This document shows, piece after piece, positions 1 to 64,000 of a stretch of 64,000 bases of DNA. Below the pieces are notes generated by a model. That model had not been told where the DNA came from. It saw only the letters and a list, made by a program, of their open reading frames with translations, and did not search any database. Positions within the stretch are counted from its first letter, which is position 1. Each line of letters starts with the position of its first letter. A program made the translations under genes and the position numbers. Source of the DNA: Acinetobacter seifertii. Lineage in GTDB: Bacteria > Pseudomonadota > Gammaproteobacteria > Pseudomonadales > Moraxellaceae. The stretch spans positions 1,047,204-1,111,203 of the forward strand of contig NZ_KB851200.1 of NCBI RefSeq assembly GCF_000368065.1, written 5' to 3'.

Positions 1-921
1 CGCCATGTGGAAGGTGGAAATATTGCAGTCATGGAATTTGAGTCTGCCACTTCTACAACATTGCCAAAAGTTGAAGCGGGTGCGCATATTGATGTGCACC
101 TACCAAATGGTATGGTGCGCCAATATTCGCTTTGTCAAAATCCAAATGACGAAGGTAAGTTCCGACTAGGAATTTTGCGTGACCCTGAATCACGTGGTGG
201 CTCAGTCTCGGCTTTTGATGAAATTAAAGATGGCATGCAAATTCAGGTCAGTGAACCGAAAAATTTGTTTCCACTTTTAAAAGCCAAACACAGCGTATTG
301 ATTGGTGGTGGAATCGGGATTACGCCATTAATCACGATGGCATATCAACTTGCACATGAAGGGTCATCATTTGAGCTTCATTACTGCGGCGCTAGCCCTG
401 AAAACTGCGCTTTTGTTGATGAAATTAAAAATGGTGAGTTAGCAAAATATACAACCTTCCATTTTAAATCCGAAGGTGCAAGCCACCGAGCATTTTTTGA
501 ATCTGCCATTAAAGATATTGACTCGGAAAGCCATATTTACACCTGTGGTCCAGTCGGTTTCATGGACTGGGTGATTAACCTTGCCACGACTCACGATTTT
601 ACTGAACAGCAAATCCACAAAGAATATTTCCAAGTTGAAACTGACACTTCTGGAGATTCATTTGAGGTGGTGGCTGAGCGTAGCGGAAAAATTATTATGG
701 TTGAAGCTGGCGAAACCATTTTGCAGGCTTTAGCTAAAGAAGGGATCGACATTGAAATGTCTTGCGAGCAAGGCGTATGCGGAACCTGTATGTGTGATGT
801 AATTGAAGGCGAACCTGATCATCGAGATGTTTATTTTACTGATGAAGAAAAAGCCAGCAATGAACAAATATTGGTGTGCTGTTCGCGCTCTAAAACACCG
901 AGACTAGTTTTAGATATCTAA
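1..921 (+). CDS. iacF: Rieske-oxygenase reductase (PDR/VanB type), 5' truncated; probable IacF
   Basis: The frame is open from base 1, so the true start lies upstream; about ten N-terminal residues are probably missing. Domains in order are a flavin-binding barrel (RQYSLC motif), an NAD-binding domain (GGGIGITPL, then YTCGPVGFMDW) and a C-terminal plant-type [2Fe-2S] domain with cysteines in the pattern CEQGVCGTC and a later C. Proteins of this family pass electrons from NADH to Rieske ring-hydroxylating oxygenases in the cytoplasm. The next gene, 45 bp away, is an IacG-like flavin reductase. In the indole-3-acetate clusters I know, iacF of this type precedes iacG, so iacF is inferred. Its oxygenase partner would lie outside the window. 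A generic vanillate-demethylase-type reductase is the alternative. Confidence 0.75.
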   Translation, partial: RHVEGGNIAVMEFESATSTTLPKVEAGAHIDVHLPNGMVRQYSLCQNPNDEGKFRLGILRDPESRGGSVSAFDEIKDGMQIQVSEPKNLFPLLKAKHSVLIGGGIGITPLITMAYQLAHEGSSFELHYCGASPENCAFVDEIKNGELAKYTTFHFKSEGASHRAFFESAIKDIDSESHIYTCGPVGFMDWVINLATTHDFTEQQIHKEYFQVETDTSGDSFEVVAERSGKIIMVEAGETILQALAKEGIDIEMSCEQGVCGTCMCDVIEGEPDHRDVYFTDEEKASNEQILVCCSRSKTPRLVLDI

Positions 922-1923
<1,002 letters not shown>

Positions 1924-1931
1924 GTCCCATT

Positions 1932-1962
1932 AAGCTGATAAATTGAATTGATTTATCAGCTT
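1932..1962 (+). terminator. Hairpin after iacG
   Basis: A perfect 11-bp inverted repeat (AAGCTGATAAA / TTTATCAGCTT) with a 9-nt loop starts 9 bp after the iacG stop. It is AT-rich and lacks a clean T-tract, so it may be a weak terminator or an mRNA 3'-end stabiliser. Confidence 0.5.
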
Positions 1963-2121
1963 CTTCACATCTAGCTGACTATCATCAAAACAATTCCAAG
2001 GATAAGGAATTTTTGGCACATAATTTGTTTATCAATAAAACAAGATTGCAAATAAGCCAAGACATTGCACCACCATAAACGCAAAATTTTGAGCGGTTGC
2101 ACATGTATAGAGAGGTAAGGG

Positions 2122-3036
2122 ATGAACCAATATGTAAGCGATGCATTACTCACATGGACGCACCATATTAAAAGTGTGTGCGGCAATTTTGAAACCGATT
2201 TTGACGGAACCCGTAATTTATTCATTGGTGAAGTTCAGTGCTTTTTATTGGGCGATACCGAAATTGCTTTTATCAAAAACAATGCCAATAAAATTGTCCG
2301 AAAAGCCGATGAAATCGATCGAGTCAATAATCGTTTTTGTTTTTTGATTTTGCAGTATTCGGGAAAAATGCTGCTCGAATATAAAAATGAAACCTTAAGC
2401 CTGAATGAAGGCGATATTGTGTTGGTCGACCCAGTCGAAACCATTTCGATGTACCCGCAAGGTTTGGTAAGCCAGATTTCAGTGCACCTGTCGCGTGAAA
2501 AATTACTTAAAGAAAATATTAGTACCGAATATTTTGGAAAACTGATTACGCAAAATATGAGTGGTTTTTTGCTCAAGAATATTTTGAAAAATATGTCTGC
2601 TGAAAACATCAAACTTTGGTACGCAACTGAAGATGGTAATGCTTTTGAAGATGCGCTGATCGCCTTAATCAAACCCACAATCAATTATAAAAATATTAAT
2701 AGCTCCAATAATCTAATGGAAAAAGCTGAGCGTTATATTATAGAAAACTTAGCAAAACCAGATTTAACACCTAAATTAATTGCAGAGCATATTGGAGTGT
2801 CGCTACGTCATCTCTACCGTCTATTTCTTCAAGAAAATTTATCTATTAACAAATATATACAGCTTAAACGCCTAGAAAAAGTTAAAGCAGATTTGCTTGA
2901 TAAAAAGAACAAACAAAGCTCAATTACCCAAGTTGCCTTGAAATGGGGTTTTTGGGATGGCGCTCATTTTTCAAAAATCTTTAAAAAGACTTATGGTATT
3001 TCCCCTAAAGAATTTAGAGAGGGGATGTCGGTTTAA
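2122..3036 (+). CDS. feaR: AraC-family activator FeaR
   Basis: This 304-residue protein has an N-terminal ligand-sensing half and a C-terminal AraC/XylS DNA-binding domain (residues ~205-300) with two helix-turn-helix units; GVSLRHLYRLF and ITQVALKWGFWDGAHFSKIF are the typical recognition-helix regions. It sits directly upstream of tynA in the same direction, the arrangement expected for FeaR, the activator of aromatic-amine oxidation genes (tynA, feaB) in Enterobacteria. The start follows a GGTAAGG ribosome-binding site. The signal is expected to be the aromatic aldehyde or amine (family knowledge). Another AraC regulator of the same pathway is the only realistic alternative. Confidence 0.82.
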   Translation: MNQYVSDALLTWTHHIKSVCGNFETDFDGTRNLFIGEVQCFLLGDTEIAFIKNNANKIVRKADEIDRVNNRFCFLILQYSGKMLLEYKNETLSLNEGDIVLVDPVETISMYPQGLVSQISVHLSREKLLKENISTEYFGKLITQNMSGFLLKNILKNMSAENIKLWYATEDGNAFEDALIALIKPTINYKNINSSNNLMEKAERYIIENLAKPDLTPKLIAEHIGVSLRHLYRLFLQENLSINKYIQLKRLEKVKADLLDKKNKQSSITQVALKWGFWDGAHFSKIFKKTYGISPKEFREGMSV

Positions 3037-3052
3037 AATTTTCATCTCTCAA

Positions 3053-3091
3053 TGTCATTTTTAGACAAGTTCGACGTCATTCTTGAACAAG
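3053..3091 (+). promoter_or_regulatory. Candidate FeaR binding site (two direct repeats)
   Basis: Two direct repeats, TGTCA-N8-CAAG at 3053 and CGTCA-N8-CAAG at 3075, lie 22 bp apart, about two helical turns, upstream of tynA. As I recall, the E. coli FeaR site is TGNCA-N8-AAA, which these nearly match. Direct repeats at this spacing are usual for AraC-family dimers. Confidence 0.45.
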
Positions 3092-3118
3092 CTAGCCCTA
3101 TGTAACTGTGTTGAAATT

Positions 3119-3184
3119 AAATTCATTAGAGCAGGTTAGATAAGCTTAATAACCATAAAACTATTAAGTTGGTCTAATGAATTT
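3119..3184 (+). promoter_or_regulatory. Nested inverted repeat in the tynA leader
   Basis: Perfect 12-bp outer arms (AAATTCATTAGA at 3119 and TCTAATGAATTT at 3173) enclose a second inverted pair, CTTAATA / TATTAAG. It could be an operator or a leader RNA structure; nothing in the sequence decides between these. Confidence 0.35.
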
Positions 3185-3205
3185 CACTCACAGGAAGTGC
3201 ATTTT

Positions 3206-3226
3206 AACTATCTGATTCAGATAGTT
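3206..3226 (+). promoter_or_regulatory. Hairpin just before the tynA ribosome-binding site
   Basis: A perfect 9-bp stem (AACTATCTG / CAGATAGTT) with a 3-nt loop ends one base before the CAGGGAT sequence that precedes the tynA start. In mRNA it could limit or protect ribosome access. Confidence 0.35.
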
Positions 3227-3235
3227 CAGGGATAG

Positions 3236-5560
3236 ATGAAAAGGATGAAACCAATGCGTAAACAACGATTATTGAATGACATACAAAAAATACTGGTACT
3301 TAACTTATCAATCGCTGCAAGCTTTTGGGGACTCAATACTCAAGCGTTTGCTCATGGTGGCAAGGCCGACATGGTCTCACTTTATCAGAACATGAGTGAG
3401 CAAGGCGCTAAAGTTGTTAAAGATGACTTTACCAATACCTATACAATTACCAAAGGCTCTATGGTGGTGAGAGCCAAGCCAAACTCAAATCAGGTTTTAG
3501 TGAATGGCAAACCTTTAAAACTCAGCGTGCCTTTATTAATCAAAGAGGGTAAACCTGTTATTGGAAAAGATTTTTTTAATGAAGTCTTCCAGTCGGGGTT
3601 AGATCAAACTTTTAAAGTTGAAAATACCTTTCACCCGCTCAATAGCTTAAATTCTGATGAAATCAAAAATACATTTGATGTGATTAATCGCTCGAAATAC
3701 GCCTACAAAAATATGCGTTTTGCCGAGTTAAAGCTTAAAGAACCTGAGAAAGCTAAAGTTTGGGATTACTTTATTAATCACAAAGAATTTAAAGAAGATC
3801 GTATTGCCTCATTTATTTTATTAAAGGGCAAACAAGCGATTGAAGGTGAAGTTAATCTTAATACTCAACAGGTCACAAAATGGAATGTACTTAAAGATAC
3901 TCACGGTATGGTGCTTCTAGATAATTTTGAAGCTGTACAACGTGTAATTGAGACAAGTAAAGAATATCAAGATGCGTTACGCAAACGCGGCATTAGTGAT
4001 GTGAAGAAAGTGATTGCTACTCCGCTAACTGTTGGATATTTTGGCGGTAAAGATGGTCTGGATAAACAACTCAATATATTAAAAGTCGTCGCTTACCTTG
4101 ATGTAGGAGATGGGAACTACTGGGCGCATCCTATTGAAAATTTAGTTGCTGTAGTCGATTTAGATAAAGAAAAAATTATTAAGATTGAAGAAGGTGCCAT
4201 CATTCCTGTGCCAATGGCAAATCGACCATATATGTCGAATAAGCCCGTAGCAAGTAAGCTAAAACCACTCAATATTACTGAACCTGAGGGTAAAAACTTT
4301 AGCATTACTGGTCAAACCATACATTGGGGGAACTGGTGTTTGCATGTGGCCTTAGATTCTCGTGTTGGCTTACAGCTTTCAACGGTGACTTATAAAGATA
4401 AGGGCGTAAAGCGTAAAGTCATGTATGAAGGTAACTTGGGGGGAATGGTGGTTCCATATGGCGACCCTGATATTGGTTGGTACTTCAAATCTTATTTGGA
4501 CTCTGGCGAATATGGTATGGGAACACTTACCTCATCTATTATTCCGGGAACAGATGCACCCGACAACGCTGTTTTACTTGATGCCGTGATTGCAGACTAT
4601 AAAGGCCAGCCTCAAGTAATTCCAAATGCCATTGCTGTGTTTGAACGTTATGCAGGACCTGAATATAAACATCACGAAATTTTTGGCAATCAAGATGCCA
4701 GTGAAGCACGCCGTGAACTTGTCGTGCGCTGGATTAGTACGGTTGGAAACTACGATTACATGTTTGACTGGGTATTTGCCCAAAATGGTGTAATTGGGAT
4801 TAATGCGGGTGCAACCGGTATTGAAGCTGTTAAAGGCGTTAAATCACGCACCATGCATGACAATACAGCCAAAGAAGACACTAAATATGGAACTTTAATT
4901 GACCATAATATTGTTGGGACAACCCATCAACACATTTATAACTTCCGCTTAGACATGGATGTAGATGGGGAAAACAACAGCTTTATGCATATGGACCCTG
5001 TGGTGAAAGCCAATGACAAAGGTGGTGTCCGTATAAGCTCAATGCAAATTGACAGTAAAGTCATTACGAATGAGCAAAATGCAGCTGAAAAATTTGATCC
5101 GTCTACCATTCGCTTACTTACGAATTTCAATAAGGAAAATAAATTAGGCAATCCGGTTTCTTACCAATTGATTCCGTTTGCAGGTGGAACACACCCTGTG
5201 GCGAAGGGTGCCAATTTTTCGAAAGATGAATGGTTATTTAAACGTTTGAACTTTATGGATAAGCAAATTTGGGTGACTCAGTACAATCCAGACGAACGCT
5301 ATCCTGAAGGGAAATATTCAAACCGTTCAACTCATGATACAGGGTTAGGACAGTTCATTGGCAACAATGAGAATATTGAAAATAAAGACCTTGTGGTGTG
5401 GATGACAACCGGTACAACCCATGTAGCACGTGCTGAAGAGTGGCCAATCATGCCGACAGAATGGGTGAATACACTCATCAAACCTTGGAACTTCTTTGAC
5501 AACACCCCGACTTTAAACTTGGGTGAAGAAGAGCAAAACACACAGCACGACCATCACTAA
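3236..5560 (+). CDS. tynA: Periplasmic copper-containing primary amine oxidase TynA
   Basis: TynA oxidises primary aromatic amines (phenylethylamine, tyramine, tryptamine) to aldehydes with release of ammonia and hydrogen peroxide. The 774-residue protein begins with a signal peptide (basic start, hydrophobic stretch, predicted cleavage after AFA before HGG). It then shows the small N-terminal lid domain of enterobacterial amine oxidases, the N2/N3 domains and the catalytic domain. The cofactor motif NYDY lies at residues 505-508, where Tyr506 would become topaquinone. Copper ligands are the HQH motif (THQHIYNF) and a distal His in THVARAEEW. The C-terminus is histidine-rich. The start at 3236 follows CAGGGAT; in-frame ATGs at 3245 and 3254 are alternatives. 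Located between feaR and a porin, it should head the amine operon. Confidence 0.95.
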   Translation: MKRMKPMRKQRLLNDIQKILVLNLSIAASFWGLNTQAFAHGGKADMVSLYQNMSEQGAKVVKDDFTNTYTITKGSMVVRAKPNSNQVLVNGKPLKLSVPLLIKEGKPVIGKDFFNEVFQSGLDQTFKVENTFHPLNSLNSDEIKNTFDVINRSKYAYKNMRFAELKLKEPEKAKVWDYFINHKEFKEDRIASFILLKGKQAIEGEVNLNTQQVTKWNVLKDTHGMVLLDNFEAVQRVIETSKEYQDALRKRGISDVKKVIATPLTVGYFGGKDGLDKQLNILKVVAYLDVGDGNYWAHPIENLVAVVDLDKEKIIKIEEGAIIPVPMANRPYMSNKPVASKLKPLNITEPEGKNFSITGQTIHWGNWCLHVALDSRVGLQLSTVTYKDKGVKRKVMYEGNLGGMVVPYGDPDIGWYFKSYLDSGEYGMGTLTSSIIPGTDAPDNAVLLDAVIADYKGQPQVIPNAIAVFERYAGPEYKHHEIFGNQDASEARRELVVRWISTVGNYDYMFDWVFAQNGVIGINAGATGIEAVKGVKSRTMHDNTAKEDTKYGTLIDHNIVGTTHQHIYNFRLDMDVDGENNSFMHMDPVVKANDKGGVRISSMQIDSKVITNEQNAAEKFDPSTIRLLTNFNKENKLGNPVSYQLIPFAGGTHPVAKGANFSKDEWLFKRLNFMDKQIWVTQYNPDERYPEGKYSNRSTHDTGLGQFIGNNENIENKDLVVWMTTGTTHVARAEEWPIMPTEWVNTLIKPWNFFDNTPTLNLGEEEQNTQHDHH

Positions 5561-5578
5561 AAATGTGAATAAGCCAGA

Positions 5579-5602
5579 ATGGGTAACGAATCAGTTACCC
5601 AT
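5579..5602 (+). terminator. Hairpin between tynA and the porin gene
   Basis: A perfect 9-bp stem (ATGGGTAAC / GTTACCCAT) with a 6-nt loop follows the tynA stop. There is no T-tract, so partial attenuation or mRNA processing is more likely than full termination. Confidence 0.4.
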
Positions 5603-5644
5603 ACCTGAGCACGGTTAGGCCGTTCGCAAAAAAGGAATTTCTCA

Positions 5645-6922
5645 ATGAAAAATTTATTTTCTCAGGTTATGAGAGGGACTCTCTTTGTCTCATTTTTTTC
5701 AACTGTGCATGCTGGTGAGTTTGAAATTAAACCGACTTTTGAAGCAACTTTTGGGGCTTTTAGTAGCGGTAAAAGCTATAACGGCGAAAACCTAGATGAT
5801 GAAAGAATCAATTGGCAAGAAGGTCATCTTAAATATGGTGCGAAGGGAAACTACACCTTTAAAAACAATCAGCTCTATGCAAGCTTGAGCGGCATTAGCT
5901 CGGCAACATTTGGTGATGGTGACGCCGGCCAAAATAGTAATGGCAAAGAACGTAAAACAGATGTGAATGAATGGATCATTGGTTTTAAAGACGGCACCAA
6001 TAAAGATGAGTTAACGACCTATGATTTAAGTATTGGTCGACAAAATATCATGATTGGTGACGGATTCTTTATTGCGGGTGATGCATTAAATCTCGGTAAA
6101 GCGCCTGCGGACGGCACACTAGATCGGGGCGGAGCATATTATCTGGCAGCTCGTCGAAGCTTTGATTTTACAAGTTTGCTTCAATACAAACCGCAAGAGA
6201 ATACAACCCTAAAGTTGGCTTATTTAAAGTCCGACAATAAAGCACAATTTTCACCTGAACTGTTTGTGACTGATCTGATGTATCAGCTTAAAGATAAAGG
6301 CATTGGGTTCACTTACTTAAATGTATTGGATCTTGAAGATGCTGAACAGGTTTCAGGACGACAAGACCTTAAAAATTATGCTTTACGTCTGAATTATCAA
6401 CCTTTACCAGAGCTACAAGTTAAAACTGAGTTTGTTGTGCAAGATAAAAAAGATGGCCAAGAAAATGCTGGCTACTTAGCACTGAACTATAACTTTTTAT
6501 CTTCAAAATATACGCCTTCATTAGGCTACCGCTTTAGTCATTTTTCAGACCAATACGACACCATGTTTTATGGAAATACAGTCGGTTTTGGCACGTGGTT
6601 TCAGGGAGAAGTTGCTGGAAATTATGCTGGCCCATTTAATAAAAATGCAGATATCCATCAAGTCTCTTACAGTATGAATCTAAAAGAAAATTTTATGTTG
6701 GGTGCTTTGGCCTATAAGTTCAAAACAGTAAATAAGTCTTTAACCAATGTAGATGGACATGAACTGGATGTCTTTTCAGTCTGGTCGGTTAATAAAAAAT
6801 TCAACGTTATTCCTTTAGTGGGACTCTATAAACCAAAACACGATATCCATAGTGGTGGTACTCAAAACTACGATGACAAGACCAATGTATATGCGCAGTT
6901 GATTCTGCAATACATCTATTAA
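5645..6922 (+). CDS. Outer-membrane porin (alginate-export/OprD-like barrel)
   Basis: This 425-residue protein starts with a signal peptide (cleavage expected after VHA before GEF). It continues with alternating amphipathic beta strands rich in Tyr, Gly, Asn and Lys and ends in an aromatic residue (QYIY), the usual signature for outer-membrane beta-barrel insertion. No catalytic motif is visible. It lies 84 bp after tynA and 66 bp before the GMC oxidoreductase, so it probably admits aromatic amines or alcohols to the periplasm for this operon; that substrate is inferred from context only. The start is preceded by AAGGAATTTCTC. Confidence 0.75.
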   Translation: MKNLFSQVMRGTLFVSFFSTVHAGEFEIKPTFEATFGAFSSGKSYNGENLDDERINWQEGHLKYGAKGNYTFKNNQLYASLSGISSATFGDGDAGQNSNGKERKTDVNEWIIGFKDGTNKDELTTYDLSIGRQNIMIGDGFFIAGDALNLGKAPADGTLDRGGAYYLAARRSFDFTSLLQYKPQENTTLKLAYLKSDNKAQFSPELFVTDLMYQLKDKGIGFTYLNVLDLEDAEQVSGRQDLKNYALRLNYQPLPELQVKTEFVVQDKKDGQENAGYLALNYNFLSSKYTPSLGYRFSHFSDQYDTMFYGNTVGFGTWFQGEVAGNYAGPFNKNADIHQVSYSMNLKENFMLGALAYKFKTVNKSLTNVDGHELDVFSVWSVNKKFNVIPLVGLYKPKHDIHSGGTQNYDDKTNVYAQLILQYIY

Positions 6923-6988
6923 ATTAGAGCGAAGGAGATCGTGTTTATTGGCGGTACATTCATAGAAATAAAATTAGGATGAAATCAG

Positions 6989-8596
6989 ATGAATCAACAA
7001 TATGACTATATCGTGATTGGTGCTGGCTCAGCAGGCTGTGTGGTCGCAGCAAGACTATTAGAAGCCAAGGCAGGGCGTGTTCTTGTTCTAGAGGCAGGAA
7101 GCCGAGATAGCAGCATGTTTCATACCATACCTGCCACGGTGGTTAAAGTATTCCAGCAAAAATCATGGCAATACATGACTGTTCCGCAGAAATGTTGTAA
7201 TCATCGTGAAATGATCCTTGCACAAGGAAAAGTGTTGGGAGGTGGAAGCTCGGTCAATGGCATGATCTATTGCAGAGGCCAACGTCAGGATTATGATTTA
7301 TGGGCGTCAGAGTGGGGATGCAATCAGTGGTCATATCAGGAGGTACTGCCTTTTTTTAAGAAAGCAGAAAAAAATGAAAGTCTTGCTGATGAATATCATG
7401 GACAAGATGGCATTTTACCTGTCAGTGAAAACCGCTATCGCCATCCTTTAACGCTTGCTTGTATTAAAGCAGGTCAGCAAATGGGGATGAGTTACGTCAA
7501 TGATATTAATGGTTGGGATCAGGCGGGTGTAGGGTTTTATCAAACTACTACTCAAAACGGTTCTCGGGCGAGTACTTCTAAAACCTATTTAAAGTCAGTC
7601 GAAAACCACCCAGACCTTACGGTTATTACGGATGCCTTGGTACATAAAATTGAAACTCAAGGTGATCAGGTTACTGGGGTTACTTATAGTGTTAGCGGAA
7701 AATCACCAATTACGGTAAAGGCTCAAAAAGAAGTCATTCTGAGTGCTGGTGCAATTGGCAGTCCTAAGGTTTTATTACTTTCGGGAATTGGTCCAAAACA
7801 GCATTTAGAGGAACTCGGAATAGAATGCATTCGTGACTTACCTGTAGGTGACAATTTTCACGATCATTTGCATATGTCGATTAATGCGACAGTAACAACC
7901 AATAATAGTCTGCTTGGTGAAGACCAAGGTTTAACCGCTGTACGACACTTTTTACAGTGGTGTTTTACGCGTTCAGGATTGCTAACCACCAATATTTTAG
8001 AGGGTGGTGGTTTTATTGACACCAATAACAATGGTCGACCTGATGTCCAATTTCATTTTTTACCTGTGCTGGATAATTTCGATAATACCCCTGGTGAAAA
8101 AGCAGTTGCTCAGGCACATGGCCTTACCATTAAAGTCGGGCATGTACAGCCAAAAGCACGTGGGACTTTACGTTTAAGCAGTAAAGATCCAAAAGATTTG
8201 CCTGTCATTGACCCTAATTATCTAGGACATCAAGAAGATATTGACGCAAATATCCGTGCGGTACAGGCCGGACTTCGCTTATTACAACAACCAGCATTGA
8301 AAGCGATTGTCAAAGAAGTGATTGAGCCTGCAAATGTCGATCCTGATGATATTGAAGCGATTGATAAATGGATGCGTCAGAACATTAAAACGGTCTATCA
8401 CCCCGCAGGTAGCTGCAAAATGGGTAATGCTCCGCAAGATTCGGTCACCGATCAGACGCTTAAAGTACATGGTTTCAAAAACTTACGTGTGGTGGATTGT
8501 TCTATTTGTCCACAAGTTCCAAGCGGTAATACCAATGCAATTGCCATTATGATTGGTGAGCGTGGTGCAGACTTTATTTTGAATCAGGTCGCGTAG
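6989..8596 (+). CDS. GMC-family FAD-dependent alcohol/choline-type dehydrogenase
   Basis: This is a glucose-methanol-choline oxidoreductase of 535 residues. The N-terminus carries the FAD Rossmann motif (VIGAGSAGCVVAARL). The second family signature is GKVLGGGSSVNGMIYCRG, and the C-terminal block has the expected active-site His and Asn regions (YHPAGSCKMG, VPSGNTNAIAIMIGERGA). Such enzymes oxidise primary alcohols to aldehydes. No signal peptide is seen, so it should be cytoplasmic or membrane-associated. Between the porin and feaB, it would logically feed an aromatic alcohol such as phenylethanol or tryptophol into FeaB, but this is inference. Automatic labels such as choline dehydrogenase should be treated with caution because no betaine genes are nearby. 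Confidence 0.8.
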   Translation: MNQQYDYIVIGAGSAGCVVAARLLEAKAGRVLVLEAGSRDSSMFHTIPATVVKVFQQKSWQYMTVPQKCCNHREMILAQGKVLGGGSSVNGMIYCRGQRQDYDLWASEWGCNQWSYQEVLPFFKKAEKNESLADEYHGQDGILPVSENRYRHPLTLACIKAGQQMGMSYVNDINGWDQAGVGFYQTTTQNGSRASTSKTYLKSVENHPDLTVITDALVHKIETQGDQVTGVTYSVSGKSPITVKAQKEVILSAGAIGSPKVLLLSGIGPKQHLEELGIECIRDLPVGDNFHDHLHMSINATVTTNNSLLGEDQGLTAVRHFLQWCFTRSGLLTTNILEGGGFIDTNNNGRPDVQFHFLPVLDNFDNTPGEKAVAQAHGLTIKVGHVQPKARGTLRLSSKDPKDLPVIDPNYLGHQEDIDANIRAVQAGLRLLQQPALKAIVKEVIEPANVDPDDIEAIDKWMRQNIKTVYHPAGSCKMGNAPQDSVTDQTLKVHGFKNLRVVDCSICPQVPSGNTNAIAIMIGERGADFILNQVA

Positions 8597-8639
8597 TTAC
8601 TGTCATATCAATATTTAGAAATGAAAAGAGGAAAAGAAA

Positions 8640-10127
8640 ATGAGTGAAGTTCAGATTTTAGCAAGCGTACAGCAATTTATGGCACGTCAACATGGACATT
8701 TTATTGATGGGAAGTTAGTTGCTGCCGAGCTTTTAGATAAAGTGGATATTGTGAATCCATCGACTGAACAAGTGGTTGCTCAAATTAGTATTGGTAGTCA
8801 ACAAGATGTAGATAGTGCGGTAAAAAGTGCTGAACATGCTTTTCAAAATGCTTGGGCTGAAACTACGCCGTATGAACGTGGCGTTAAACTGAACAAGTTA
8901 GCCGATTTAATTGAGCAACATGGTGAAGAACTTGCACAGCTTGAAACTTTGTCTACCGGAAAACTTATCAATATTTCAAGACACCTTGAAGTCGCACAAT
9001 CTGTTATTTTCTTGAGATATTTTGCTGGTTGGGCAACTAAAATTAATGGTCAAACCATGCAACCCTCTATTCCGTCTATGCAGGGTGAGAAATATACGGC
9101 CTTTACTTTAAGACAACCGATTGGTGTGGTTGCAGGGATTGTGCCTTGGAATTTTTCACTCATGATTGGTGTATGGAAAATCGGTTCAGCTTTAACAACT
9201 GGCTGTACCATTGTGCTTAAACCAAGTGAGTTTGCCAGCTTATCTTTATTACGTTTAGCCGAACTTGCGATTGAAGCAGGTATTCCAGCTGGTGTAATTA
9301 ATGTGGTTACGGGTAAGGGCGATACAGGGCAATATTTAATTGAGTCGCCGCTGGTTAAGAAAGTCTCATTTACAGGTTCAGTACCAACAGGTATTACGAT
9401 TGGTAAACTTGCGATGAGTAGTGATTTAACCCGTGTAAGTCTAGAGCTGGGCGGTAAAAATGCCATAGCTGTTTTGGCTGATGCAAATATTGATGAGATT
9501 TTACCAACTTTGCTGCAAGCAACTTTTGTACATCAAGGCCAAGTTTGTGCATCGCCCGAGCGTTTTTTTGTACACCATACAAAACATGATGAACTTGTCG
9601 AGAAACTCTCTAAAGCACTCTCGCAGTTCAAAATTGGATCGGCTATGGATGAAGGAAGTATGTTTGGTCCACTCTCTAATCAGCCACACTTTAATAAAGT
9701 AAAACATTATTTAAATATAGCTAAAGCCAACAACCAGATTATTGCGGGTGGTGAGGCTTTAGATCAGACAGGGTATTTTGTACAACCGACTTTAATTTCC
9801 TTTAAAAATACGGATGATCCTTTATTTTCAGAGGAAACTTTTGGTCCAGTGGTCGGGGTAATGCCATTCGAAACTGATGAAGAACTCGTTCAACTGATGA
9901 ATGAGTCGCGCTTTGGTTTAACCGCTAGTATCTGGACAAATGACTTATCTAAAGCTTTGCGTTTAATTTCTAAAATTGAAGCAGGGACCTTGTGGGTCAA
10001 TATGCATACGTTCTTAGATCCATCTGTTCCATTTGGTGGGGTAAAAGCTTCAGGAATTGGCAGAGAGTTTTCTGATGCATTTATTGAAGATTACACCGAA
10101 TTAAAATCGGTGATGATTCGTTATTAA
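8640..10127 (+). CDS. feaB: Aryl-acetaldehyde (phenylacetaldehyde-type) dehydrogenase FeaB
   Basis: This NAD-dependent aldehyde dehydrogenase (495 residues) has all catalytic parts. The fold motif PWNFSLMIGVWKIG binds cofactor, Glu269 lies in LELGGKN, and nucleophile Cys303 lies in GQVCASPERF; the late motif EETFGPVVGV is also present. FeaB oxidises phenylacetaldehyde and related aryl-acetaldehydes, the products of TynA, to arylacetic acids. Its place at the end of the tynA cluster supports this specificity; the sequence alone would only say class-1/2-like aldehyde dehydrogenase. The start follows AGAGGAAAAGAAA. A strong terminator follows the stop, ending the operon. Confidence 0.85.
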   Translation: MSEVQILASVQQFMARQHGHFIDGKLVAAELLDKVDIVNPSTEQVVAQISIGSQQDVDSAVKSAEHAFQNAWAETTPYERGVKLNKLADLIEQHGEELAQLETLSTGKLINISRHLEVAQSVIFLRYFAGWATKINGQTMQPSIPSMQGEKYTAFTLRQPIGVVAGIVPWNFSLMIGVWKIGSALTTGCTIVLKPSEFASLSLLRLAELAIEAGIPAGVINVVTGKGDTGQYLIESPLVKKVSFTGSVPTGITIGKLAMSSDLTRVSLELGGKNAIAVLADANIDEILPTLLQATFVHQGQVCASPERFFVHHTKHDELVEKLSKALSQFKIGSAMDEGSMFGPLSNQPHFNKVKHYLNIAKANNQIIAGGEALDQTGYFVQPTLISFKNTDDPLFSEETFGPVVGVMPFETDEELVQLMNESRFGLTASIWTNDLSKALRLISKIEAGTLWVNMHTFLDPSVPFGGVKASGIGREFSDAFIEDYTELKSVMIRY

Positions 10128-10150
10128 TTTTAAAAACTAAATGCAGATAT

Positions 10151-10178
10151 AAAAAATGGCCCCTATAGGCCATTTTTT
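10151..10178. terminator. Bidirectional terminator between feaB and catD
   Basis: An 11-bp arm pair (AAAAAATGGCC / GGCCATTTTTT) around a 6-nt loop lies between two convergent genes and has A- and T-tracts on both sides, so it can serve both. Confidence 0.85.
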
Positions 10179-10191
10179 TTGAATCATTAAA

Positions 10192-10971
10192 TTAACCTAA
10201 TAAAAAATCCTTTAGGATTTTATTAAAAGCTTCAGGCTGTTCTACATTGGAAATATGAGATGCGTCTATTTCTGCAAGTTTTGATTGTGGAATGCGTTGC
10301 TGCATAAATTCACCATCTGCAACAGTCGTTACTGGGTCTTGAGTTCCAGCAATCACCAATACAGGTATTTTGATGTCGTTTAACTGCTCACGGACATCCG
10401 CTTTAGCCAAAGCCTCACAACAATTGGCATAACCCATTGCGCTGCCAGCACTTAAGTCGTTACACAGGTTGTTGACAATAGAAGGATGACTTTGGATAAA
10501 GGGATCTGTAAACCATCGCGAAGCTGCTGTAGCTGCGATTGGTTGTAAACCTTGTTCACGTACTAATTTTGCACGGTCAAGCCATGCTTGTTCTTGTCCA
10601 ATTTTAGCGGCAGTATTTGCCACAACTACATGACTAAAACGGTCAGGATAGTGAATTGCCAGCCATTGACCAGTTAAACCACTCATAGAAATACCACAAA
10701 AAGCAGCTTTGCTAATATTTAGATGATCCAGTAAACGGATAACGTCTTCACCTAATTGCTCTACAGTATATGGACCGTCAGGCGTAGATGATGAACCGTG
10801 ACCACGAGTGTCATAGCAAATCACAAAAAATTGATCTTTTAACTCATTAAACTGTTTTTGCCACATACCATAGTTGGTACCTAAAGAGTTGGAAAACACC
10901 AAAGCAGGGGAGGATGGTTCGCCAAAGGTTTGATAGTTAATTTGTGCTTCGGCAGCTTGAAAAGATGGCAT
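10192..10971 (-). CDS. catD: 3-Oxoadipate enol-lactonase CatD
   Basis: CatD hydrolyses beta-ketoadipate enol-lactone to beta-ketoadipate. The alpha/beta hydrolase carries the nucleophile elbow GISMSG (Ser95 in the 259-residue form), the acid region VIAGTQDPVT and the late His in DASHISN. A longer frame starts at 11004 inside catF, but the ATG at 10971 has an ideal AAGGAG seven bases upstream and lies just after the catF stop, so I use it. It is the last gene of the catB-C-A-I-J-F-D order. A pca operon copy (pcaD) is expected elsewhere in Acinetobacter; the cat context gives the name. Confidence 0.9.
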   Translation of the reverse strand: MPSFQAAEAQINYQTFGEPSSPALVFSNSLGTNYGMWQKQFNELKDQFFVICYDTRGHGSSSTPDGPYTVEQLGEDVIRLLDHLNISKAAFCGISMSGLTGQWLAIHYPDRFSHVVVANTAAKIGQEQAWLDRAKLVREQGLQPIAATAASRWFTDPFIQSHPSIVNNLCNDLSAGSAMGYANCCEALAKADVREQLNDIKIPVLVIAGTQDPVTTVADGEFMQQRIPQSKLAEIDASHISNVEQPEAFNKILKDFLLG

Positions 10972-10981
10972 TTGTTTCTCC

Positions 10982-12196
10982 TTAAAGTGCTTCAACACGT
11001 TCAATAATCAAAGCAATACCTTGACCTACACCAATACACATTGAACATAAGGCATAACGACCACCTGTTTGTTCAAGCTGGTTTAAGGCTGTAGTGACTA
11101 AGCGTGCACCTGATGCACCCAGTGGATGGCCCAATGCAATTGCGCCGCCGTTTGGATTTACCTTGTCAGAATCATCTGGCAAACCTAAATCACGAGTCAC
11201 TGCCAAAGCTTGTGCAGCAAAAGCTTCATTGAGCTCAATTACATCCATCTGATCTAAAGTCAGGTTGGCTTGTTTAAGTAATTTTTTAATGGCTGGTGCC
11301 GGAGCAAACCCCATAATACGTGGTTCTACACCCACCGCTGTTGAAGCAATGATCTTGGCACGTGGTTTGAGGTTGTAAGCTTGAACCGCCTCATCAGAAG
11401 CAATCAGCAATGCGGCTGCACCATCGTTAATCCCTGAAGCATTGCCTGCTGTTACTGTGCCATCTACTTTAACCACAGGTTTAAGTTTGCTTAAAGCTTC
11501 AAGCGTAGTAGATGCACGTGGATGTTCATCGGTATCAATCACAACAGCATCACCCTTACGCTGAGGGATTTCAACTGCCACGATTTCTTTAGAAAAAAAG
11601 CCTTTGGCTTGCGCGCTTGCGGTGCGTTGTTGGCTCACCAAGGCAAACTGGTCCTGATCTGCACGATTCACGTTGAACTGTTCAGCGACGTTTTCGGCAG
11701 TCTGGGGCATGGTGTCTACACCATACAATTCTTTAAGTTTAGGGTTAATGAAACGCCAACCCATAGTGGTATCTTCAATCTTCTGGCTACGGCCAAAAGC
11801 ACTGTCAGACTTACCCATCACATAAGGTGCGCGGCTCATGCTTTCCACACCACCTGCAATCACCAAGTTCGCTTCACCTGCTTTAATGGCACGGGCAGCA
11901 ATGGCAATGGCATCGAGTGAAGAACCGCACAAACGGTTAATCGTGGTTGCCGGCACTTGATACGGTAAACCTGCAAGCAATGCCGACATACGGCCTACGT
12001 TACGGTTATCTTCACCGGCTTGATTGGCACAGCCATAGATCACATCATCGACCTGTTCCCAATCTACATTTGGGTTCCGCTGGATTAAAGCCTTAATCGG
12101 CACAGCCCCAAGGTCATCGGCACGGACAGGTGCAAGGCCACCGGCATAACGGCCAAATGGTGTACGGATGGCATCGATGATATAAGCGTTTTTCAT
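10982..12196 (-). CDS. catF: 3-Oxoadipyl-CoA thiolase CatF
   Basis: CatF cleaves beta-ketoadipyl-CoA with CoA to succinyl-CoA and acetyl-CoA, the final step of the pathway. The 404-residue thiolase shows the acyl-enzyme Cys motif ([11 protein letters not shown], near residue 90), the [10 protein letters not shown] His motif and the C-terminal Cys in [10 protein letters not shown]. The N-terminus ([18 protein letters not shown]) is typical of the beta-ketoadipyl thiolases. It is followed closely by catD and separated from catJ by a 417-bp gap filled by a structured repeat, so it may need read-through or its own promoter. A weak AAAGGAC Shine-Dalgarno precedes the start. Confidence 0.93.
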
Positions 12197-12253
12197 TCTA
12201 ACTTTTGTCCTTTACTTCAGGCCTTTTTAGCCATTCTCCGTAAGTATTTCGAG

Positions 12254-12572
12254 GTGGCGACATGGATGTCGCCTCGTTGCTCAGCACAACAGGGAGGTTG
12301 TGTCTGAGTAACAAAGGTTTTTGGTTACTTTTTTAAAAAAGTGACATGAATTAGCTGGTGGCATCTGGTTTCAACAGATAAGACTCCGTTGTGATGATTT
12401 ATAAATTTTCATATCAACGGATAACATCATGGCTGTAATTTACTGTGATATCCGTAGGTCTGTTGTATAAGCGATACCTTACTTTTGAAAGGTCAAAAGT
12501 AACAAAAACCTTCGTTGAACAGAGGAGGCTTCCTTGCCTCCCTGTCCAACGGGCGACATCCATGTCGCCTGT
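12254..12572. repeat. Structured inverted-repeat element between catJ and catF
   Basis: Two ~92-bp arms in opposite orientation (12254-12345 and 12480-12572) each hold an 18-bp palindrome (GGCGACATGGATGTCGCC at 12256 and its copy at 12552), a stem-loop whose sequence differs between arms but still pairs, and a conserved AAGGTTTTTG-TTACTTTT tail. The tail folds again (TTACTTTTGA / TCAAAAGTAA at 12479-12502). The centre has a TCCGTTG / CAACGGA hairpin. I see no credible gene in the whole 417-bp gap (12197-12613). It resembles a MITE-like or REP-like dispersed Acinetobacter repeat; I recall similar AACAAAGGTTTTTGGTTAC tails in this genus but could not check. Confidence 0.75.
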
Positions 12573-12613
12573 CACGATACTGAATGCTGTAATAGATTTT
12601 TGCTATGCAAACC

Positions 12614-13267
12614 TTAGCCTTGAGTCGCATCAATCAAAGTTGCACCAGTCAAAGCCTGTAACTCATCAAAGCTAAGACCTTCCACTTTCTCAATCACCTT
12701 TAAACCATCTTTGGTCACATCAATCACGCAAAGATCGGTGTAAATACGGTCAACACATTTTTTACCCGTAACCGGATAGCTCAGCTCAGCCACAATCTTC
12801 GGTTCACCTTGCTTAGTAACATGGTCTGTAGTGATAAATACTTTCTTGGCACCTACAGCTAAATCCATCGCACCACCCACGGCAGGAATCGCATCCGGTG
12901 CTCCCGTGTGCCAGTTCGCCAAGTCACCATTCGCTGCAACCTGAAAGGCGCCAAGCACTGCAATATCAAGGTGTCCACCACGCATCATGGCAAATGAGTC
13001 ACCATGGTGGAAAAAGCTGCCGCCTTCAAGCATGGTCACGAACTCTTTACCCGCATTAATCAGTTCAGGGTCTTCTTCACCTGCCGCTGGTGGTGGACCA
13101 AAAGCCAACAGGCCATTTTCAGAATGAAGGAAAATATCTTTATCGTTAGGTAAGTAACTTGCAATCTTGGTTGGTAAGCCAATGCCTAAGTTTACATAGG
13201 CGCCATCGGGAATATCTTGTGCCACACGTTTTGCAATCTGGTCACGGCTGAGTTTCTGGTAGCTCAT
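12614..13267 (-). CDS. catJ: 3-Oxoadipate CoA-transferase subunit B (CatJ)
   Basis: This is the beta subunit of the succinyl-CoA:3-oxoadipate CoA-transferase, which activates beta-ketoadipate for thiolysis. The 217-residue protein carries the CoA-transferase family I catalytic motif SENGLLAFGP, whose Glu forms the CoA thioester, and the GIGLPTKIASYLP and GGAMDLAVGAKKV blocks. It follows catI by 18 bp with a good Shine-Dalgarno (AAGGAGAAAG) in the gap. It works as a heteromer with CatI. Paralogues in the pca operon would be named pcaJ. Confidence 0.93.
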   Translation of the reverse strand: MSYQKLSRDQIAKRVAQDIPDGAYVNLGIGLPTKIASYLPNDKDIFLHSENGLLAFGPPPAAGEEDPELINAGKEFVTMLEGGSFFHHGDSFAMMRGGHLDIAVLGAFQVAANGDLANWHTGAPDAIPAVGGAMDLAVGAKKVFITTDHVTKQGEPKIVAELSYPVTGKKCVDRIYTDLCVIDVTKDGLKVIEKVEGLSFDELQALTGATLIDATQG

Positions 13268-13285
13268 GTTCTTTCTCCTTATTGC

Positions 13286-13957
13286 TTACTGTGCTGGCGC
13301 TACTTGTACAACGTGTTGTACAAAAATACCTGGGGTAATGATGTGTTCTGGATCTAGTCCACCGAGTTCAACCACTTCAGAAACCTGAGCAATGGTGACA
13401 TCTGCAGCCATGGCCATAATTGGCCCAAAGTTACGTGCAGATTTACGGTAAACCAGATTGCCCCAACGGTCGCCCTTATAGGCTTTAATCAAGGCAAAGT
13501 CTGCTTTGATTGGATATTCGAGTACGTAATCTTTCCCATCAATCTCACGGGTTTCTTTGCCTTCGGCCAAAAGTGTTCCAAAGCCTGTTGGGGTAAACAC
13601 AGCGCCTAGGCCCATACCCGCCGCTTGAATACGACACGCCAGATTACCTTGAGGCACGACTTCAAGATCTACTTTTCCGGCACGGTACAGTTCATCAAAC
13701 ACATAAGAGTCTGACTGACGTGGGAAAGAACAGATTACTTTTTTAACCGAACCAGCTTTAAGCAGTTTAGCCAAGCCATAATCGCCATTACCGGCGTTAT
13801 TGCTGACAATGGTTAAATCTTTAATACCCAGTTCAATAAGACCGTCAATGAGTTCAGCGGGTTGTCCTGCGGTACCAAAACCACCAATCAGAATGGTTGC
13901 ACCATCTTTAATCTGCGATAGAACCTCGCTTAGTGAGGACTTACTTTTGTCAATCAT
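13286..13957 (-). CDS. catI: 3-Oxoadipate CoA-transferase subunit A (CatI)
   Basis: This is the alpha subunit partner of CatJ (223 residues). The family I CoA-transferase A signature GGFGTAGQP is near residues 25-33, followed by the SNNAGNGDYGLAKLL region and QGNLACRIQAAGMGLGAVFTP. It lies between catA (134 bp upstream) and catJ. Two hairpins sit in the catA-catI gap, so expression of catIJ may be uncoupled from catBCA. A TAAGG element precedes the start. Confidence 0.93.
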   Translation of the reverse strand: MIDKSKSSLSEVLSQIKDGATILIGGFGTAGQPAELIDGLIELGIKDLTIVSNNAGNGDYGLAKLLKAGSVKKVICSFPRQSDSYVFDELYRAGKVDLEVVPQGNLACRIQAAGMGLGAVFTPTGFGTLLAEGKETREIDGKDYVLEYPIKADFALIKAYKGDRWGNLVYRKSARNFGPIMAMAADVTIAQVSEVVELGGLDPEHIITPGIFVQHVVQVAPAQ

Positions 13958-13991
13958 GTGAGAAACCTTAGAGCATGAGGTAACGTGATGT

Positions 13992-14079
13992 ATTACTACC
14001 GCTAAAAATTTATTGAAATTCTTAATGGTAGTAATAAATGGAATAAATTTTGTGAGTCAAAAGCGAACTTTTAACTCAC
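13992..14079 (-). terminator. Two hairpins in the catA-catI gap
   Basis: Read in operon direction, a 12-bp stem (GTGAGTTAAAAG pairing with CTTTTGACTCAC, one mismatch) with a CGAA/TTCG loop occupies 14052-14079, then a second pair (ATTACTACC / GGTAGTAAT) occupies 13992-14035. The first is followed by AAAATTTATT rather than a T-tract. They may attenuate or process the cat transcript after catA. Confidence 0.45.
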
Positions 14080-14091
14080 ATATACTTTCAA

Positions 14092-15012
14092 TTAAGCACT
14101 AGCGCGACGACGTTCAACTTCAGTTGAAGGAGCGGCAGCGGCATCTTTAACAAGTTCGATGTTAAATGTGATGTGTTTGAAAGCGTGATCTAAACCACGG
14201 CGTTGAATTTCAGCTGGGTCATTTACATCAACTGCTGTTGCCACTAAGCCGTCACGGGTTGCGAAGGCAAAGTCGTCCCATAAGTACTCATCACCCTCAA
14301 TGTTGAATTGAGTAGTCAGCTTGCGGAAACCTGGCGCAGAAACGAAGTAGTGAACGTGAGATGGACGGTTACCATGACGGCCTAATTTGTTAAGAAGGGC
14401 TTGAGTTGTACCTTCTGGCGGGCAACCATAACCAACAGGCATCGTGGTTAATGCAACATATTTACCATCAGCATCAGTCAAAATACTACGGCGTAAATTG
14501 AAGTCAGATTGAGACTTATCAAAGAATGAATAGTTACCCAAACTGTTGGCATGCCATACTTCAACTTTGGCATTTTCAATGATCTTGCCATCAGTATCGG
14601 TCACAGTACCTTCAATAATTAAGGTATCGATTTTGCCAGATTCTGTACCATCATCCATACGCGCAAAGCCAACAGATTCAGGCGCGCCAGCTACATAAAG
14701 TGGGCCTTCGATGGTACGTGGTGTGCCACCCGTAACGCCAGCTTTTGCATCAGCTTCATCAGCACGTAAATCAAGATAGTGCTCTAAACCTAAACCAGCT
14801 GCCAAAAGACCAAGTTCGTTTGCTTGACCTGCGTCTGTGAAATATTCCAAACCTTTCCATACTTCTGAAGGTTGGATGTCTAAATCTTCAATGGCTTGAA
14901 ATAAATCCTCGAGAAGGCGCACAACAATTTGTTGAACACGTGCATCGACTTCACCTTTAGCAGTGTCGACATTCATTTGTTTTACAAGCGCATCAATTTG
15001 TTGACGGTTCAT
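14092..15012 (-). CDS. catA: Catechol 1,2-dioxygenase CatA
   Basis: CatA opens catechol between the hydroxyls to cis,cis-muconate using non-haem Fe(III). The 306-residue protein has the helical N-terminal linker/dimer domain (residues 1-~100) and a beta-sandwich catalytic domain. The four iron ligands are visible: Tyr161 (LGNYSFF), Tyr195 (PVGYGCP), His219 and His221 (RPSHVHYFV). The spacing agrees with the structurally known Acinetobacter enzyme (Y164, Y200, H224, H226). Here catA lies between catC and catI, unlike A. baylyi where catA is separate. A GCTGCCAC / GTGGCAGC pair flanks a long loop in the catC-catA gap (15047-15095). Confidence 0.96.
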   Translation of the reverse strand: MNRQQIDALVKQMNVDTAKGEVDARVQQIVVRLLEDLFQAIEDLDIQPSEVWKGLEYFTDAGQANELGLLAAGLGLEHYLDLRADEADAKAGVTGGTPRTIEGPLYVAGAPESVGFARMDDGTESGKIDTLIIEGTVTDTDGKIIENAKVEVWHANSLGNYSFFDKSQSDFNLRRSILTDADGKYVALTTMPVGYGCPPEGTTQALLNKLGRHGNRPSHVHYFVSAPGFRKLTTQFNIEGDEYLWDDFAFATRDGLVATAVDVNDPAEIQRRGLDHAFKHITFNIELVKDAAAAPSTEVERRRASA

Positions 15013-15171
15013 ACTAAAACTCCTTAAGTATGCAATACGGTTTTGGGTGGCAGCGCTGCGGGCATTTTGTTTTGCTAGCGAATAAGTGCTGCCACATTCC
15101 TTTTTACCTTCTGAATAATCTGCTTGGTTTTTAAATGGACTTCAGAGATCACATTTAAAAAATTTTTTGGT

Positions 15172-15462
15172 TTACGAATCATCATCACGAACAGAAGATG
15201 GGTGACGGTTCATTGCCATCACTTCAATGTCCATATATGGATAGAGAGGTAAGCCCTGTAAAATGTTGTGCAATTCCTCATTGCTCTCAACATCAAAAAT
15301 ACTGATATTTGAATACTGGCCTGTAATACGCCAGATGTGACGCCATTTACCTTGGCGTTGTAAATCTTGTGAATAAGCCTTTTCAACGGCCTTAATTTCA
15401 TTTGCTTTGTCGGCTGGCATATCAAGTGGAATATGCACATCCATACGTACATGAAATAACAT
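15172..15462 (-). CDS. catC: Muconolactone delta-isomerase CatC
   Basis: CatC isomerises muconolactone to 3-oxoadipate enol-lactone. The 96-residue protein starts MLFHVRMDVHIP, typical of the small decameric isomerase, and retains the RITGQYSN and LPLYPYMDIEV blocks. The start is preceded by AAGGAG. It lies 23 bp after catB, so the two are co-translated from one message. Its length is normal for the family. Confidence 0.95.
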   Translation of the reverse strand: MLFHVRMDVHIPLDMPADKANEIKAVEKAYSQDLQRQGKWRHIWRITGQYSNISIFDVESNEELHNILQGLPLYPYMDIEVMAMNRHPSSVRDDDS

Positions 15463-15485
15463 GGGAAACTCCTTATCCTGTTGCC

Positions 15486-16592
15486 TTAACGACGTAATTT
15501 CTCAATCTTATCTTCATCAATTTCAATGCCTAAGCCCGGAGCTGTTGGCAAATGCAATTCAAAGTTTTCGTAACGTAGCGGCTCTTTTAAAATTTCTTCG
15601 GTCAGTAATAACGGACCAAATAATTCAGTACCGAACGCTAACGTTTCAAAAGTTGCAAATGCATGAGCAGAAGCAATACTTCCTACAGGGCCTTCAAGCA
15701 TGGTACCGCCATATAGGTCGATTCCAGCTAAACCAGCAATTTTGCCAACTTCACAAGCTTCGATCAGGCCACCAGATTGTTCAATTTTCACGGCAAATAC
15801 ATCTGCACCATGATTTTTTGCAATACGGTATGCGCTGTCAGGACCAGTTAAGGCTTCATCTGCCATAATTGCGACATCAAAACGCTGGGTGAGGCGAGCA
15901 AGTGCTTCGGTATTTTGAATTGCACATGGCTGCTCGATTAAATCGATTCCACCATCTTGGAGCTGTTGAATACCTTGAATACATTCAAGCTCTGACCATG
16001 CACGATTTACGTCAACACGTACACTAATATCTGCACCTAGTGCTTTTTTAATCGCAATCACATGGTCAACATCTTGCTGTAAAGGACGTGCACCAATTTT
16101 AAGTTTGAACGTGTTGTGGCGCTTCAGCTCAATCATTTTGCGAGCTTCAGCAATATCTTTTTCAGTGTCACCAGACGCAAGCGTCCAAAGTACAGGTAAA
16201 CTATTACGCAGACGGCCACCTAAAACTTCGCTTAATGGCACACCTAAACGTTTGGCCTGAATATCAAGTAGGGCAGTCTGAATGGCACACTTGGCAAAGC
16301 GGTTACCATTAATATTTTTACGAATCAGTTTGAGTGTTTGTGCAACATTTAAATCTTTAACTGATGTCAGTAATGGTGCAAAGTAGGTATCAATATTGGC
16401 TTTGACACTCTCAGGACTTTCTTCACCATAGTTCAGCCCACCAATGGTGGTGGCTTCACCCCAACCGACAATACCATCCGTGGTCGTAATTTTAACGAGT
16501 ACCAAAGTCTGGATACGCATAGTAGTCACAGACAACTGGTGAGGACGGATAGTTGGAATATCCACAAGTATGGTTTCTATGGTTCTATACAT
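15486..16592 (-). CDS. catB: Muconate cycloisomerase CatB
   Basis: CatB converts cis,cis-muconate to muconolactone. It is a 368-residue enolase-superfamily protein with an N-terminal capping domain and a TIM barrel. The K-x-K base motif is visible in FKLKIGARPL, metal-ligand regions follow (VRVDVNRAW, IEQP, ADEAL) and VGWGEATTIGGLNYGEE lies near the N-terminus. It is the first gene of the cat operon and is divergent from catM across a 100-bp promoter region. Muconate, its substrate, is the usual inducer through CatM. Confidence 0.96.
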   Translation of the reverse strand: MYRTIETILVDIPTIRPHQLSVTTMRIQTLVLVKITTTDGIVGWGEATTIGGLNYGEESPESVKANIDTYFAPLLTSVKDLNVAQTLKLIRKNINGNRFAKCAIQTALLDIQAKRLGVPLSEVLGGRLRNSLPVLWTLASGDTEKDIAEARKMIELKRHNTFKLKIGARPLQQDVDHVIAIKKALGADISVRVDVNRAWSELECIQGIQQLQDGGIDLIEQPCAIQNTEALARLTQRFDVAIMADEALTGPDSAYRIAKNHGADVFAVKIEQSGGLIEACEVGKIAGLAGIDLYGGTMLEGPVGSIASAHAFATFETLAFGTELFGPLLLTEEILKEPLRYENFELHLPTAPGLGIEIDEDKIEKLRR

Positions 16593-16621
16593 GAAGTTTC
16601 AACTATTACGAACTTGTTTGT

Positions 16622-17607
<986 letters not shown>

Positions 17608-17688
17608 ACCTTTAAGGTTCTTAAAGTGGATATTTCATGTTATTTTAAAACTTTAAACCTATAGGTAATATGTAAAAGGAATTATTGA

Positions 17689-18483
17689 ATGAGAAAAATT
17701 TTAGGTTTAGTTTCACTTATTATGTCTACTAGCGTTGTACATGCAGAACAATTAAAAGAACAAGAAAAAACCTCTCCATATAGCGCAAATGTTACTTTTG
17801 CTAGTCAATATATTTCACGTGGTTTCCAACAAACATGGGGTAAACCAGCCTTACAAGGTGGATTGGATTATGCTAATCCTAATGGTTTTTTTGTAGGGAC
17901 TTGGGCATCAAGTGTCAGCTCTAACTATCTGCGAGATGCCTCGGTTGAATGGGATTTTTATACAGGTTATTTAAAAACAATTGATAAATTTTCAATTGGG
18001 ATGTCGGTTTTTTACTACTACTACCCAGGTGCGAAAAGTACACCAGAAACGGGGAGTAGCACTTATAACTATGGTGAGATTGTACCTCAAATTGGCTATG
18101 GCCCTTTAAGCCTTAAATACTTTGTGACTTACACACCAGATTATGCTGGTTATAACTCTAAAACCATGGGGGGACCTGCTGGTAAAAGGTCGAGAGGATC
18201 AAGTTATTTAGATCTTAACTTTACCCAGCCTATCAGTGATACTTGGACTTTTGGCGCTCACTATAGCTATGAAAGAATCAAAAACTTTTCAGAGTCGAAT
18301 TTTCAGGATGTTAAAGCCGAACTTATTAAAGATTTAGGTGATGGTTGGAGTACAGGACTAGCGTATACAAAAGCATGGGATAAAAATGCTTATTATAAAA
18401 AGTATAGCAATGGTGAGGCAGGCGCACCTGTTTCAAATCCTATCGATTCGACTTTTACAGTATCTGTAAAAAAGGTCTTTTAA
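17689..18483 (+). CDS. TorF-family putative outer-membrane protein
   Basis: A signal peptide (cleavage expected after VHA before EQL) precedes a ~245-residue protein made of amphipathic strands (NVTFASQYISRGFQQTW is the family's opening block) ending in KKVF. This matches the small conserved outer-membrane family (TIGR02001/Gcw_chp, sometimes called TorF) of unknown transport role. It sits 81 bp downstream of catM in the same direction and has its own AAAAGGAATT Shine-Dalgarno. A link with catechol-pathway substrate uptake is possible but unsupported beyond position. Confidence 0.75.
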   Translation: MRKILGLVSLIMSTSVVHAEQLKEQEKTSPYSANVTFASQYISRGFQQTWGKPALQGGLDYANPNGFFVGTWASSVSSNYLRDASVEWDFYTGYLKTIDKFSIGMSVFYYYYPGAKSTPETGSSTYNYGEIVPQIGYGPLSLKYFVTYTPDYAGYNSKTMGGPAGKRSRGSSYLDLNFTQPISDTWTFGAHYSYERIKNFSESNFQDVKAELIKDLGDGWSTGLAYTKAWDKNAYYKKYSNGEAGAPVSNPIDSTFTVSVKKVF

Positions 18484-18509
18484 TTTAAATTTATTAATAA
18501 TGGTCTCAT

Positions 18510-18558
18510 TAACTACGTTTGAAAGTTAGGTGTAAATTTAAACTTCCAAACGCAGTTA
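18510..18558. terminator. Convergent hairpin terminator
   Basis: An 18-bp imperfect stem (left arm 18510-18527, right arm 18541-18558, two single mismatches, 13-nt loop) lies between two convergent stop codons. Confidence 0.65.
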
Positions 18559-18568
18559 AAATTAATTT

Positions 18569-19468
18569 TTATTGAACTAAGGTCGGCAAATTAAGGATGA
18601 CTTGTGCATCTTCTATAACATCTAAGCGTAAAATTTTTGAAGCGCCAAGTTCATTTAATAACTTTGTTAAAGGCCCATCGTGTTTCTGAAGTTGAACATT
18701 CTTTGGAAAAAGCTTTTGTGCAAAAGAAAGAATGTTGGACTCAACTTCTGTTTGATGCCATTTTCCATCGACTACATGTAGCATCGTTGCTTTATTAATA
18801 TGAGTTTCAGAATCGACACGTTTTAAAGTCGGTACAGGAGTTTTTAAGCTTAAATCTAATTTTCCATTAAGATCGGCAATATTGGCTTGCACTTCTTTTT
18901 GGTTAATGTCGATGTCAATTTTCGTTAACCATTTTGGTAGCTGGTAACCATATACCCCACGGACTCTGGCAATTTCTGTATCTACAGGTAAAGCCAAAAC
19001 ATGTGCATAAAAATGACGTTGACGTATGGATTTCATCAACTCCGCAATATGTGGTCCGTGAGCATTAGGTTTACGTACAACAATCGCAATCGAAACTTCG
19101 TTATAAGGGTCATTATCACAAACTGAATAGCTAAAGAATGTGATCGCGACCAATCCATAACCCGGAAATGGTTGTAACGGTGTTAAGGCAGCAGGCAGTT
19201 TTGCTTTAATCTTTTTAATGGGCGCAAGCATGAGCAGTTGTACATTCGCACTACGATAATAAAAATTGGGTGCCCAGACAGGGCCTACACGTGATTCCAC
19301 AATTTTTTTAGGAATATGACGGAAAAAGTCGATGTTACCAACAGCAGGATCTAGAGCGACTTCATCTAAATCGGGGTTCATTCTGAAACGGTCATAATAA
19401 CCACCTTTGGGTACTTTGACTTTTTGTTGCCCAAATTCAACTTCAGTAAACCGTTGTTTTGTATTCAT
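18569..19468 (-). CDS. Acetoacetate decarboxylase-family protein
   Basis: This 299-residue protein matches the acetoacetate-decarboxylase superfamily by its PFPGYGLVAITFFSYSVCDNDPY and YNEVSIAIVV regions and overall length. I could not confirm the Schiff-base lysine pair of true decarboxylases, so the reaction is uncertain; other family members act as aldolase-dehydratases or hydrolases. Its promoter (19549-19579) carries the MerR-type 19-bp spacer dyad, so it belongs to the same putative regulon as the hydrolase, OYE and DJ-1 genes, and is divergent from the hydrolase gene. The function within that regulon is unknown. Confidence 0.75.
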   Translation of the reverse strand: MNTKQRFTEVEFGQQKVKVPKGGYYDRFRMNPDLDEVALDPAVGNIDFFRHIPKKIVESRVGPVWAPNFYYRSANVQLLMLAPIKKIKAKLPAALTPLQPFPGYGLVAITFFSYSVCDNDPYNEVSIAIVVRKPNAHGPHIAELMKSIRQRHFYAHVLALPVDTEIARVRGVYGYQLPKWLTKIDIDINQKEVQANIADLNGKLDLSLKTPVPTLKRVDSETHINKATMLHVVDGKWHQTEVESNILSFAQKLFPKNVQLQKHDGPLTKLLNELGASKILRLDVIEDAQVILNLPTLVQ

Positions 19469-19548
19469 GAAAGTTCACCTTTACATTAATTGACCGAGTA
19501 GCTAATGCTGTATATTTCAAGACGTGTTAATTTAGAACCAGTTCAGAA

Positions 19549-19579
19549 ACTATAAGTTTAAAGTTAACTTTAAAGTCAA
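19549..19579 (-). promoter_or_regulatory. MerR-type promoter A (to the decarboxylase-like gene)
   Basis: On the minus strand: TTGACT, a 19-bp spacer, TATAGT. The spacer region contains a perfect 18-bp palindrome, TTTAAAGTTAACTTTAAA (19557-19574). A 19-bp spacer with a central dyad is the hallmark of MerR-activated promoters. The 317-bp gap 19469-19785 holds this promoter and promoter B; I see no gene in it. Confidence 0.75.
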
Positions 19580-19699
19580 GATTTTAATTTTGATGATTAA
19601 TGTCTTTGACATTTAAATGAAATAAAAAAGGGGAAAGATGAGAAGAATTTAAGACGGTACTTTCATATAAATTTTATTTTAAAAATACAATTAAGGTGA

Positions 19700-19730
19700 T
19701 TGACCTTAAAGTTAACTTTAAGCTTAGTAT
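19700..19730 (+). promoter_or_regulatory. MerR-type promoter B (to the alpha/beta hydrolase)
   Basis: TTGACC, a 19-bp spacer and TAGTAT, with the perfect palindrome CTTAAAGTTAACTTTAAG at 19705-19722. This equals CTTAAAG-N4-CTTTAAG, which as I recall is the published operator of the MerR-family aldehyde sensor AdhR of Bacillus subtilis. Confidence 0.8.
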
Positions 19731-19785
19731 CAATATTCAAATTTTATAACCAATCTATAAACAGTTTTTTAGCAGGAGAACAAAG

Positions 19786-20616
19786 ATGGGATATGTAACC
19801 ACAAAAGACGGCGTAGAAATTTTCTATAAAGATTGGGGTCCACACGATGCCCAAGTATTATTTTTTCATCATGGTTGGCCTTTAAGTTCAGATGATTGGG
19901 ATACTCAATTACTTTTTTTCCTTAAAGAAGGTTTTCGTGTAGTTGCTCATGACCGCCGTGGGCACGGGCGTTCAAGTCAGGTGTGGGATGGTCACGATAT
20001 GGACCACTATGCAGATGACGTTGCAGAAGTGGTGAAGCATTTAAATATTAAAAATGCAATTCATATTGGCCACTCAACAGGTGGTGGTGAAGTGGCTCAC
20101 TATATTGCTCGCCATGGTCAAGAAAACGTTAAAAAGGCTGTGCTTGTAAGCGCAGTACCGCCGCTTATGGTTAAAACTGAAAATAATCCAGAAGGGTTAC
20201 CAAAAGAAGTTTTTGATGACCTGCAAAATCAAGTTCTCACCAACCGTGCGCAATTTTTCCGAGACCTTCCATCTGGTCCATTCTATGGTTTTAACCGACC
20301 AGATGCGAAGCCATCTGAAGGTGTTATTGCTAACTGGTGGCGTCAGGGCATGACAGGTAGTGCCAAAGCGCATTACGACGGTATTGTGGCATTCTCGCAA
20401 ACTGACTTCACCGAAGACTTAAAGAAAATCACCATTCCTGTTTTGGTGTTACATGGTGATGACGATCAGATCGTGCCTTATAAAACTTCTGGCGTGAAAT
20501 CTGCTGAATTGCTTCAAAATAGCCAACTCAAAATCTATCCGGGTTTTTCTCATGGCATGTTAACTGTCAATCATGAAGTGATTAATGCGGACTTGTTGGC
20601 ATTTATTCGTGAATAA
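19786..20616 (+). CDS. Alpha/beta hydrolase (cofactor-free haloperoxidase-like)
   Basis: This 276-residue alpha/beta hydrolase has the nucleophile elbow GHSTGGGEV, the oxyanion region HHGWPLSSDDW, acid motif LHGDDDQIVP and catalytic His in GFSHGML. These are the features of the non-haem chloroperoxidase/esterase group. The physiological substrate is unknown; the group includes esterases, lactonases and perhydrolases. It is expressed from MerR-type promoter B and ends with a strong terminator, so it is monocistronic. Ribosome-binding site AGGAG lies before the start. Confidence 0.85.
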   Translation: MGYVTTKDGVEIFYKDWGPHDAQVLFFHHGWPLSSDDWDTQLLFFLKEGFRVVAHDRRGHGRSSQVWDGHDMDHYADDVAEVVKHLNIKNAIHIGHSTGGGEVAHYIARHGQENVKKAVLVSAVPPLMVKTENNPEGLPKEVFDDLQNQVLTNRAQFFRDLPSGPFYGFNRPDAKPSEGVIANWWRQGMTGSAKAHYDGIVAFSQTDFTEDLKKITIPVLVLHGDDDQIVPYKTSGVKSAELLQNSQLKIYPGFSHGMLTVNHEVINADLLAFIRE

Positions 20617-20637
20617 TTAAAAGCGTTTAGACTTTAG

Positions 20638-20668
20638 AAAAAGAGGCATATCGAGTGCCTCTTTTTTT
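20638..20668 (+). terminator. Rho-independent terminator
   Basis: An 11-bp stem (AAAAAGAGGCA / TGCCTCTTTTT) with a 7-nt loop and a T-tract follows the hydrolase gene. Confidence 0.9.
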
Positions 20669-20719
20669 ATATAAAAATTAATAAATTCAAAATATTAATG
20701 AGATAAATACTAAAAGGTG

Positions 20720-20750
20720 TTGACATTAAAGTTAGCTTTAATCTTAAAGT
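20720..20750 (+). promoter_or_regulatory. MerR-type promoter C (to the OYE operon)
   Basis: TTGACA, a 19-bp spacer and TAAAGT, with the dyad ATTAAAG-N4-CTTTAAT at 20725-20742. Confidence 0.75.
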
Positions 20751-20777
20751 AAAGCCATACTGAATGAGGTCATTCCA

Positions 20778-22016
20778 ATGAAAGTGTTCGAAAAATTAGT
20801 ATTTCCAAATGGCTCAAATGTTCCTAACCGTATTGCCAAAGCAGCAATGGAAGAAAACATGGCTGATTTAAACCATGCACCGTCAGAAGAGTTAATGCGT
20901 TTATATCAAGCTTGGGCAAATGGTGGTGTAGGTTTAATCATTACCGGAAATGTGATGGTAGACCGCCGAGCAATGACTGGACCGGGTGGTGTCGTACTAG
21001 AAGATGAAAAGCATCTAGATACTTTTAAAAAATGGGCGCAAATTAGCCGTTCAAAAGGCGCTCAGGTTTGGCTTCAAATTAATCATCCCGGTCGTCAAAT
21101 GCAGTCAAATTTAGGGCAACAAACATGGGCACCTTCTGCTGTTGCTTTAGATTTAGGAAAAATGTCAGACCGCTTTAATACACCAATTGAAATGAACGAA
21201 TCTATGATTGCAGAAGTGATTCAGCGTTTTGCAAATACGGCACGTTTAGGCGAAAAAGCAGGGTTTACAGGTGTTGAGATTCATGCAGCGCATGGTTATT
21301 TATTAAGCCAGTTTCTTTCGCCACTGAGTAATAAACGCCAAGATCGCTGGGGTGGTTCTTTAGAAAACCGCGCTCGTATTTTAATTGAGATTGTGGAAGC
21401 AGTTCGTAAAGTAGTTTCGCCTCATTTTACTGTAGCGGTAAAACTCAATTCAGCCGATTTCCAACGTGGCGGATTTAGTGCTGAAGATGCTCAACAAGTG
21501 GTTAAAATGTTAAATGTGCATGCAGTCGATTTGGTTGAACTTTCAGGTGGTAGTTATGAAGCACCAGCCATGCAAGGCCAAGCACGTGATGGTCGTACAC
21601 TTGCCCGTGAAGCTTACTTTTTAGAGTTTGCTCAAGAAATCCGAAAAGTTGCCAAAATGCCTGTTATGGTCACAGGCGGTATCCGCCGTAAGCAGGTAGC
21701 AGAGCAGGTGGTTGAAAGTGGTGTAGATATGGTCGGTATTGCCACAGCTTTAGCCATTGAACCTAATTTGCCAAATGCTTGGAAACAAGGCCAAAATGTT
21801 TCACCTGAACTCAAACCAATTACTTGGAAAAATAAAACATTTGCTTCACTTGCCAATATGGCTGTGGTCAAATTTCAGTTACGTAATTTAAGTGCTGGTA
21901 AAAAAACAAAACCAAATGTTTCACCAGCTTGGGCTTTAATTTTGCAACAATCAGCGATGTCATGCCGTACTCGCCAATACAAAAAAGGCATGCGTGACTA
22001 TTCATTTGCTTCTTAA
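20778..22016 (+). CDS. NADH:flavin oxidoreductase (Old Yellow Enzyme family)
   Basis: This 412-residue FMN-binding TIM-barrel enzyme shows the family blocks NRIAKAAMEENMAD, VWLQINHPGRQ, GFTGVEIHAAHGYLLSQFLSP, RWGGSLENRARI and PVMVTGGIRR. The HAAH motif carries substrate-anion ligands. Family members reduce the C=C bond of electrophilic enones and quinones with NAD(P)H. It is driven by MerR-type promoter C and is followed 15 bp later by the saccharopine-dehydrogenase-like gene. Placement in a MerR regulon with DJ-1 proteins parallels nemA in electrophile detoxification, but a catabolic role is equally possible. Confidence 0.88.
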   Translation: MKVFEKLVFPNGSNVPNRIAKAAMEENMADLNHAPSEELMRLYQAWANGGVGLIITGNVMVDRRAMTGPGGVVLEDEKHLDTFKKWAQISRSKGAQVWLQINHPGRQMQSNLGQQTWAPSAVALDLGKMSDRFNTPIEMNESMIAEVIQRFANTARLGEKAGFTGVEIHAAHGYLLSQFLSPLSNKRQDRWGGSLENRARILIEIVEAVRKVVSPHFTVAVKLNSADFQRGGFSAEDAQQVVKMLNVHAVDLVELSGGSYEAPAMQGQARDGRTLAREAYFLEFAQEIRKVAKMPVMVTGGIRRKQVAEQVVESGVDMVGIATALAIEPNLPNAWKQGQNVSPELKPITWKNKTFASLANMAVVKFQLRNLSAGKKTKPNVSPAWALILQQSAMSCRTRQYKKGMRDYSFAS

Positions 22017-22031
22017 AAAGTGAGTTGTGTT

Positions 22032-23099
22032 ATGACAAATCTTAACGATTCAAACTGGTTAATTTATGGAGCAAATGGCTACACGGGCGAATTAATCGCT
22101 CGTGAAGCTGTACGCCAAGGTTTAAAACCGACTTTGGCTGGCCGTAACAAAGCTAAGGTTGAAGCACTTGCACAAGAGTTGGGGCTTGACTATAAAGCTT
22201 TTGAGCTTGATAACGTAGATGCAATAAGTGAGCAACTCCAAGGTTTTAAACTGGTTATGCACTGTGCAGGGCCTTTTTCAGCGACATCGAAGCCTATGAT
22301 GGAAGCGTGTATAAATGCCGGCGCTCACTATTTAGATATTACCGGTGAAATCGCTGTATTTGAGTTGGCACAGTCACTGAACAGCCAAGCTGAAAAAGCC
22401 GATATTGTGCTTTGTCCGGGTGTTGGTTTCGATGTGATTCCGACAGATTGTGTCGCTGCCGCGCTCAAAGAAGCATTGCCAGATGCGACTCATTTAGCAC
22501 TTGGTTTTGACTCTAGAACAGGGTTTTCACCGGGTACTGCTAAAACCAGTACAGAAGGCATGGCAGAAGGTGGAAAAATTCGTAAAAACGGAAAAATTAC
22601 CACCGTTCCATTAGCACATTATGTTCGGACCATTGATTTTGGTGATGGTAAAAAAAGTGCCATGAGTGTTCCTTGGGGAGACGTATCTACAGCGTTCTAT
22701 ACAACAGGTATTCCAAACATTGAAGTCTTTGTACCCGCATTTCCCAAAATGATTTTTGGTGCGAAAATGATGAACTATGTACGTCCAATATTAAAAATCA
22801 ATGCCGTGCAGAAGTTTATTAAGTCGCGTATTGAAAAAACGGTTGTTGGGCCAAATGAGGAACTCCGCGCGAAAGTACCTACCTATGTTTGGGGTGAGGC
22901 AAGAAATACGCGTGGGGAAATCAAAACCGCCCGCATCCAAACGGAAAATGCCTATAGCCTTACCGTAAATGGCTCACTGACTGTGGTGAATTATTTACTC
23001 AAAAATACTGTTAAAGGTGGTACATATACACCAGCAAAACTGATGGGTTATAAGCTAGTGACCGAGTTGCCGGGTTCTGGTCCGCTGATCATTAATTAA
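22032..23099 (+). CDS. Saccharopine dehydrogenase-like NAD(P)-binding protein
   Basis: The protein (355 residues from this start) begins with a Rossmann fold, WLIYGANGYTGELIAREAV, followed by AGRNKAKVEALA and a CAGPFSATSKPMMEACINAGAHYLDITGE block. These are typical of the saccharopine-dehydrogenase/trans-acting enoyl-reductase family. In mycobacteria relatives reduce polyketide enoyl groups; here the substrate is unknown. I chose ATG 22032 over an upstream GTG at 22020 because the Rossmann strand follows at normal distance. It forms an operon with the OYE gene and ends at a strong terminator. Two sequential reductases suggest stepwise reduction of an unsaturated compound (inference). Confidence 0.8.
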   Translation: MTNLNDSNWLIYGANGYTGELIAREAVRQGLKPTLAGRNKAKVEALAQELGLDYKAFELDNVDAISEQLQGFKLVMHCAGPFSATSKPMMEACINAGAHYLDITGEIAVFELAQSLNSQAEKADIVLCPGVGFDVIPTDCVAAALKEALPDATHLALGFDSRTGFSPGTAKTSTEGMAEGGKIRKNGKITTVPLAHYVRTIDFGDGKKSAMSVPWGDVSTAFYTTGIPNIEVFVPAFPKMIFGAKMMNYVRPILKINAVQKFIKSRIEKTVVGPNEELRAKVPTYVWGEARNTRGEIKTARIQTENAYSLTVNGSLTVVNYLLKNTVKGGTYTPAKLMGYKLVTELPGSGPLIIN

Positions 23100-23133
23100 A
23101 AGCTTTTATTAAAACAGCATGTTTATAGATCGT

Positions 23134-23169
23134 CCCGAACAAGGAGTTATTCTTGTTCGGGTTTTTTTT
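23134..23169 (+). terminator. Rho-independent terminator
   Basis: A perfect 10-bp stem (CCCGAACAAG / CTTGTTCGGG) with an 8-nt loop and eight T's ends the OYE operon. Confidence 0.95.
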
Positions 23170-23300
23170 AAATATTTCAAGTAAATAGAGCTTTCTATAG
23201 ATAAAAAGAAAAACAGAAAACAAAACACTCCATAAGTAATAATTCAAATTGAATATACTAAAAAGCGATAAATATTTTTCATAACAAAGGAATGAGAATA

Positions 23301-23876
23301 ATGAGAAAACTCATACTGTTTCTACATGCATCGCTAGACAGTTTTGTGGAAGGTCCAAATGGGGCAATGGACATAGGCTGGATTGCTTACGATGCCGATT
23401 TGGCAAATCATGCCAAAGAAATTTTGAGCACTGCCGATACGGTGATTTGGGGACGTGCGACTTACCAAATGATGCATAATTACTGGCCAACCATGCTTTC
23501 AAATCCTGAAGCTTCAGAGCATGAACGTAATCACGCTAAGTGGATTGAAAAGACCGAAAAAATCGTTTTTTCAACCACATTAGATACAGTTGAATGGAAT
23601 AATTCCAGATTGGTAAAAGACCATGTCGAAGAAGAAATTAATAAGCTGAAACAAAAAGCGGGTAAGGATATGGTGATTCTGGGGAGTCCAAGGTTCGCGC
23701 ACTATTTGATGCAACTTGGTTTAATTGATGAATATAAAATTACGGTTTCACCTGTACTAATTGGTAGTGGCTTGCCGCTATTCCAAGGTATTCAAGAAAA
23801 GACCAATCTTAAACTCATTGAAAATAAAACTTTTGCTTCTGGTGCGATAGCTCTTCACTATCAAAAGGTTGGTTAA
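23301..23876 (+). CDS. Dihydrofolate reductase-family (RibD C-terminal-like) protein
   Basis: This 191-residue protein has the DHFR/RibD-C fold: KLILFLHASLDSFVEGPNG at the N-terminus, VIWGRATYQMM, and the late block GKDMVILGSPRFAHYLMQLGLIDEY ending with PLFQG. Such stand-alone proteins are NADPH-dependent reductases of mostly unknown substrate. A second in-frame ATG nine bases upstream (23292) abuts the AAGGA element, so the ATG at 23301 with nine-base spacing is preferred. No MerR-type operator precedes it, so it is probably outside the neighbouring regulon. Confidence 0.8.
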   Translation: MRKLILFLHASLDSFVEGPNGAMDIGWIAYDADLANHAKEILSTADTVIWGRATYQMMHNYWPTMLSNPEASEHERNHAKWIEKTEKIVFSTTLDTVEWNNSRLVKDHVEEEINKLKQKAGKDMVILGSPRFAHYLMQLGLIDEYKITVSPVLIGSGLPLFQGIQEKTNLKLIENKTFASGAIALHYQKVG

Positions 23877-23898
23877 TTTTTTCTATAATATTTATATG

Positions 23899-23939
23899 AA
23901 AAAGACGAATTACAGGGGTAGTCTGTAATTCGTCTTTTT
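23899..23939. terminator. Bidirectional terminator
   Basis: A perfect 17-bp stem (AAAAAGACGAATTACAG and its complement) with a 7-nt loop lies between convergent genes, with A- and T-tracts on either side. Confidence 0.95.
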
Positions 23940-23943
23940 AGAT

Positions 23944-24750
23944 TTATTGAATTGTACTTAAACGCTTAATCACTGCTTCAGCAATTTCTTTACTTGATTG
24001 AGGGTTTTGTCCAGTAATAATTCTGTCGTCTGAAACCACATACGACGTAAACGGAATAAATGCTTCTTTGTATTTTGCGCTACGTTCAATGAGTCCATTT
24101 TGTAAAGAAAATGGAACTTGAGACTTAATACCTGAAAGTGTTTCTTCTATATTTGCAAAACCTGTAACAGTTCTACCTGCAATTAAGGCTTTGCCACTTT
24201 CATCCTGTAAAGGCAATAAACCACCTACGCCGTGACAGACCGCTGAAACGACTCCACCTTGGCGATAGATTTGTTCGCTAATGTTTTGCAAAGCTTTATT
24301 GTTTGGAAAATCCCACATGGTACCGTGCCCACCCGTATAGTAAATGGCTTTGTACTGGGTAGGATTAATCACATTTGGAGCCAATGTTGTTTTTAATCGT
24401 TGCATAAATGCTGAGTCGGCTAAATGCTGACGGGCAGATTTGTCTAGGTAAATAGACTTTAAGCTACGTTCATCTAGAGGCACTTCACCACCTAAAGGAC
24501 TTACAAAATCCATTTCATAGCCGGCAGCTAATGCAACATCATAAAAATGGGTGAGTTCGGTTAGCCAAAGTCCTGTTTTATCTGAACGAGAAGGGTAAGT
24601 CGAATGATTAGTCATTACGACTAAAATTTTTCCATTTGTTTTTGCAAGGCTTTGAGTTTTATCTGACTCTGCGGCATAAACCACATTTGTAGATAAAAGA
24701 ATGGCAAAAATAATGGTTAACCAACGCTGAAAATTCCAAACTTTAAACAT
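23944..24750 (-). CDS. Exported DJ-1/PfpI-family protein (Hsp31-like)
   Basis: The first ~27 residues form a signal peptide (WLTIIFAILLSTNVVYAAES, cleavage after YAA or VYA). The mature part is a class-1 glutamine-amidotransferase-like/DJ-1 domain with the nucleophile elbow AVCHGVGGLL and the YYTGGHGTMWDF motif shared by Hsp31/glyoxalase III-type proteins. Family members convert methylglyoxal-type dicarbonyls or act as protein deglycases and chaperones. A periplasmic member is unusual next to its cytoplasmic paralogue at 26887. Its promoter (24780-24810) has the MerR-type dyad. Confidence 0.82.
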   Translation of the reverse strand: MFKVWNFQRWLTIIFAILLSTNVVYAAESDKTQSLAKTNGKILVVMTNHSTYPSRSDKTGLWLTELTHFYDVALAAGYEMDFVSPLGGEVPLDERSLKSIYLDKSARQHLADSAFMQRLKTTLAPNVINPTQYKAIYYTGGHGTMWDFPNNKALQNISEQIYRQGGVVSAVCHGVGGLLPLQDESGKALIAGRTVTGFANIEETLSGIKSQVPFSLQNGLIERSAKYKEAFIPFTSYVVSDDRIITGQNPQSSKEIAEAVIKRLSTIQ

Positions 24751-24779
24751 GACAGATCCTCATTCATTACCTGTAGCCA

Positions 24780-24810
24780 ATCGTATGTTTAAAGCACGCT
24801 TTAAGGTCAA
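24780..24810 (-). promoter_or_regulatory. MerR-type promoter E (to the exported DJ-1 gene)
   Basis: On the minus strand: TTGACC, 19-bp spacer, TACGAT. The dyad is CTTAAAG-N4-CTTTAAA (24788-24805) with centre CGTG instead of TTAA. Confidence 0.75.
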
Positions 24811-24826
24811 TAGAGTTGTTAAAAAA

Positions 24827-25243
24827 TTATGGTGTTTTTGCTTTGTCGAAATAGAGATTCATAAGACGTTCTGCATTTTGCTCGCAGGTAATTTCATCGG
24901 GTTTGTTGTTGATTGCATCAATCATGGTACGTAAGTTTTGCTTACTCACCTTTAGCTTTTGTTCTAAAAGTTCTATTTCCTGAATTTTTAATTCAATGGT
25001 TTGGATGAGTGCGTCATGGTTCCAAGTGGCAACTTTTGAAGGCAAAAAAGCTTTAATTTCTGCTAAAGAAAAACCAACTTGCTGGGCTTGCTGAATCAAA
25101 GAAAGCTGCTTCAAATCGTTATCGGTATATTCACGATAACCATTTGATTTTCTTTTTGCTTTAGGTAAGAGTTTGATTTGCTCGTAATAACGAATTGTAG
25201 GGGTGCTTAAACCACTTAATTTTGATAACTCGCTAATATTCAT
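24827..25243 (-). CDS. MerR-family transcriptional regulator (AdhR/NmlR-like by context)
   Basis: The N-terminal winged helix (MNISELSKLSGLSTPTIRYY, then YREYTDNDLKQL) and a C-terminal coiled coil (residues ~75-112) are classic MerR. With the ATG at 25243 it has 138 residues; a frame extending to 25264 would overlap the -35 of promoter D and lacks the usual MerR start, so I reject it. The only cysteine is Cys120; no cysteine is present around residue 52-54, where NmlR/AdhR sensors have theirs. It lies between promoters E and D, and five promoters with the same dyad in this 6-kb stretch are its likely targets. Confidence 0.85.
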   Translation of the reverse strand: MNISELSKLSGLSTPTIRYYEQIKLLPKAKRKSNGYREYTDNDLKQLSLIQQAQQVGFSLAEIKAFLPSKVATWNHDALIQTIELKIQEIELLEQKLKVSKQNLRTMIDAINNKPDEITCEQNAERLMNLYFDKAKTP

Positions 25244-25257
25244 GGCCACAGACTCTA

Positions 25258-25288
25258 TTGACATTCAAGTTAACTTTAGACTTATAGT
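25258..25288 (+). promoter_or_regulatory. MerR-type promoter D, pointing at the interrupted DJ-1 gene
   Basis: TTGACA, a 19-bp spacer and TATAGT on the plus strand, with the dyad ATTCAAG-N4-CTTTAGA at 25263-25280. It points away from merR toward the insertion sequence and, beyond it, the DJ-1 gene at 26887. It was presumably that gene's promoter before the insertion and may also serve merR autoregulation. Confidence 0.7.
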
Positions 25289-25359
25289 TGCTTAAAAGCA
25301 AGGTTCATAACTTTACCAAGCACACACTTTCAGTAACAGCTTTCTATGCTTTGATAGGA

Positions 25360-26840
25360 TGTTATTCACCAATTAAAATGTCTATGCGATAAACCATTTA
25401 AAATGTCCTGTTTTTAACCACAAGAGTCAAGCACAGGATTTAACTTTCTTTGTTCAATAACAGCTTTCTGAGCTTTACGACTCGGCATACTTTTCTTGAG
25501 ACGGGAACGTTTATTCTGTTTTTCCAACTCTTCATGCTGTTGCTGAATATGTGCCAGAACTGTACCTAACCGTTTATTCTCAACGATCTCATTCTGCTGT
25601 AGCCCAGCTAATTTATTGAAAATGCTGTAGTTGAGCTTTCGTCCCTCGTACATGAGGGCCACAGTGCCATCTGGGTACTCCAGAAATGAAATATATTGCC
25701 CAACAAGCTTATGATTCAGCTCTGTCGGTTCAAGCAGATAAATACATTTGTCATAGGTCAGGGTCAGATTCTTGGTGACCTTACGCGGTTCCTGCCAGGT
25801 AAAAATATCATCCAGTTCAAGATGAGATTCGGTTAATGGCCGATGTAAATTCTTTGAGTTTCGCGCACACTTGGCAAACTTCTGATTGAAATGCTCAATA
25901 AAGCAGGGCAGCCAGGCATTTGCCTCGGCAATTGAACAGATACCTTCTAGGCGCATTTCCTTGATCAGGCGATCCTGGAGTGTTCTATTGGCACGTTCCA
26001 CACGGCCTTTGGCCTGGGGTGAGTTGGCGAAGATAATATCAATATTTAACTCATTCAGAATCCGCCCAAATTGCGTGATCTGGCTGTCCTGGCTCGATTT
26101 CTGGTTCACTCGGAAGACCGAATGTTTATCGCTATAAAAGGCCAGAGGCTTACCGTATTGTTCAATGTAGGCTCGGGTTGAAAGCATATAGTCGAAGGTC
26201 GTTTCCGCCTCACAGAAGCGCAGATGCAACAGCTTTCCAGTGGCATCATCGATATAAACCAGCAAGCAGCACTTAGCAGCGCGTCCTTCGAACCAGTCAT
26301 GATATGAGCCATCAATCTGGATTAGCTCACCGAAGCAATCCCGGTTATAACGTGGCTGATATGGACGTTTAAGGCGCTTGGATCGTGGAATCCAGAGGTC
26401 ATTTGCAGTCATCCAGCGCCGAAGCGTTTCTACCGGGATATTCAGGTCAAACATGCTGCTGAGCTTCTCATGGGCCAAGGTAGGTCCAAATCCCAGCAGA
26501 TGTTCAGAAATAATGGAAAGACATTTTGATTTTAATAAATCATCATGGCGACGATGGCCAGGTTGACCACGACTGGCATGCGCCATACCTGAAACACCAT
26601 CTTGATTGAGCTTCTGTAATAACCGGGTAATTTGACGGGTTGAAAGATTAAGGATTTCAGCAGCACGGACTTGTGTAATACGATGATCTCGAACGTCTTG
26701 CAGAACAGCAAGACGTTGAATTTCTTTGTCAGACATAGTGATCAGCATCTATATTTCATATCCAGTCCATGATGTTTAAGCCATCATAAACTAGACATTT
26801 TTATTGGTGAGAATATAGACACTTTAAATGGGTTCTAACA
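25360..26840 (-). mobile_element. ISNCY-type insertion sequence
   Basis: About 1.48 kb with one transposase gene. Both proposed ends start TGTTA and read alike inward (TGTTATTCACCAATTAAAAT on the left, TGTTAGAACCCATTTAAAGT on the right). Each end holds two tandem copies of an A-T-T-A-A-A-x-T-G-T-C motif spaced 24-25 bp (25371 and 25396; 26829 and 26805 on the other strand), probably transposase binding sites. I find no clear target duplication, so the exact termini are uncertain by several bases. Confidence 0.75.
25414..26748 (-). CDS. ISNCY-family DDE transposase
   Basis: This 444-residue protein has an N-terminal helix-turn-helix (TQVRAAEILNLSTRQITRLL) and an RNase-H-like integrase core whose acidic residues are visible in ELIQIDGSYHDWF, AFYSDKHSVF and the GRVERANRTLQDRL block (Glu). 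A basic C-terminal tail follows. It is complete, so the element may still be active. A second in-frame ATG at 26736 is an alternative start. Confidence 0.88.
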   Translation of the reverse strand: MLITMSDKEIQRLAVLQDVRDHRITQVRAAEILNLSTRQITRLLQKLNQDGVSGMAHASRGQPGHRRHDDLLKSKCLSIISEHLLGFGPTLAHEKLSSMFDLNIPVETLRRWMTANDLWIPRSKRLKRPYQPRYNRDCFGELIQIDGSYHDWFEGRAAKCCLLVYIDDATGKLLHLRFCEAETTFDYMLSTRAYIEQYGKPLAFYSDKHSVFRVNQKSSQDSQITQFGRILNELNIDIIFANSPQAKGRVERANRTLQDRLIKEMRLEGICSIAEANAWLPCFIEHFNQKFAKCARNSKNLHRPLTESHLELDDIFTWQEPRKVTKNLTLTYDKCIYLLEPTELNHKLVGQYISFLEYPDGTVALMYEGRKLNYSIFNKLAGLQQNEIVENKRLGTVLAHIQQQHEELEKQNKRSRLKKSMPSRKAQKAVIEQRKLNPVLDSCG

Positions 26841-26886
26841 ATAGATATAAGAATAGAATTATAAATATGGAAATGAGGTGAAAAAA

Positions 26887-27585
26887 ATGTCTAAACGCAT
26901 ATTACATGTCGTGACTAATATTTCACGCTATAAGGATGTTGATGAACCAACAGGGCTATGGTTAGGCGAACTTACCCATGCCTATGATGAGTTTGAAAAG
27001 CAAGGTTATATACAAGATATTGTTAGCCCAAATGGTGGTAAAACACCGATTGAACCTAAGTCACTTTTGCCTTTAGTTGCAGATAAATCCGTTAAAGACC
27101 GAGAAAAAGATCAATCTTTTATAATGCTGCTGGCAAACACCTTTAAGCCTTCCGATATTCATTGGCAAGATTATGACGTGATCTACTACACAGGTGGTCA
27201 CGGTGTCATGTGGGATTTTTTAGATAATCCTGAACTGCAAGAAATCACCAAAAATATTTATGAAAAGGGCGGTATTGTTTCAAGTGTTTGCCACGGATAT
27301 TGCGGCTTGCTCAATGTTAGGCTTTCAAATGGTAAACGGCTTATAGACGGGAAAAAGTTAACTGGCTTTGCATGGAGTGAAGAGGTTCTGGCTGGGGTTG
27401 CAAAAAAAGTCCCATATAATGCCGAAGAGCTCGCTAAAGAAAATGGCGCTCGTTATGAAAAAGCTTTCATTCCATTTGCACCGTATGTCGTTCAAGATGG
27501 CAACTTGATTACTGGTCAAAACCCGTTTTCAGCTAAGAAGACGGCTTTAGCGATTATAGAAACGCTTGAAAAGAGTGCTTCGTGA
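26887..27585 (+). CDS. Cytoplasmic DJ-1/PfpI-family protein, cut off from its promoter by an IS
   Basis: This 232-residue paralogue of the protein at 23944 lacks a signal peptide. It has the DJ-1/Hsp31-type motifs YYTGGHGVMWDF and SSVCHGYCGLL, whose Cys is the expected nucleophile; Asp/Glu partners are less certain. The ATG at 26887 follows GAGGTG at good spacing; the GTG at 26878 lies within that element. Only 46 bp separate the insertion sequence from the start, and the likely native promoter (25258-25288) lies on the far side. Expression may now depend on a promoter reading out of the IS or be lost. It ends at a strong terminator. Confidence 0.85.
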   Translation: MSKRILHVVTNISRYKDVDEPTGLWLGELTHAYDEFEKQGYIQDIVSPNGGKTPIEPKSLLPLVADKSVKDREKDQSFIMLLANTFKPSDIHWQDYDVIYYTGGHGVMWDFLDNPELQEITKNIYEKGGIVSSVCHGYCGLLNVRLSNGKRLIDGKKLTGFAWSEEVLAGVAKKVPYNAEELAKENGARYEKAFIPFAPYVVQDGNLITGQNPFSAKKTALAIIETLEKSAS

Positions 27586-27609
27586 AAATCAATCAAAGTT
27601 ATAAATAAG

Positions 27610-27648
27610 ATAAGCCGAATACTGCAAATGAGCATTCGGCTTATTTTT
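27610..27648. terminator. Convergent terminator
   Basis: A 10-bp stem (TAAGCCGAAT / ATTCGGCTTA) with a 13-nt loop and T-rich 3' side lies between the DJ-1 gene and the metallo-hydrolase gene. Confidence 0.8.
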
Positions 27649-27654
27649 ATCAAA

Positions 27655-28674
27655 CTATGAACGCCACCAATAATTTTCGACATTTGGCTCATTTAAGTTC
27701 AAGATCTCACCCATCTGAGGCGTGCTAATCGCTAACTTATTTTCATGTGCCAAACAGACAATACGTTCAAACGGATCATCCCAAGCATGCAGTGCCAAGT
27801 CAAACGTACCATTGTGCACAGGTAATAAATGACGACCCTTTAAATCGATATGTGCTTGTAAAGTTTGCTCTGGTTGCATATGAACATCGGGCCATTCAGG
27901 GTCATAAGCGCCAGTTTCTAACATAGTCAAATCAAACGGGCCATAGCGGTGTCCAATCTCTTTAAACCCGTCAAAATAACCCGTGTCACCGCTAAAAAAT
28001 ACACGTAAGTCATTATCAATAATTACCCACGAAGCCCAAAGCGTCGCATTGCTATCGCCCATACCACGGCCTGAAAAGTGATGAGCAGGGGTGGCAACCA
28101 ATTTTAGTCCATCCACATGGGTAGTATCCCACCAATCAAGTTGTTGAACTTTTTCTGCTGGAATTCCCCATTTAATAAGGGTGTCGCCCACACCAAGCGG
28201 TGTTAAGAAATGTTCAACTTTATCGTTAAGCTGCATCACTGCATGATAGTCAAGGTGGTCGTAGTGATTATGCGACAAAATCACGCCTTTAATCGGTGGT
28301 AAGTCAGCAATACTAATCGGTGGTTGGTGGAAACGTTTTGGACCAATCCATTGAAAAGGTGAAGCACGATCTGAGAAAACAGGGTCGGTTAACCAAAACT
28401 CATTTTGCAGTTTTAACAAAATGGTTGAGTGGCCCAAACGAAATAGAGAGCGGTCAGGCGCACTTAAAAGCTGTTCTTTGGTTAAGCTTAAAACAGGAAT
28501 TTCTTTGTTTGGAACGGTGTCTTTTGGTTTGTTAAATAAAAACTTCCACATAAGTTGAAGTGTTTTACCAAAAGAAGGCTTGTGTTGGTTCGGACGCGTA
28601 TTTCTAAATTTGCCATTGTGCTGCTGAGATGGCATTAAGGGAGAAGGCAAGTCTGTTGTGTTTGAAATAGTCAT
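27655..28674 (-). CDS. MBL-fold metallo-hydrolase (UlaG/NAPE-PLD-like)
   Basis: The 339-residue protein has the metallo-beta-lactamase metal motif SHNHYDHLDY, further ligands in TPAHHFSGRG and FSGDTGY and a late His in LPVHNGTFD. The tryptophan-rich ends and FRLGHSTILLKL are typical of the lactonase/N-acyl-phosphatidylethanolamine phospholipase-like group. The substrate is unknown. It is preceded by AAGGA and by an operator-like palindrome that is repeated upstream of the neighbouring TetR gene, so it is probably a TetR-controlled lipid- or lactone-hydrolase. Confidence 0.82.
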   Translation of the reverse strand: MTISNTTDLPSPLMPSQQHNGKFRNTRPNQHKPSFGKTLQLMWKFLFNKPKDTVPNKEIPVLSLTKEQLLSAPDRSLFRLGHSTILLKLQNEFWLTDPVFSDRASPFQWIGPKRFHQPPISIADLPPIKGVILSHNHYDHLDYHAVMQLNDKVEHFLTPLGVGDTLIKWGIPAEKVQQLDWWDTTHVDGLKLVATPAHHFSGRGMGDSNATLWASWVIIDNDLRVFFSGDTGYFDGFKEIGHRYGPFDLTMLETGAYDPEWPDVHMQPEQTLQAHIDLKGRHLLPVHNGTFDLALHAWDDPFERIVCLAHENKLAISTPQMGEILNLNEPNVENYWWRS

Positions 28675-28752
28675 CTTGTTTTTCCTTTATTGGAACAAAC
28701 CTATATATGCAAATAAGAACTTGGGCTAAGTACTTATTTTGACTTAATTAAA

Positions 28753-28766
28753 TGAGTATTTACTCA
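28753..28766. promoter_or_regulatory. TetR operator candidate upstream of the metallo-hydrolase
   Basis: TGAGTATTTACTCA (TGAGT-N4-ACTCA) lies between the hydrolase and the TetR gene. The same pattern occurs at 29402-29415 before tetR. Confidence 0.6.
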
Positions 28767-28815
28767 CTCATTAATTTGTTTAAAAATAAGGACGCCGTGC
28801 ATCCTTATTTTTTAT

Positions 28816-29385
28816 CTATATTGAAACTGCATGCCAAAACGCTTCAAAGCCAGATTTGCGATAACGCTCGGCTTGAGAAGGGTCTTGGGCAATAAAATTA
28901 AGAGTAACTTCGGCAAGCGCACCTAAAATCGAAGCAATAAATAACGGTGGATAATCTCTTAATTTGCCATCGTTAATACGTTCCTGAATGTTTTGGGTGA
29001 GGTCACAAAAGGTTTGCATACCAATTTGTTTGCTTTGCTCAGTAATTTGTTCCGAGGTCGAAAGCTGTGCCATCACTTTACGCTTAAGGGGAGCTTCTAA
29101 ACTCCAGTCTAAATAGCTTTGCCAGATATGCGACATTTGTGTTTGTAAGTCTGAGTTGGTAGGGTAACCAAGCATCATGACCTGACGTAGCTCAGCCTTG
29201 AGCGAAAGATATAACTGGTTAAGCAGTTCTTCTTTATTACTAAAATAGGTAAATAAAGTACCTTCTGCCACGCCAGCAACTTTAGCAATTTTTGAGGTAG
29301 ATGCACGCTCGCCAAGCTCTGCTAATGTTTCAATAGCAGCGCTTAAAATTGCATTACGTTTATCTTCACTACGAGGACGAGCCAT
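28816..29385 (-). CDS. TetR-family regulator
   Basis: The N-terminal helix-turn-helix is clear (ASTSKIAKVAGVAEGTLFTYFSNKEELL), followed by a helical ligand domain. The preferred ATG is at 29385 (MARPRSEDKRNAIL); a longer frame would need a TTG. It is followed by the metallo-hydrolase gene on the same strand. Matching TGAGT-N4-ACTCA palindromes occur 17 bp before its own start and in front of the hydrolase, so autoregulation and control of the hydrolase are inferred. The ligand is unknown. Confidence 0.85.
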   Translation of the reverse strand: MARPRSEDKRNAILSAAIETLAELGERASTSKIAKVAGVAEGTLFTYFSNKEELLNQLYLSLKAELRQVMMLGYPTNSDLQTQMSHIWQSYLDWSLEAPLKRKVMAQLSTSEQITEQSKQIGMQTFCDLTQNIQERINDGKLRDYPPLFIASILGALAEVTLNFIAQDPSQAERYRKSGFEAFWHAVSI

Positions 29386-29401
29386 ATACAAACATATTAA
29401 T

Positions 29402-29415
29402 TGAGTGATTACTCA
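29402..29415. promoter_or_regulatory. TetR operator candidate upstream of tetR
   Basis: TGAGTGATTACTCA, extended to TTGAGTGATTACTCAA (29401-29416), lies just upstream of the tetR start. Confidence 0.6.
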
Positions 29416-29642
29416 ATCATATATAAAAAATGTGAGAGAGCAAGTTATCTTTTGTGTAGAAGTAAAAAATTATTCAAAATTTCTAAAAACAATGAAGATG
29501 AGAGTCGAAGATTGCTGAATATATTAAAAAAAATATGCTATTTTTCACAGCACTTTGGTGAGACTAATTTTTCATGTATCGGTTTGGGCTCTTAATCGGC
29601 TTACTAGCAATATTGCTACAGAACCTTGTGTTCTGGCAAAGC

Positions 29643-29942
29643 CTATTGCCCAGCGAAATGCATCAGCAAATGGTATGTCAACTTACGGCATTTATATAAA
29701 AGATGGCTGGCAAGTTTTTCTAAAGCGCCATTTGCTAGAGCAAAGTTATAAAAAAGAGTGACCGATAAAATAATAAAGAAAATTTTGACAGGCCATAACT
29801 CAATAACTTCTGAAGGCTTTAAACCCATCCCAAAGCAGCCAATGAGGTAGGCGAATGCTATTGCAAAAAATCCAATATTGATTTTGGTTTTATAACCTAA
29901 ACCTATAGATACGGCTAAAGCTATAAGCATCAATGCAGCCAT
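29643..29942 (-). pseudogene. N-terminal remnant of a MatC/DASS-type dicarboxylate carrier
   Basis: The 99-residue frame begins MAALMLIALAVSIGLGYKTK and contains FAIAFAYLIGCFGMGLKPSEVIELWP and FNFALANGALEKLA-like segments; these resemble the conserved MatC N-terminal domain of ~430-residue anion transporters. After about residue 85 the similarity stops and the region down to 29420 has no long frame, so the gene is truncated or decayed. It is divergent from an intact GntR regulator, which probably once controlled it. The rest of the 29420-30053 gap shows nothing else that I can support. Confidence 0.6.
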
Positions 29943-30053
29943 ATTATCTTCCTTGATAAATATATAAACATCTAAACATATATATGTTTGGTTTTTTGTA
30001 TTACATATAACTATGCTAATATTGTCAAATCGATTTCATAATGTTTAACGCAA

Positions 30054-30785
30054 ATGCTTGATGAGACTGCATTTAAAAATTTTAAATTGCCACGATATGA
30101 AAAGGTCCGTTGGGAGCTTCAAAAGCTACTGATCCAGTCAAAATGGACAGTTGAAGAGCCTATTCCAAGTGAACAAGAGCTTGCTCAAATGTATAGCGTG
30201 TCGGTAGGAACCGTAAGAAAAGCTGTAGAAGGACTAGTTGAAGATGGCTTGTTAGTTAAACAGCAAGGCAAAGGTACTTTCCTAAAACAGCCTAACTTTG
30301 AAAACTCACTTATTCGTTTTTTTAGACTACGTAATAAAAAAGGCGAGTTCATTCAGCCACAAGGACAAATTAAAAAAGTAGAAGTGTGCGATGCAATACC
30401 AGAGGTGAATGCAGAGCTGGAACTTGGGCACACCGAAAAGCTTATTTATATCGAGCGTGTCCGTAAGCATGAAGAAGTCGTTGTGTTGAGTGAACGAATC
30501 TGGTTGCCTGAACATTTATTTAAAAATCTGGAAGAAATTCCAATCGCTGAGTTTGGGAATCTACTTTATCCTTTTTATTATCAGCACTGTGGTCAATTTA
30601 TTTCTTCTGCAACAGAACGCTTAACTTTCGAGAAAAATATCAAAGATAGCCATTTAAATAATAAGCTTGAAGATCCTTTGGTTAAGGTGTGTCGTATTGC
30701 AAAAAACCTTGAAGGTGTGGCAGTCGAATACCGTGAGTCTTATGGTTTGGCCGATAATTTTCATTATGAAATATCGATTAACTGA
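30054..30785 (+). CDS. GntR-family (HutC/UTRA) regulator
   Basis: The 243-residue protein has an N-terminal winged helix (PIPSEQELAQMYSVSVGTVRKA, in pieces, with GLLVKQQGKGTFL as the wing) and a C-terminal UTRA ligand domain (AEYRESYG-like end VAVEYRESYGLADNFHYEI). This HutC-type architecture senses small carboxylates, sugars or amino-acid derivatives. It is divergent from a truncated transporter fragment and convergent with the LysR gene, so its original target appears lost; control of remote genes cannot be excluded. Confidence 0.82.
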   Translation: MLDETAFKNFKLPRYEKVRWELQKLLIQSKWTVEEPIPSEQELAQMYSVSVGTVRKAVEGLVEDGLLVKQQGKGTFLKQPNFENSLIRFFRLRNKKGEFIQPQGQIKKVEVCDAIPEVNAELELGHTEKLIYIERVRKHEEVVVLSERIWLPEHLFKNLEEIPIAEFGNLLYPFYYQHCGQFISSATERLTFEKNIKDSHLNNKLEDPLVKVCRIAKNLEGVAVEYRESYGLADNFHYEISIN

Positions 30786-30807
30786 TGACTTGTTTTAATT
30801 TCTGATT

Positions 30808-31713
30808 TCAAAATGGATTTGATTCAGAAAAAAGTTCAAAACATACTCTTCTTAACCATTGATTGCTTGGTGTTTGATGAACCCGTGCATGCCAATGCTG
30901 CTTCACGCTATAAGTCGGAAAACTATAGGGTGGTTCTAAAACTTTTAAACCGCCTCTGACCAAAAGCACTTGACTTAAATAGTGTGGAATAGTCGCAATT
31001 GCATCTGTGTCTTGTACAACCAAACCAACCCCTAAATAGCTTGGTAAACGAACCAGAATATTTCGGTTTACTCCCAGTTTTTGTAGTTCATGCTCCAGCA
31101 CGTAGTGTCCACCCGTTGCAAAAATATCGACATGTAGCTCTTGGCGAAATTCTTGATCTGAAAGCGTTGTACCTGTAAGTCTCGGGTGTTCTTTACTAGC
31201 AATGCAAACATAACGTTGTTGGAAAAGCGTTTGCTGATAAAAACCCGCTTCGAGCTGAGGCAAAAAACCAATGGCTAAATCAATGTCTCCATTTGACATC
31301 ATCACTGGCGTATTGGCATCAATTGGGATAATTTCCAAGCGAATGTTGGGTGCATGGGCACGTAAATAATTGATCAGTTTAGGTAATAAAACCAGATGAC
31401 TAATATCAGTCATGCTGATTTTAAATTGATAATTTGAAGTCTGTGGATCAAATTCAATATTGTAGTTTTGAACCAGTTTTAGTCGGTTCAGAATTTCTAC
31501 AACAAGTGGATATATTTGTTTAGATAACTCAGTAGGTTGCATTTTATTTTCAATACGGACAAAAAGTGGGTCCTGAAAATGCTCACGTAATTTATTTAAC
31601 GCAATACTTAAAGTGGGTTGTCCAATTTCAAGCTGTTCAGCAGCTTTAGACACACTGCTATGTTTATAAATTTCAAAGAAAATTTGTAAAAGCCGAGTAT
31701 CAAGATCAAACAC
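30808..31713 (-). CDS. LysR-type regulator of the gentisate cluster
   Basis: This 301-residue LysR protein has an N-terminal helix-turn-helix (SVSKAAEQLEIGQPTLSIALNKL) and an effector domain with FKISMTDISHLVLLPKL and DLAIGFLPQLEAGFYQQTLF. The latter style belongs to the NahR/NodD-like aromatic-responsive group. It is divergent from the gentisate dioxygenase gene over 154 bp that contain two palindromes. It is probably the activator of the 3-hydroxybenzoate/gentisate genes (equivalent to MhbR/NagR in other bacteria); the inducer is inferred. Confidence 0.82.
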   Translation of the reverse strand: MFDLDTRLLQIFFEIYKHSSVSKAAEQLEIGQPTLSIALNKLREHFQDPLFVRIENKMQPTELSKQIYPLVVEILNRLKLVQNYNIEFDPQTSNYQFKISMTDISHLVLLPKLINYLRAHAPNIRLEIIPIDANTPVMMSNGDIDLAIGFLPQLEAGFYQQTLFQQRYVCIASKEHPRLTGTTLSDQEFRQELHVDIFATGGHYVLEHELQKLGVNRNILVRLPSYLGVGLVVQDTDAIATIPHYLSQVLLVRGGLKVLEPPYSFPTYSVKQHWHARVHQTPSNQWLRRVCFELFSESNPF

Positions 31714-31726
31714 TTTAATTTCCTTA

Positions 31727-31788
31727 TATTGATTTTATCAATACAGACTATTGTTTTTTGTGCATGGATTCAACAATTTTCGATTGTT
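31727..31788. promoter_or_regulatory. LysR binding-site candidates before the gentisate operon
   Basis: Two dyads lie in the divergent promoter: TATTGAT-N3-ATCAATA (31727-31743) and AACAAT-N5-ATTGTT (31772-31788). The first is the size and shape of a LysR recognition site; the second lies nearer the gentisate gene. Confidence 0.5.
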
Positions 31789-31867
31789 ACATTGATGATC
31801 AAGGAAGAATAGGTCGTAAAAGTACAAAGCATTCTTGTACAAATTGGCCTTAAATAGAGGATCTGAA

Positions 31868-32905
31868 ATGGAACAGTTAGCAACGCTAGATGACTTGCCA
31901 AAACGTTATCTTGGTCAACTTGAAGAATCAAATTTAGTCCCTTTATGGCCAAGTTTACGCAATGTATTACCTCCGCATAAACCGATGCCGCAGACCGTAG
32001 CAACTGCTTGGTATTTTCAGAATATTAAACCTTTATTGCTCGAAGCAGGTGAGTTAACACCAATTGAAAAAGCTGAACGCCGTGTATTGGTTTTAGCCAA
32101 TCCCGGACATGGTCTGGAAAATATGAAAGCCAGTTCGGTCATGTATCTTGGCATGCAGCTTTTGTTACCAAAAGAGTGGGCGCCATCACATCGACATACC
32201 CCAAATGCAGTACGTCTGATTGTTGAAGGTGAAGGCGCGTATACGACTGTTGAAGGTCAAAAATGCATGATGGAGCATGGAGATTTAATCCTTACGCCAT
32301 CCGGGCTTTGGCATGAACATGGACATGATGGCGATGAGCCTGTGATCTGGTTAGATGTGTTGGATTTACCTTTGGTTTATTACATGGAAGCTTCTTATGT
32401 ACAACCGGGCGAAATCCAAAAAGTGACCAGTGCCGGAAATGCTCATCATTATGGAACGGGCATTGTACCAACAGCACATTTTACTCGTGAAAATGCTTCG
32501 TATCCGATCATGCGTTACTCTTGGAAAGAAACCAAAAAAGTTTTGCATGCGCTTGCCGATGATAAAAACCATCAAGCCCCAATTCAGGTGACTTACATCA
32601 ATCCTGAAACCGGTGATGACTGTCAAAATATTATTGGTTATTCGGCTTTAATGCTCAGACCAAATGAAACTTTACAGCTCCAACCGCGCTCTAGTGCCCA
32701 AATTTTTCATGTGATTGACGGTCAGCTCCAAGTCAAAATTGATCAGAAAGATTTCAATTTAAATAAAGCTGATACGGCATGTGCGCCATGTTTTTCTCAT
32801 ATTGATTTAATCAATACCTTAGATCAACCATGTTATTTGTTTATTGCAGATGAAGCACCCTTACAACGGAAACTGGGTTTGTACTCTGTGCGTGAGCGCC
32901 AGTAA
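31868..32905 (+). CDS. Gentisate 1,2-dioxygenase
   Basis: This 345-residue bicupin Fe(II) enzyme opens gentisate to maleylpyruvate. The first cupin carries the metal ligands in SHRHTPNAVRLIVEGEGAY and WHEHGHDGDEPVIWLD; the second has LQLQPRSSAQIFHVIDGQL. The length is normal for the family. The ATG at 31868 with GAGG upstream is chosen over an in-frame extension. It is the first gene of a tight operon with 3-hydroxybenzoate 6-hydroxylase, isomerase and fumarylpyruvate hydrolase, which confirms the substrate. Confidence 0.93.
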   Translation: MEQLATLDDLPKRYLGQLEESNLVPLWPSLRNVLPPHKPMPQTVATAWYFQNIKPLLLEAGELTPIEKAERRVLVLANPGHGLENMKASSVMYLGMQLLLPKEWAPSHRHTPNAVRLIVEGEGAYTTVEGQKCMMEHGDLILTPSGLWHEHGHDGDEPVIWLDVLDLPLVYYMEASYVQPGEIQKVTSAGNAHHYGTGIVPTAHFTRENASYPIMRYSWKETKKVLHALADDKNHQAPIQVTYINPETGDDCQNIIGYSALMLRPNETLQLQPRSSAQIFHVIDGQLQVKIDQKDFNLNKADTACAPCFSHIDLINTLDQPCYLFIADEAPLQRKLGLYSVRERQ

Positions 32906-32932
32906 ATAGAATATTTTATAAGGATATAAATC

Positions 32933-34153
32933 ATGTCAAATACTCAACAACCGATATTAATTGCTGGTGGTGGCATTGGCGGGTTTGCAGCTGCACTCGC
33001 TTTGGCAAAACAAGGCTTTAAGGTACAGGTTTTTGAACAAGCGCCTGAAATTGGTGAGATCGGTGCAGGTATTCAATTAGGCCCGAATGCATTTCATGCC
33101 TTTGATGCGCTAGGAATTGGTGAAATTGCTCGCAGTAAGGCGGTCTATACCGACTATATGGTTATGCATGATGCGATTGATGAATATCAGGTTGGTAAAA
33201 TTCCAACCGATGAAAAATTCCGTGAACGTTTTGGTAACCCATATGCGGTGATTCACCGTGCTGATATTCATGGTTCATTGGTGGAAGGCGCTAAACAATA
33301 CGGCAACTTGGAAATTATTACTAATTGTCATATTCAAAAAGTTGAGCAAGATGATGCTGGTGTAACGATTACCGATCAAAACGGCAAACAATATCATGGT
33401 CAGGCACTTATTGGTGCTGACGGGGTTAAATCCGTTGTGCGTGATACCTATGTGGGTGACCCTGCATTGGTTACAGGTCATGTGGTTTACCGTGCTGTAG
33501 TACCTGAAAGCGAGTTTCCTGAAGACTTGAAATGGAATGCCGCGAGTATTTGGGTCGGGCCAAATTGCCACCTTGTGCATTATCCACTACGCGGCGGAAA
33601 GGAATATAACGTTGTGGTGACGTTCCATAGCCGTGAGCAAGAACAGTGGGGTGTAACCGACGGCTCTAAAGAAGAAGTGCTGTCTTATTTTCAAGGAATT
33701 TGCCCGAAAGCTCGTCAATTGATTGAGTTACCTAAAAGTTGGCGCCGTTGGGCAACCGCAGACCGTGAACCAATTGAAACATGGACTTTTGGCCGTGTGA
33801 CATTACTTGGCGATGCGGCACATCCAACCACGCAATATATGGCGCAAGGTGCATGTATGGCGATGGAAGACGCTGTAACTTTAGGTGAAGCGTTACGTGT
33901 TACCAATCATGACATTTTAAAAGCTTTTGATATCTACCAAAAAGCACGTGTGGCACGTACAGCACGTATTGTTTTGTCTTCACGTGAAATGGGCAAAATT
34001 TACCATGCCAAAGGTGTACAACGCTTGGTTCGAAACGATTTGTGGCGTGGACGTCCTACTGAACGTTTTTATGATGCAATGGAATGGTTATATGGCTGGA
34101 ATGTCAATAACTGCCTTGATGCAGTGAAAAATTATCAAGGAAATGTAGCATGA
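32933..34153 (+). CDS. 3-Hydroxybenzoate 6-monooxygenase
   Basis: This FAD-dependent aromatic hydroxylase (406 residues) converts 3-hydroxybenzoate to gentisate with NADH and oxygen. It has the FAD motif IAGGGIGGFAAALALAKQG, the GIQLGPNAFHAFDALG block, LIGADGVKSVVRD and the second FAD motif TLLGDAAHPTTQYMAQGA. Salicylate 5- or 1-hydroxylases are relatives, but the gentisate neighbours and the YMAQGACMAMEDA block favour 3-hydroxybenzoate 6-hydroxylase (MhbM/XlnD/NagX type). Its stop overlaps the isomerase start (ATGA). Confidence 0.9.
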   Translation: MSNTQQPILIAGGGIGGFAAALALAKQGFKVQVFEQAPEIGEIGAGIQLGPNAFHAFDALGIGEIARSKAVYTDYMVMHDAIDEYQVGKIPTDEKFRERFGNPYAVIHRADIHGSLVEGAKQYGNLEIITNCHIQKVEQDDAGVTITDQNGKQYHGQALIGADGVKSVVRDTYVGDPALVTGHVVYRAVVPESEFPEDLKWNAASIWVGPNCHLVHYPLRGGKEYNVVVTFHSREQEQWGVTDGSKEEVLSYFQGICPKARQLIELPKSWRRWATADREPIETWTFGRVTLLGDAAHPTTQYMAQGACMAMEDAVTLGEALRVTNHDILKAFDIYQKARVARTARIVLSSREMGKIYHAKGVQRLVRNDLWRGRPTERFYDAMEWLYGWNVNNCLDAVKNYQGNVA

Positions 34154-34788
34154 AACTCTATAGCTTTTTCCGTAGCGGTACATCGCATCGAACTCGTATT
34201 GTGTTGAACCTAAAGGGTTTGGCTTACGAAGCAACTTATATCTCGCTCGCTAAAAATGAACACCTTCAAGCTGCTTTTAAAGCCTTAAATCCGCAAGGGT
34301 TTGTACCAGTACTTGAAACTGAATCAGGAAACTTGTTGCAAAGTCCAGCCATTATCGAATGGCTAGAAGAACAATATCCCGAACCCGCTTTATTGCCTAC
34401 AGATGCATTGGGTCGTGAAAAAGTCCGCGCCATTGCTGCATTAGTTGGATGCGATGTTCATCCATTAAACAACAAGCGTGTTCTTGAATACTTACGCCAG
34501 AACTTAGGGCTGGATGATGCACAAATCAACGCATGGTGTGCCAAGTGGATTCAGGATGGATTTGCAGCTTTAGAGCATATTTTGGAACAAGACCAGAATC
34601 GCGAAAAGTTCTGCTATGGCAATCAACCGACCATTGCAGATGCCTATTTAGTTCCACAAGTCGTTTCTGCCGAGCGTTTTAAAGTCGATTTATCGGCTTA
34701 TCCAAACATTAATGAAATTTACCAACATTGCATGACCTTAGAAGCATTTCAAAAAGCAGCACCTGAACAGCAGGCCGATGCATTTTGA
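34150..34788 (+). CDS. maiA: Maleylpyruvate/maleylacetoacetate isomerase (zeta-class GST)
   Basis: This 212-residue zeta-class glutathione-transferase fold protein has the motif SFFRSGTSHRTRIVLNLKG for glutathione binding, NPQGFVPVLETE, and a C-terminal helix domain with PTIADAYLVPQV. It isomerises maleylpyruvate to fumarylpyruvate in this operon; the closely related maleylacetoacetate isomerase acts in tyrosine degradation, so the maiA symbol is a family label. It overlaps the upstream gene by 4 bp, indicating translational coupling. Confidence 0.88.
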   Translation: MKLYSFFRSGTSHRTRIVLNLKGLAYEATYISLAKNEHLQAAFKALNPQGFVPVLETESGNLLQSPAIIEWLEEQYPEPALLPTDALGREKVRAIAALVGCDVHPLNNKRVLEYLRQNLGLDDAQINAWCAKWIQDGFAALEHILEQDQNREKFCYGNQPTIADAYLVPQVVSAERFKVDLSAYPNINEIYQHCMTLEAFQKAAPEQQADAF

Positions 34789-34820
34789 GTCGTGATTAAC
34801 TTAATAGAAGGAATTTAGAT

Positions 34821-35522
34821 ATGTCATTTATTTTTGAACCAATGACCACTGCGGGTCTATTTATTCACGGCTCAGCGCATAAATTTCCAGTACGCCGTGT
34901 GTATTGTGTTGGCCGTAACTACGCTGCTCATGCACGTGAAATGGGTTTTGACCCAGACCGTGAACCACCTTTTTTCTTTTGTAAGCCAAATGACCTTGAG
35001 TCGATTGTTCCAGTAAATACAGATGCGGTTGATATTCCATATCCATCTGAAACTTTAAATTTTCATTATGAAATTGAGTTGGTTGTTGCAATTGGTAAAG
35101 ATGCCAAAAATGTCTCGGTTGAGGATGCAGTGAACTATATCTATGGCTATGCCGTTGGTTTAGATATGACACGCCGTGACTTACAGATGGCAATGCGTGA
35201 AAAAGGTCGCCCATGGGAAATCGGTAAAGCTTTTGATTTTTCTGCACCAATTGGCCCAATTCATCCGATTACTCAAACGGGTGAAATCAATAATGCCGAT
35301 ATTCATTTAACTGTAAATGGTAAAACCGAACAGCACAGCGATGTCAGTCACCTGATTTGGTCTGTGGCTGAAACGATTGCGAATTTATCTACGTTATTTG
35401 AACTAAAAGCAGGTGATTTGATTTTTACAGGAACTCCAGAAGGTGTGGGTGCTGTAGTGAAAGGTGATGTTATGCGTGCAGACATTACCGGGTTGACTGG
35501 CATTACGGTGAATGTGAAATAA
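34821..35522 (+). CDS. Fumarylpyruvate hydrolase (FAH family)
   Basis: This 233-residue fumarylacetoacetate-hydrolase fold protein cleaves fumarylpyruvate to fumarate and pyruvate. Motifs are VYCVGRNYAAHAREMG near the N-terminus, FFFCKPNDLES, the acidic metal-site residues in FHYEIELVVAIGKD, and GDLIFTGTPEGVGAV. It completes the gentisate pathway to central metabolism. A Shine-Dalgarno AGAAGGAA precedes the start. A long-loop hairpin follows before the transporter gene. Confidence 0.9.
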   Translation: MSFIFEPMTTAGLFIHGSAHKFPVRRVYCVGRNYAAHAREMGFDPDREPPFFFCKPNDLESIVPVNTDAVDIPYPSETLNFHYEIELVVAIGKDAKNVSVEDAVNYIYGYAVGLDMTRRDLQMAMREKGRPWEIGKAFDFSAPIGPIHPITQTGEINNADIHLTVNGKTEQHSDVSHLIWSVAETIANLSTLFELKAGDLIFTGTPEGVGAVVKGDVMRADITGLTGITVNVK

Positions 35523-35550
35523 ATCAAATTGATCTGATTTATTGAAATAG

Positions 35551-35588
35551 GTGCTCAACCTAAATAAAAAATACAGTTGGGCACTTTT
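35551..35588 (+). terminator. Long-loop hairpin between the hydrolase and transporter genes
   Basis: GTGCTCAAC pairs with GTTGGGCAC (one G-T wobble) around a 16-nt loop and is followed by TTTT. It may partly terminate or attenuate transcription into the transporter. Confidence 0.45.
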
Positions 35589-35633
35589 GCTAAGGATTGC
35601 ATATACGCCAATGTATTGGCGAAAGGAGCTCTC

Positions 35634-36977
35634 ATGTCTCAAAACTCTATAGACGTACAAAGTTTCATTGATGAAATACCGCTATCGTCTTTGCAAAAAT
35701 TAATCATGTGGTTGTGTTTTTTGATTGTTGCGATTGATGGTTTTGATACCGCAGCAGTTGGGTTTATTGCACCTGCTTTAAAGGCAGAATGGGGGTTGCA
35801 AGCAACCGATTTGGCGCCTTTATTTGGCGCTGGCTTATTTGGACTGATGGCTGGTGCACTTATTTTCGGACCTTTATCCGATAAATTAGGCCGTAAACCG
35901 ATTTTGATTGGGTCGGTCATTATGTTTGGAATTGCCAGTGTTTTTGCCTCTTTTTCAGCAGATTTACAAACACTGATTATTTGGAGATTTCTCACTGGTT
36001 TGGGTCTAGGAGGGGCTTTACCCAATGCAATTACTTTAACCTCTGAATATGCGCCTACATCTCGTCGCTCTAATTTAGTGACCATGATGTTCTGTGGCTT
36101 TACGGTGGGTTCCGCTCTTGGTGGTATTTTTTCGGCTCAGCTACTTCCTCATATTGGCTGGCACGGTATTTTGCTCATTGGGGGAGTATTACCTTTAGCA
36201 ACAGTACCTTTCTTATATTTTTTATTACCTGAATCTATTCGATTTTTAGTGCTTAAAAAGAAGGGTACCGAAAAAATTGAAAAGATTATTCATCGTATCG
36301 CACCGCATTTAAATAGCACACCGACTTTGGTTCCAACAGTCAATGAAGTCGAAAAATCAAGTTTGAAAGATTTGTTTAATAAAGGCTTTGCTTTGGGCAC
36401 TTTTTTGATTTGGTTTACCTTTTTTATGAGCCTTCTCATTATTTATATGATTTCAAGTTGGATGCCTACTTTATTGACCAATGAAGGCTTTAATTTATCC
36501 AACGCGTCATGGCTGACTTCAATTTTCCAAATAGGTGGAACCATTGGTGCGATTGTCTTAGGCCTGCTAATGGATAAGATGGATGCAACTAAAATTTTAA
36601 GTACGGCTTATGTTTTTGGTGGTTTTTTCCTGATTTGTTTAGGGTTTGGAATTGAACAGGCAAATACGGCTTTATTGATGTTTGCCATGTTTGGGGTAGG
36701 TGCAGGAATTAGTGGTTCGCAAGTGGGAGCAAATGCTTTTGCATCTAGTTTTTATCCAACACATTGTCGTGCAACAGGGGTAAGTTGGGCCAATGCAGTA
36801 GGGCGCTCAGGGTCGATTGTGGGATCAATTATGGGCGGCTGGTTAATGTCATTAAATCTCTCCAGTTTTGAAATTTTAAGTATTTTAGCGATACCTGCAT
36901 TTTGTGCCGCTGTTTCGTTGTTACTCATTAAACGTTTAAAGAAAAATCAGTCCCAAGTTTTAGTCGCATCGAACTGA
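35634..36977 (+). CDS. MFS aromatic-acid:H+ symporter (AAHS family)
   Basis: This twelve-segment major-facilitator permease (447 residues from ATG 35634, preceded by AAAGGAG) has the AAHS signature VAIDGFDTAAVGFIAPAL in helix 1, whose Asp and Phe-Asp pair is needed in BenK/PcaK-type carriers. The MFS loop motif GPLSDKLGRKP lies between helices 2 and 3. It probably imports 3-hydroxybenzoate or gentisate across the inner membrane for this operon, like MhbT. An earlier in-frame start is possible but lacks a ribosome-binding site. Confidence 0.88.
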   Translation: MSQNSIDVQSFIDEIPLSSLQKLIMWLCFLIVAIDGFDTAAVGFIAPALKAEWGLQATDLAPLFGAGLFGLMAGALIFGPLSDKLGRKPILIGSVIMFGIASVFASFSADLQTLIIWRFLTGLGLGGALPNAITLTSEYAPTSRRSNLVTMMFCGFTVGSALGGIFSAQLLPHIGWHGILLIGGVLPLATVPFLYFLLPESIRFLVLKKKGTEKIEKIIHRIAPHLNSTPTLVPTVNEVEKSSLKDLFNKGFALGTFLIWFTFFMSLLIIYMISSWMPTLLTNEGFNLSNASWLTSIFQIGGTIGAIVLGLLMDKMDATKILSTAYVFGGFFLICLGFGIEQANTALLMFAMFGVGAGISGSQVGANAFASSFYPTHCRATGVSWANAVGRSGSIVGSIMGGWLMSLNLSSFEILSILAIPAFCAAVSLLLIKRLKKNQSQVLVASN

Positions 36978-37055
36978 GATAAGACGATTCCACCGGACAA
37001 ATATATGTCTGCGCCAAAGGATGGCGCAGACAATAGTTAAAGGATGATTTGTTTC

Positions 37056-38312
37056 ATGAAATATTTAAAAACACCATATTTAAAGTTTTCTACTCTTTTA
37101 TTTATCTGTAGTGGTCATTCATTGTTGTGGGCAGCACATACCACTCAACAAGGCGAAGATGAATGGAAATTTACGCTAAAGAATGCCTATATTAATCGTA
37201 ATTTTGATAATGATGCACTCAAAGATACGGGTAGCTGGTCTCAGGCAGCATCATTATTTTATAAGTCGAAAATGCATGACACTCCACTGCAAATTGCAGA
37301 CAAACCGATTACGATTGGTGCCGATGCTTCTGTTCAATATGCCGTTCGCTTGAGTTCAGATAAACATGTTGCGGACACGGTTTTGCCTTTTAATAAAGAA
37401 ACACAGTCACAAGCATCCGACTTTTTAAAATACGGCGCAACTTTAAAACTGGGCTACGACAAAACTCTATTAAGCGTAGGCGAACTCTGGCTAGATTTAC
37501 CTGTAACGGCTGTCGATGCTAGCCGACAATTACTTGCTTCTTATTGGGGAACCAATCTTAAGTCGCAACTTTCAGATCAGCTTTATGCAGAAATTGGCCG
37601 AGTGGAAAAAGTGTCACCACGCAATGAAGAAGACTTTAAAAAGTTTTCTTTCACGGCAAATGGAATGACTAAAGAATCTGATGGTTTGAATTACATTGAC
37701 CTGCGCTATCAATTTACGCCGTCACTCAAGGGTGAATATTACTTTGGTAATTTAGAAGATCTCTACAACAAACACTATGCAGGACTTGAGCATAACTGGA
37801 AACAACCTAACTTTGCGCTTACTTCTAAATTTAAATACTTCAATGCCAAAAATGACGGCAATACTTTTGATATCGATGCGCAAAACATTGGAGTACTAGA
37901 AACACTCAAAGTAAAAAATCATACCTTTGGCTTGGGTTACCAACAAATTATTGGTGAATCGGCATACCCATTACCGGATGGTTTCTTACCAGAGACCTAT
38001 TTCATTAACTGGAATGCCACTGGCTTCTTTAAAAAAGATGAAAAGTCTTACCATGTCATGTATGGCTACGACTTTAAAGATTACGTGCCGGGCTTAAATG
38101 TGATGGTGAAATATGTTTACGGAAATGATTTTAAAGCAGCCAATGGTGAGAAAAATCATGAAACTGAGTCGAATGTGATTTTAAACTATACATTTCAACA
38201 ACCGCTCTTAAAAGGTTTTGCTCTGCAATATATTCGTATTGACTACAACGTAAAAAATGGTAATGACTTTGGTGAAGACCGCTTGTTTGTAAACTATACC
38301 AAAAAGTTTTAA
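37056..38312 (+). CDS. OprD-family outer-membrane porin
   Basis: A signal peptide (KFSTLLFICSGHSLLWAAHT, cleavage near WAA) is followed by a ~395-residue barrel with a typical OprD-like beginning, FTLKNAYINRNFDND, and C-terminal phenylalanine (NYTKKF). OprD-type porins admit specific small carboxylates, and this one follows an aromatic-acid symporter, so uptake of hydroxybenzoates through the outer membrane is inferred. ATG 37056 is preferred; ATG 37044 directly abuts the AAAGG element. A strong terminator follows. Confidence 0.82.
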   Translation: MKYLKTPYLKFSTLLFICSGHSLLWAAHTTQQGEDEWKFTLKNAYINRNFDNDALKDTGSWSQAASLFYKSKMHDTPLQIADKPITIGADASVQYAVRLSSDKHVADTVLPFNKETQSQASDFLKYGATLKLGYDKTLLSVGELWLDLPVTAVDASRQLLASYWGTNLKSQLSDQLYAEIGRVEKVSPRNEEDFKKFSFTANGMTKESDGLNYIDLRYQFTPSLKGEYYFGNLEDLYNKHYAGLEHNWKQPNFALTSKFKYFNAKNDGNTFDIDAQNIGVLETLKVKNHTFGLGYQQIIGESAYPLPDGFLPETYFINWNATGFFKKDEKSYHVMYGYDFKDYVPGLNVMVKYVYGNDFKAANGEKNHETESNVILNYTFQQPLLKGFALQYIRIDYNVKNGNDFGEDRLFVNYTKKF

Positions 38313-38334
38313 AGACTTTTTAAAGTTCATCATT

Positions 38335-38363
38335 AAAAAAGAGACCGTAAATGGTCTCTTTTT
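38335..38363. terminator. Bidirectional terminator
   Basis: A 12/11-bp stem (AAAAAAGAGACC / GGTCTCTTTTT) with a 6-nt loop lies between convergent genes. Confidence 0.9.
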
Positions 38364-38389
38364 CTCTCATATTTTGAAATCTAGACTAT

Positions 38390-39475
38390 CTATTTATTTA
38401 TATCTATTGATACTAAAACCGATAAACCAGGACGTAATAATTTAACATCTTTTTGATTTTCAATAAGCTTGATGCGTAAAGGTAAACGCTGAACAATCTT
38501 GGTAAAGTTACCTGTCGCATTGGTCGCAGAGATCGGAGAGAAAAATGCGCCAGTAGATGGAGAGAAGCTGTCTACTACACCTTTTAATTCAACATTGTAA
38601 GCGTCAACATAGACAGTGACAGGCTGACCGATTTTAATTTGTTTTAGCTCAATTTCACGGAAGTTTGCTTCTACATAAACTTGGTCTAAAGGCACAACCA
38701 CCATGAGTGGATTACCAGCGCTGACAAAGTTACCTACGTTAGCTGACTTTTGACCAATCATGCCATCAATAGGTGCTCGAACTTCTGTATAACTCAAATT
38801 CAACTTTGCTTTATCAAGTGCCGCTTGTGCTTGTTTTAAAACCGCTTGTTTGGCTTGAACCTGAATTTTATATTGGTTGAGCTGATACTGTGCATCGGTA
38901 ACTTTTTCTTTACTGCTGTCTAAGTCAGCATATTGCTCAGTCAATGTAGTTTTTGACTGTTGTGTAATTAATCTAGACTCAGCACCAAGTGCCTGTAGTT
39001 GCTCATAACGCGCTGTATTATCTTTAGTGAGTTTAATTCCAGCTTCTACTTTTCTAAGCTGAGCCTCTGTTTCTCGAATAACAGTCGGTTGTCTTTCTAC
39101 TGCTAGCTTTGCTTCATTTAAATCAGCTTCAGCTTTAGCATAATTAGATTCTGCTTCAGCTAAAGCAGCTTCATAATCTCTTGCATCAATCCGTGCCAAA
39201 AGCTGGCCTTTTTTTACGGTCTGATGATCTTTAATATAAATTTCTTCGATATTTCCAGAGACTTTAGGGGCAATTGTTGAGTACTCTACATCTACACGTG
39301 CATCGTCTGTTTCAATAGTCGAAGATGGTAAAAATATAAGTTTTAAAACCCATAAAATAGAGGCTAAAACAATAATGAACGCAATAACCATAACCCAATG
39401 CTTTTTGAGATATTGCACCTTTGTTAATTTGGCTGACTCGGTCGCAGAGTGATCTTGGGCTTCTAGAGTACTCAT
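38390..39475 (-). CDS. HlyD/EmrA-type membrane-fusion protein
   Basis: This 361-residue periplasmic adaptor has one N-terminal membrane anchor (HWVMVIAFIIVLASILWVL), a lipoyl half (VSGNIEEIYIKDHQTVKKGQLLARID), a long alpha-hairpin coiled coil (residues ~95-210) and the second lipoyl half (YTEVRAPIDGMIGQ) before the beta-barrel. It pairs with the upstream MFS pump, whose stop overlaps its start by 4 bp. The pair should export hydrophobic or aromatic compounds through an outer-membrane channel. The divergent TetR is the likely regulator. Confidence 0.88.
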   Translation of the reverse strand: MSTLEAQDHSATESAKLTKVQYLKKHWVMVIAFIIVLASILWVLKLIFLPSSTIETDDARVDVEYSTIAPKVSGNIEEIYIKDHQTVKKGQLLARIDARDYEAALAEAESNYAKAEADLNEAKLAVERQPTVIRETEAQLRKVEAGIKLTKDNTARYEQLQALGAESRLITQQSKTTLTEQYADLDSSKEKVTDAQYQLNQYKIQVQAKQAVLKQAQAALDKAKLNLSYTEVRAPIDGMIGQKSANVGNFVSAGNPLMVVVPLDQVYVEANFREIELKQIKIGQPVTVYVDAYNVELKGVVDSFSPSTGAFFSPISATNATGNFTKIVQRLPLRIKLIENQKDVKLLRPGLSVLVSIDINK

Positions 39476-41049
39476 AAAGATTTTCCTGAGTTATGACTAT
39501 TCATTAACTTAATGAGAGCAATGCGTGGTGGATAAGTTCTAACGGGTAAAATCAGCATAACGATAAATAAAATTGCAGTAAGGCCAGCTAAAATTAGATA
39601 TTGATCGCTAATCACTAAAACAGATTGTTGCGCTTGAATCGCAGAATTTAGAGCAGATAAACCGCCTGAAACACGATCTGCACCATTTGCGGTAAGCACA
39701 GGCGGAGTAAGTGGATTAATGACAGGGCCTTGAATATTTTGGAAAACATGTTGTGCGGTATTTTCAATCAACCGTGTTGAATGGTATTCACCGCGGACAC
39801 GATTGACCCAATCCAATATGCACACACCCAGTACACCGCTAATTGCACGCGGCGTGTTAATCATTGGTGATGCATAAATTGCCATGGTTGGATGAACACT
39901 GTTTGTACCCATCATTAAGAGTGAGAGCACGACACAAGTTTGGCCCAAACATGAGATGGCATGCCAAAAGTAAAATTGGTCTTGATTCCAAGTGGTATCG
40001 AGTTGGCTTGCACCTAGGCAACCAGCAATGACCAGAAGCAAACCAAAGCCATGTACATAACGGCTGTCGACCCAAGCTTGATTTAAAAACTTAATAACAA
40101 TTGGAATATAAATAAATTGTAAGGCCGCAATTTGTAAACCAATCCACATGGTTTGAGTTGGTTTATAACCATGTACAGCGCTTAAGTAATTGAGTGGTAA
40201 AGTGCTTGTTGACATGCCAATAACCACAAAACAAAACAGGGCAATAACGGCATAGGCAAAATTTCGTATTTCGAGCATTTGCGGTTTAATTAATGGCGTT
40301 GGGTAGCGCCATTCATGTATTAAAAATAAAGGTAGGGTAATGGAACTGATTAAAGCCAAAACACTAATCAATTTAGAATGGAACCAGTCCAAGTGATTGC
40401 CATGTAAAAGCATGGTACTTAAGCTTGCTAAGCTAATAATCGCTAAAATCGCACCTGTCCAATCGTAAGTTTTTATTTTTGAATAATTTGATGGATCTTG
40501 GGGAATACCAAAATAAACTAGCGCAGCGCTTAGTGCACAAAAAGGAATGGTTTGGAAAAATATCATTTTCCAACCAATCACATCTAAATAAAACGCAGAG
40601 AGTGCAGCACTTAAGTTGGGAAAGAAAGTTGCTGTTAGCGCATAGCAGGCCAAACCCCATAAACGGATTTCTGGCCCTAGAAATCTAAGTGCACATGCCA
40701 TGAGTAAAGGAATGGTTAAACCATTGGCAAGCCCTTGCAAGCCACGTAATAAATAAAATATTTCAATGTTGGGACTAAAAGGAATTAAAACGCTAGAGAT
40801 GAGACAAAGACCTATGGCAAAAAGAAGGACTCTACGCATGGAAAAAATAACGGCCCAACTGGTAGAGAGAATCATGCCAATAATCATGGCACTGGCATAA
40901 ATACTGCTGACCCAATAACCAGAGTCGACACTAATACCCATTGCACCGCGAATATCGACCAAAGTAATACTGGTAATTCGGTTATTAAACTCGACAGTCA
41001 TTGCTGCAAAAATTGCACCTGCCAAACCGATGAGTGGTCGTATATTCAT
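39472..41049 (-). CDS. DHA2-type MFS efflux pump (EmrB-like)
   Basis: This 525-residue pump has about fourteen hydrophobic segments and the DHA2 helix-4/5 block LRGLQGLANGLTIPLLMACALRF (residues ~90-115). Segments of the usual EmrB loop motifs are divergent, so it belongs to a diverged branch rather than true EmrB. It is co-transcribed and translationally coupled with the adaptor gene and divergent from TetR across an operator-like palindrome. The substrate is unknown; proximity to aromatic-acid and phenol-oxidising genes suggests aromatic toxicants. Confidence 0.82.
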   Translation of the reverse strand: MNIRPLIGLAGAIFAAMTVEFNNRITSITLVDIRGAMGISVDSGYWVSSIYASAMIIGMILSTSWAVIFSMRRVLLFAIGLCLISSVLIPFSPNIEIFYLLRGLQGLANGLTIPLLMACALRFLGPEIRLWGLACYALTATFFPNLSAALSAFYLDVIGWKMIFFQTIPFCALSAALVYFGIPQDPSNYSKIKTYDWTGAILAIISLASLSTMLLHGNHLDWFHSKLISVLALISSITLPLFLIHEWRYPTPLIKPQMLEIRNFAYAVIALFCFVVIGMSTSTLPLNYLSAVHGYKPTQTMWIGLQIAALQFIYIPIVIKFLNQAWVDSRYVHGFGLLLVIAGCLGASQLDTTWNQDQFYFWHAISCLGQTCVVLSLLMMGTNSVHPTMAIYASPMINTPRAISGVLGVCILDWVNRVRGEYHSTRLIENTAQHVFQNIQGPVINPLTPPVLTANGADRVSGGLSALNSAIQAQQSVLVISDQYLILAGLTAILFIVMLILPVRTYPPRIALIKLMNSHNSGKSL

Positions 41050-41107
41050 CTTTTACCTTAAATTTTAAAAATGAACTCGTTGCATAGAGAAGTTATTGAG
41101 CTCAACT

Positions 41108-41121
41108 GTACCGATCGGTAC
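41108..41121. promoter_or_regulatory. TetR operator candidate of the efflux operon
   Basis: A perfect 14-bp palindrome, GTACCGATCGGTAC, lies in the divergent promoter between the pump gene and tetR. Confidence 0.65.
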
Positions 41122-41216
41122 TGTACTATCTTATTAAAATTACGTCAATTCTCGATTTTGAACTTTTCGATGAGTTACACTAATCATGAAATTTCTAAAT
41201 ATATTTGTAGGTTCGT

Positions 41217-41849
41217 ATGTCTGATTGCATTAAAGCCAATGAGAAAGATCAAAAAATTCTGGATGCAGCAACAAAGTTTTTTCTGATCCACGGTTTTAGT
41301 GGCACAACGACAGACATGATTCAAAAAGAAGCTGGTGTTTCAAAAGCCACCATGTATGGTTGTTTTAAAAATAAAGAAGCGATGTTCGCTGCGGTCATTG
41401 AACGTCAATGCACCAACATGCAAAAGCAAATTATTTTAGTTGAAACGCAAGCTAAAAATTTACGTTCAGCTTTAACAGAGATGGGTAAAACTTATCTCTG
41501 CTTTATATTGTCACATTCAGGTTTGGCTTTTTTTAGGGTTTGTATTGCTGAAGCAGTCAGGTTCCCAGAATTATCTGAAAAATTCTTTGAACTTGGACCA
41601 CAAAAACTGGCAAATATTATTGCGGGTTATCTTGAAAAATCGGTCAAACAAGGAGAAATTGAGTTAAGTTCTTCCTCTGAAGCTGCGGCAAATATCTTTT
41701 TATCGCTTTTACGAAGTGATGCTCATTTAAAATGTCTGACCCATCCTGATTATTTAATATCTGAGAGTGAAATTAGTATTTGGGTTGAATATGTAGTCAA
41801 TTTATTTTTAAAGAATATGAATTATCAAGAAAATAAAAGTTCTACATAA
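41217..41849 (+). CDS. TetR/AcrR-family regulator of the efflux pair
   Basis: The 210-residue protein opens with a TetR helix-turn-helix (GFSGTTTDMIQKEAGVSKAT, then MYGCFKNKEAMFAAV) and a C-terminal domain of the AefR-like group. It is divergent from the pump operon with a perfect palindrome between them, the usual layout for local repression relieved by a pump substrate. Target and ligand are inferred from this layout. Confidence 0.85.
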   Translation: MSDCIKANEKDQKILDAATKFFLIHGFSGTTTDMIQKEAGVSKATMYGCFKNKEAMFAAVIERQCTNMQKQIILVETQAKNLRSALTEMGKTYLCFILSHSGLAFFRVCIAEAVRFPELSEKFFELGPQKLANIIAGYLEKSVKQGEIELSSSSEAAANIFLSLLRSDAHLKCLTHPDYLISESEISIWVEYVVNLFLKNMNYQENKSST

Positions 41850-41862
41850 AAGTGATAAAACG

Positions 41863-41886
41863 AAGGCCGCGAGAAGCGGCCTTTTT
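41863..41886. terminator. Convergent terminator
   Basis: An 8-bp GC-rich stem (AAGGCCGC / GCGGCCTT) with a 5-nt loop and T-tract lies between tetR and the multicopper oxidase gene. Confidence 0.9.
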
Positions 41887-41911
41887 AATTCTGTATGAAA
41901 AAGATTTATGG

Positions 41912-43876
41912 TTAATGATGTCCCTGTGAAACACCACCATTACCATCTGGAAGGCTAATGCGAATGTTTTGCATCATGCCTTGATCTTCATGGTCTAGAA
42001 TATGGCAGTGCAATACAAAGTCACCAATGTAGCGTTCGTACTTGGTTCTGACAACGACTTTATAACTGGCTCCTTTTACATTTTTAACCCAAATGGTGTC
42101 TTTCCATGTACCTTTGAGACCGCGGTATTGTGGGTCGGGTGGAGCGGATTTGTCGTAGTCATCAACGGCGTTGATATCACTGACATCTTTTCCACTAGGA
42201 TCTTTAATCTCAACGATCTGAAATGGATTTACATGAATGTGGAATGGATGACTGGCTAATTTAGAGGTGAGTATCCATTCATCGGTTTTGCCCAACTCGA
42301 GCGTACGGTCAATTCGGTCTGGTTTATATGGTTTTCCATCGACCTGAAATTGAGTTGGATTAGCCTTAGTATCAATATTAAATTCTAAAAATTGTTTATT
42401 TGGTGTTGCCGGTAAATCCTGATGAGGAACAAAATGACTGAGCTTTAAATTTTGTTGTAAATCTTGAAGCACAGCAAGACGCATATCTGGTGCAATATTG
42501 CGTGTTGCATTATTACTTAATGCTGTTGTTAAAGACTGAGGTGCTGAAGTGGATTTATTGACTTGAATAATCCCCAGTAAGCGTCTCTCAGAAGATATAC
42601 GGTCCACGTTAGCAGAAGCTGAAGCAGCTTCATCAATCAGACAATAGCGGCCTTCTTGCGGAAATTGTATTAAGGCATCGAAACGGTAACCCGGTTGAAA
42701 AACAGTGACTGTTTTATCCATGACTTGTTTGAAAGTTAAGCCATCGGCTGCAATAAGGTGTTGACTTACAATCGGGCCTGTACAGCTTTCTCTTAATAAT
42801 TGCTTTTCACCCGTTGGTGTTAAATCGAGTTCAGAAGGGATGTTTTGCATTTGACGAACGCTCAGGTTAATACTGTCGCGCACACCAGCATGAACCATTC
42901 GCCAACGTTCGACTTGTCCTGCTACAGCTTGAGTAATGAAAGGTTGAACTTCACCATTAATGCTTGTATATCGTCCTGATTTTCCCCAACCGCCGACACC
43001 AAAGCCCTGATAATCCCTAATTTCACCAATTTGATTATTTGGGCAAATATAATTACCTTTTGAGTCAGTTTGGATTTTGCCGTTAGCATCATAGCAAGCA
43101 TATTGAATTTGCTGAAAAACGAGCGTTCGTTCTTTAAAACCATAGGTGAGTAAATCTAAATCACCTGTTTTATTTGGTGTGGGCTGTCGATATCCACGAA
43201 TAATTAGCGCACCCGCCATACCACTTGCGACTTGAATCGCGGTTGAACCATGTCGATGTGGATGATACCAAAATGTTCCGGCTGGATGATCTGGCGGTAT
43301 ATTGTATTCATACTGGAAGTTAACACCCGGATTAATCGAAACTAAAACGTTATCACTATTTCCTGCAGGGTTAATCCATAACCCATGTGTATGCATATTG
43401 GTACCATCAAAACAATGTGGTTTATTCACATCAAAATGATCGCCAGTACAACTAGGGTCTTTAGGAAGTTTTCTGTGAGTTATTGGATCTATATCAAGCT
43501 GATTATCTAAAGTTGCTCGTACAGTTTCACCAGGAAACACCTCAATGGTTGGAGCAATATAAGGTGTATTGGGCTGTGTATTTGTGCCTTGATAGCTGCG
43601 TAACATGACTTTGTCATAACTGTTTGTTGCTGGGTTCCAGAGTCTATTTATTGTTTTTTTAACCTCCCAAGTAAACAGTGCTTCATTTGAAGACTGCATT
43701 TGCGGAACGGTTGTTGTGGCAGTAGTAGGGCTCGGTACCGCAAGTAAAGCTTGATGATTACGTGCAACAGACATTTCAGGAGGGTCTTCTAATATACGGT
43801 CAGAAGACTCCTCTGCTAAGGCATACCCACTCACTAACGTTAGAGGGGTACATAATATTAAATGAGCTATTTTCAT
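41912..43876 (-). CDS. Secreted multicopper oxidase (laccase/bilirubin-oxidase-like)
   Basis: This 654-residue exported three-cupredoxin oxidase has a signal peptide (cleavage near YALAEES). All four copper-binding blocks are visible: MHTHGLWINP, FWYHPHRHGST, HPFHIHVNPFQIV and the type-1/trinuclear motif LHCHILDHEDQGMM, with Met as axial ligand. Such enzymes oxidise phenols or metal ions with reduction of oxygen to water. It lies 41 bp downstream of a tyrosinase gene on the same strand, so they likely form a two-gene operon of periplasmic copper phenol oxidases. The C-terminus ends GGVSQGHH. Confidence 0.9.
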   Translation of the reverse strand: MKIAHLILCTPLTLVSGYALAEESSDRILEDPPEMSVARNHQALLAVPSPTTATTTVPQMQSSNEALFTWEVKKTINRLWNPATNSYDKVMLRSYQGTNTQPNTPYIAPTIEVFPGETVRATLDNQLDIDPITHRKLPKDPSCTGDHFDVNKPHCFDGTNMHTHGLWINPAGNSDNVLVSINPGVNFQYEYNIPPDHPAGTFWYHPHRHGSTAIQVASGMAGALIIRGYRQPTPNKTGDLDLLTYGFKERTLVFQQIQYACYDANGKIQTDSKGNYICPNNQIGEIRDYQGFGVGGWGKSGRYTSINGEVQPFITQAVAGQVERWRMVHAGVRDSINLSVRQMQNIPSELDLTPTGEKQLLRESCTGPIVSQHLIAADGLTFKQVMDKTVTVFQPGYRFDALIQFPQEGRYCLIDEAASASANVDRISSERRLLGIIQVNKSTSAPQSLTTALSNNATRNIAPDMRLAVLQDLQQNLKLSHFVPHQDLPATPNKQFLEFNIDTKANPTQFQVDGKPYKPDRIDRTLELGKTDEWILTSKLASHPFHIHVNPFQIVEIKDPSGKDVSDINAVDDYDKSAPPDPQYRGLKGTWKDTIWVKNVKGASYKVVVRTKYERYIGDFVLHCHILDHEDQGMMQNIRISLPDGNGGVSQGHH

Positions 43877-43917
43877 AATAAATATAGGCCTGAAAAATCA
43901 GGCCTCTCCCTTAATTA

Positions 43918-45465
43918 TTATTTTGAAGTTTCTAAGCGAACTTGAGATATGCTCAGTCCTTGAGAACTTACCTTTTGCTTCACTGGGTTAAGGGTTAAAT
44001 CGGTAGCAACAAACTGAACCTCTAAGTCTTCAGCAGGTACGCCTAATTGATTAACTTGATCGCTGACTTGATAGACCAATTCACCCATAGCACCATTGCT
44101 CGCATGCCCGCCGTGGCTATGATCTAACACACCGAAATAGTTAATTGTGGCAACATAAATTTTTTGGTCAGGTTTATTTTTAGTAGATAAATAAATCTTA
44201 TAAGTTAGATTTGGATTACCCACCATTTGTACATTATCTAAGATTAAATAAGTTTGTCCTGATGAAAGTGTAGTTTGGGAAAGTTGACTAGCACTTTTTA
44301 AGAACGTTGTGGTTTGAGGCGCTAAAGCTACTTTTTGACTTACACCCATCAGTTGAATGGTTTTATTACTGCTGACTGGTTTATGCGCCTTTTTGAATAG
44401 ATTTACTTTTCCTGCTTGACTACTCATAACTGGTGCTTGAACTTTACATGCATTTTCATTGGTATAACGCACCGGAATTTTACCAGGGGTAAATACATCA
44501 GCAATGGTCATGGTGACTTTATTGCCGTTTTCGTCTGCAAAGGTGTATCGAGTGTTATACCAGCTATCTGGCATACCTAAGTTTTTCTTTGCCCACTCAA
44601 GTGTAATGGGTTGTCCATTGGCTTTTTTATTTAGCCAACATTGCCACAAGCGGTCGATATTGGCATGGTGCATATAAAATACAGGGTCTAAACCTGCAAT
44701 TGGTACAAATCCCATATCTGGCAGCACACAGTTTTTACCTACCGCGCAGTGCATTACACCATGAGGCTGAGACTGTAACTGGTTGGAAAATGATGTGAAG
44801 TCATTCCATTTAAATGCTTGGGCAGCGCTGGCATCGTCTGGATCTATAGCGCTGATATTCTCATTTAAACCTGGTGTACGGAACTGGTCATATAAACTAC
44901 CTGCTTGTTTACCTCGAACCAATTGAGGCAGGGCTAGTCCTTTTCCATTAGCCGCTTTTTCTTGGTAATAGTCCCAATAAGGAAGAGAGTAATCTTGCCC
45001 AACATATTTGCGCACTGTTCGCTCGTAAAAATAAAGCATCATACGGTGCCAAGGTAAGAAGTTTAGATTGCCATGTTGGCATGTACCCCAAACTTCATCG
45101 GTAAAGCCATCTTTTGGAACTGTAGAATTTTGAATATGTTTATAGTAACTATCACACAAGGCTTGACTATTATCTTGTAAGCAACCTGCCATACGGTTTT
45201 TAAGATATGTAGTTTTATCAGTGCCATGTGTACCCGTACCAAAATAGCCGTGAGTATTTGCCCAATAATTAAAACTTGTACGAAACTCCGGAGATAATGG
45301 ATTTGCATTATTATTTGCTCGCATTTTTTCCAGACCTTTTTGCAGTGCGCTTACTTTAGCTGGGTCTTTTGCAAACTCCGTGGCACTCATTCGTAATGAG
45401 TCGGCATGTGTTGCTAAGCTCATGCCACATAAAAGAGTGCCTAATATATAATAATTTCTTTTCAT
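43918..45465 (-). CDS. Secreted tyrosinase (plant-type polyphenol oxidase)
   Basis: After a signal peptide (cleavage near THADS) the 515-residue protein shows both type-3 copper sites. CuA lies in CQHGNLNFLPWHRMMLYFYE. CuB lies in SQPHGVMHCAVG and LDPVFYMHHANIDRLWQCW. This arrangement and the DMGFVPIAGLDPVFY link resemble plant polyphenol oxidases rather than Streptomyces MelC. The last ~170 residues form a beta-rich domain that in plants shields the active site. The enzyme would hydroxylate monophenols or oxidise catechols to quinones in the periplasm. The start is followed by a multicopper oxidase gene 41 bp after its stop. Confidence 0.9.
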   Translation of the reverse strand: MKRNYYILGTLLCGMSLATHADSLRMSATEFAKDPAKVSALQKGLEKMRANNNANPLSPEFRTSFNYWANTHGYFGTGTHGTDKTTYLKNRMAGCLQDNSQALCDSYYKHIQNSTVPKDGFTDEVWGTCQHGNLNFLPWHRMMLYFYERTVRKYVGQDYSLPYWDYYQEKAANGKGLALPQLVRGKQAGSLYDQFRTPGLNENISAIDPDDASAAQAFKWNDFTSFSNQLQSQPHGVMHCAVGKNCVLPDMGFVPIAGLDPVFYMHHANIDRLWQCWLNKKANGQPITLEWAKKNLGMPDSWYNTRYTFADENGNKVTMTIADVFTPGKIPVRYTNENACKVQAPVMSSQAGKVNLFKKAHKPVSSNKTIQLMGVSQKVALAPQTTTFLKSASQLSQTTLSSGQTYLILDNVQMVGNPNLTYKIYLSTKNKPDQKIYVATINYFGVLDHSHGGHASNGAMGELVYQVSDQVNQLGVPAEDLEVQFVATDLTLNPVKQKVSSQGLSISQVRLETSK

Positions 45466-46107
45466 GGTTTAAAATCCTTGTCGTGTTTAATATTCTTATA
45501 GTTCGTAAGTTATTTGTAGTATGAGAAATTTCCAAATAATTGGATAATTCTTGTACATTAATCTAGCACATGAAATAGTCATTATTAAAGATTTATCTTT
45601 AATATTAACTTTAGATTAATTTACTTTTTAAAGTTGTAATTTTTTAGAAAAACTTAATTTTATTATTTTAACTAAGATTTTGTTTATTATTAATTATTTA
45701 TTTAATTGATAAAATTAAAAATGAGAAAATAACTATATTTTTTGAGTATTGTGTTTCGTTTTTTTAATTTTTATGTTTTTAGATCTCATTATTTTTAAAT
45801 ATTTTACTCAATTAGATTTTAAAATAACTGGTATTAGTTAACTCATTATTAGAGAAGTATGAAAGCCCATAAATATTTTTTCTGACTTGAAACAAGTATG
45901 ACAACCGATTGATGGGTAAATTTATTTTTTAATTCTGGCATTTTTATTGCTTAATTATTTGTATCTTTAATTAAACATTTAATTTGCACCCCATATAAAT
46001 GATGATTCAAACCGTTTTGCTCTCTTATGGTGTTTTTTTCACATGAAAATTGCACCAAATAAGTACATCTTTTTATTTTGCACCATATTTGTGCATGGAG
46101 AGGTGTA
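45466..46107. promoter_or_regulatory. AT-rich divergent promoter region (tyrosinase / ABC importer)
   Basis: No gene is credible in this very AT-rich 642-bp stretch. Visible signals are an 18-bp palindrome, TTAAAGATTTATCTTTAA (45585-45602), 120 bp before the tyrosinase start; a sigma-54-like promoter, TGGCATTTTTATTGCT (45936-45951, GG-N10-GC), pointing to the importer; three TTGCACC elements (45984, 46050, 46078); and an NtrC-box-like palindrome, TGCACCATATTTGTGCA (46079-46095), just upstream of the importer start. The binding proteins are inferred. Confidence 0.45.
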
Positions 46108-47127
46108 ATGAGGTTTTGGGCTTCAATACTCACTTTACTCATTCTATGTGGATGTTCTTCATCTGAACAAAGTAGAAAAACTAAAGAAAACTTAGCAGTT
46201 CATTCGATATGCGTTTTTGATAGTACAAATACAAAAGTGTGTGTAGCCAAGCCAGCGCAAAGAATTGTTTCTCTATTTGAGTCAGGTTTAGATGGCTTAT
46301 ATATGCTAGGGCAAGGCCATAAAGTGATTGGCATACCAGCTGAAGTATACATTCAACCTTTATTATTTAACGCCTATTCAAAAATAGATCAACGCATTGC
46401 CAATAAACAGCTTGCAACGCCTTCACAAGGTGCCAATGCAACCAATATTGAAAGTCTCGTATTGTTGAAACCCGATTTAGTAATTTTGGGGAGCGGGCAG
46501 ACCCAAACGATCGCATTATTACGACAGTTTGGTATCGCTGTATATGTAATGGAGTCTGGCACTTACCAGCAAGTGAAAGAAGAGCTATCTGAAATTGCTG
46601 TTCTGAGCGGTGCTCAAAAGCGAGCTCAAGAAATTTTGAGTTTTTCTGATGAAATTATGGCAGAAGTCACAGCCAAAACAGCACGTCAGCCAAATAAGCA
46701 ATCGATTTACTATGCGTGGTCAGGTGGGCGAATTTTTTCCACTTCAGGACGTCAGTCTATTACCAATGATTTTATTGAGCTGGCAGGTGCTTACAACATT
46801 GTTCAGACCAATGCTAACCAACCTAATGTAAATCCCGAGACTCTCATTGAATGGAATCCTGACAATATTGTGCTTTGGAATACCAACCCAAAATTGATTT
46901 ATGAACGCAAAGAATTACAAGGCTTAAGTGCCGTACAAAACCGTAAGGTATTTAATTTGAGCCCTGCATTTATTTATAACCCCCATACCATCAAAATCAT
47001 TATTACGGCGATTTATTTGAACCACAGCATTTACCCTGAACAGTCCGATTTACCAGTAAGTGCTTTACAACAGCGTATTTTAACCAAGTTGTATGGTGAG
47101 CACCTTGCCAAAGCGTTGGTGCAATGA
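46108..47127 (+). CDS. ABC transporter substrate-binding lipoprotein (FecB/BtuF type)
   Basis: The start at 46108 (GAGAGG upstream) gives a lipoprotein signal with lipobox LILCGC. The 339-residue protein is a class III/helical-backbone binding protein: PAQRIVSLFESGLDGLYMLG at the start, then NIESLVLLKPDLVILG and TLIEWNPDNIVLWN. Such proteins bind ferric chelates, cobalamin, haem or metal-oxo/metal-histidine complexes; the ligand cannot be told from sequence. It overlaps the permease start by 4 bp (ATGA). Because that permease is disrupted, the importer is probably inactive in this strain. Confidence 0.82.
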   Translation: MRFWASILTLLILCGCSSSEQSRKTKENLAVHSICVFDSTNTKVCVAKPAQRIVSLFESGLDGLYMLGQGHKVIGIPAEVYIQPLLFNAYSKIDQRIANKQLATPSQGANATNIESLVLLKPDLVILGSGQTQTIALLRQFGIAVYVMESGTYQQVKEELSEIAVLSGAQKRAQEILSFSDEIMAEVTAKTARQPNKQSIYYAWSGGRIFSTSGRQSITNDFIELAGAYNIVQTNANQPNVNPETLIEWNPDNIVLWNTNPKLIYERKELQGLSAVQNRKVFNLSPAFIYNPHTIKIIITAIYLNHSIYPEQSDLPVSALQQRILTKLYGEHLAKALVQ

Positions 47128-47738
47128 ATATGCAAAAACTGAAATATTATTGGTTTTACCCGTTACCTTTCATCATGATTTTTATCTCTTTGCTCATCGG
47201 GCCAACTCAAACCTTGAGTGCATGGGACTATTTGCGGTGGGGTGTTCAAGCAGTCTTTGGTACGCCATATTTTGATGCTGAACAATTTAGGCTGATGCAA
47301 AACATACTAGTCAATGTCAGATTACCCAGAATTTTACTGACATTTATGGTGGGAGCTGCGTTAGCAACAGCGGGTAACGGTTTACAGGCATTGTTTCGTA
47401 ACCCTTTGGTTGACTCGTATGTACTCGGTATTTCTTCTGGTGCCGCGTTTGGTGCAGCTTTGGCACTTTCTTTAAATTGGCTTTCGTCAAATCTATCCGC
47501 CTTTATTTTTGGCGTATGTGCTGTTGCTTTAACGTATTTATTTGCACATCAAAAACATGAAAGCCAGACGTCTTTAGTGATGGTAATTTTATCCGGCATG
47601 ATTGTGTCGGGGCTGTTTTTGGCAGGACTTACAGTTATTCAATATCTAAGTGATCCATTTAAATTACAAGCCATTGTGCAATGGACGATGGGCAACTTAC
47701 ATCAGGCATCTTGGCAAAAGGTTCAATACGCCGTACTT

Positions 47739-47746
47739 CCTATTTG
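47739..47746 (+). repeat. Left target-site duplication of the IS1-family element
   Basis: CCTATTTG occurs here and again at 48535-48542 directly after the right inverted repeat; 8 bp is a typical IS1-family duplication. Confidence 0.9.
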
Positions 47747-48534
47747 GGTGGTGTTTCAAAAAGTATGCTGAAACAAAGCAGGTTGAATTTTGATAAAATA
47801 GAGAAATGCGAATAACTCTAGAAATCAAATGTCCAACCTGCCTCAGTGACAGTATAAAGAAAAATGGCATCAAAGTAGATGGGAAACAAAACTATCAGTG
47901 CAAAGACTGTAAACGTCAGTTTATTGGTGACCATGCTCTGAGCTATCTAGGATGTAATTCAGGCATTACTCGAAAAATATTACAGTTGATGGTCAGAGGT
48001 AGTGGTATACGAGATATCGCTGAAGTTGAGCGAATCAGTATCGGTAAAGTTTTACGTACTTTAACCGAATCGACCTACCAAATTCAGCCTAAACAAAGTC
48101 ATTATGAGTCTCTTGAAGTTGATGAGTTTTGGACTTTTGTGGGAAATAAAAATAATAAACAATGGCTTATTTACGCCTACCATCGAGAAACAGGTGAGAT
48201 TGTTGCTTATGTTTGGGGTAAAAGAGACTTAGCTACAGTTCAACGATTGAAAACAAAGCTTAAACAATTAGGTATTCACTACACCCGAATTGCAAGTGAT
48301 CATTGGGACAGTTTCATAACTGCTTTTAAAAACTGCAAGCAAAGTATTGGTAAATTTTTTACTGTAGGTATTGAAGGTAATAATTGCAAAATAAGGCATC
48401 GAATTAGGCGTGGTTTTAGAAGGAGTTGTAATTTTTCAAAAAAGATTGAAAACCATTTTAAAGCTTTCGACTTAACCTTTTTTTACATCAATAATGGCTT
48501 CATTTAATGTCAGCATACTTTTTGAAACACCACC
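47747..48534 (+). mobile_element. IS1-family insertion sequence
   Basis: A 788-bp element bounded by perfect 25-bp inverted repeats that start GGTGGTGTTTCAAAAAGTAT (47747-47771 and 48510-48534) and flanked by 8-bp direct repeats. It carries one transposase gene and sits in a permease gene. I recall this end sequence from Acinetobacter/Pseudomonas IS1 relatives such as ISPa14, but the exact name is unverified. Confidence 0.95.
47806..48507 (+). CDS. IS1-family transposase (single ORF)
   Basis: The 233-residue protein has an N-terminal zinc-ribbon (CPTCLSDSIKKNG, CKDCKRQF), a helix-turn-helix (SGIRDIAEVERISIGKVLRTL) and the IS1 catalytic core: LEVDEFWTFVG, ASDHWDSF and GIEGNNCKIRHRIRRGFRRS with its Glu. 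It is one uninterrupted frame, not the InsA/InsB frameshift pair of classical IS1, so it belongs to the single-frame branch. It appears intact. Confidence 0.92.
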   Translation: MRITLEIKCPTCLSDSIKKNGIKVDGKQNYQCKDCKRQFIGDHALSYLGCNSGITRKILQLMVRGSGIRDIAEVERISIGKVLRTLTESTYQIQPKQSHYESLEVDEFWTFVGNKNNKQWLIYAYHRETGEIVAYVWGKRDLATVQRLKTKLKQLGIHYTRIASDHWDSFITAFKNCKQSIGKFFTVGIEGNNCKIRHRIRRGFRRSCNFSKKIENHFKAFDLTFFYINNGFI

Positions 48535-48542
48535 CCTATTTG
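48535..48542 (+). repeat. Right target-site duplication of the IS1-family element
   Basis: CCTATTTG, identical to 47739-47746. Confidence 0.9.
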
Positions 48543-48932
48543 TATTGGCCTTCTCGGATTATTTGCAATGCGTTGGCGCTTAAACTTAATGGCACTCGGT
48601 GCTGAAGAAGCGCAGGCGGTGGGTGTTAATCCACGTTGGGAACAGCTTCTTTTAATTGTACTAGTGACTGTATGTACATCAACTTCTGTAGCTGCTGCTG
48701 GCATTATTAGTTTATATGGACTCTTTATGCCGCATATTGTGAGAATATTGGTGGGGCCAGATCACCGCTACAGCATTCCTGCCAATATGGTGTTGGGCGG
48801 TAGTTTCCTACTCATGATTGATAACTTTTCACGGGTTTTACTAACCTTTGAAATACCAATTGGTATTTTTACCATGCTACTTGGTGCGCCATTTTTCTTA
48901 TTATTAATGAAAACACAGAGGACTCATTGGGC

Positions 48933-49697
48933 ATGATTCAAATTGATCAGTTAAATTATGCCTATGGGCACAAACAGGTTCTTAGAAATATTCATCTGGA
49001 GTTTCCTGAAAATCAGTTTTCCGTCATTTTAGGGCGCAATGGCTGTGGAAAATCGACACTTTTTAAATTGATGGCTGGCTTAGAACCTGTAAAAGATGGG
49101 TTGATCCGTTACTCTAGAAAACCATTATCAGACTTTAAAGGTAAAGATCGGGCTGCGTTACTTGGCTTTTTACCACAGTTTCATAAAACCGTATTTCCAT
49201 TTTTAGTTAAAGATGTAGTTATTACGGGACGTTCCGCTTTTAGCAGATATAGACCTTCAAAATCAGACTGGGAGCGTGTAGATCAAGCTTTGCTTGATTT
49301 AGATATTGAGCATTTACGTGACCGTCCTTATACAGAACTATCAGGTGGTGAAAGGCAATTGGTTATGATTGCCCGAATTTTAGTGCAAGCACCCAAAGTG
49401 ATTTTGCTTGATGAGCCAACCAATCATCTCGATGTTTATTACCAGTCTTATTTAATGAAAAAATTGCGTCAGTTGTCGCGGCAAAATTTTACAGTGATTG
49501 CAATTATGCATGATCCTAATTTGGCTTTTTTATTTGCAGATCATTTGTTTTTTATGCGCCAACACGAAGTAGTTAAGCCTGAGTCAAAAACACGAATCAC
49601 CGATCCGAAGTTTTTAAAAAGTGTCTATGATGTTGAGTTCCATGAAGCCATGATTCAAGACAAAACCATTGTTATCCCTGACCATTCTTGGCTATAA
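48933..49697 (+). CDS. ABC transporter ATP-binding protein (FepC/BtuD type)
   Basis: The 254-residue ATPase has Walker A GRNGCGKST, Q-loop LLGFLPQ, signature LSGGERQLVMIARIL, Walker B VILLDEPTNHLD and the switch His in IMHDPNL. It is the nucleotide-binding subunit for the FecCD-type importer upstream. The ATG at 48933 overlaps the permease stop (ATGA), so its translation was coupled to the now broken permease; an upstream TTG would extend it by two residues. Confidence 0.92.
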   Translation: MIQIDQLNYAYGHKQVLRNIHLEFPENQFSVILGRNGCGKSTLFKLMAGLEPVKDGLIRYSRKPLSDFKGKDRAALLGFLPQFHKTVFPFLVKDVVITGRSAFSRYRPSKSDWERVDQALLDLDIEHLRDRPYTELSGGERQLVMIARILVQAPKVILLDEPTNHLDVYYQSYLMKKLRQLSRQNFTVIAIMHDPNLAFLFADHLFFMRQHEVVKPESKTRITDPKFLKSVYDVEFHEAMIQDKTIVIPDHSWL

Positions 49698-49699
49698 AT

Positions 49700-50188
49700 A
49701 TGACTTTTCACTATCATCTAGCAGACAAATCAGACTATGCATCTGCTGTAGAGTTTGCACTTTATACAAGACATTTATTATTCCCAGAAATCTATCATGG
49801 GCAAGTTCCCAAAGATTTAAAAAATTTTGGGCAATATTATGTTAATGATCCATTAGGTTGCTTTATTACCGTAAAAGATAAAAACCGTATTATTGGCACT
49901 ATTGCATATCGGGCGTATGACCATCGTTTTGATTTAAATTTGCCATCTAATACAGTGGAAGTGGTTAAGTTGTTTGTATTGCCTGAATACCGCCGTAATG
50001 GTATCGCAACTCAGCTATGTGACATGTTGTTTAGCCATGCAAAAAACAATGAAATTACGACTTTGTATTTGCACACTCATCCATTTTTGCCAGCGGCTGA
50101 AAAGTTTTGGCGTCTACAAGGCTTTGATGTCATTAACCGTGAGTGGATCGAGACCTATGACACCATTCACATGAGTAAATCTTTATAG
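49700..50188 (+). CDS. GNAT-family N-acetyltransferase
   Basis: This 162-residue GNAT protein has acetyl-CoA motif A visible as KLFVLPEYRRNGIATQLCDML and motif B in TTLYLHTHPFLPAAEKFWRLQGF. It begins two bases after the ATPase stop, so it is part of the importer operon. The substrate is unknown; a role in modifying the imported ligand or an unrelated small amine is speculation. Its 3' end overlaps the convergent AraC gene by six bases. Confidence 0.82.
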   Translation: MTFHYHLADKSDYASAVEFALYTRHLLFPEIYHGQVPKDLKNFGQYYVNDPLGCFITVKDKNRIIGTIAYRAYDHRFDLNLPSNTVEVVKLFVLPEYRRNGIATQLCDMLFSHAKNNEITTLYLHTHPFLPAAEKFWRLQGFDVINREWIETYDTIHMSKSL

Positions 50189-50971
50189 CGCTTTATTATG
50201 CGTATGAAATCTTTTTTGAAAATGGGTAGGTGGATAACCCATAATTTTACTGAACATTGCAGTAAATGCTGCCGAGTGCTCATAGCCCAAACTAAAGGCA
50301 ATTTCAGTAATCGAGATATCTGCTTTTAATGCATTTAAAGCATAGATGATGCAGACTCGATTACGCCAAGCCTGAAATGACATGCCCGTTTCTGACTTAA
50401 ACCAGCGGTGAAATGTTCGCTCACTTTTATTATGGACATGTGCCCAATCTTTAGGGCTGCTATGAATATCGGGATGCTCCATAAACTCAGCACACTGATT
50501 AGATAGTAATGTGTTGTGAGGCAATGGAATAAACAGATGCAGGGCTGGTGCAGCTTCTAATTCATATAACAATAAATCGATAACAGCGCCGTCACGGCCT
50601 GAACGTTGGTAGTCAACAGGCAGTTGATTTGCTTGAATCAGCAACTGATGCATTAGCGGTGAAACTTGCACGACCTCGCAATAGTTTGCCTGTCTTGGGG
50701 CATTACTTACTTCTATATACAAACTATAAGTACTGACTTTAGATAGCCATACCTGATGTGGTTTGCCTGCGGGTATCCATACGCCACTGTACGGTAACAC
50801 GAGCCATTGTCCATCTTCAGTTTCAACTTTCATAAGCCCTTCGGGTGCATATAAGAACTGAGCACGGCGATGGCTATGCGTATCTAACAAAGTATCAGCA
50901 GGATAGTCCGATCCTAACGCTAAAACCACTTGTGGTAGATGGTCTACATCGTTAATTGGAATATTACGCAT
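50183..50971 (-). CDS. AraC-family regulator with N-terminal cupin
   Basis: The N-terminal half is a cupin sensor (LLDTHSHRRAQFLYAPEG, VWIPAGKPHQVWL) and the C-terminal half an AraC helix-turn-helix pair (KSERTFHRWFKSETGMSFQAW and ISITEIAFSLGYEHSAAFTAMF). It is divergent from a TauE/SafE permease gene over 98 bp and may control it; no repeats strong enough to name a site were seen. The ligand is unknown. Confidence 0.82.
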   Translation of the reverse strand: MRNIPINDVDHLPQVVLALGSDYPADTLLDTHSHRRAQFLYAPEGLMKVETEDGQWLVLPYSGVWIPAGKPHQVWLSKVSTYSLYIEVSNAPRQANYCEVVQVSPLMHQLLIQANQLPVDYQRSGRDGAVIDLLLYELEAAPALHLFIPLPHNTLLSNQCAEFMEHPDIHSSPKDWAHVHNKSERTFHRWFKSETGMSFQAWRNRVCIIYALNALKADISITEIAFSLGYEHSAAFTAMFSKIMGYPPTHFQKRFHTHNKAL

Positions 50972-51069
50972 ATATTTTTGTCTGAAATAAATAAAAAGAT
51001 GGCTTTTCTACGTTAGTTTGCCATAGAGCTATTTTATATCATGCCTCTATAAATGTGAGGAAGATAACG

Positions 51070-51879
51070 ATGCTATATGAGCTATTTTTATTTGGACTAC
51101 TTTCAGGAGTTACCACTTGGTTATTTGGCTTTGGCGGCGGTTTTGTTGCTGTTCCTTTGCTTTATACAGTCATTATTCAAAATTACAGTAGCGAAAGTAT
51201 GGTTGGGGTACATGCGATGCAAATCGCCGTAGCTACATCAGCTTTTGTCATGCTCTGCTCGGCAAGTTTTGCAACTTTTCGGCACTATCGTTCGGGACAC
51301 ATAGATTGGCTAAAGATCAATTTTTTATGGGGTGGTATCGCATTTGGTGGAGTTGTTGGTGCGGTAATGGCTTCACTATTTAATGGAAACTGGCTTCACT
51401 GGATATTTATGGGTTATGTATTCATAACCATTATTGATTGTTATTACCGACCAGGCTTTATGGTGGCATCAAGACAAACGCAAAACTATGGTCAAAACAG
51501 TGAACTCATTAAAGGCGGAATAATTGGTTGGGTTGCAGCACTTTTAGGTGTGGGTGGCAGTGTAATGACAGTTCCTTTGTTGCGGCGGCGGGGTAGTTCT
51601 ATGGCAGAGGCTGCGGCTATTGCAAATATTCTCACGCTGCCTTTGTCTTTAACTGCAACGCTAACCTATTGTGTGTTGTCACTTTGGCAATCTACATGGG
51701 CACCTAGTGGATTTATCGGTCTAATCTGGTTTGAAGCTGCTTTATTCTTAGTTGCTGGAACATGGATCGGGCTATATTTTTCAGAAAAATTTATCTCAAA
51801 ACTACCTGATTTATGGCGGGCAAGATTGTATCCGCTACTTTTAATAATAGTTGTAGTAGTCATGATTTTTGTAAATTAA
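51070..51879 (+). CDS. TauE/SafE-family permease
   Basis: This integral membrane protein of 269 residues has about eight hydrophobic segments and the duplicated family motif (FGFGGGFVAVPLL near the start and LLGVGGSVMTVPLLRRR in the second half). TauE/SafE proteins export sulfite, sulfonates or other organic anions. I use ATG 51070, which has GAGG upstream; a GTG at 51055 would add five residues. Divergent AraC regulation is likely. The transported compound is unknown. Confidence 0.82.
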   Translation: MLYELFLFGLLSGVTTWLFGFGGGFVAVPLLYTVIIQNYSSESMVGVHAMQIAVATSAFVMLCSASFATFRHYRSGHIDWLKINFLWGGIAFGGVVGAVMASLFNGNWLHWIFMGYVFITIIDCYYRPGFMVASRQTQNYGQNSELIKGGIIGWVAALLGVGGSVMTVPLLRRRGSSMAEAAAIANILTLPLSLTATLTYCVLSLWQSTWAPSGFIGLIWFEAALFLVAGTWIGLYFSEKFISKLPDLWRARLYPLLLIIVVVVMIFVN

Positions 51880-51998
51880 CTTTTTATTTCAATTAATTGA
51901 AGAATAATTTCTCTTAAAAATTGAATCTCTAAATGCTCTAAAACCGTAAATTTTATGCCTTAAATGGCTTTGAAAAAAGTTTGAAAAATAGACTTGAA

Positions 51999-52027
51999 AT
52001 ATATAGTGGCTTTGTGCCACTATATAT
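51999..52027. promoter_or_regulatory. Operator-like palindrome of the prs-nadV-nrtR operon (candidate NrtR box)
   Basis: Perfect 12-bp arms, ATATATAGTGGC and GCCACTATATAT, with a 5-bp centre lie 33 bp upstream of prs. NrtR repressors usually bind such inverted repeats in front of the NAD genes of their own operon. The same bases could form a leader hairpin. Confidence 0.65.
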
Positions 52028-52060
52028 TCATCGAAGGTCATCAGACAAAAAGAGGATGAT

Positions 52061-52945
52061 ATGGCTATCCAGCTTTTAGATGCGGCAAGAAATGAAATTC
52101 CAGTGAAATTCACGCAGTTTTCTGGTGGAGAGCGTCATGTTCAGATTGATGAGACAATCTTAGGTTCACTATCTGGCAACGTATTGGTCCGCGCGCAAAT
52201 GACCTCAAGTCACGATGTGATGGACTATTTACTACTTGAAAATATATTGCTGAATCAGGGGTTAACAGTTGACTTAGAAATTCCGTATTTTCCATACGCT
52301 CGTCAGGACCGTATTTGTGCAGTAGGCCAAGCGTTCTCACTCGATGTGATGACCAAGCTACTTAACATCAACGCAGACAAAAAAGCGGGTAAACAAGGCA
52401 AGGTGACTGTTTGGGATTGCCATAGTGAAGTTACTACAGCCTTACTCGCTGCCAATACTTCTTTTAGTGAAGTTGTAAATGTGAGTTCAGTCGACATCAT
52501 TGCTAAGAGTGAAGCACTAAGCACACTGTTAAAAGATGAAAAAACAGTGCTGGTTTGCCCAGACAAAGGCGCAAAAGCACGCACAAAAATGGTTGCAGAT
52601 GCTTTTAATCTGGAGCGCAAACAACCCATCACTATTATTCAGTGTGATAAAAAGCGTGATCCAGTGACTAGCAAAATTTTAGGTACACATGTACATGCGA
52701 CTGATTTATCGGGTTTAACAGCTGTTATTACCGATGACATTTGCGACGGCGGCGCAACCTTTATTGGTATTGCCAAAGAACTGCGTCGCCTCAATTGCCA
52801 TAAGGTCGTTCTATACGTGACCCACGGTATTTTCAGTAAAGGAACAGAGGTTTTTGATGGATTGCTTGACCAACTATTTACCTCGGACAGCTTTCCACAA
52901 CAAGCAACAGACAAAATTTCAGTAATTGCTTTTGCAGCAAAATAA
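52061..52945 (+). CDS. prs: Ribose-phosphate pyrophosphokinase (NAD-salvage-linked Prs paralogue)
   Basis: This 294-residue PRPP synthetase-like protein makes PRPP for the adjacent nicotinamide phosphoribosyltransferase. It has the DYLLLENILLNQGLTVDLEIPYFPYARQDR core region (in pieces), PDKGAKAR and the PRPP loop as VITDDICDGGATFIG. It is shorter than housekeeping Prs (~315 residues) and has a divergent PRPP loop, so it is a dedicated paralogue; the essential prs should be elsewhere. Ribosome-binding site AAAGAGGATGAT precedes the start. A strong palindrome lies upstream. Confidence 0.88.
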   Translation: MAIQLLDAARNEIPVKFTQFSGGERHVQIDETILGSLSGNVLVRAQMTSSHDVMDYLLLENILLNQGLTVDLEIPYFPYARQDRICAVGQAFSLDVMTKLLNINADKKAGKQGKVTVWDCHSEVTTALLAANTSFSEVVNVSSVDIIAKSEALSTLLKDEKTVLVCPDKGAKARTKMVADAFNLERKQPITIIQCDKKRDPVTSKILGTHVHATDLSGLTAVITDDICDGGATFIGIAKELRRLNCHKVVLYVTHGIFSKGTEVFDGLLDQLFTSDSFPQQATDKISVIAFAAK

Positions 52946-52956
52946 AGAGAACAAAG

Positions 52957-54450
52957 ATGACTATTAAACTTAATCCATTAAACGCTATCGATTTTTATAA
53001 AGCTGATCACAGACGTCAGTATCCAGCAGGTACAGAGTATGTATACGCCAACTTTACGCCGCGTTCATCTCGACTCGCAAAAATGCTACCTGACTTTGAC
53101 GATAAAGTTGTGTTCTTTGGTCTTCAGGGTTTTATCAAACACTTTTTAATAGATACATGGAATGAAGGCTTTTTCAAACAGCCTAAAGAAAAAATTGTGG
53201 CTGCATATAAACGCCGTATGGATAGTTCATTAGGTGAAGGTGCTGTACCGGTTGATCACATTGAAGCGTTACACGACTTGGGATATTTACCATTACGCAT
53301 TAAAGCCTTGCCAGAAGGCAGCCGCGTCAATATGCGTGTACCTGTGCTCACCGTGATTAACACTGACCCACGTTTCTTTTGGTTAACTAACTATATTGAA
53401 ACTGTATTAAGTGCTGAGCTTTGGAAAAGCTGTACTACGGCCACAATTGCCTATGAGTACAAACGCTTATTAACTCAATATGCTTTAAAAACTGGCGCAC
53501 CACTCGATTTTGTACCTGTGCAAGGACACGATTTTAGTAGCCGTGGTATGAGTGGAATTTATGATGCTGCACAATCAGGTGTGGGGCACTTAACTAGTTT
53601 TATTGGAACAGACTCGGTTGCTTCAATTGACTACGCAGAAGAATATTACAATGCCACAGGTGTGATTGGGATATCTGTACCAGCGACCGAACACAGTGTG
53701 ATGTGTATGGGCACAGAAAACAGTGAGCTAGAAACATTTAAGCGTTTAATCTGTGAGCTTTATCCGTCTGGTGTTGTCAGTATTGTGTCTGATACATGGG
53801 ATTTTTGGCGAGTGATTACCGAGTTTACTGTGGTTTTAAAATCTGAAATTTTGGCAAGACAACCCAATGCTTTAGGCTTGGCTAAATTGGTTTTCCGACC
53901 AGACTCTGGTGACCCTGTCAAAATTATTTGTGGTGACCCAGACGCCGAAGTCGGTAGCCCAGCCTACAAAGGCGCAGTTGAATGTTTATGGGAAGTGTTT
54001 AGTGGTACAACCACAGACCAAGGCTATAAAGTACTGAATGAACGTGTCGGTTTAATTTATGGCGACTCGATTACTTTAGAACGTGCACAGCGTATTTTAG
54101 AAGGATTAGAAGTCAAAGGCTTTGCTTCAAACAACTTGGTGTTTGGTATAGGCAGCTTTACCTATAACTATTTAACTCGCGATACCTTTGGATTTGCTGT
54201 GAAAGCGACTTGGGGGCAAGTAAATGGTGTAGGACGCGAGCTGTTTAAAGACCCAATTACTGACTCAGGTGTGAAAAAATCTGCGAAAGGTCTTTTACGC
54301 ATCGAAGAAAGTGAAAATGGTTTTACCTTGTTTGATCAGCAAACAGCCGAACAAGAACAAGGCGGAGCACTTAAAACAGTCTTTGAAAATGGTAAACTTC
54401 AATATGAGTGTACTTTGGATCAAATTCGCGAGCGTTTATCCATCGCATAA
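52957..54450 (+). CDS. nadV: Nicotinamide phosphoribosyltransferase NadV
   Basis: NadV converts nicotinamide and PRPP to NMN for NAD salvage. The 497-residue protein matches the NAMPT family rather than the nicotinate enzyme: NPLNAIDFYKADHRRQYP-type opening, FTPRSSRL, the HDFSSRGMSG and FRPDSGDP motifs (phosphate and substrate site) and YGDSITLERAQ. It starts 11 bp after prs, which supplies PRPP, and precedes nrtR. Acinetobacter is known to use this route. Confidence 0.93.
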   Translation: MTIKLNPLNAIDFYKADHRRQYPAGTEYVYANFTPRSSRLAKMLPDFDDKVVFFGLQGFIKHFLIDTWNEGFFKQPKEKIVAAYKRRMDSSLGEGAVPVDHIEALHDLGYLPLRIKALPEGSRVNMRVPVLTVINTDPRFFWLTNYIETVLSAELWKSCTTATIAYEYKRLLTQYALKTGAPLDFVPVQGHDFSSRGMSGIYDAAQSGVGHLTSFIGTDSVASIDYAEEYYNATGVIGISVPATEHSVMCMGTENSELETFKRLICELYPSGVVSIVSDTWDFWRVITEFTVVLKSEILARQPNALGLAKLVFRPDSGDPVKIICGDPDAEVGSPAYKGAVECLWEVFSGTTTDQGYKVLNERVGLIYGDSITLERAQRILEGLEVKGFASNNLVFGIGSFTYNYLTRDTFGFAVKATWGQVNGVGRELFKDPITDSGVKKSAKGLLRIEESENGFTLFDQQTAEQEQGGALKTVFENGKLQYECTLDQIRERLSIA

Positions 54451-54510
54451 TTGAGTTTAGATGAGCCGTTGCATGTGTATCGGCTCATCATTTTTATTGA
54501 GAGGCTGAAC

Positions 54511-55278
54511 GTGACTATTCAAACTGAACAAGAATTCCTTGCCAGTTATGATCGCCGAGATTATGACGCACCTTTACTCACGGTCGATATGGCTATTTTC
54601 TCGGTATTTAATGGTCAGTTGCAGGTATTACTCATTAAGCGACCCAACTTTCCAGCCAAAGACCAATGGGCTTTACCGGGTGGTTTTGCCGATTTAACCT
54701 ATGACCAAGATTTGATGGCCACAGCCTATCGTAAGCTAGTCGAAAAAACAGGAATTGCTTCACCTTACTTGGAACAAGTTGCTTCTGTCGGCAATGCCAA
54801 ACGTGACCCGCGTGGCTGGGCTGTGACGATTTTGTATTTTGCTTTAATTGATTTTAATGCCTATCAATACCAAGCTTTGGCTGAGTACAGCGAATGGGTG
54901 TCTGTAGCAAAAGCACAAGATTTAGCATTGGCGTTTGATCATAATGAATTGCTCAGCTTAGCTTTAGAGCGTTTAACCAATAAAACCCGCTATACCGCAT
55001 TACCAGCCAGTCTGATGCCTGAATTATTTACACTTACCGAGCTACAGACTATTTATGAAATTATTCTTGGGCAATCGTTAGATAAAAAAGCGTTTAGACG
55101 CCGTATGATAGAAGCAGGTGCAGTTGAAGAAACCAATCACAGTAAAATTGTGGGAAAACGCCCAGCTCAGCTTTACCGCTACGCACTCGATTCTTTTGAT
55201 TTTATATTTCCACGCTCACTCGAATTACCCAGAAATAAGGAGGGTGAAGATAAGCAAAACAATGAGCTTTCTGACTAG
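54511..55278 (+). CDS. nrtR: NrtR-type NUDIX-domain transcriptional repressor
   Basis: An N-terminal NUDIX-like domain (DMAIFSVFNGQLQVLLIKRP, GGFADLTYDQDLMATAYRKL) has a degenerate hydrolase box, as expected for a sensor rather than an enzyme. The C-terminal ~90 residues form the NrtR winged helix (FTLTELQTIYEIILGQSLDK, KAFRRRMIEAG, PAQLYRY). NrtR senses ADP-ribose or related NAD products. The GTG at 54511 with GAGGC upstream is preferred over a TTG frame start directly after nadV. It closes the prs-nadV-nrtR operon and probably binds the palindrome upstream of prs. Confidence 0.87.
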   Translation: MTIQTEQEFLASYDRRDYDAPLLTVDMAIFSVFNGQLQVLLIKRPNFPAKDQWALPGGFADLTYDQDLMATAYRKLVEKTGIASPYLEQVASVGNAKRDPRGWAVTILYFALIDFNAYQYQALAEYSEWVSVAKAQDLALAFDHNELLSLALERLTNKTRYTALPASLMPELFTLTELQTIYEIILGQSLDKKAFRRRMIEAGAVEETNHSKIVGKRPAQLYRYALDSFDFIFPRSLELPRNKEGEDKQNNELSD

Positions 55279-55350
55279 CGCATCTTGATGCACTTTGATT
55301 TATAATGCCGCGCTTATGATTGATGTCATCTTTTGATCAGCACTTTGCCT

Positions 55351-56745
55351 ATGTCACACGTTTCTCCCTGCTTCCAACAAAATCAGTTTTTTGTGTTGGT
55401 GGAATATCTCACTTCACTGCATGAAATTTATCCTGTGAAACATGAGTTTGCAGGATATCCGGCTGCAATGACATTGGCAGATCGCGTACATTCAGATCAT
55501 GATATTGCTCCGCTTGAAGCCAGCATAAGTTATCCGGACTCAATCGATAAAGTCTTACACTTTTCAGGTAAGGCCCGAGATATACAAGACTTCGAGCAAT
55601 TTTTAGAACAAGCTCAAGCAGCCAATATTCAAAACTTGTTATTGCTTACAGGTGATAAACTCAAAGAACACCATAATGGTCGAGATGGGCAGCCTCGTAG
55701 TCGTTACTTAGAGTCCGTAAACGCCGTAATGGCTGCCAAGCAACATGGCGGGTTTCGTATTGGGGTTGCTTTTAACCCATTTAAATATGTTGAAGCTGAG
55801 CGTGATGCACAGTATTTAAAACTACATAAGAAAATTAAAGCAGGTGCTGACTTTATCATTACCCAATTGGGCTATGACATTGAAGCTTTAAAACAAGCCA
55901 AAGCATTTTTAACCAAAAACAATTATTCACAGCAAATACTGGCTTGCGTCATGCCACTGACTTTAGGTCGTGCCAATTTTATGGTGAAGCATAAAGTTGC
56001 AGGTATTGTAATTACTCCCCACATGCTAAAAGTCTTGGCAGATGAAAAACAGGCAGGGCATACCGACCGAGTTTATTTACGCTGCGCTTTGCAAATTTTG
56101 ATATGTAAACACTTAGGATTTGCAGGAATTCACTTATCTGCCTGCCATAAGCCAGAGGAGCAAATGCTGCTTGAAAGCTACGTCGAGCAATACAGACATC
56201 TGGAGCTTAAAGCTTTAGAAGAGCTTTGGAATTCACTTTGGCAAGTCACTAAAGGTAAAGAGTTTTCGCCTGAAATTGCTCGGTTTTCGCGTCAGCCAAC
56301 GTCTAAACAAATCATTAAATATCGCCAACTGCATGTTATGCATGAAGCAATGTTTGGTTCAAAAATTGCTAAAGGTATTGGACGGTTTATTTTTAAAGCG
56401 TCTTTTTGGGAAAATACTTTGGTCGCTAAAGTATTACTTAAAACAGAAGTACTGAGTAAACATAGCTTAGTGGGTTGTGAAAGCTGTGGTCAGTGTCGCC
56501 TAAGCGATACTTTATATATTTGCCCTGAAACGTGTCCAAAAGGTTTAGCCAACGGGCCTTGTGGTGGAACAACTTTAGACCGCTGTGAATTTGGTGACCG
56601 TGAATGTATTCATTCGGTCAAAGCAAGACTTGCTAAAGCTGTTGAACAAACTGAAATATTAAAAGAAAAACTCATTCCAACTGTGCCTCTTGAAATCAGA
56701 GGAACCAGTTCTTGGAAAAATTGGTATTTAGGTGTGGAAGCTTAA
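55351..56745 (+). CDS. MetF-like protein with C-terminal cysteine-rich MTHFR_C domain
   Basis: Residues 1-~290 resemble the methylenetetrahydrofolate-reductase TIM barrel (FFVLVEYLTSL, LLLTGDKLKEH, GADFIITQLGYDIEALKQA). The last ~110 residues carry many cysteines (CESCGQCRL, YICPETCPKGL, NGPCGG, CEFGDRECIH) typical of the MTHFR C-terminal domain that binds zinc or Fe-S. This fused form is distinct from ordinary MetF (~300 residues); the electron donor is uncertain. ATG 55351 has a poor ribosome-binding site; an in-frame TTG at 55333 is possible. No functional link with the NAD operon is evident beyond adjacency. Confidence 0.75.
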   Translation: MSHVSPCFQQNQFFVLVEYLTSLHEIYPVKHEFAGYPAAMTLADRVHSDHDIAPLEASISYPDSIDKVLHFSGKARDIQDFEQFLEQAQAANIQNLLLLTGDKLKEHHNGRDGQPRSRYLESVNAVMAAKQHGGFRIGVAFNPFKYVEAERDAQYLKLHKKIKAGADFIITQLGYDIEALKQAKAFLTKNNYSQQILACVMPLTLGRANFMVKHKVAGIVITPHMLKVLADEKQAGHTDRVYLRCALQILICKHLGFAGIHLSACHKPEEQMLLESYVEQYRHLELKALEELWNSLWQVTKGKEFSPEIARFSRQPTSKQIIKYRQLHVMHEAMFGSKIAKGIGRFIFKASFWENTLVAKVLLKTEVLSKHSLVGCESCGQCRLSDTLYICPETCPKGLANGPCGGTTLDRCEFGDRECIHSVKARLAKAVEQTEILKEKLIPTVPLEIRGTSSWKNWYLGVEA

Positions 56746-56852
56746 GATTTGCATTCCATCTTAAGCACAACGATAGTTCAAATTAAAAAGCGGTGTATAA
56801 GCTAATAGAAGTCAAAAATTATAGTAAATATTTTAAGTTAAACATCAATAGA

Positions 56853-57542
56853 TTAGTTTAAATTATAGTTTTTAACATGTAACGCCAAATTTTTCCCAGT
56901 TTCACAAGATTGAAGATAAAGGTCAAATGAAGGTGTTATGCTAGAATCAATTAAGGAATGAATTGCAAAAAGTTTTTTTAATTGTTCGATGTAATAGTTA
57001 ATAAAATCAATTTCGTTATCAAAATTTAATAAACTTTTCAAATTACATTGAAAATTCTGAAAATTGCTTAAATCAGATGGAAGGTTAAAACAACAAATAT
57101 CTATTGTCCACTCTTTAACTTCATATATTCTAGAGCGAATAATTGGTATACCTTCTATATCAATTTTCTTAAAAAACTGCTCAATTGGTATAGTATATAA
57201 AGAAGTTTCACAGCCATTATATATTGAAAAAATTATTGTAGTATTAATTAGTACCTCTTTTGGTATTCCTTCTATTAATCTTCTTTCAACTTCTTTATGA
57301 ATTATACTTAATTGGTAAAGATTTAGATCAGTTGGATTTAAACTCTTAAAGTAATTCATAATTCTATTTATTAATACGGTATCACCAGTTCCTGCGATAG
57401 CGCCTCTACACCATAATTCTATTTTTGATTCATCATTATTTGATACGCGCATTGCCCCTGTTTCCAAGTCAAAGATCATTGCCCGTTTGTCTGCTGAAAT
57501 CAAGATAAAATCCCCTAAGTGGGCGGATATAATCATTGTCAT
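56853..57542 (-). CDS. Proteasome-beta/HslV-like protein of unknown function
   Basis: The N-terminus MTMIISAHLGDFILISADKR resembles the first strands of proteasome beta subunits. If Met is removed, Thr1 would be the nucleophile, Asp17 lies in SADKR and Lys39 in DESKIEL, near the family's Thr1/Asp17/Lys33 triad. GAIAGTGD matches the following conserved turn. The 229-residue length suits the family. The C-terminal half is not recognisable. It is AT-rich, unlike the neighbouring metabolic genes, and divergent from the cassette at 57613 over 70 bp, so it may be part of the same acquired island. The fold assignment is my pattern reading, not a search result. Confidence 0.55.
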   Translation of the reverse strand: MTMIISAHLGDFILISADKRAMIFDLETGAMRVSNNDESKIELWCRGAIAGTGDTVLINRIMNYFKSLNPTDLNLYQLSIIHKEVERRLIEGIPKEVLINTTIIFSIYNGCETSLYTIPIEQFFKKIDIEGIPIIRSRIYEVKEWTIDICCFNLPSDLSNFQNFQCNLKSLLNFDNEIDFINYYIEQLKKLFAIHSLIDSSITPSFDLYLQSCETGKNLALHVKNYNLN

Positions 57543-57612
57543 AGATATACATTATTTGAATTTTAAAAAGATGTGTTATTCTAGACACAAAATTACATTA
57601 TAGAGAATAAAA

Positions 57613-57975
57613 ATGGCTGGTGGTTCACGTATTGTAATAAATAAGCAAGGTATTATGATTTCAACAGGTGGAAAAATTTTATATCAAGCTGGTCAACATA
57701 TTTTCAAAAGTGGTGCTGAAGTCGCTGTAAAAGCTCGTGTATTACCAACATTTGTACCTCATGAAGAAAGCCATCAATTTAAAGTTATAGATGAAAATAA
57801 TAATCCATGTGAAAATACGGAATATTTAATTTTAGATCAAAATAATCAAGCACATATAGGTAAAACAAATAAAGAGGGCTTAACTAAACGAGTTTTTTAT
57901 GCTGAAAATACTGAATTGAGAGTTTTTTATGGTGCTGATGCTATTGAAAAAATGGAGCAGTTAGGGTTGAAATAA
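57613..57975 (+). CDS. Detached VgrG C-terminal tail: DUF2345-like strand repeat plus transthyretin-like domain
   Basis: The first ~50 residues (GGSRIVINKQGIMISTGGKI, QAGQHIFKSGAEV) match the last beta-spike repeats of type VI secretion VgrG proteins (DUF2345 end). Residues ~56-115 (FKVIDENNNPCENTEYLILD, GKTNKEGLTKRVF, LRVFYGAD) look like the transthyretin-like extension that carries cargo on some VgrGs. No VgrG body lies upstream, since the preceding gene is divergent, so this 120-residue protein stands alone with its own start. It is followed 2 bp later by a putative toxin gene. It may be a functional cargo adaptor or a scar of a vgrG recombination. Confidence 0.6.
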   Translation: MAGGSRIVINKQGIMISTGGKILYQAGQHIFKSGAEVAVKARVLPTFVPHEESHQFKVIDENNNPCENTEYLILDQNNQAHIGKTNKEGLTKRVFYAENTELRVFYGADAIEKMEQLGLK

Positions 57976-57977
57976 TT

Positions 57978-58787
57978 ATGGCCGAAAATGAAGTTAAATA
58001 TAAGAAATTCCAGAAAGTTAGAACAGCAAATGATAAACCTACAACTTCTGTCGTCTTAAATAAATATATTGTGACCATTGGTTTTGAGGTTAACTATCCT
58101 GATGCTTTTGTTGAACGTGATAATGGTTGGGTTTCAAAAAGTAATGAGCGAACACAATTGCTAGATATTGATTATGGTCATGCTTTTTTTTACGTTACCA
58201 AAAATGATATTGTTGAAGTCTTTTTTAGTTTTGGGCCATCTGGTGCAGGAAAAAGTGGATGGTTTAATAAAGGAAATAGCCAAGCACCAAACAAATGGAA
58301 TACTGGTGCCCCTATCAAAGATGGATATGCTAGTAGTCGGCCAGGAACACCTGATTATGGAATTGGGGAAACTGCAACGCTTTATAGAATAGTGGTTAAC
58401 GAAGATTCAGCTAAAAAAATAATTGCTGAAGCTAATCAAGTACGTCAACAAATCATTTCTGGCGACCAAAAGTATACAGCTTGGATAAATGATACTTGTG
58501 CTGAAACAGCTAGGGATATTTTAAGTAAATATATTAGTAATTTACCGGATGGGACTGGAGCTATAAAGCAAGCTGGTATCCCTACTTTAAATGTTATAAA
58601 TCCCTATATGTGGCATTATAATTTTAAGAAATCAAAATTTGCTAAACCTGAAATTATTTATCCTCTTGCAGGGAAGGCTTCAGGAAAAGGTGTTATTTCG
58701 GAAGGATTTCATTTAATCAAAGGTTGGAGTTTAAAACCTAAAGATAAAGATCCATTAGTTGATGAAGGATATATTATTAAAAAATGA
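57978..58787 (+). CDS. Putative secreted effector with papain-like (permuted) His/Cys motif
   Basis: This 269-residue protein is not recognised as a known family. It has a conserved-looking block DYGHAFFYV (His68) followed by FSFGPSG and, ~100 residues later, WINDTCAETARDIL (Cys174). The His-before-Cys order and flanking hydrophobics resemble permuted papain-fold amidohydrolases (LRAT/PPPDE/NlpC-P60-like). There is no signal peptide. It lies between a VgrG-tail-like gene and a small lipoprotein gene that overlaps its stop by 4 bp, the layout of a type VI effector and its periplasmic immunity protein. A GPSGAGKS string mimics Walker A but no Walker B is seen. Confidence 0.5.
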   Translation: MAENEVKYKKFQKVRTANDKPTTSVVLNKYIVTIGFEVNYPDAFVERDNGWVSKSNERTQLLDIDYGHAFFYVTKNDIVEVFFSFGPSGAGKSGWFNKGNSQAPNKWNTGAPIKDGYASSRPGTPDYGIGETATLYRIVVNEDSAKKIIAEANQVRQQIISGDQKYTAWINDTCAETARDILSKYISNLPDGTGAIKQAGIPTLNVINPYMWHYNFKKSKFAKPEIIYPLAGKASGKGVISEGFHLIKGWSLKPKDKDPLVDEGYIIKK

Positions 58788-59047
58788 AGAATTTAAGTAT
58801 AGGATTAGTTCTTATGATTTCATTATTTGGTTGTGCCAATTCCACCGCTAAGCATCAAGACAAATTCTTAGCGCATATTCATGAAAATACACCAAATCCT
58901 TACAAGGAATGTATGGTCAAATATATTAAAGACCATTGGGATGAAGTTTGGAAAACTTACAATACTGAAAAAACTAGGGAGGCTCGTGGTGAAACAGATA
59001 TAGTCAATTTCATGATTGAAAAGTATCTATCTGAATGTAAAAAATAA
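58784..59047 (+). CDS. Small lipoprotein, candidate immunity protein
   Basis: This 87-residue protein has a lipoprotein signal with lipobox SLFGC (Cys17), then a charged, mainly helical mature part of ~70 residues with two further cysteines (KECMVKY, LSECKK). It overlaps the upstream gene by ATGA, so it is translationally coupled. Its size, export to the periplasm and position suggest an immunity protein against the preceding gene product if that is a cell-wall-acting toxin. No family was recognised. Confidence 0.55.
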   Translation: MKNLSIGLVLMISLFGCANSTAKHQDKFLAHIHENTPNPYKECMVKYIKDHWDEVWKTYNTEKTREARGETDIVNFMIEKYLSECKK

Positions 59048-59088
59048 TACATTTGAGCTAAATTTATTTTTATGTATTTAAGGCTTTC

Positions 59089-59112
59089 AAAGCCCTGAGT
59101 TTTCAGGGTTTT
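59089..59112 (+). terminator. Terminator after the effector-immunity cassette
   Basis: A CCCTGA / TCAGGG stem with A- and T-rich flanks (AAAG and TTTT) ends the three-gene cassette. Confidence 0.65.
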
Positions 59113-59289
59113 ACTAATAGCCGCTTTTAAGAAAGAAATATTTTTAAGTAGGCAGTATGCTTTAAAATTATTTTAATATTTGCATATAAATGTTATAGAA
59201 AAGGATGGAGTTAGTAATAAGAATAAGCTCAAAGGAAGCGCTTAACCGATCTTCTTAAAATTCGTTGGATTTCGTTGTATAGGTAAACA

Positions 59290-60009
59290 ATGACCGCACT
59301 TTTAGAAAAGGATTTCAGCCCATCTGAGTTTACATTGTTCTCCGAAATATTATGGAAACTTGGCTCAGGGAAAGGGCAATACAATTTACGTGAAAATATC
59401 CTTGCAGATATTGCCATCTTATTACGGGCTGATTTCGCGGCATCTTATATTTGGGATTCAACCAATAACTTATCGAGAGAAGGCGTTATATGGAAAATCG
59501 ACCCAAAAGCGATGGAGGACTATGAGTGTGTTTGGCAATTTGATGATCCGATTACTGTACAGCTTCGTAAACGTCAAAAACCAACCTTTGTAAATGAGGT
59601 TATGCCTCTCGCAGACCTGAAAAAAACACCCTATTACAATGAGTTTTTGAGTGCCTATGGTTTGTATCATGGCATCAATATTTATTTTGTCCGAAACGGT
59701 ATGGATATTGGTGATTTACGCATTTGGCGTGCGAAAGACGCTGACATGTTTGGTGAACGTGAAAAAAGAATATTAAGCCTACTTGAACCTTATTTTACCC
59801 AAGCCTTACCAACTAATTTATCAAGTCAATACGGTTTGACTTCGCGTGAACAAAAAGTGGTTCGCTTGGTAATTAAAGGTTTAAGTGATAAAGAGGTGGC
59901 AAATTTACTTGGTATTAGCTTTACTACATTAAGGACTCATTTGAACAATTCTATGAGAAAAATCGGCTGCAATAATCGCACTGAAATGGCCTTGCTCATT
60001 CGACATTAA
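59290..60009 (+). CDS. LuxR-family regulator with N-terminal autoinducer/GAF-like domain
   Basis: The C-terminal ~60 residues form a LuxR helix-turn-helix (LTSREQKVVRLVIKGLSDKE, then VANLLGISFTTLRTHLNNSMRKIG). The N-terminal ~160 residues are a GAF/PAS-like sensor of unknown ligand, with no receiver phosphorylation site and no clear acyl-homoserine-lactone motif. It precedes the amidase gene by 92 bp in the same direction, with an 18-bp palindrome in between, and may control that gene. The start has no strong ribosome-binding site. Confidence 0.8.
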   Translation: MTALLEKDFSPSEFTLFSEILWKLGSGKGQYNLRENILADIAILLRADFAASYIWDSTNNLSREGVIWKIDPKAMEDYECVWQFDDPITVQLRKRQKPTFVNEVMPLADLKKTPYYNEFLSAYGLYHGINIYFVRNGMDIGDLRIWRAKDADMFGEREKRILSLLEPYFTQALPTNLSSQYGLTSREQKVVRLVIKGLSDKEVANLLGISFTTLRTHLNNSMRKIGCNNRTEMALLIRH

Positions 60010-60019
60010 AGTTTAAGCA

Positions 60020-60037
60020 ATCCTCAAATTTGAGGAT
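60020..60037. promoter_or_regulatory. 18-bp palindrome between luxR and the amidase gene
   Basis: ATCCTCAAATTTGAGGAT is a perfect palindrome 65 bp upstream of the amidase start. It could be an operator for the LuxR protein or, less likely without a T-tract, a terminator. Confidence 0.5.
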
Positions 60038-60101
60038 GCGAATCAATGAGCAATTTATACTAAGTTCCTAAAATTACAACTTAAATGGATTCTAAGTTAC
60101 T

Positions 60102-61562
60102 ATGTTAAATACAAATGAAAAAAATAATGGGATCGAATCACTCGATTTATCAAACGCTTCAGTAGATATCATTACTAAACTCATTCATGAAAGAAAAGTA
60201 TCTTGTGAAGAGCTTGTGCATCATTACTTCGATAATATTGAAAAACAGCAATCTTTAAATGCATTTATTAGCACAGATAAAGCTTCAGCAATTCAACAAG
60301 CTCAATATTGGGATAAATACCTACTGAGTGGAAAACCATGTCCAGCTTTGATGGGTATTTTAATTGCGGTTAAAGACAATATTCATGTTGCAGGTTTTCC
60401 CAATAGTGCAGGTACGCCAGCTTTAGCTCAATTTAGACCTCAAACTTCTGCCCCCGTTATTCAAAAGCTTATTGATCAAGGTGCAATCATTGTTGGTAAA
60501 GCCAATATGCACGAATTAGCCTTTGGGGTAACAGGTTATAATACTGCCATGCATATAGAAGGCGTTGTGGGTACACGAAATGCTGTAAACCCGTTACACA
60601 TTGCTGGTGGGTCTTCTTCGGGCAGTGCGGTGGCTGTTGCAGCGGGCATGGTTCCGATTGCTATGGGTACAGACACAGGTGCTTCTATTCGACTGCCAAG
60701 TGCCCTAAATGGTTGTGTAGGTTTTCGTCCAACAGTAGGACGATATTCACAAGAAGGTATTACCCCAATTTCACATACTCGCGATACCGCTGGCCCAATA
60801 GCTCATACCGTATCTGATGTTATTTTAATTGATGAGCTTATTACTCAAGAACCAAGAAAAGAACCATTTGAGCCTCATCAAATTCGACTCGGTATCAATT
60901 CATATTTTTGGAATAATTTAGACGAAGATGTTTATGAGCAGGCTCGTATTGCGCTTGAGCTTTTAAAAAGTGCAGGAGTCGAAATTATTCCGGTCGATAT
61001 GCCAAATTTAGAACAACTCAATCAAGCTATTTCATTTCCTGTGGCCATCTATGAAGGCAAATATGACCTAATTCAATATTTGAAAGATCATCATGTAAAT
61101 TTGACCATAGAGGCTGTAGTCGATCAGATCTCAAGCCCAGATGTACAGGCAATTTTTAAACTGAATATTCTTCCTGAGCTAACTCTAGATCCGACGGGGC
61201 AACTTGTTCCAGTTTTACCTTTGTATGAAAAAGCGATTAGCGAAGCTCGGCCACAATTGCTTGAACTCTATCAAAACACATTTAAAGCGCATAACTTACA
61301 TGCTTTATTATTCCCAACATCACCAATTGTGGCACCACTAGCAAATGAACAAGTTTATTCAATTGAAACTTTCCAGACCCTCATGCGAAATACAGATCCC
61401 GGCAGTAATATAGGAATACCAGGGCTGAGTTTACCTATTGGAAAGGGGGCGAAATCAAAACTGCCAGTTGGTTTAGAAATAGATGGCTTAGCTCATCAGG
61501 ACAGTGAAATACTTGCTATTGGAATAACTTTAGAAAAAATTTTCAAAGGTTTAAATCAATAA
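60102..61562 (+). CDS. Amidase (amidase-signature family)
   Basis: This 486-residue amidase-signature hydrolase carries the Ser-cisSer-Lys triad: Lys in IAVKDNIHVAG, the loop GGSSSGSAVAVAAG with the cis-Ser, and the nucleophile Ser in TDTGASIRLPSALNG. It cleaves a carboxamide to acid and ammonia; relatives include indoleacetamide hydrolase and GatA-like enzymes. The substrate is not determined by sequence. Context is a LuxR regulator upstream and a drug-efflux pair downstream. It is far from the iac genes at the start of the window, so I do not call it IacH. Confidence 0.87.
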   Translation: MLNTNEKNNGIESLDLSNASVDIITKLIHERKVSCEELVHHYFDNIEKQQSLNAFISTDKASAIQQAQYWDKYLLSGKPCPALMGILIAVKDNIHVAGFPNSAGTPALAQFRPQTSAPVIQKLIDQGAIIVGKANMHELAFGVTGYNTAMHIEGVVGTRNAVNPLHIAGGSSSGSAVAVAAGMVPIAMGTDTGASIRLPSALNGCVGFRPTVGRYSQEGITPISHTRDTAGPIAHTVSDVILIDELITQEPRKEPFEPHQIRLGINSYFWNNLDEDVYEQARIALELLKSAGVEIIPVDMPNLEQLNQAISFPVAIYEGKYDLIQYLKDHHVNLTIEAVVDQISSPDVQAIFKLNILPELTLDPTGQLVPVLPLYEKAISEARPQLLELYQNTFKAHNLHALLFPTSPIVAPLANEQVYSIETFQTLMRNTDPGSNIGIPGLSLPIGKGAKSKLPVGLEIDGLAHQDSEILAIGITLEKIFKGLNQ

Positions 61563-62237
61563 AAAATCACTTAAACTACTATTTTTAAAGGTTTGTTTTT
61601 GCTTTTAAATAATGGGTTTGAGATAGTTTCTGCTTTTATTTTATCTGGAAAAATATAAGTCACTTTACTCGGTAGAGTGACTTAATTATTAAAAATTACC
61701 GTTTATCATCTTTAATGATTTTGTTAGATTTCTTATTGTTGTTTTTAAAAAATATAATATTTATAAATTATATATATTCTATATGTATAAGTATAAAAAT
61801 TTTGATTGTTAACTCATTTTTAAATTACATGTTATTTTAATTAATAATACTTAAATATTACACAATAAAACTTATTGTTAACATTTTTGCAATAAATTAA
61901 CCGATTTGGAGTTTTGAATAAAATATAAATAATTTTGGTAATTTGTTAATTAACAAATATTTATGTTTGATTTTTAAATCGATTTATTAAGAGAAATCTA
62001 TCGTAATTAGAATTAAATATTTTTTAAATATAGTTTATATAACATGATTTATTGACATAAATAGAAAAAATATATGGCAAAGAGGTCAATGATATTTAAT
62101 TAACTTCAGAACCATAATTTGCACCAAATTTTACGCTGTCACGATTCATTGAATAAAACCAAGTGAAAAGTTACGTAAATAAGAAACCAATAATTTTATT
62201 GGCTTAAATAAAAAATCGAATATTACAAATAAGCGGA
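61563..62237. other. AT-rich non-coding stretch between amidase and efflux genes
   Basis: About 675 bp with no credible frame. It contains the amidase terminator (61657-61683) and then strongly AT-rich sequence with long A/T runs up to a TTGCACC element near 62120 and the emrA ribosome-binding site. The base composition would suit nucleoid-protein binding and curvature, but no specific site is supported. Confidence 0.6.
61657..61683 (+). terminator. Terminator after the amidase gene
   Basis: A 12-bp stem (AAGTCACTTTAC / GTAGAGTGACTT, one mismatch) with a TCG loop, followed by AT-rich sequence. Confidence 0.75.
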
Positions 62238-63305
62238 ATGAATATGGATAACGTAGCTCAGCTAGAAACTGATACTAATTTCCAAAGTCGAAAGAAAATA
62301 ACATGGGGGGTTTTTAGTGTCCTGTTGTTATTTTTAATTGCTGGTATCGTATATTATTTTTTTGTATACCGATTTTATCAATCTACTGATAATGCTTATG
62401 TGCAAGCCGATGTAACTTGGGTGATGCCAAAGATTTCAGGCGAAGTGATGGAGTTATTAATTAATGATAATCAGGTGGTAAAAAAAGGGGAAACTTTAGC
62501 GGTATTAGATCACCGCGATTATCAAGCTCGTTATGATCAAGCCCGTTCTGTGGTCAGCTTGAAAGAAGCCGCACTCGGTGTACAACAACAAAATGAAAAG
62601 TCTGCCAAGTCATCAATTACAGAAGCAAATAGTGGCGTAGTTGCAGCACAAGCCGATTTAACTCGCTTAAGAAAAGAGTTTGAGCGTTATCAAGACTTAT
62701 TAAAAGATGGCGTGATTACCCGTCAAAACTTTGAGGGTGTTCAGTCTCAATATTTAACAGCTCAAGCACAGCTCAGCAAAGCGCAAGCCGCCGTAAATGC
62801 AGCAGAAGCTCAGTTGGGGAGTTTACAAGCGAGTCGAGCACAGCTTTTAGCAGATATCCAAAGTGCCAATGCAAATTTGAATCTCTATCAGGTCGATCTA
62901 GCTTCTTCAAAAGTGGTGAGTCCTGTGAGCGGTAAGATCGGTAGCCTTGCAATTCAAAAAGGCTCACGTGTTTCTCCACAAACCCGCTTAATGGCGATCA
63001 TTCCTGAAAACAGTTTGTATGTACAAGCGAACTTTAAAGAAACCCAAATTGAAAAAATGCATGTTGGTCAGAAGGTGAAGTTAAAACTTGATGCCTATCC
63101 GAGCCTCACCTATACCGGAAAAATTGAGAGTTTTTCACCAGCTTCAGGTGCAACTTTTTCACTCATGCCACCGGACAATGCAACGGGCAACTTTAACAAG
63201 GTTGTACAGCGTATTCCTGTACGTATTGCCATAGATTCAAGCCCACATATTGATTTGATAAAACCTGGAATGTCGGTGAGTGCCACCGTTGACCTAAGAA
63301 CTTAA
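62238..63305 (+). CDS. emrA: EmrA-type membrane-fusion protein
   Basis: The 355-residue adaptor has one N-terminal membrane segment (WGVFSVLLLFLIAGIVYYFF), the lipoyl half PKISGEVMELLINDNQVVKK, a long coiled-coil hairpin (residues ~95-210, rich in Ala, Gln and Lys) and the second half SSKVVSPVSGKIGSLAIQKG. It is followed 23 bp later by an EmrB-type pump gene, so the two form a tripartite efflux operon with an outer-membrane channel encoded elsewhere. It resembles EmrA more closely than the adaptor at 38390. The start follows AAGCGGA. Confidence 0.88.
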   Translation: MNMDNVAQLETDTNFQSRKKITWGVFSVLLLFLIAGIVYYFFVYRFYQSTDNAYVQADVTWVMPKISGEVMELLINDNQVVKKGETLAVLDHRDYQARYDQARSVVSLKEAALGVQQQNEKSAKSSITEANSGVVAAQADLTRLRKEFERYQDLLKDGVITRQNFEGVQSQYLTAQAQLSKAQAAVNAAEAQLGSLQASRAQLLADIQSANANLNLYQVDLASSKVVSPVSGKIGSLAIQKGSRVSPQTRLMAIIPENSLYVQANFKETQIEKMHVGQKVKLKLDAYPSLTYTGKIESFSPASGATFSLMPPDNATGNFNKVVQRIPVRIAIDSSPHIDLIKPGMSVSATVDLRT

Positions 63306-63328
63306 TAAAAATTTTAGGTAATAAGAAA

Positions 63329-64000
63329 ATGAATAAGCATGTTGAAGCCGAGTGGAGGTTTCCTGCAAAAACTGCATGGGCAATTTTTGCTGCCATGATT
63401 TTTGGCAACTTCATGGCGATTCTTGATATTCAAATTGTGGCGAGTTCTCTAAACGAAGTTCAAGCTGGCATGAGTGCAAGTCGTTATGAAGTCACTTGGG
63501 TACAAACGGTTTATTTAATAGCCGAAATTATTGCAATTCCAATGTCGAGTATTGTCTCGCGGGTGCTTTCAACACGGGTGTATTACACCATCTGTGCAAT
63601 TGGTTTTACGGTGAGTTCTTTACTTTGTGCTTTGTCATGGAACTTGGAAAGTTTACTGGTGTTCCGTGGCATTCAAGGCTTTATGGGCGGCGGCATGATT
63701 CCGACTTCCATGACGGCGTTGTATTTACTGTTCCCCGAACCAAAACGGTCATTGCCTTTGGTCATGTTTGGCATGATCAGTACTTTAGGGCCTGCGATTG
63801 GCCCCACCATTGGAGGTTGGCTCACCAATAACTTCTCATGGCACTGGATGTTCCTGATCAATATTATTCCGGGCATTATCATTGCTACGGTCATTTACTC
63901 AGGCCCAAATATCGACCGAGCGAACTATTCACTCATCAAAAGCATGGACTGGTTTAGTCTGGTCGGTATGGCGATGTTTTTGGGTGGGCTTGAATATTTC
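63329..64000 (+). CDS. emrB: EmrB/DHA2-type MFS efflux pump, 3' truncated by the window edge
   Basis: An open frame runs from ATG 63329 (MNKHVEAEWRFPAKTAWAIF) to the last base without a stop, encoding the first 224 residues. It shows the DHA2 features: a first helix with GNFMAILDIQIVASSLNEVQ, VTWVQTVYLIAEIIAIP, RGIQGFMGGGMIPTSMTALY and GPTIGGWLTNNFSWHWMFLI. The adaptor gene is directly upstream. It should export lipophilic toxicants by proton antiport. The remaining ~280 residues lie outside the window. Confidence 0.9.
   Translation, partial: MNKHVEAEWRFPAKTAWAIFAAMIFGNFMAILDIQIVASSLNEVQAGMSASRYEVTWVQTVYLIAEIIAIPMSSIVSRVLSTRVYYTICAIGFTVSSLLCALSWNLESLLVFRGIQGFMGGGMIPTSMTALYLLFPEPKRSLPLVMFGMISTLGPAIGPTIGGWLTNNFSWHWMFLINIIPGIIIATVIYSGPNIDRANYSLIKSMDWFSLVGMAMFLGGLEYF

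Follow-up and report, generated by a model that had tools for sequence, protein, structure and literature searches.

A candidate local MerR regulon with dyad operators in 19-bp promoter spacers in Acinetobacter

Our comparative analysis strongly supports one local regulon, in which a MerR-family protein would drive five promoters within a 64,000-nucleotide stretch of Acinetobacter seifertii DNA, hereafter the window. We regard it as probable that this protein acts on the dyads of all five promoters and switches a local gene set, in response to a reactive carbonyl or other electrophile sensed through Cys120. As judged by titles and the beginnings of abstracts, no paper on this regulon was found in the open-access library searched. 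Regulator, operator and target set thus proposed can now be tested for a gene block of several Acinetobacter species, and a shared role is predicted for poorly described enzymes. The features concerned are the following:

18569-19468, minus strand: acetoacetate-decarboxylase-like (ADC-like) protein, P1 target; Pfam ADC at 29.5 bits, just under the cut-off of 29.8
19549-19579, minus strand: promoter/operator P1, from the pattern scan; precedes ADC-like genes in 49/49 gene instances, paralogs counted
19700-19730, plus strand: promoter/operator P2, from the pattern scan; precedes ABH in 33/34 instances
19786-20616, plus strand: alpha/beta hydrolase (ABH), non-heme chloroperoxidase/arylesterase class, P2 target; domain and relative searches
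20720-20750, plus strand: promoter/operator P3, the conserved core site; precedes OYE in 45/45 instances, and also in other families
20778-22016, plus strand: old yellow enzyme (OYE) family FMN oxidoreductase; Pfam Oxidored_FMN at 196 bits, PDB relatives
22032-23099, plus strand: saccharopine-dehydrogenase-like NADP-binding protein, 3' of OYE on the same strand; Pfam Sacchrp_dh_NADP
23944-24750, minus strand: DJ-1/PfpI family protein (DJex), P4 target; Pfam DJ-1_PfpI, N-terminal signal-peptide-like segment
24780-24810, minus strand: promoter/operator P4, from the pattern scan; precedes DJex in 35/35 instances
24827-25243, minus strand: merR, 138-aa MerR-family regulator with a single cysteine, Cys120; Pfam MerR_1, MerR and MerR-DNA-bind, AlphaFold2 pLDDT 90.2
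25258-25288, plus strand: promoter/operator P5; precedes DJcyt in 37/39 instances
about 25358-26841 (ends approximate), no strand assigned: ISNCY-family insertion sequence in the gap between P5 and its target; transposase 481 bits, cut-off 250
26887-27585, plus strand: cytoplasmic DJ-1/Hsp31/glyoxalase III-class protein (DJcyt), P5 target in relatives; domain and relative searches

A sequence-only reading of the window had proposed five promoters with a TTGAC-type -35, a dyad of the form TTAAAG-N4-CTTTAA and exactly 19 bp to the -10, and the pattern scan and site layout recovered all of them, with TTGACN as the -35 and TATAGT, TAGTAT, TAAAGT, TACGAT and TATAGT as -10s of the type TAnnnT. The pattern TTGACNTTAAAGNNNNCTTTAA occurs exactly at 19558-19579 (minus), 19700-19721 (plus), 20720-20741 (plus) and 24789-24810 (minus), while the fifth site, at 25258 (plus), has two mismatches to it. 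With up to three mismatches allowed, the window holds eight matches, three of which are opposite-strand readings of these dyads, against 0.63 expected, and eight were reached in none of 100 shuffles. A scan of the strain's own 4.23-Mb genome returned four exact matches, all in this locus, and none with one mismatch. Three sites with two mismatches lie elsewhere; these and the one three-mismatch site that was scored (L179-L182) reach less than 5 bits on the refined matrix. The first matrix was derived from the window's own sites. As the pattern is not enriched at up to three mismatches (71 matches in the genome, 107 for the reversed control), we consider strong sites only, and by these the regulon seems confined to this locus; a genome-wide regulon is unsupported.

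The target assignments of the earlier reading hold by Pfam, short of the ADC match that falls just below its cut-off. A PDB sequence search with the ADC-like protein gave no match at E 0.01, and its assignment is weak. Export of DJex is putative, from a by-eye reading of its N-terminus. The insertion element claimed ahead of the cytoplasmic DJ-1 gene is present and of ISNCY type; it parts P5 from that gene in this strain, whereas P5 and DJcyt are unseparated in locus L131, and the DJcyt start lies 46-115 bp past the site in the 37 instances that have one. The saccharopine-dehydrogenase-like gene has a site of its own in 0/22 instances.

How closely are sites and regulator coupled? Within the genus, merR was found in 49 of 175 genomes, and the site is carried by all 49 of them versus 3 of the 126 without merR (Fisher p 2.8e-40, relatedness ignored); in two of these three it precedes ABH or ADC-like genes. 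The target counts listed above are gene instances, not genomes, and leave out matches that have less than 55% identity, start past query residue 60 or have less than 300 bp upstream. Among neighbouring non-target genes, a site lies upstream of RibD in 0/10, MBL in 0/14, tetR in 0/15 and merR in 1/49. Sixteen sites stand outside this table, namely P5 of the window and of L136 (both with insertions), one before ABH at a contig edge (L177) and 13 inspected separately; most could be traced to a gene, but two sites of L150 and a single one of L152 had none downstream. In genome G022, which lacks a close merR, a full-length orphan site precedes an epimerase-like gene. In L173 the gene set seen in the window is reduced to merR and OYE, the latter with its site. 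When 212 sites were selected by -35 and dyad alone, every one had TAnnnT at 19 bp and none at 16-18 or 20 bp; further TAnnnT motifs fell at 21 bp (17 sites), 22 bp (1) and 24 bp (19). The reversed matrix gave no match, against 211 for the true one. Shuffles, genome scan, reversed matrix and 19-bp spacing together rule out a chance origin of the sites.

At order level, 65 of 293 genomes contain a match, and surroundings were taken for the best 12 besides our own genome (E 6e-34 or better; next 3e-25). These merR orthologs from outside the genus have 38-46% identity, and 11 of the 12 lie near an OYE ortholog (63-72% identity) with a site before it. Over 15 loci of this kind, identity is 81% in the site versus 28% and 26% in the flanks. 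Among 17 further short order-level loci (L235-L251) a site is present in 4; at class level, 109 of 321 genomes have a match and 2 of the 29 short loci inspected (L280-L308) a site. No site of at least 15 bits was found in 58 non-Acinetobacter MerR loci. The best reading of these sequence comparisons is that merR and OYE form the usual core of this MerR subfamily.

Comparison thus provides the sites with their spacing, the set of targets and the tie to merR, together with, as set out below, a separate branch and a conserved Cys120; from it we infer binding, activation, autoregulation, the inducer and the role of Cys120. The MerR protein would bind the five 16-bp dyads. As these lie in over-long 19-bp spacers, the promoters would stay weak until the bound dimer is activated and deforms the DNA, a mechanism shared with other MerR systems. 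Switched on together would be the ADC-like protein, the chloroperoxidase-like hydrolase, OYE with the saccharopine-dehydrogenase-like protein, and the presumably exported DJ-1 protein; cytoplasmic DJ-1 would join the set where no insertion sequence intervenes. On the strand opposite to merR, P5 begins 15 bp upstream of that gene's start codon, and merR therefore probably controls its own expression.

What might the signal be? A reactive carbonyl or other electrophile that would react with Cys120, the first residue of the last helix, is the likely inducer, on grounds that are plausible but indirect: the targets include glyoxalase III/Hsp31-type DJ-1 and OYE, and another Acinetobacter has an aldehyde dehydrogenase behind a strong site. 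A real regulon could instead answer to a specific, non-electrophilic catabolic substrate, such as an enone or ester, for OYE, hydrolase and decarboxylase-like enzyme. The enzyme set could make up a pathway, and the window adjoins catechol genes (by eye). However, within the stretches fetched, five of which had less than 4 kb on one side, the catechol neighbourhood is shared by only 1 of 48 relatives (L135), leaving a catechol-gene link unsupported. Moreover, DJ-1 proteins fit carbonyl stress, and target sets differ among species (one includes the aldehyde dehydrogenase, and several have a second dehydrogenase), so that detoxification suits them better than a catabolic pathway. We thus consider a catabolic signal unlikely, although it is the strongest competitor of an electrophile.

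The protein itself has the MerR helix-turn-helix and dimerisation helix, by Pfam and by model and fold search, and the 19-bp spacers around its presumed dyads agree with the 19-20 bp typical of MerR-family operators. Cys120 is present in 49/49 genus proteins, 12/12 distant ones and 17/17 rows of a wider alignment (in which the L240 row ends at 160 residues), and in the AlphaFold2 model helix 120-135 begins with it; the L280 MerR has a single cysteine, at roughly this position. This start of the last helix is where CueR-type proteins bind metal, and a metal-responsive CueR-type regulator has to be weighed, as CueR is the best-scoring solved relative both by sequence (E 8e-15) and by Foldseek E-value (TM 0.71), with the same length and domain order. 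CueR, however, uses two metal-binding cysteines in its C-terminal loop, where the present protein has one, and the CueR model scores 88 bits against a cut-off of 147, which together rule out CueR membership. Neither a metal transporter nor a metal chaperone is among the targets, whereas next to four other MerR genes of the genus (L213-L216) lies a reading frame in which P-type-ATPase motifs can be read by eye. A metal-responsive role is hence improbable.

Still more improbable is that we are looking at a true AdhR/NmlR regulator sensing formaldehyde or methylglyoxal through a cysteine near residue 52-54. The 'AdhR-like' label of the sequence-only reading is partly borne out by the operator, through its likeness to that of one AdhR-type locus, and fails for the protein. 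The operator form that this reading gave for Bacillus subtilis AdhR, CTTAAAG-N4-CTTTAAG, is contained exactly, as CTTAAAG-TTAA-CTTTAAG, in the site at 19700. At the AdhR-type locus L309, where a MerR protein with an FIKC cysteine adjoins an alcohol-dehydrogenase-like gene, TTGACTTCAAGTGAGCTTTAAGTGTTAAATT has similar half-sites and also 19-bp spacing, but lies 1 bp nearer the -35 than here. A dyad of such form occurs in 2 of 10 NmlR-type loci scanned (no MerR row was obtained from L315 or L317), and the refined matrix matches none of the ten. A DJ-1-type target would be a further likeness, if YraA of the AdhR (YraB) regulon is, as the sequence-only reading has it, of that type, and carbonyl stress is a plausible signal for both. 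In PMC4776306, YraA is included in the AdhR regulon and termed a cysteine proteinase, and a conserved cysteine near residue 52-54 defines NmlR/AdhR (PMC4776306). That position holds a cysteine in 0/49 genus proteins, 3/17 rows of the wider clade (Cys52, all from other families) and 5/8 NmlR-type rows; beyond Cys52, one wider row has an extra cysteine further on, and L150 a second. The NmlR model scores 58 bits against a cut-off of 175, which no surveyed genome passed, the B. subtilis control included. In the tree, 25 site-bearing MerRs share one branch (100/98; L280 left out), and seven NmlR-type rows, two of them without the NmlR cysteine, form another (100/99, with a long-branch warning). 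Missing cysteine, score and branch rule out membership; here, in addition, there are five promoters with OYE as usual core target, and none of the identified targets is of adhA type.

Equally improbable, for all that the site centre AAGTTAACTT recalls the SoxR box, is that another regulator such as SoxR mainly binds the sites with merR as a passenger, since the sites track this merR across genus genomes, merR orthologs in other families also have a site nearby, and a one-cysteine protein scoring 33 bits against a SoxR cut-off of 117 is not SoxR, which holds its iron-sulphur cluster with four cysteines. Binding of the sites by other MerR proteins encoded in this genome is conceivable. For the proposed electrophile control of an OYE-family enzyme, NemR-NemA of Escherichia coli offers a parallel, although NemR is a TetR-type repressor and not, as here, a MerR-type protein with 19-bp promoters.

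The MerR protein thus is best read, from its sequence, as belonging to a subfamily apart from both NmlR/AdhR-type and CueR-like proteins. A bolder, tentative scenario is that of a new subfamily spanning several gammaproteobacterial families, in which a CueR-type metal loop has turned into a one-thiol electrophile sensor at Cys120, with merR and OYE as usual core and a multi-promoter carbonyl-stress island in Acinetobacter; we have slightly lowered our estimate of it because a few distant members also have Cys52. Such a one-cysteine MerR could allow electrophile sensing to be told apart from metal sensing, and its fixed operator would make the regulon readable in other genomes with the subfamily. 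A plasmid origin was dismissed, as the single plasmid match falls in a record of 3.97 Mb, without annotation at that place, which is evidently chromosomal. The gene block recurs, in varying form, in A. pittii, A. nosocomialis and an A. baumannii record.

What do the comparisons say about the five MerR-type promoters and their regulator? They point to a real, local and conserved regulon assigned to a MerR subfamily of which no account was found in the literature searched. All five promoters claimed by the sequence-only reading were recovered in the window where it had placed them:

19549-19579, minus strand: promoter P1, acetoacetate-decarboxylase-like (ADC-like) gene
19700-19730, plus strand: promoter P2, alpha/beta hydrolase (ABH) gene
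20720-20750, plus strand: promoter P3, old yellow enzyme (OYE) and saccharopine-dehydrogenase-like genes
24780-24810, minus strand: promoter P4, exported DJ-1 gene
24827-25243, minus strand: merR, encoding the 138-residue MerR-family regulator
25258-25288, plus strand: promoter P5, cytoplasmic DJ-1 gene

The pattern TTGACNTTAAAGNNNNCTTTAA is exact at four of these promoters and has two mismatches at the fifth; at up to three mismatches it yields 8 matches in the window against 0.63 expected, a number reached by none of 100 window shuffles. In the 4.23-Mb genome, exact matches occur only at the four window promoters. At up to three mismatches genome-wide enrichment is absent (71 matches versus 107 for the reversed control), which leaves the strong sites to carry the evidence; elsewhere in the genome, three two-mismatch sites and one three-mismatch site score below 5 bits on a refined matrix.

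When the window and the surroundings of merR in 48 Acinetobacter relatives were searched with the -35 element and dyad alone, TAnnnT followed at exactly 19 bp in 212/212 sites and at 16, 17, 18 or 20 bp in none, with additional occurrences at 21 bp (17), 22 bp (one) and 24 bp (19). The matrix found 211 matches in the 48 relatives versus none when reversed, and 20 column permutations gave one match altogether. Gene order around merR is mostly conserved among these relatives, and sites stand upstream of particular genes.

Sites upstream of genes around merR, counted as gene instances (in 5 of the 48 relatives a contig end lies less than 4 kb away on one side)
ADC-like: 49/49
ABH: 33/34
OYE: 45/45
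Exported DJ-1: 35/35
Cytoplasmic DJ-1: 37/39
Saccharopine-dehydrogenase-like gene behind OYE, own site: 0/22
RibD: 0/10
MBL: 0/14
tetR: 0/15
merR itself: 1/49

Of the two cytoplasmic DJ-1 exceptions, one is in the window: an ISNCY element sits between P5 and the gene and should uncouple the two. The other, in relative L136, is a second, separate case of such parting, in which P5 (10218-10248, with a changed -35, TCGAC) lies about 7 kb from the DJ-1 gene (17266). Sixteen additional sites fall outside these counts, and most were later traced. They precede one type of 414-425-residue protein in six relatives (L169, L170, L171, L172, L174 and L175; that of L169, the sole one tested, matches Sacchrp_dh_NADP), a shortened OYE in L169, and in L147 an aldehyde dehydrogenase gene (2133-3578) 64 bp downstream of a strong site (294 bits for Pfam Aldedh; among NCBIfam models benzaldehyde dehydrogenase scores best, with 342 bits against a cut-off of 550). 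The latter gene faces the ABH promoter, at the place of the ADC-like gene in many relatives. At two L150 sites and one L152 site, a downstream gene was looked for and not found.

Across the genus, merR is present in 49/175 genomes (E 1e-20) and the site, as a 27-base pattern with at most one mismatch, in 52/175: in 49/49 genomes with merR versus 3/126 without it (Fisher p 2.8e-40, relatedness ignored), the reversed pattern matching twice in total. Two site-bearing genomes without merR appear to carry pieces of the regulon but not its regulator, because their sites lie at ABH or ADC-like genes: between both in G059, and in G065, by eye, upstream of a shortened ABH frame adjoining a transposase-like frame. 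In G022, which has no close merR ortholog, an orphan site of full length lies upstream of an NAD-dependent epimerase-like gene (L264, 8844-8874).

Outside Acinetobacter, we examined the best 12 matches in 293 genomes of the order (38-46% identity, four other families). An OYE at 63-72% identity with an upstream site occurs in 11/12 loci, adjoining merR in ten and about 5 kb off in L253; L252, without a close OYE, has sites upstream of merR and an ADC-like gene. L253 holds merR together with ADC-like and OYE genes and DJ-1 genes of both types, each target preceded by a site of varying strength; thus, Acinetobacter is not alone in having the larger regulon. Across 15 loci with OYE, 81% identity to P3 at the site compares with 28% and 26% in the 40-bp flanks. 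Among more distant proteins, merR, site and OYE occur together, by eye, in L236, L237 and L240, and L235 has a site upstream of an epimerase-like gene. At class level, 2/29 loci combine merR, site and OYE (L280, with a weak site, and L281). No site of 15 bits or more occurs in 58 other non-Acinetobacter MerR loci scanned.

Is the regulator then AdhR-like, as the sequence-only reading had it? In a tree of 52 proteins, unrooted and with some long branches, the 25 site-bearing ones share a branch of their own (100/98), separate from those of seven NmlR-type (100/99; the tool warns that this branch meets a long one) and of the CueR-like (77/98) proteins; CueR scores best among solved structures. 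The NmlR/AdhR clade is described in PMC4776306 as having an absolutely conserved cysteine at 52-54, which none of the 49 genus proteins carries. As this cysteine is found in 5/8 aligned NmlR-type rows and missing in 3/8, it separates our protein from AdhR, yet is an imperfect marker alone. Membership of the AdhR family does not hold; the operator link is suggestive. At the AdhR-type locus of Paenibacillus massiliensis (L309), whose protein has the cysteine at 52-54, TTGACTTCAAGTGAGCTTTAAGTGTTAAATT, a close cousin of the P1-P5 operator, lies between the regulator gene and an adjoining alcohol-dehydrogenase-type gene (by eye). Among 10 NmlR-type loci scanned, such a dyad occurs only in L309 and L317, and the refined matrix matches none.

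The interesting part of the regulon is its sensing chemistry. In a structure model (pLDDT 90.2) the last helix (120-135) opens with Cys120. This residue is present in 49/49 genus proteins, in 48 as the sole cysteine (L150 has one extra at its extreme end), and is retained in 12/12 distant proteins and 17/17 rows of a wider alignment; distant clade members L254, L257 and L237 add a cysteine at residue 52, where NmlR/AdhR proteins have theirs, and L240 adds one at a later position. In the placing of the dyad and in spacing the sites match MerR-type promoters; realignment of -35 and -10 by the regulator is established for this family and described in PMC5045206. The protein would bind and activate P1-P5, probably regulate itself via P5, and may sense its signal through Cys120. 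The cytoplasmic DJ-1 is similar to Hsp31 and to glutathione-independent glyoxalase III, and ABH to non-heme chloroperoxidases and arylesterases; the best OYE match is a chain named only 'FMN binding', followed by chromate reductases and NADPH dehydrogenases. This set, with the aldehyde dehydrogenase of one relative, fits reactive carbonyl detoxification, and we lean towards an electrophile or carbonyl as the signal.

A RibD C-terminal domain protein (window 23301-23876) lies inside the cluster without a site and is matched in 9/48 relatives. NZ_CP064203.1 (L278), a 3.97-Mb A. baumannii record filed as a plasmid, carries the cluster with its order rearranged; the fetched stretch holds four sites and lacks ABH. 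Just upstream of the window's cluster (14092-17607) are genes identified by eye as those of a catechol pathway and a LysR regulator, a neighbourhood shared by L135 alone among the 48 relatives fetched.
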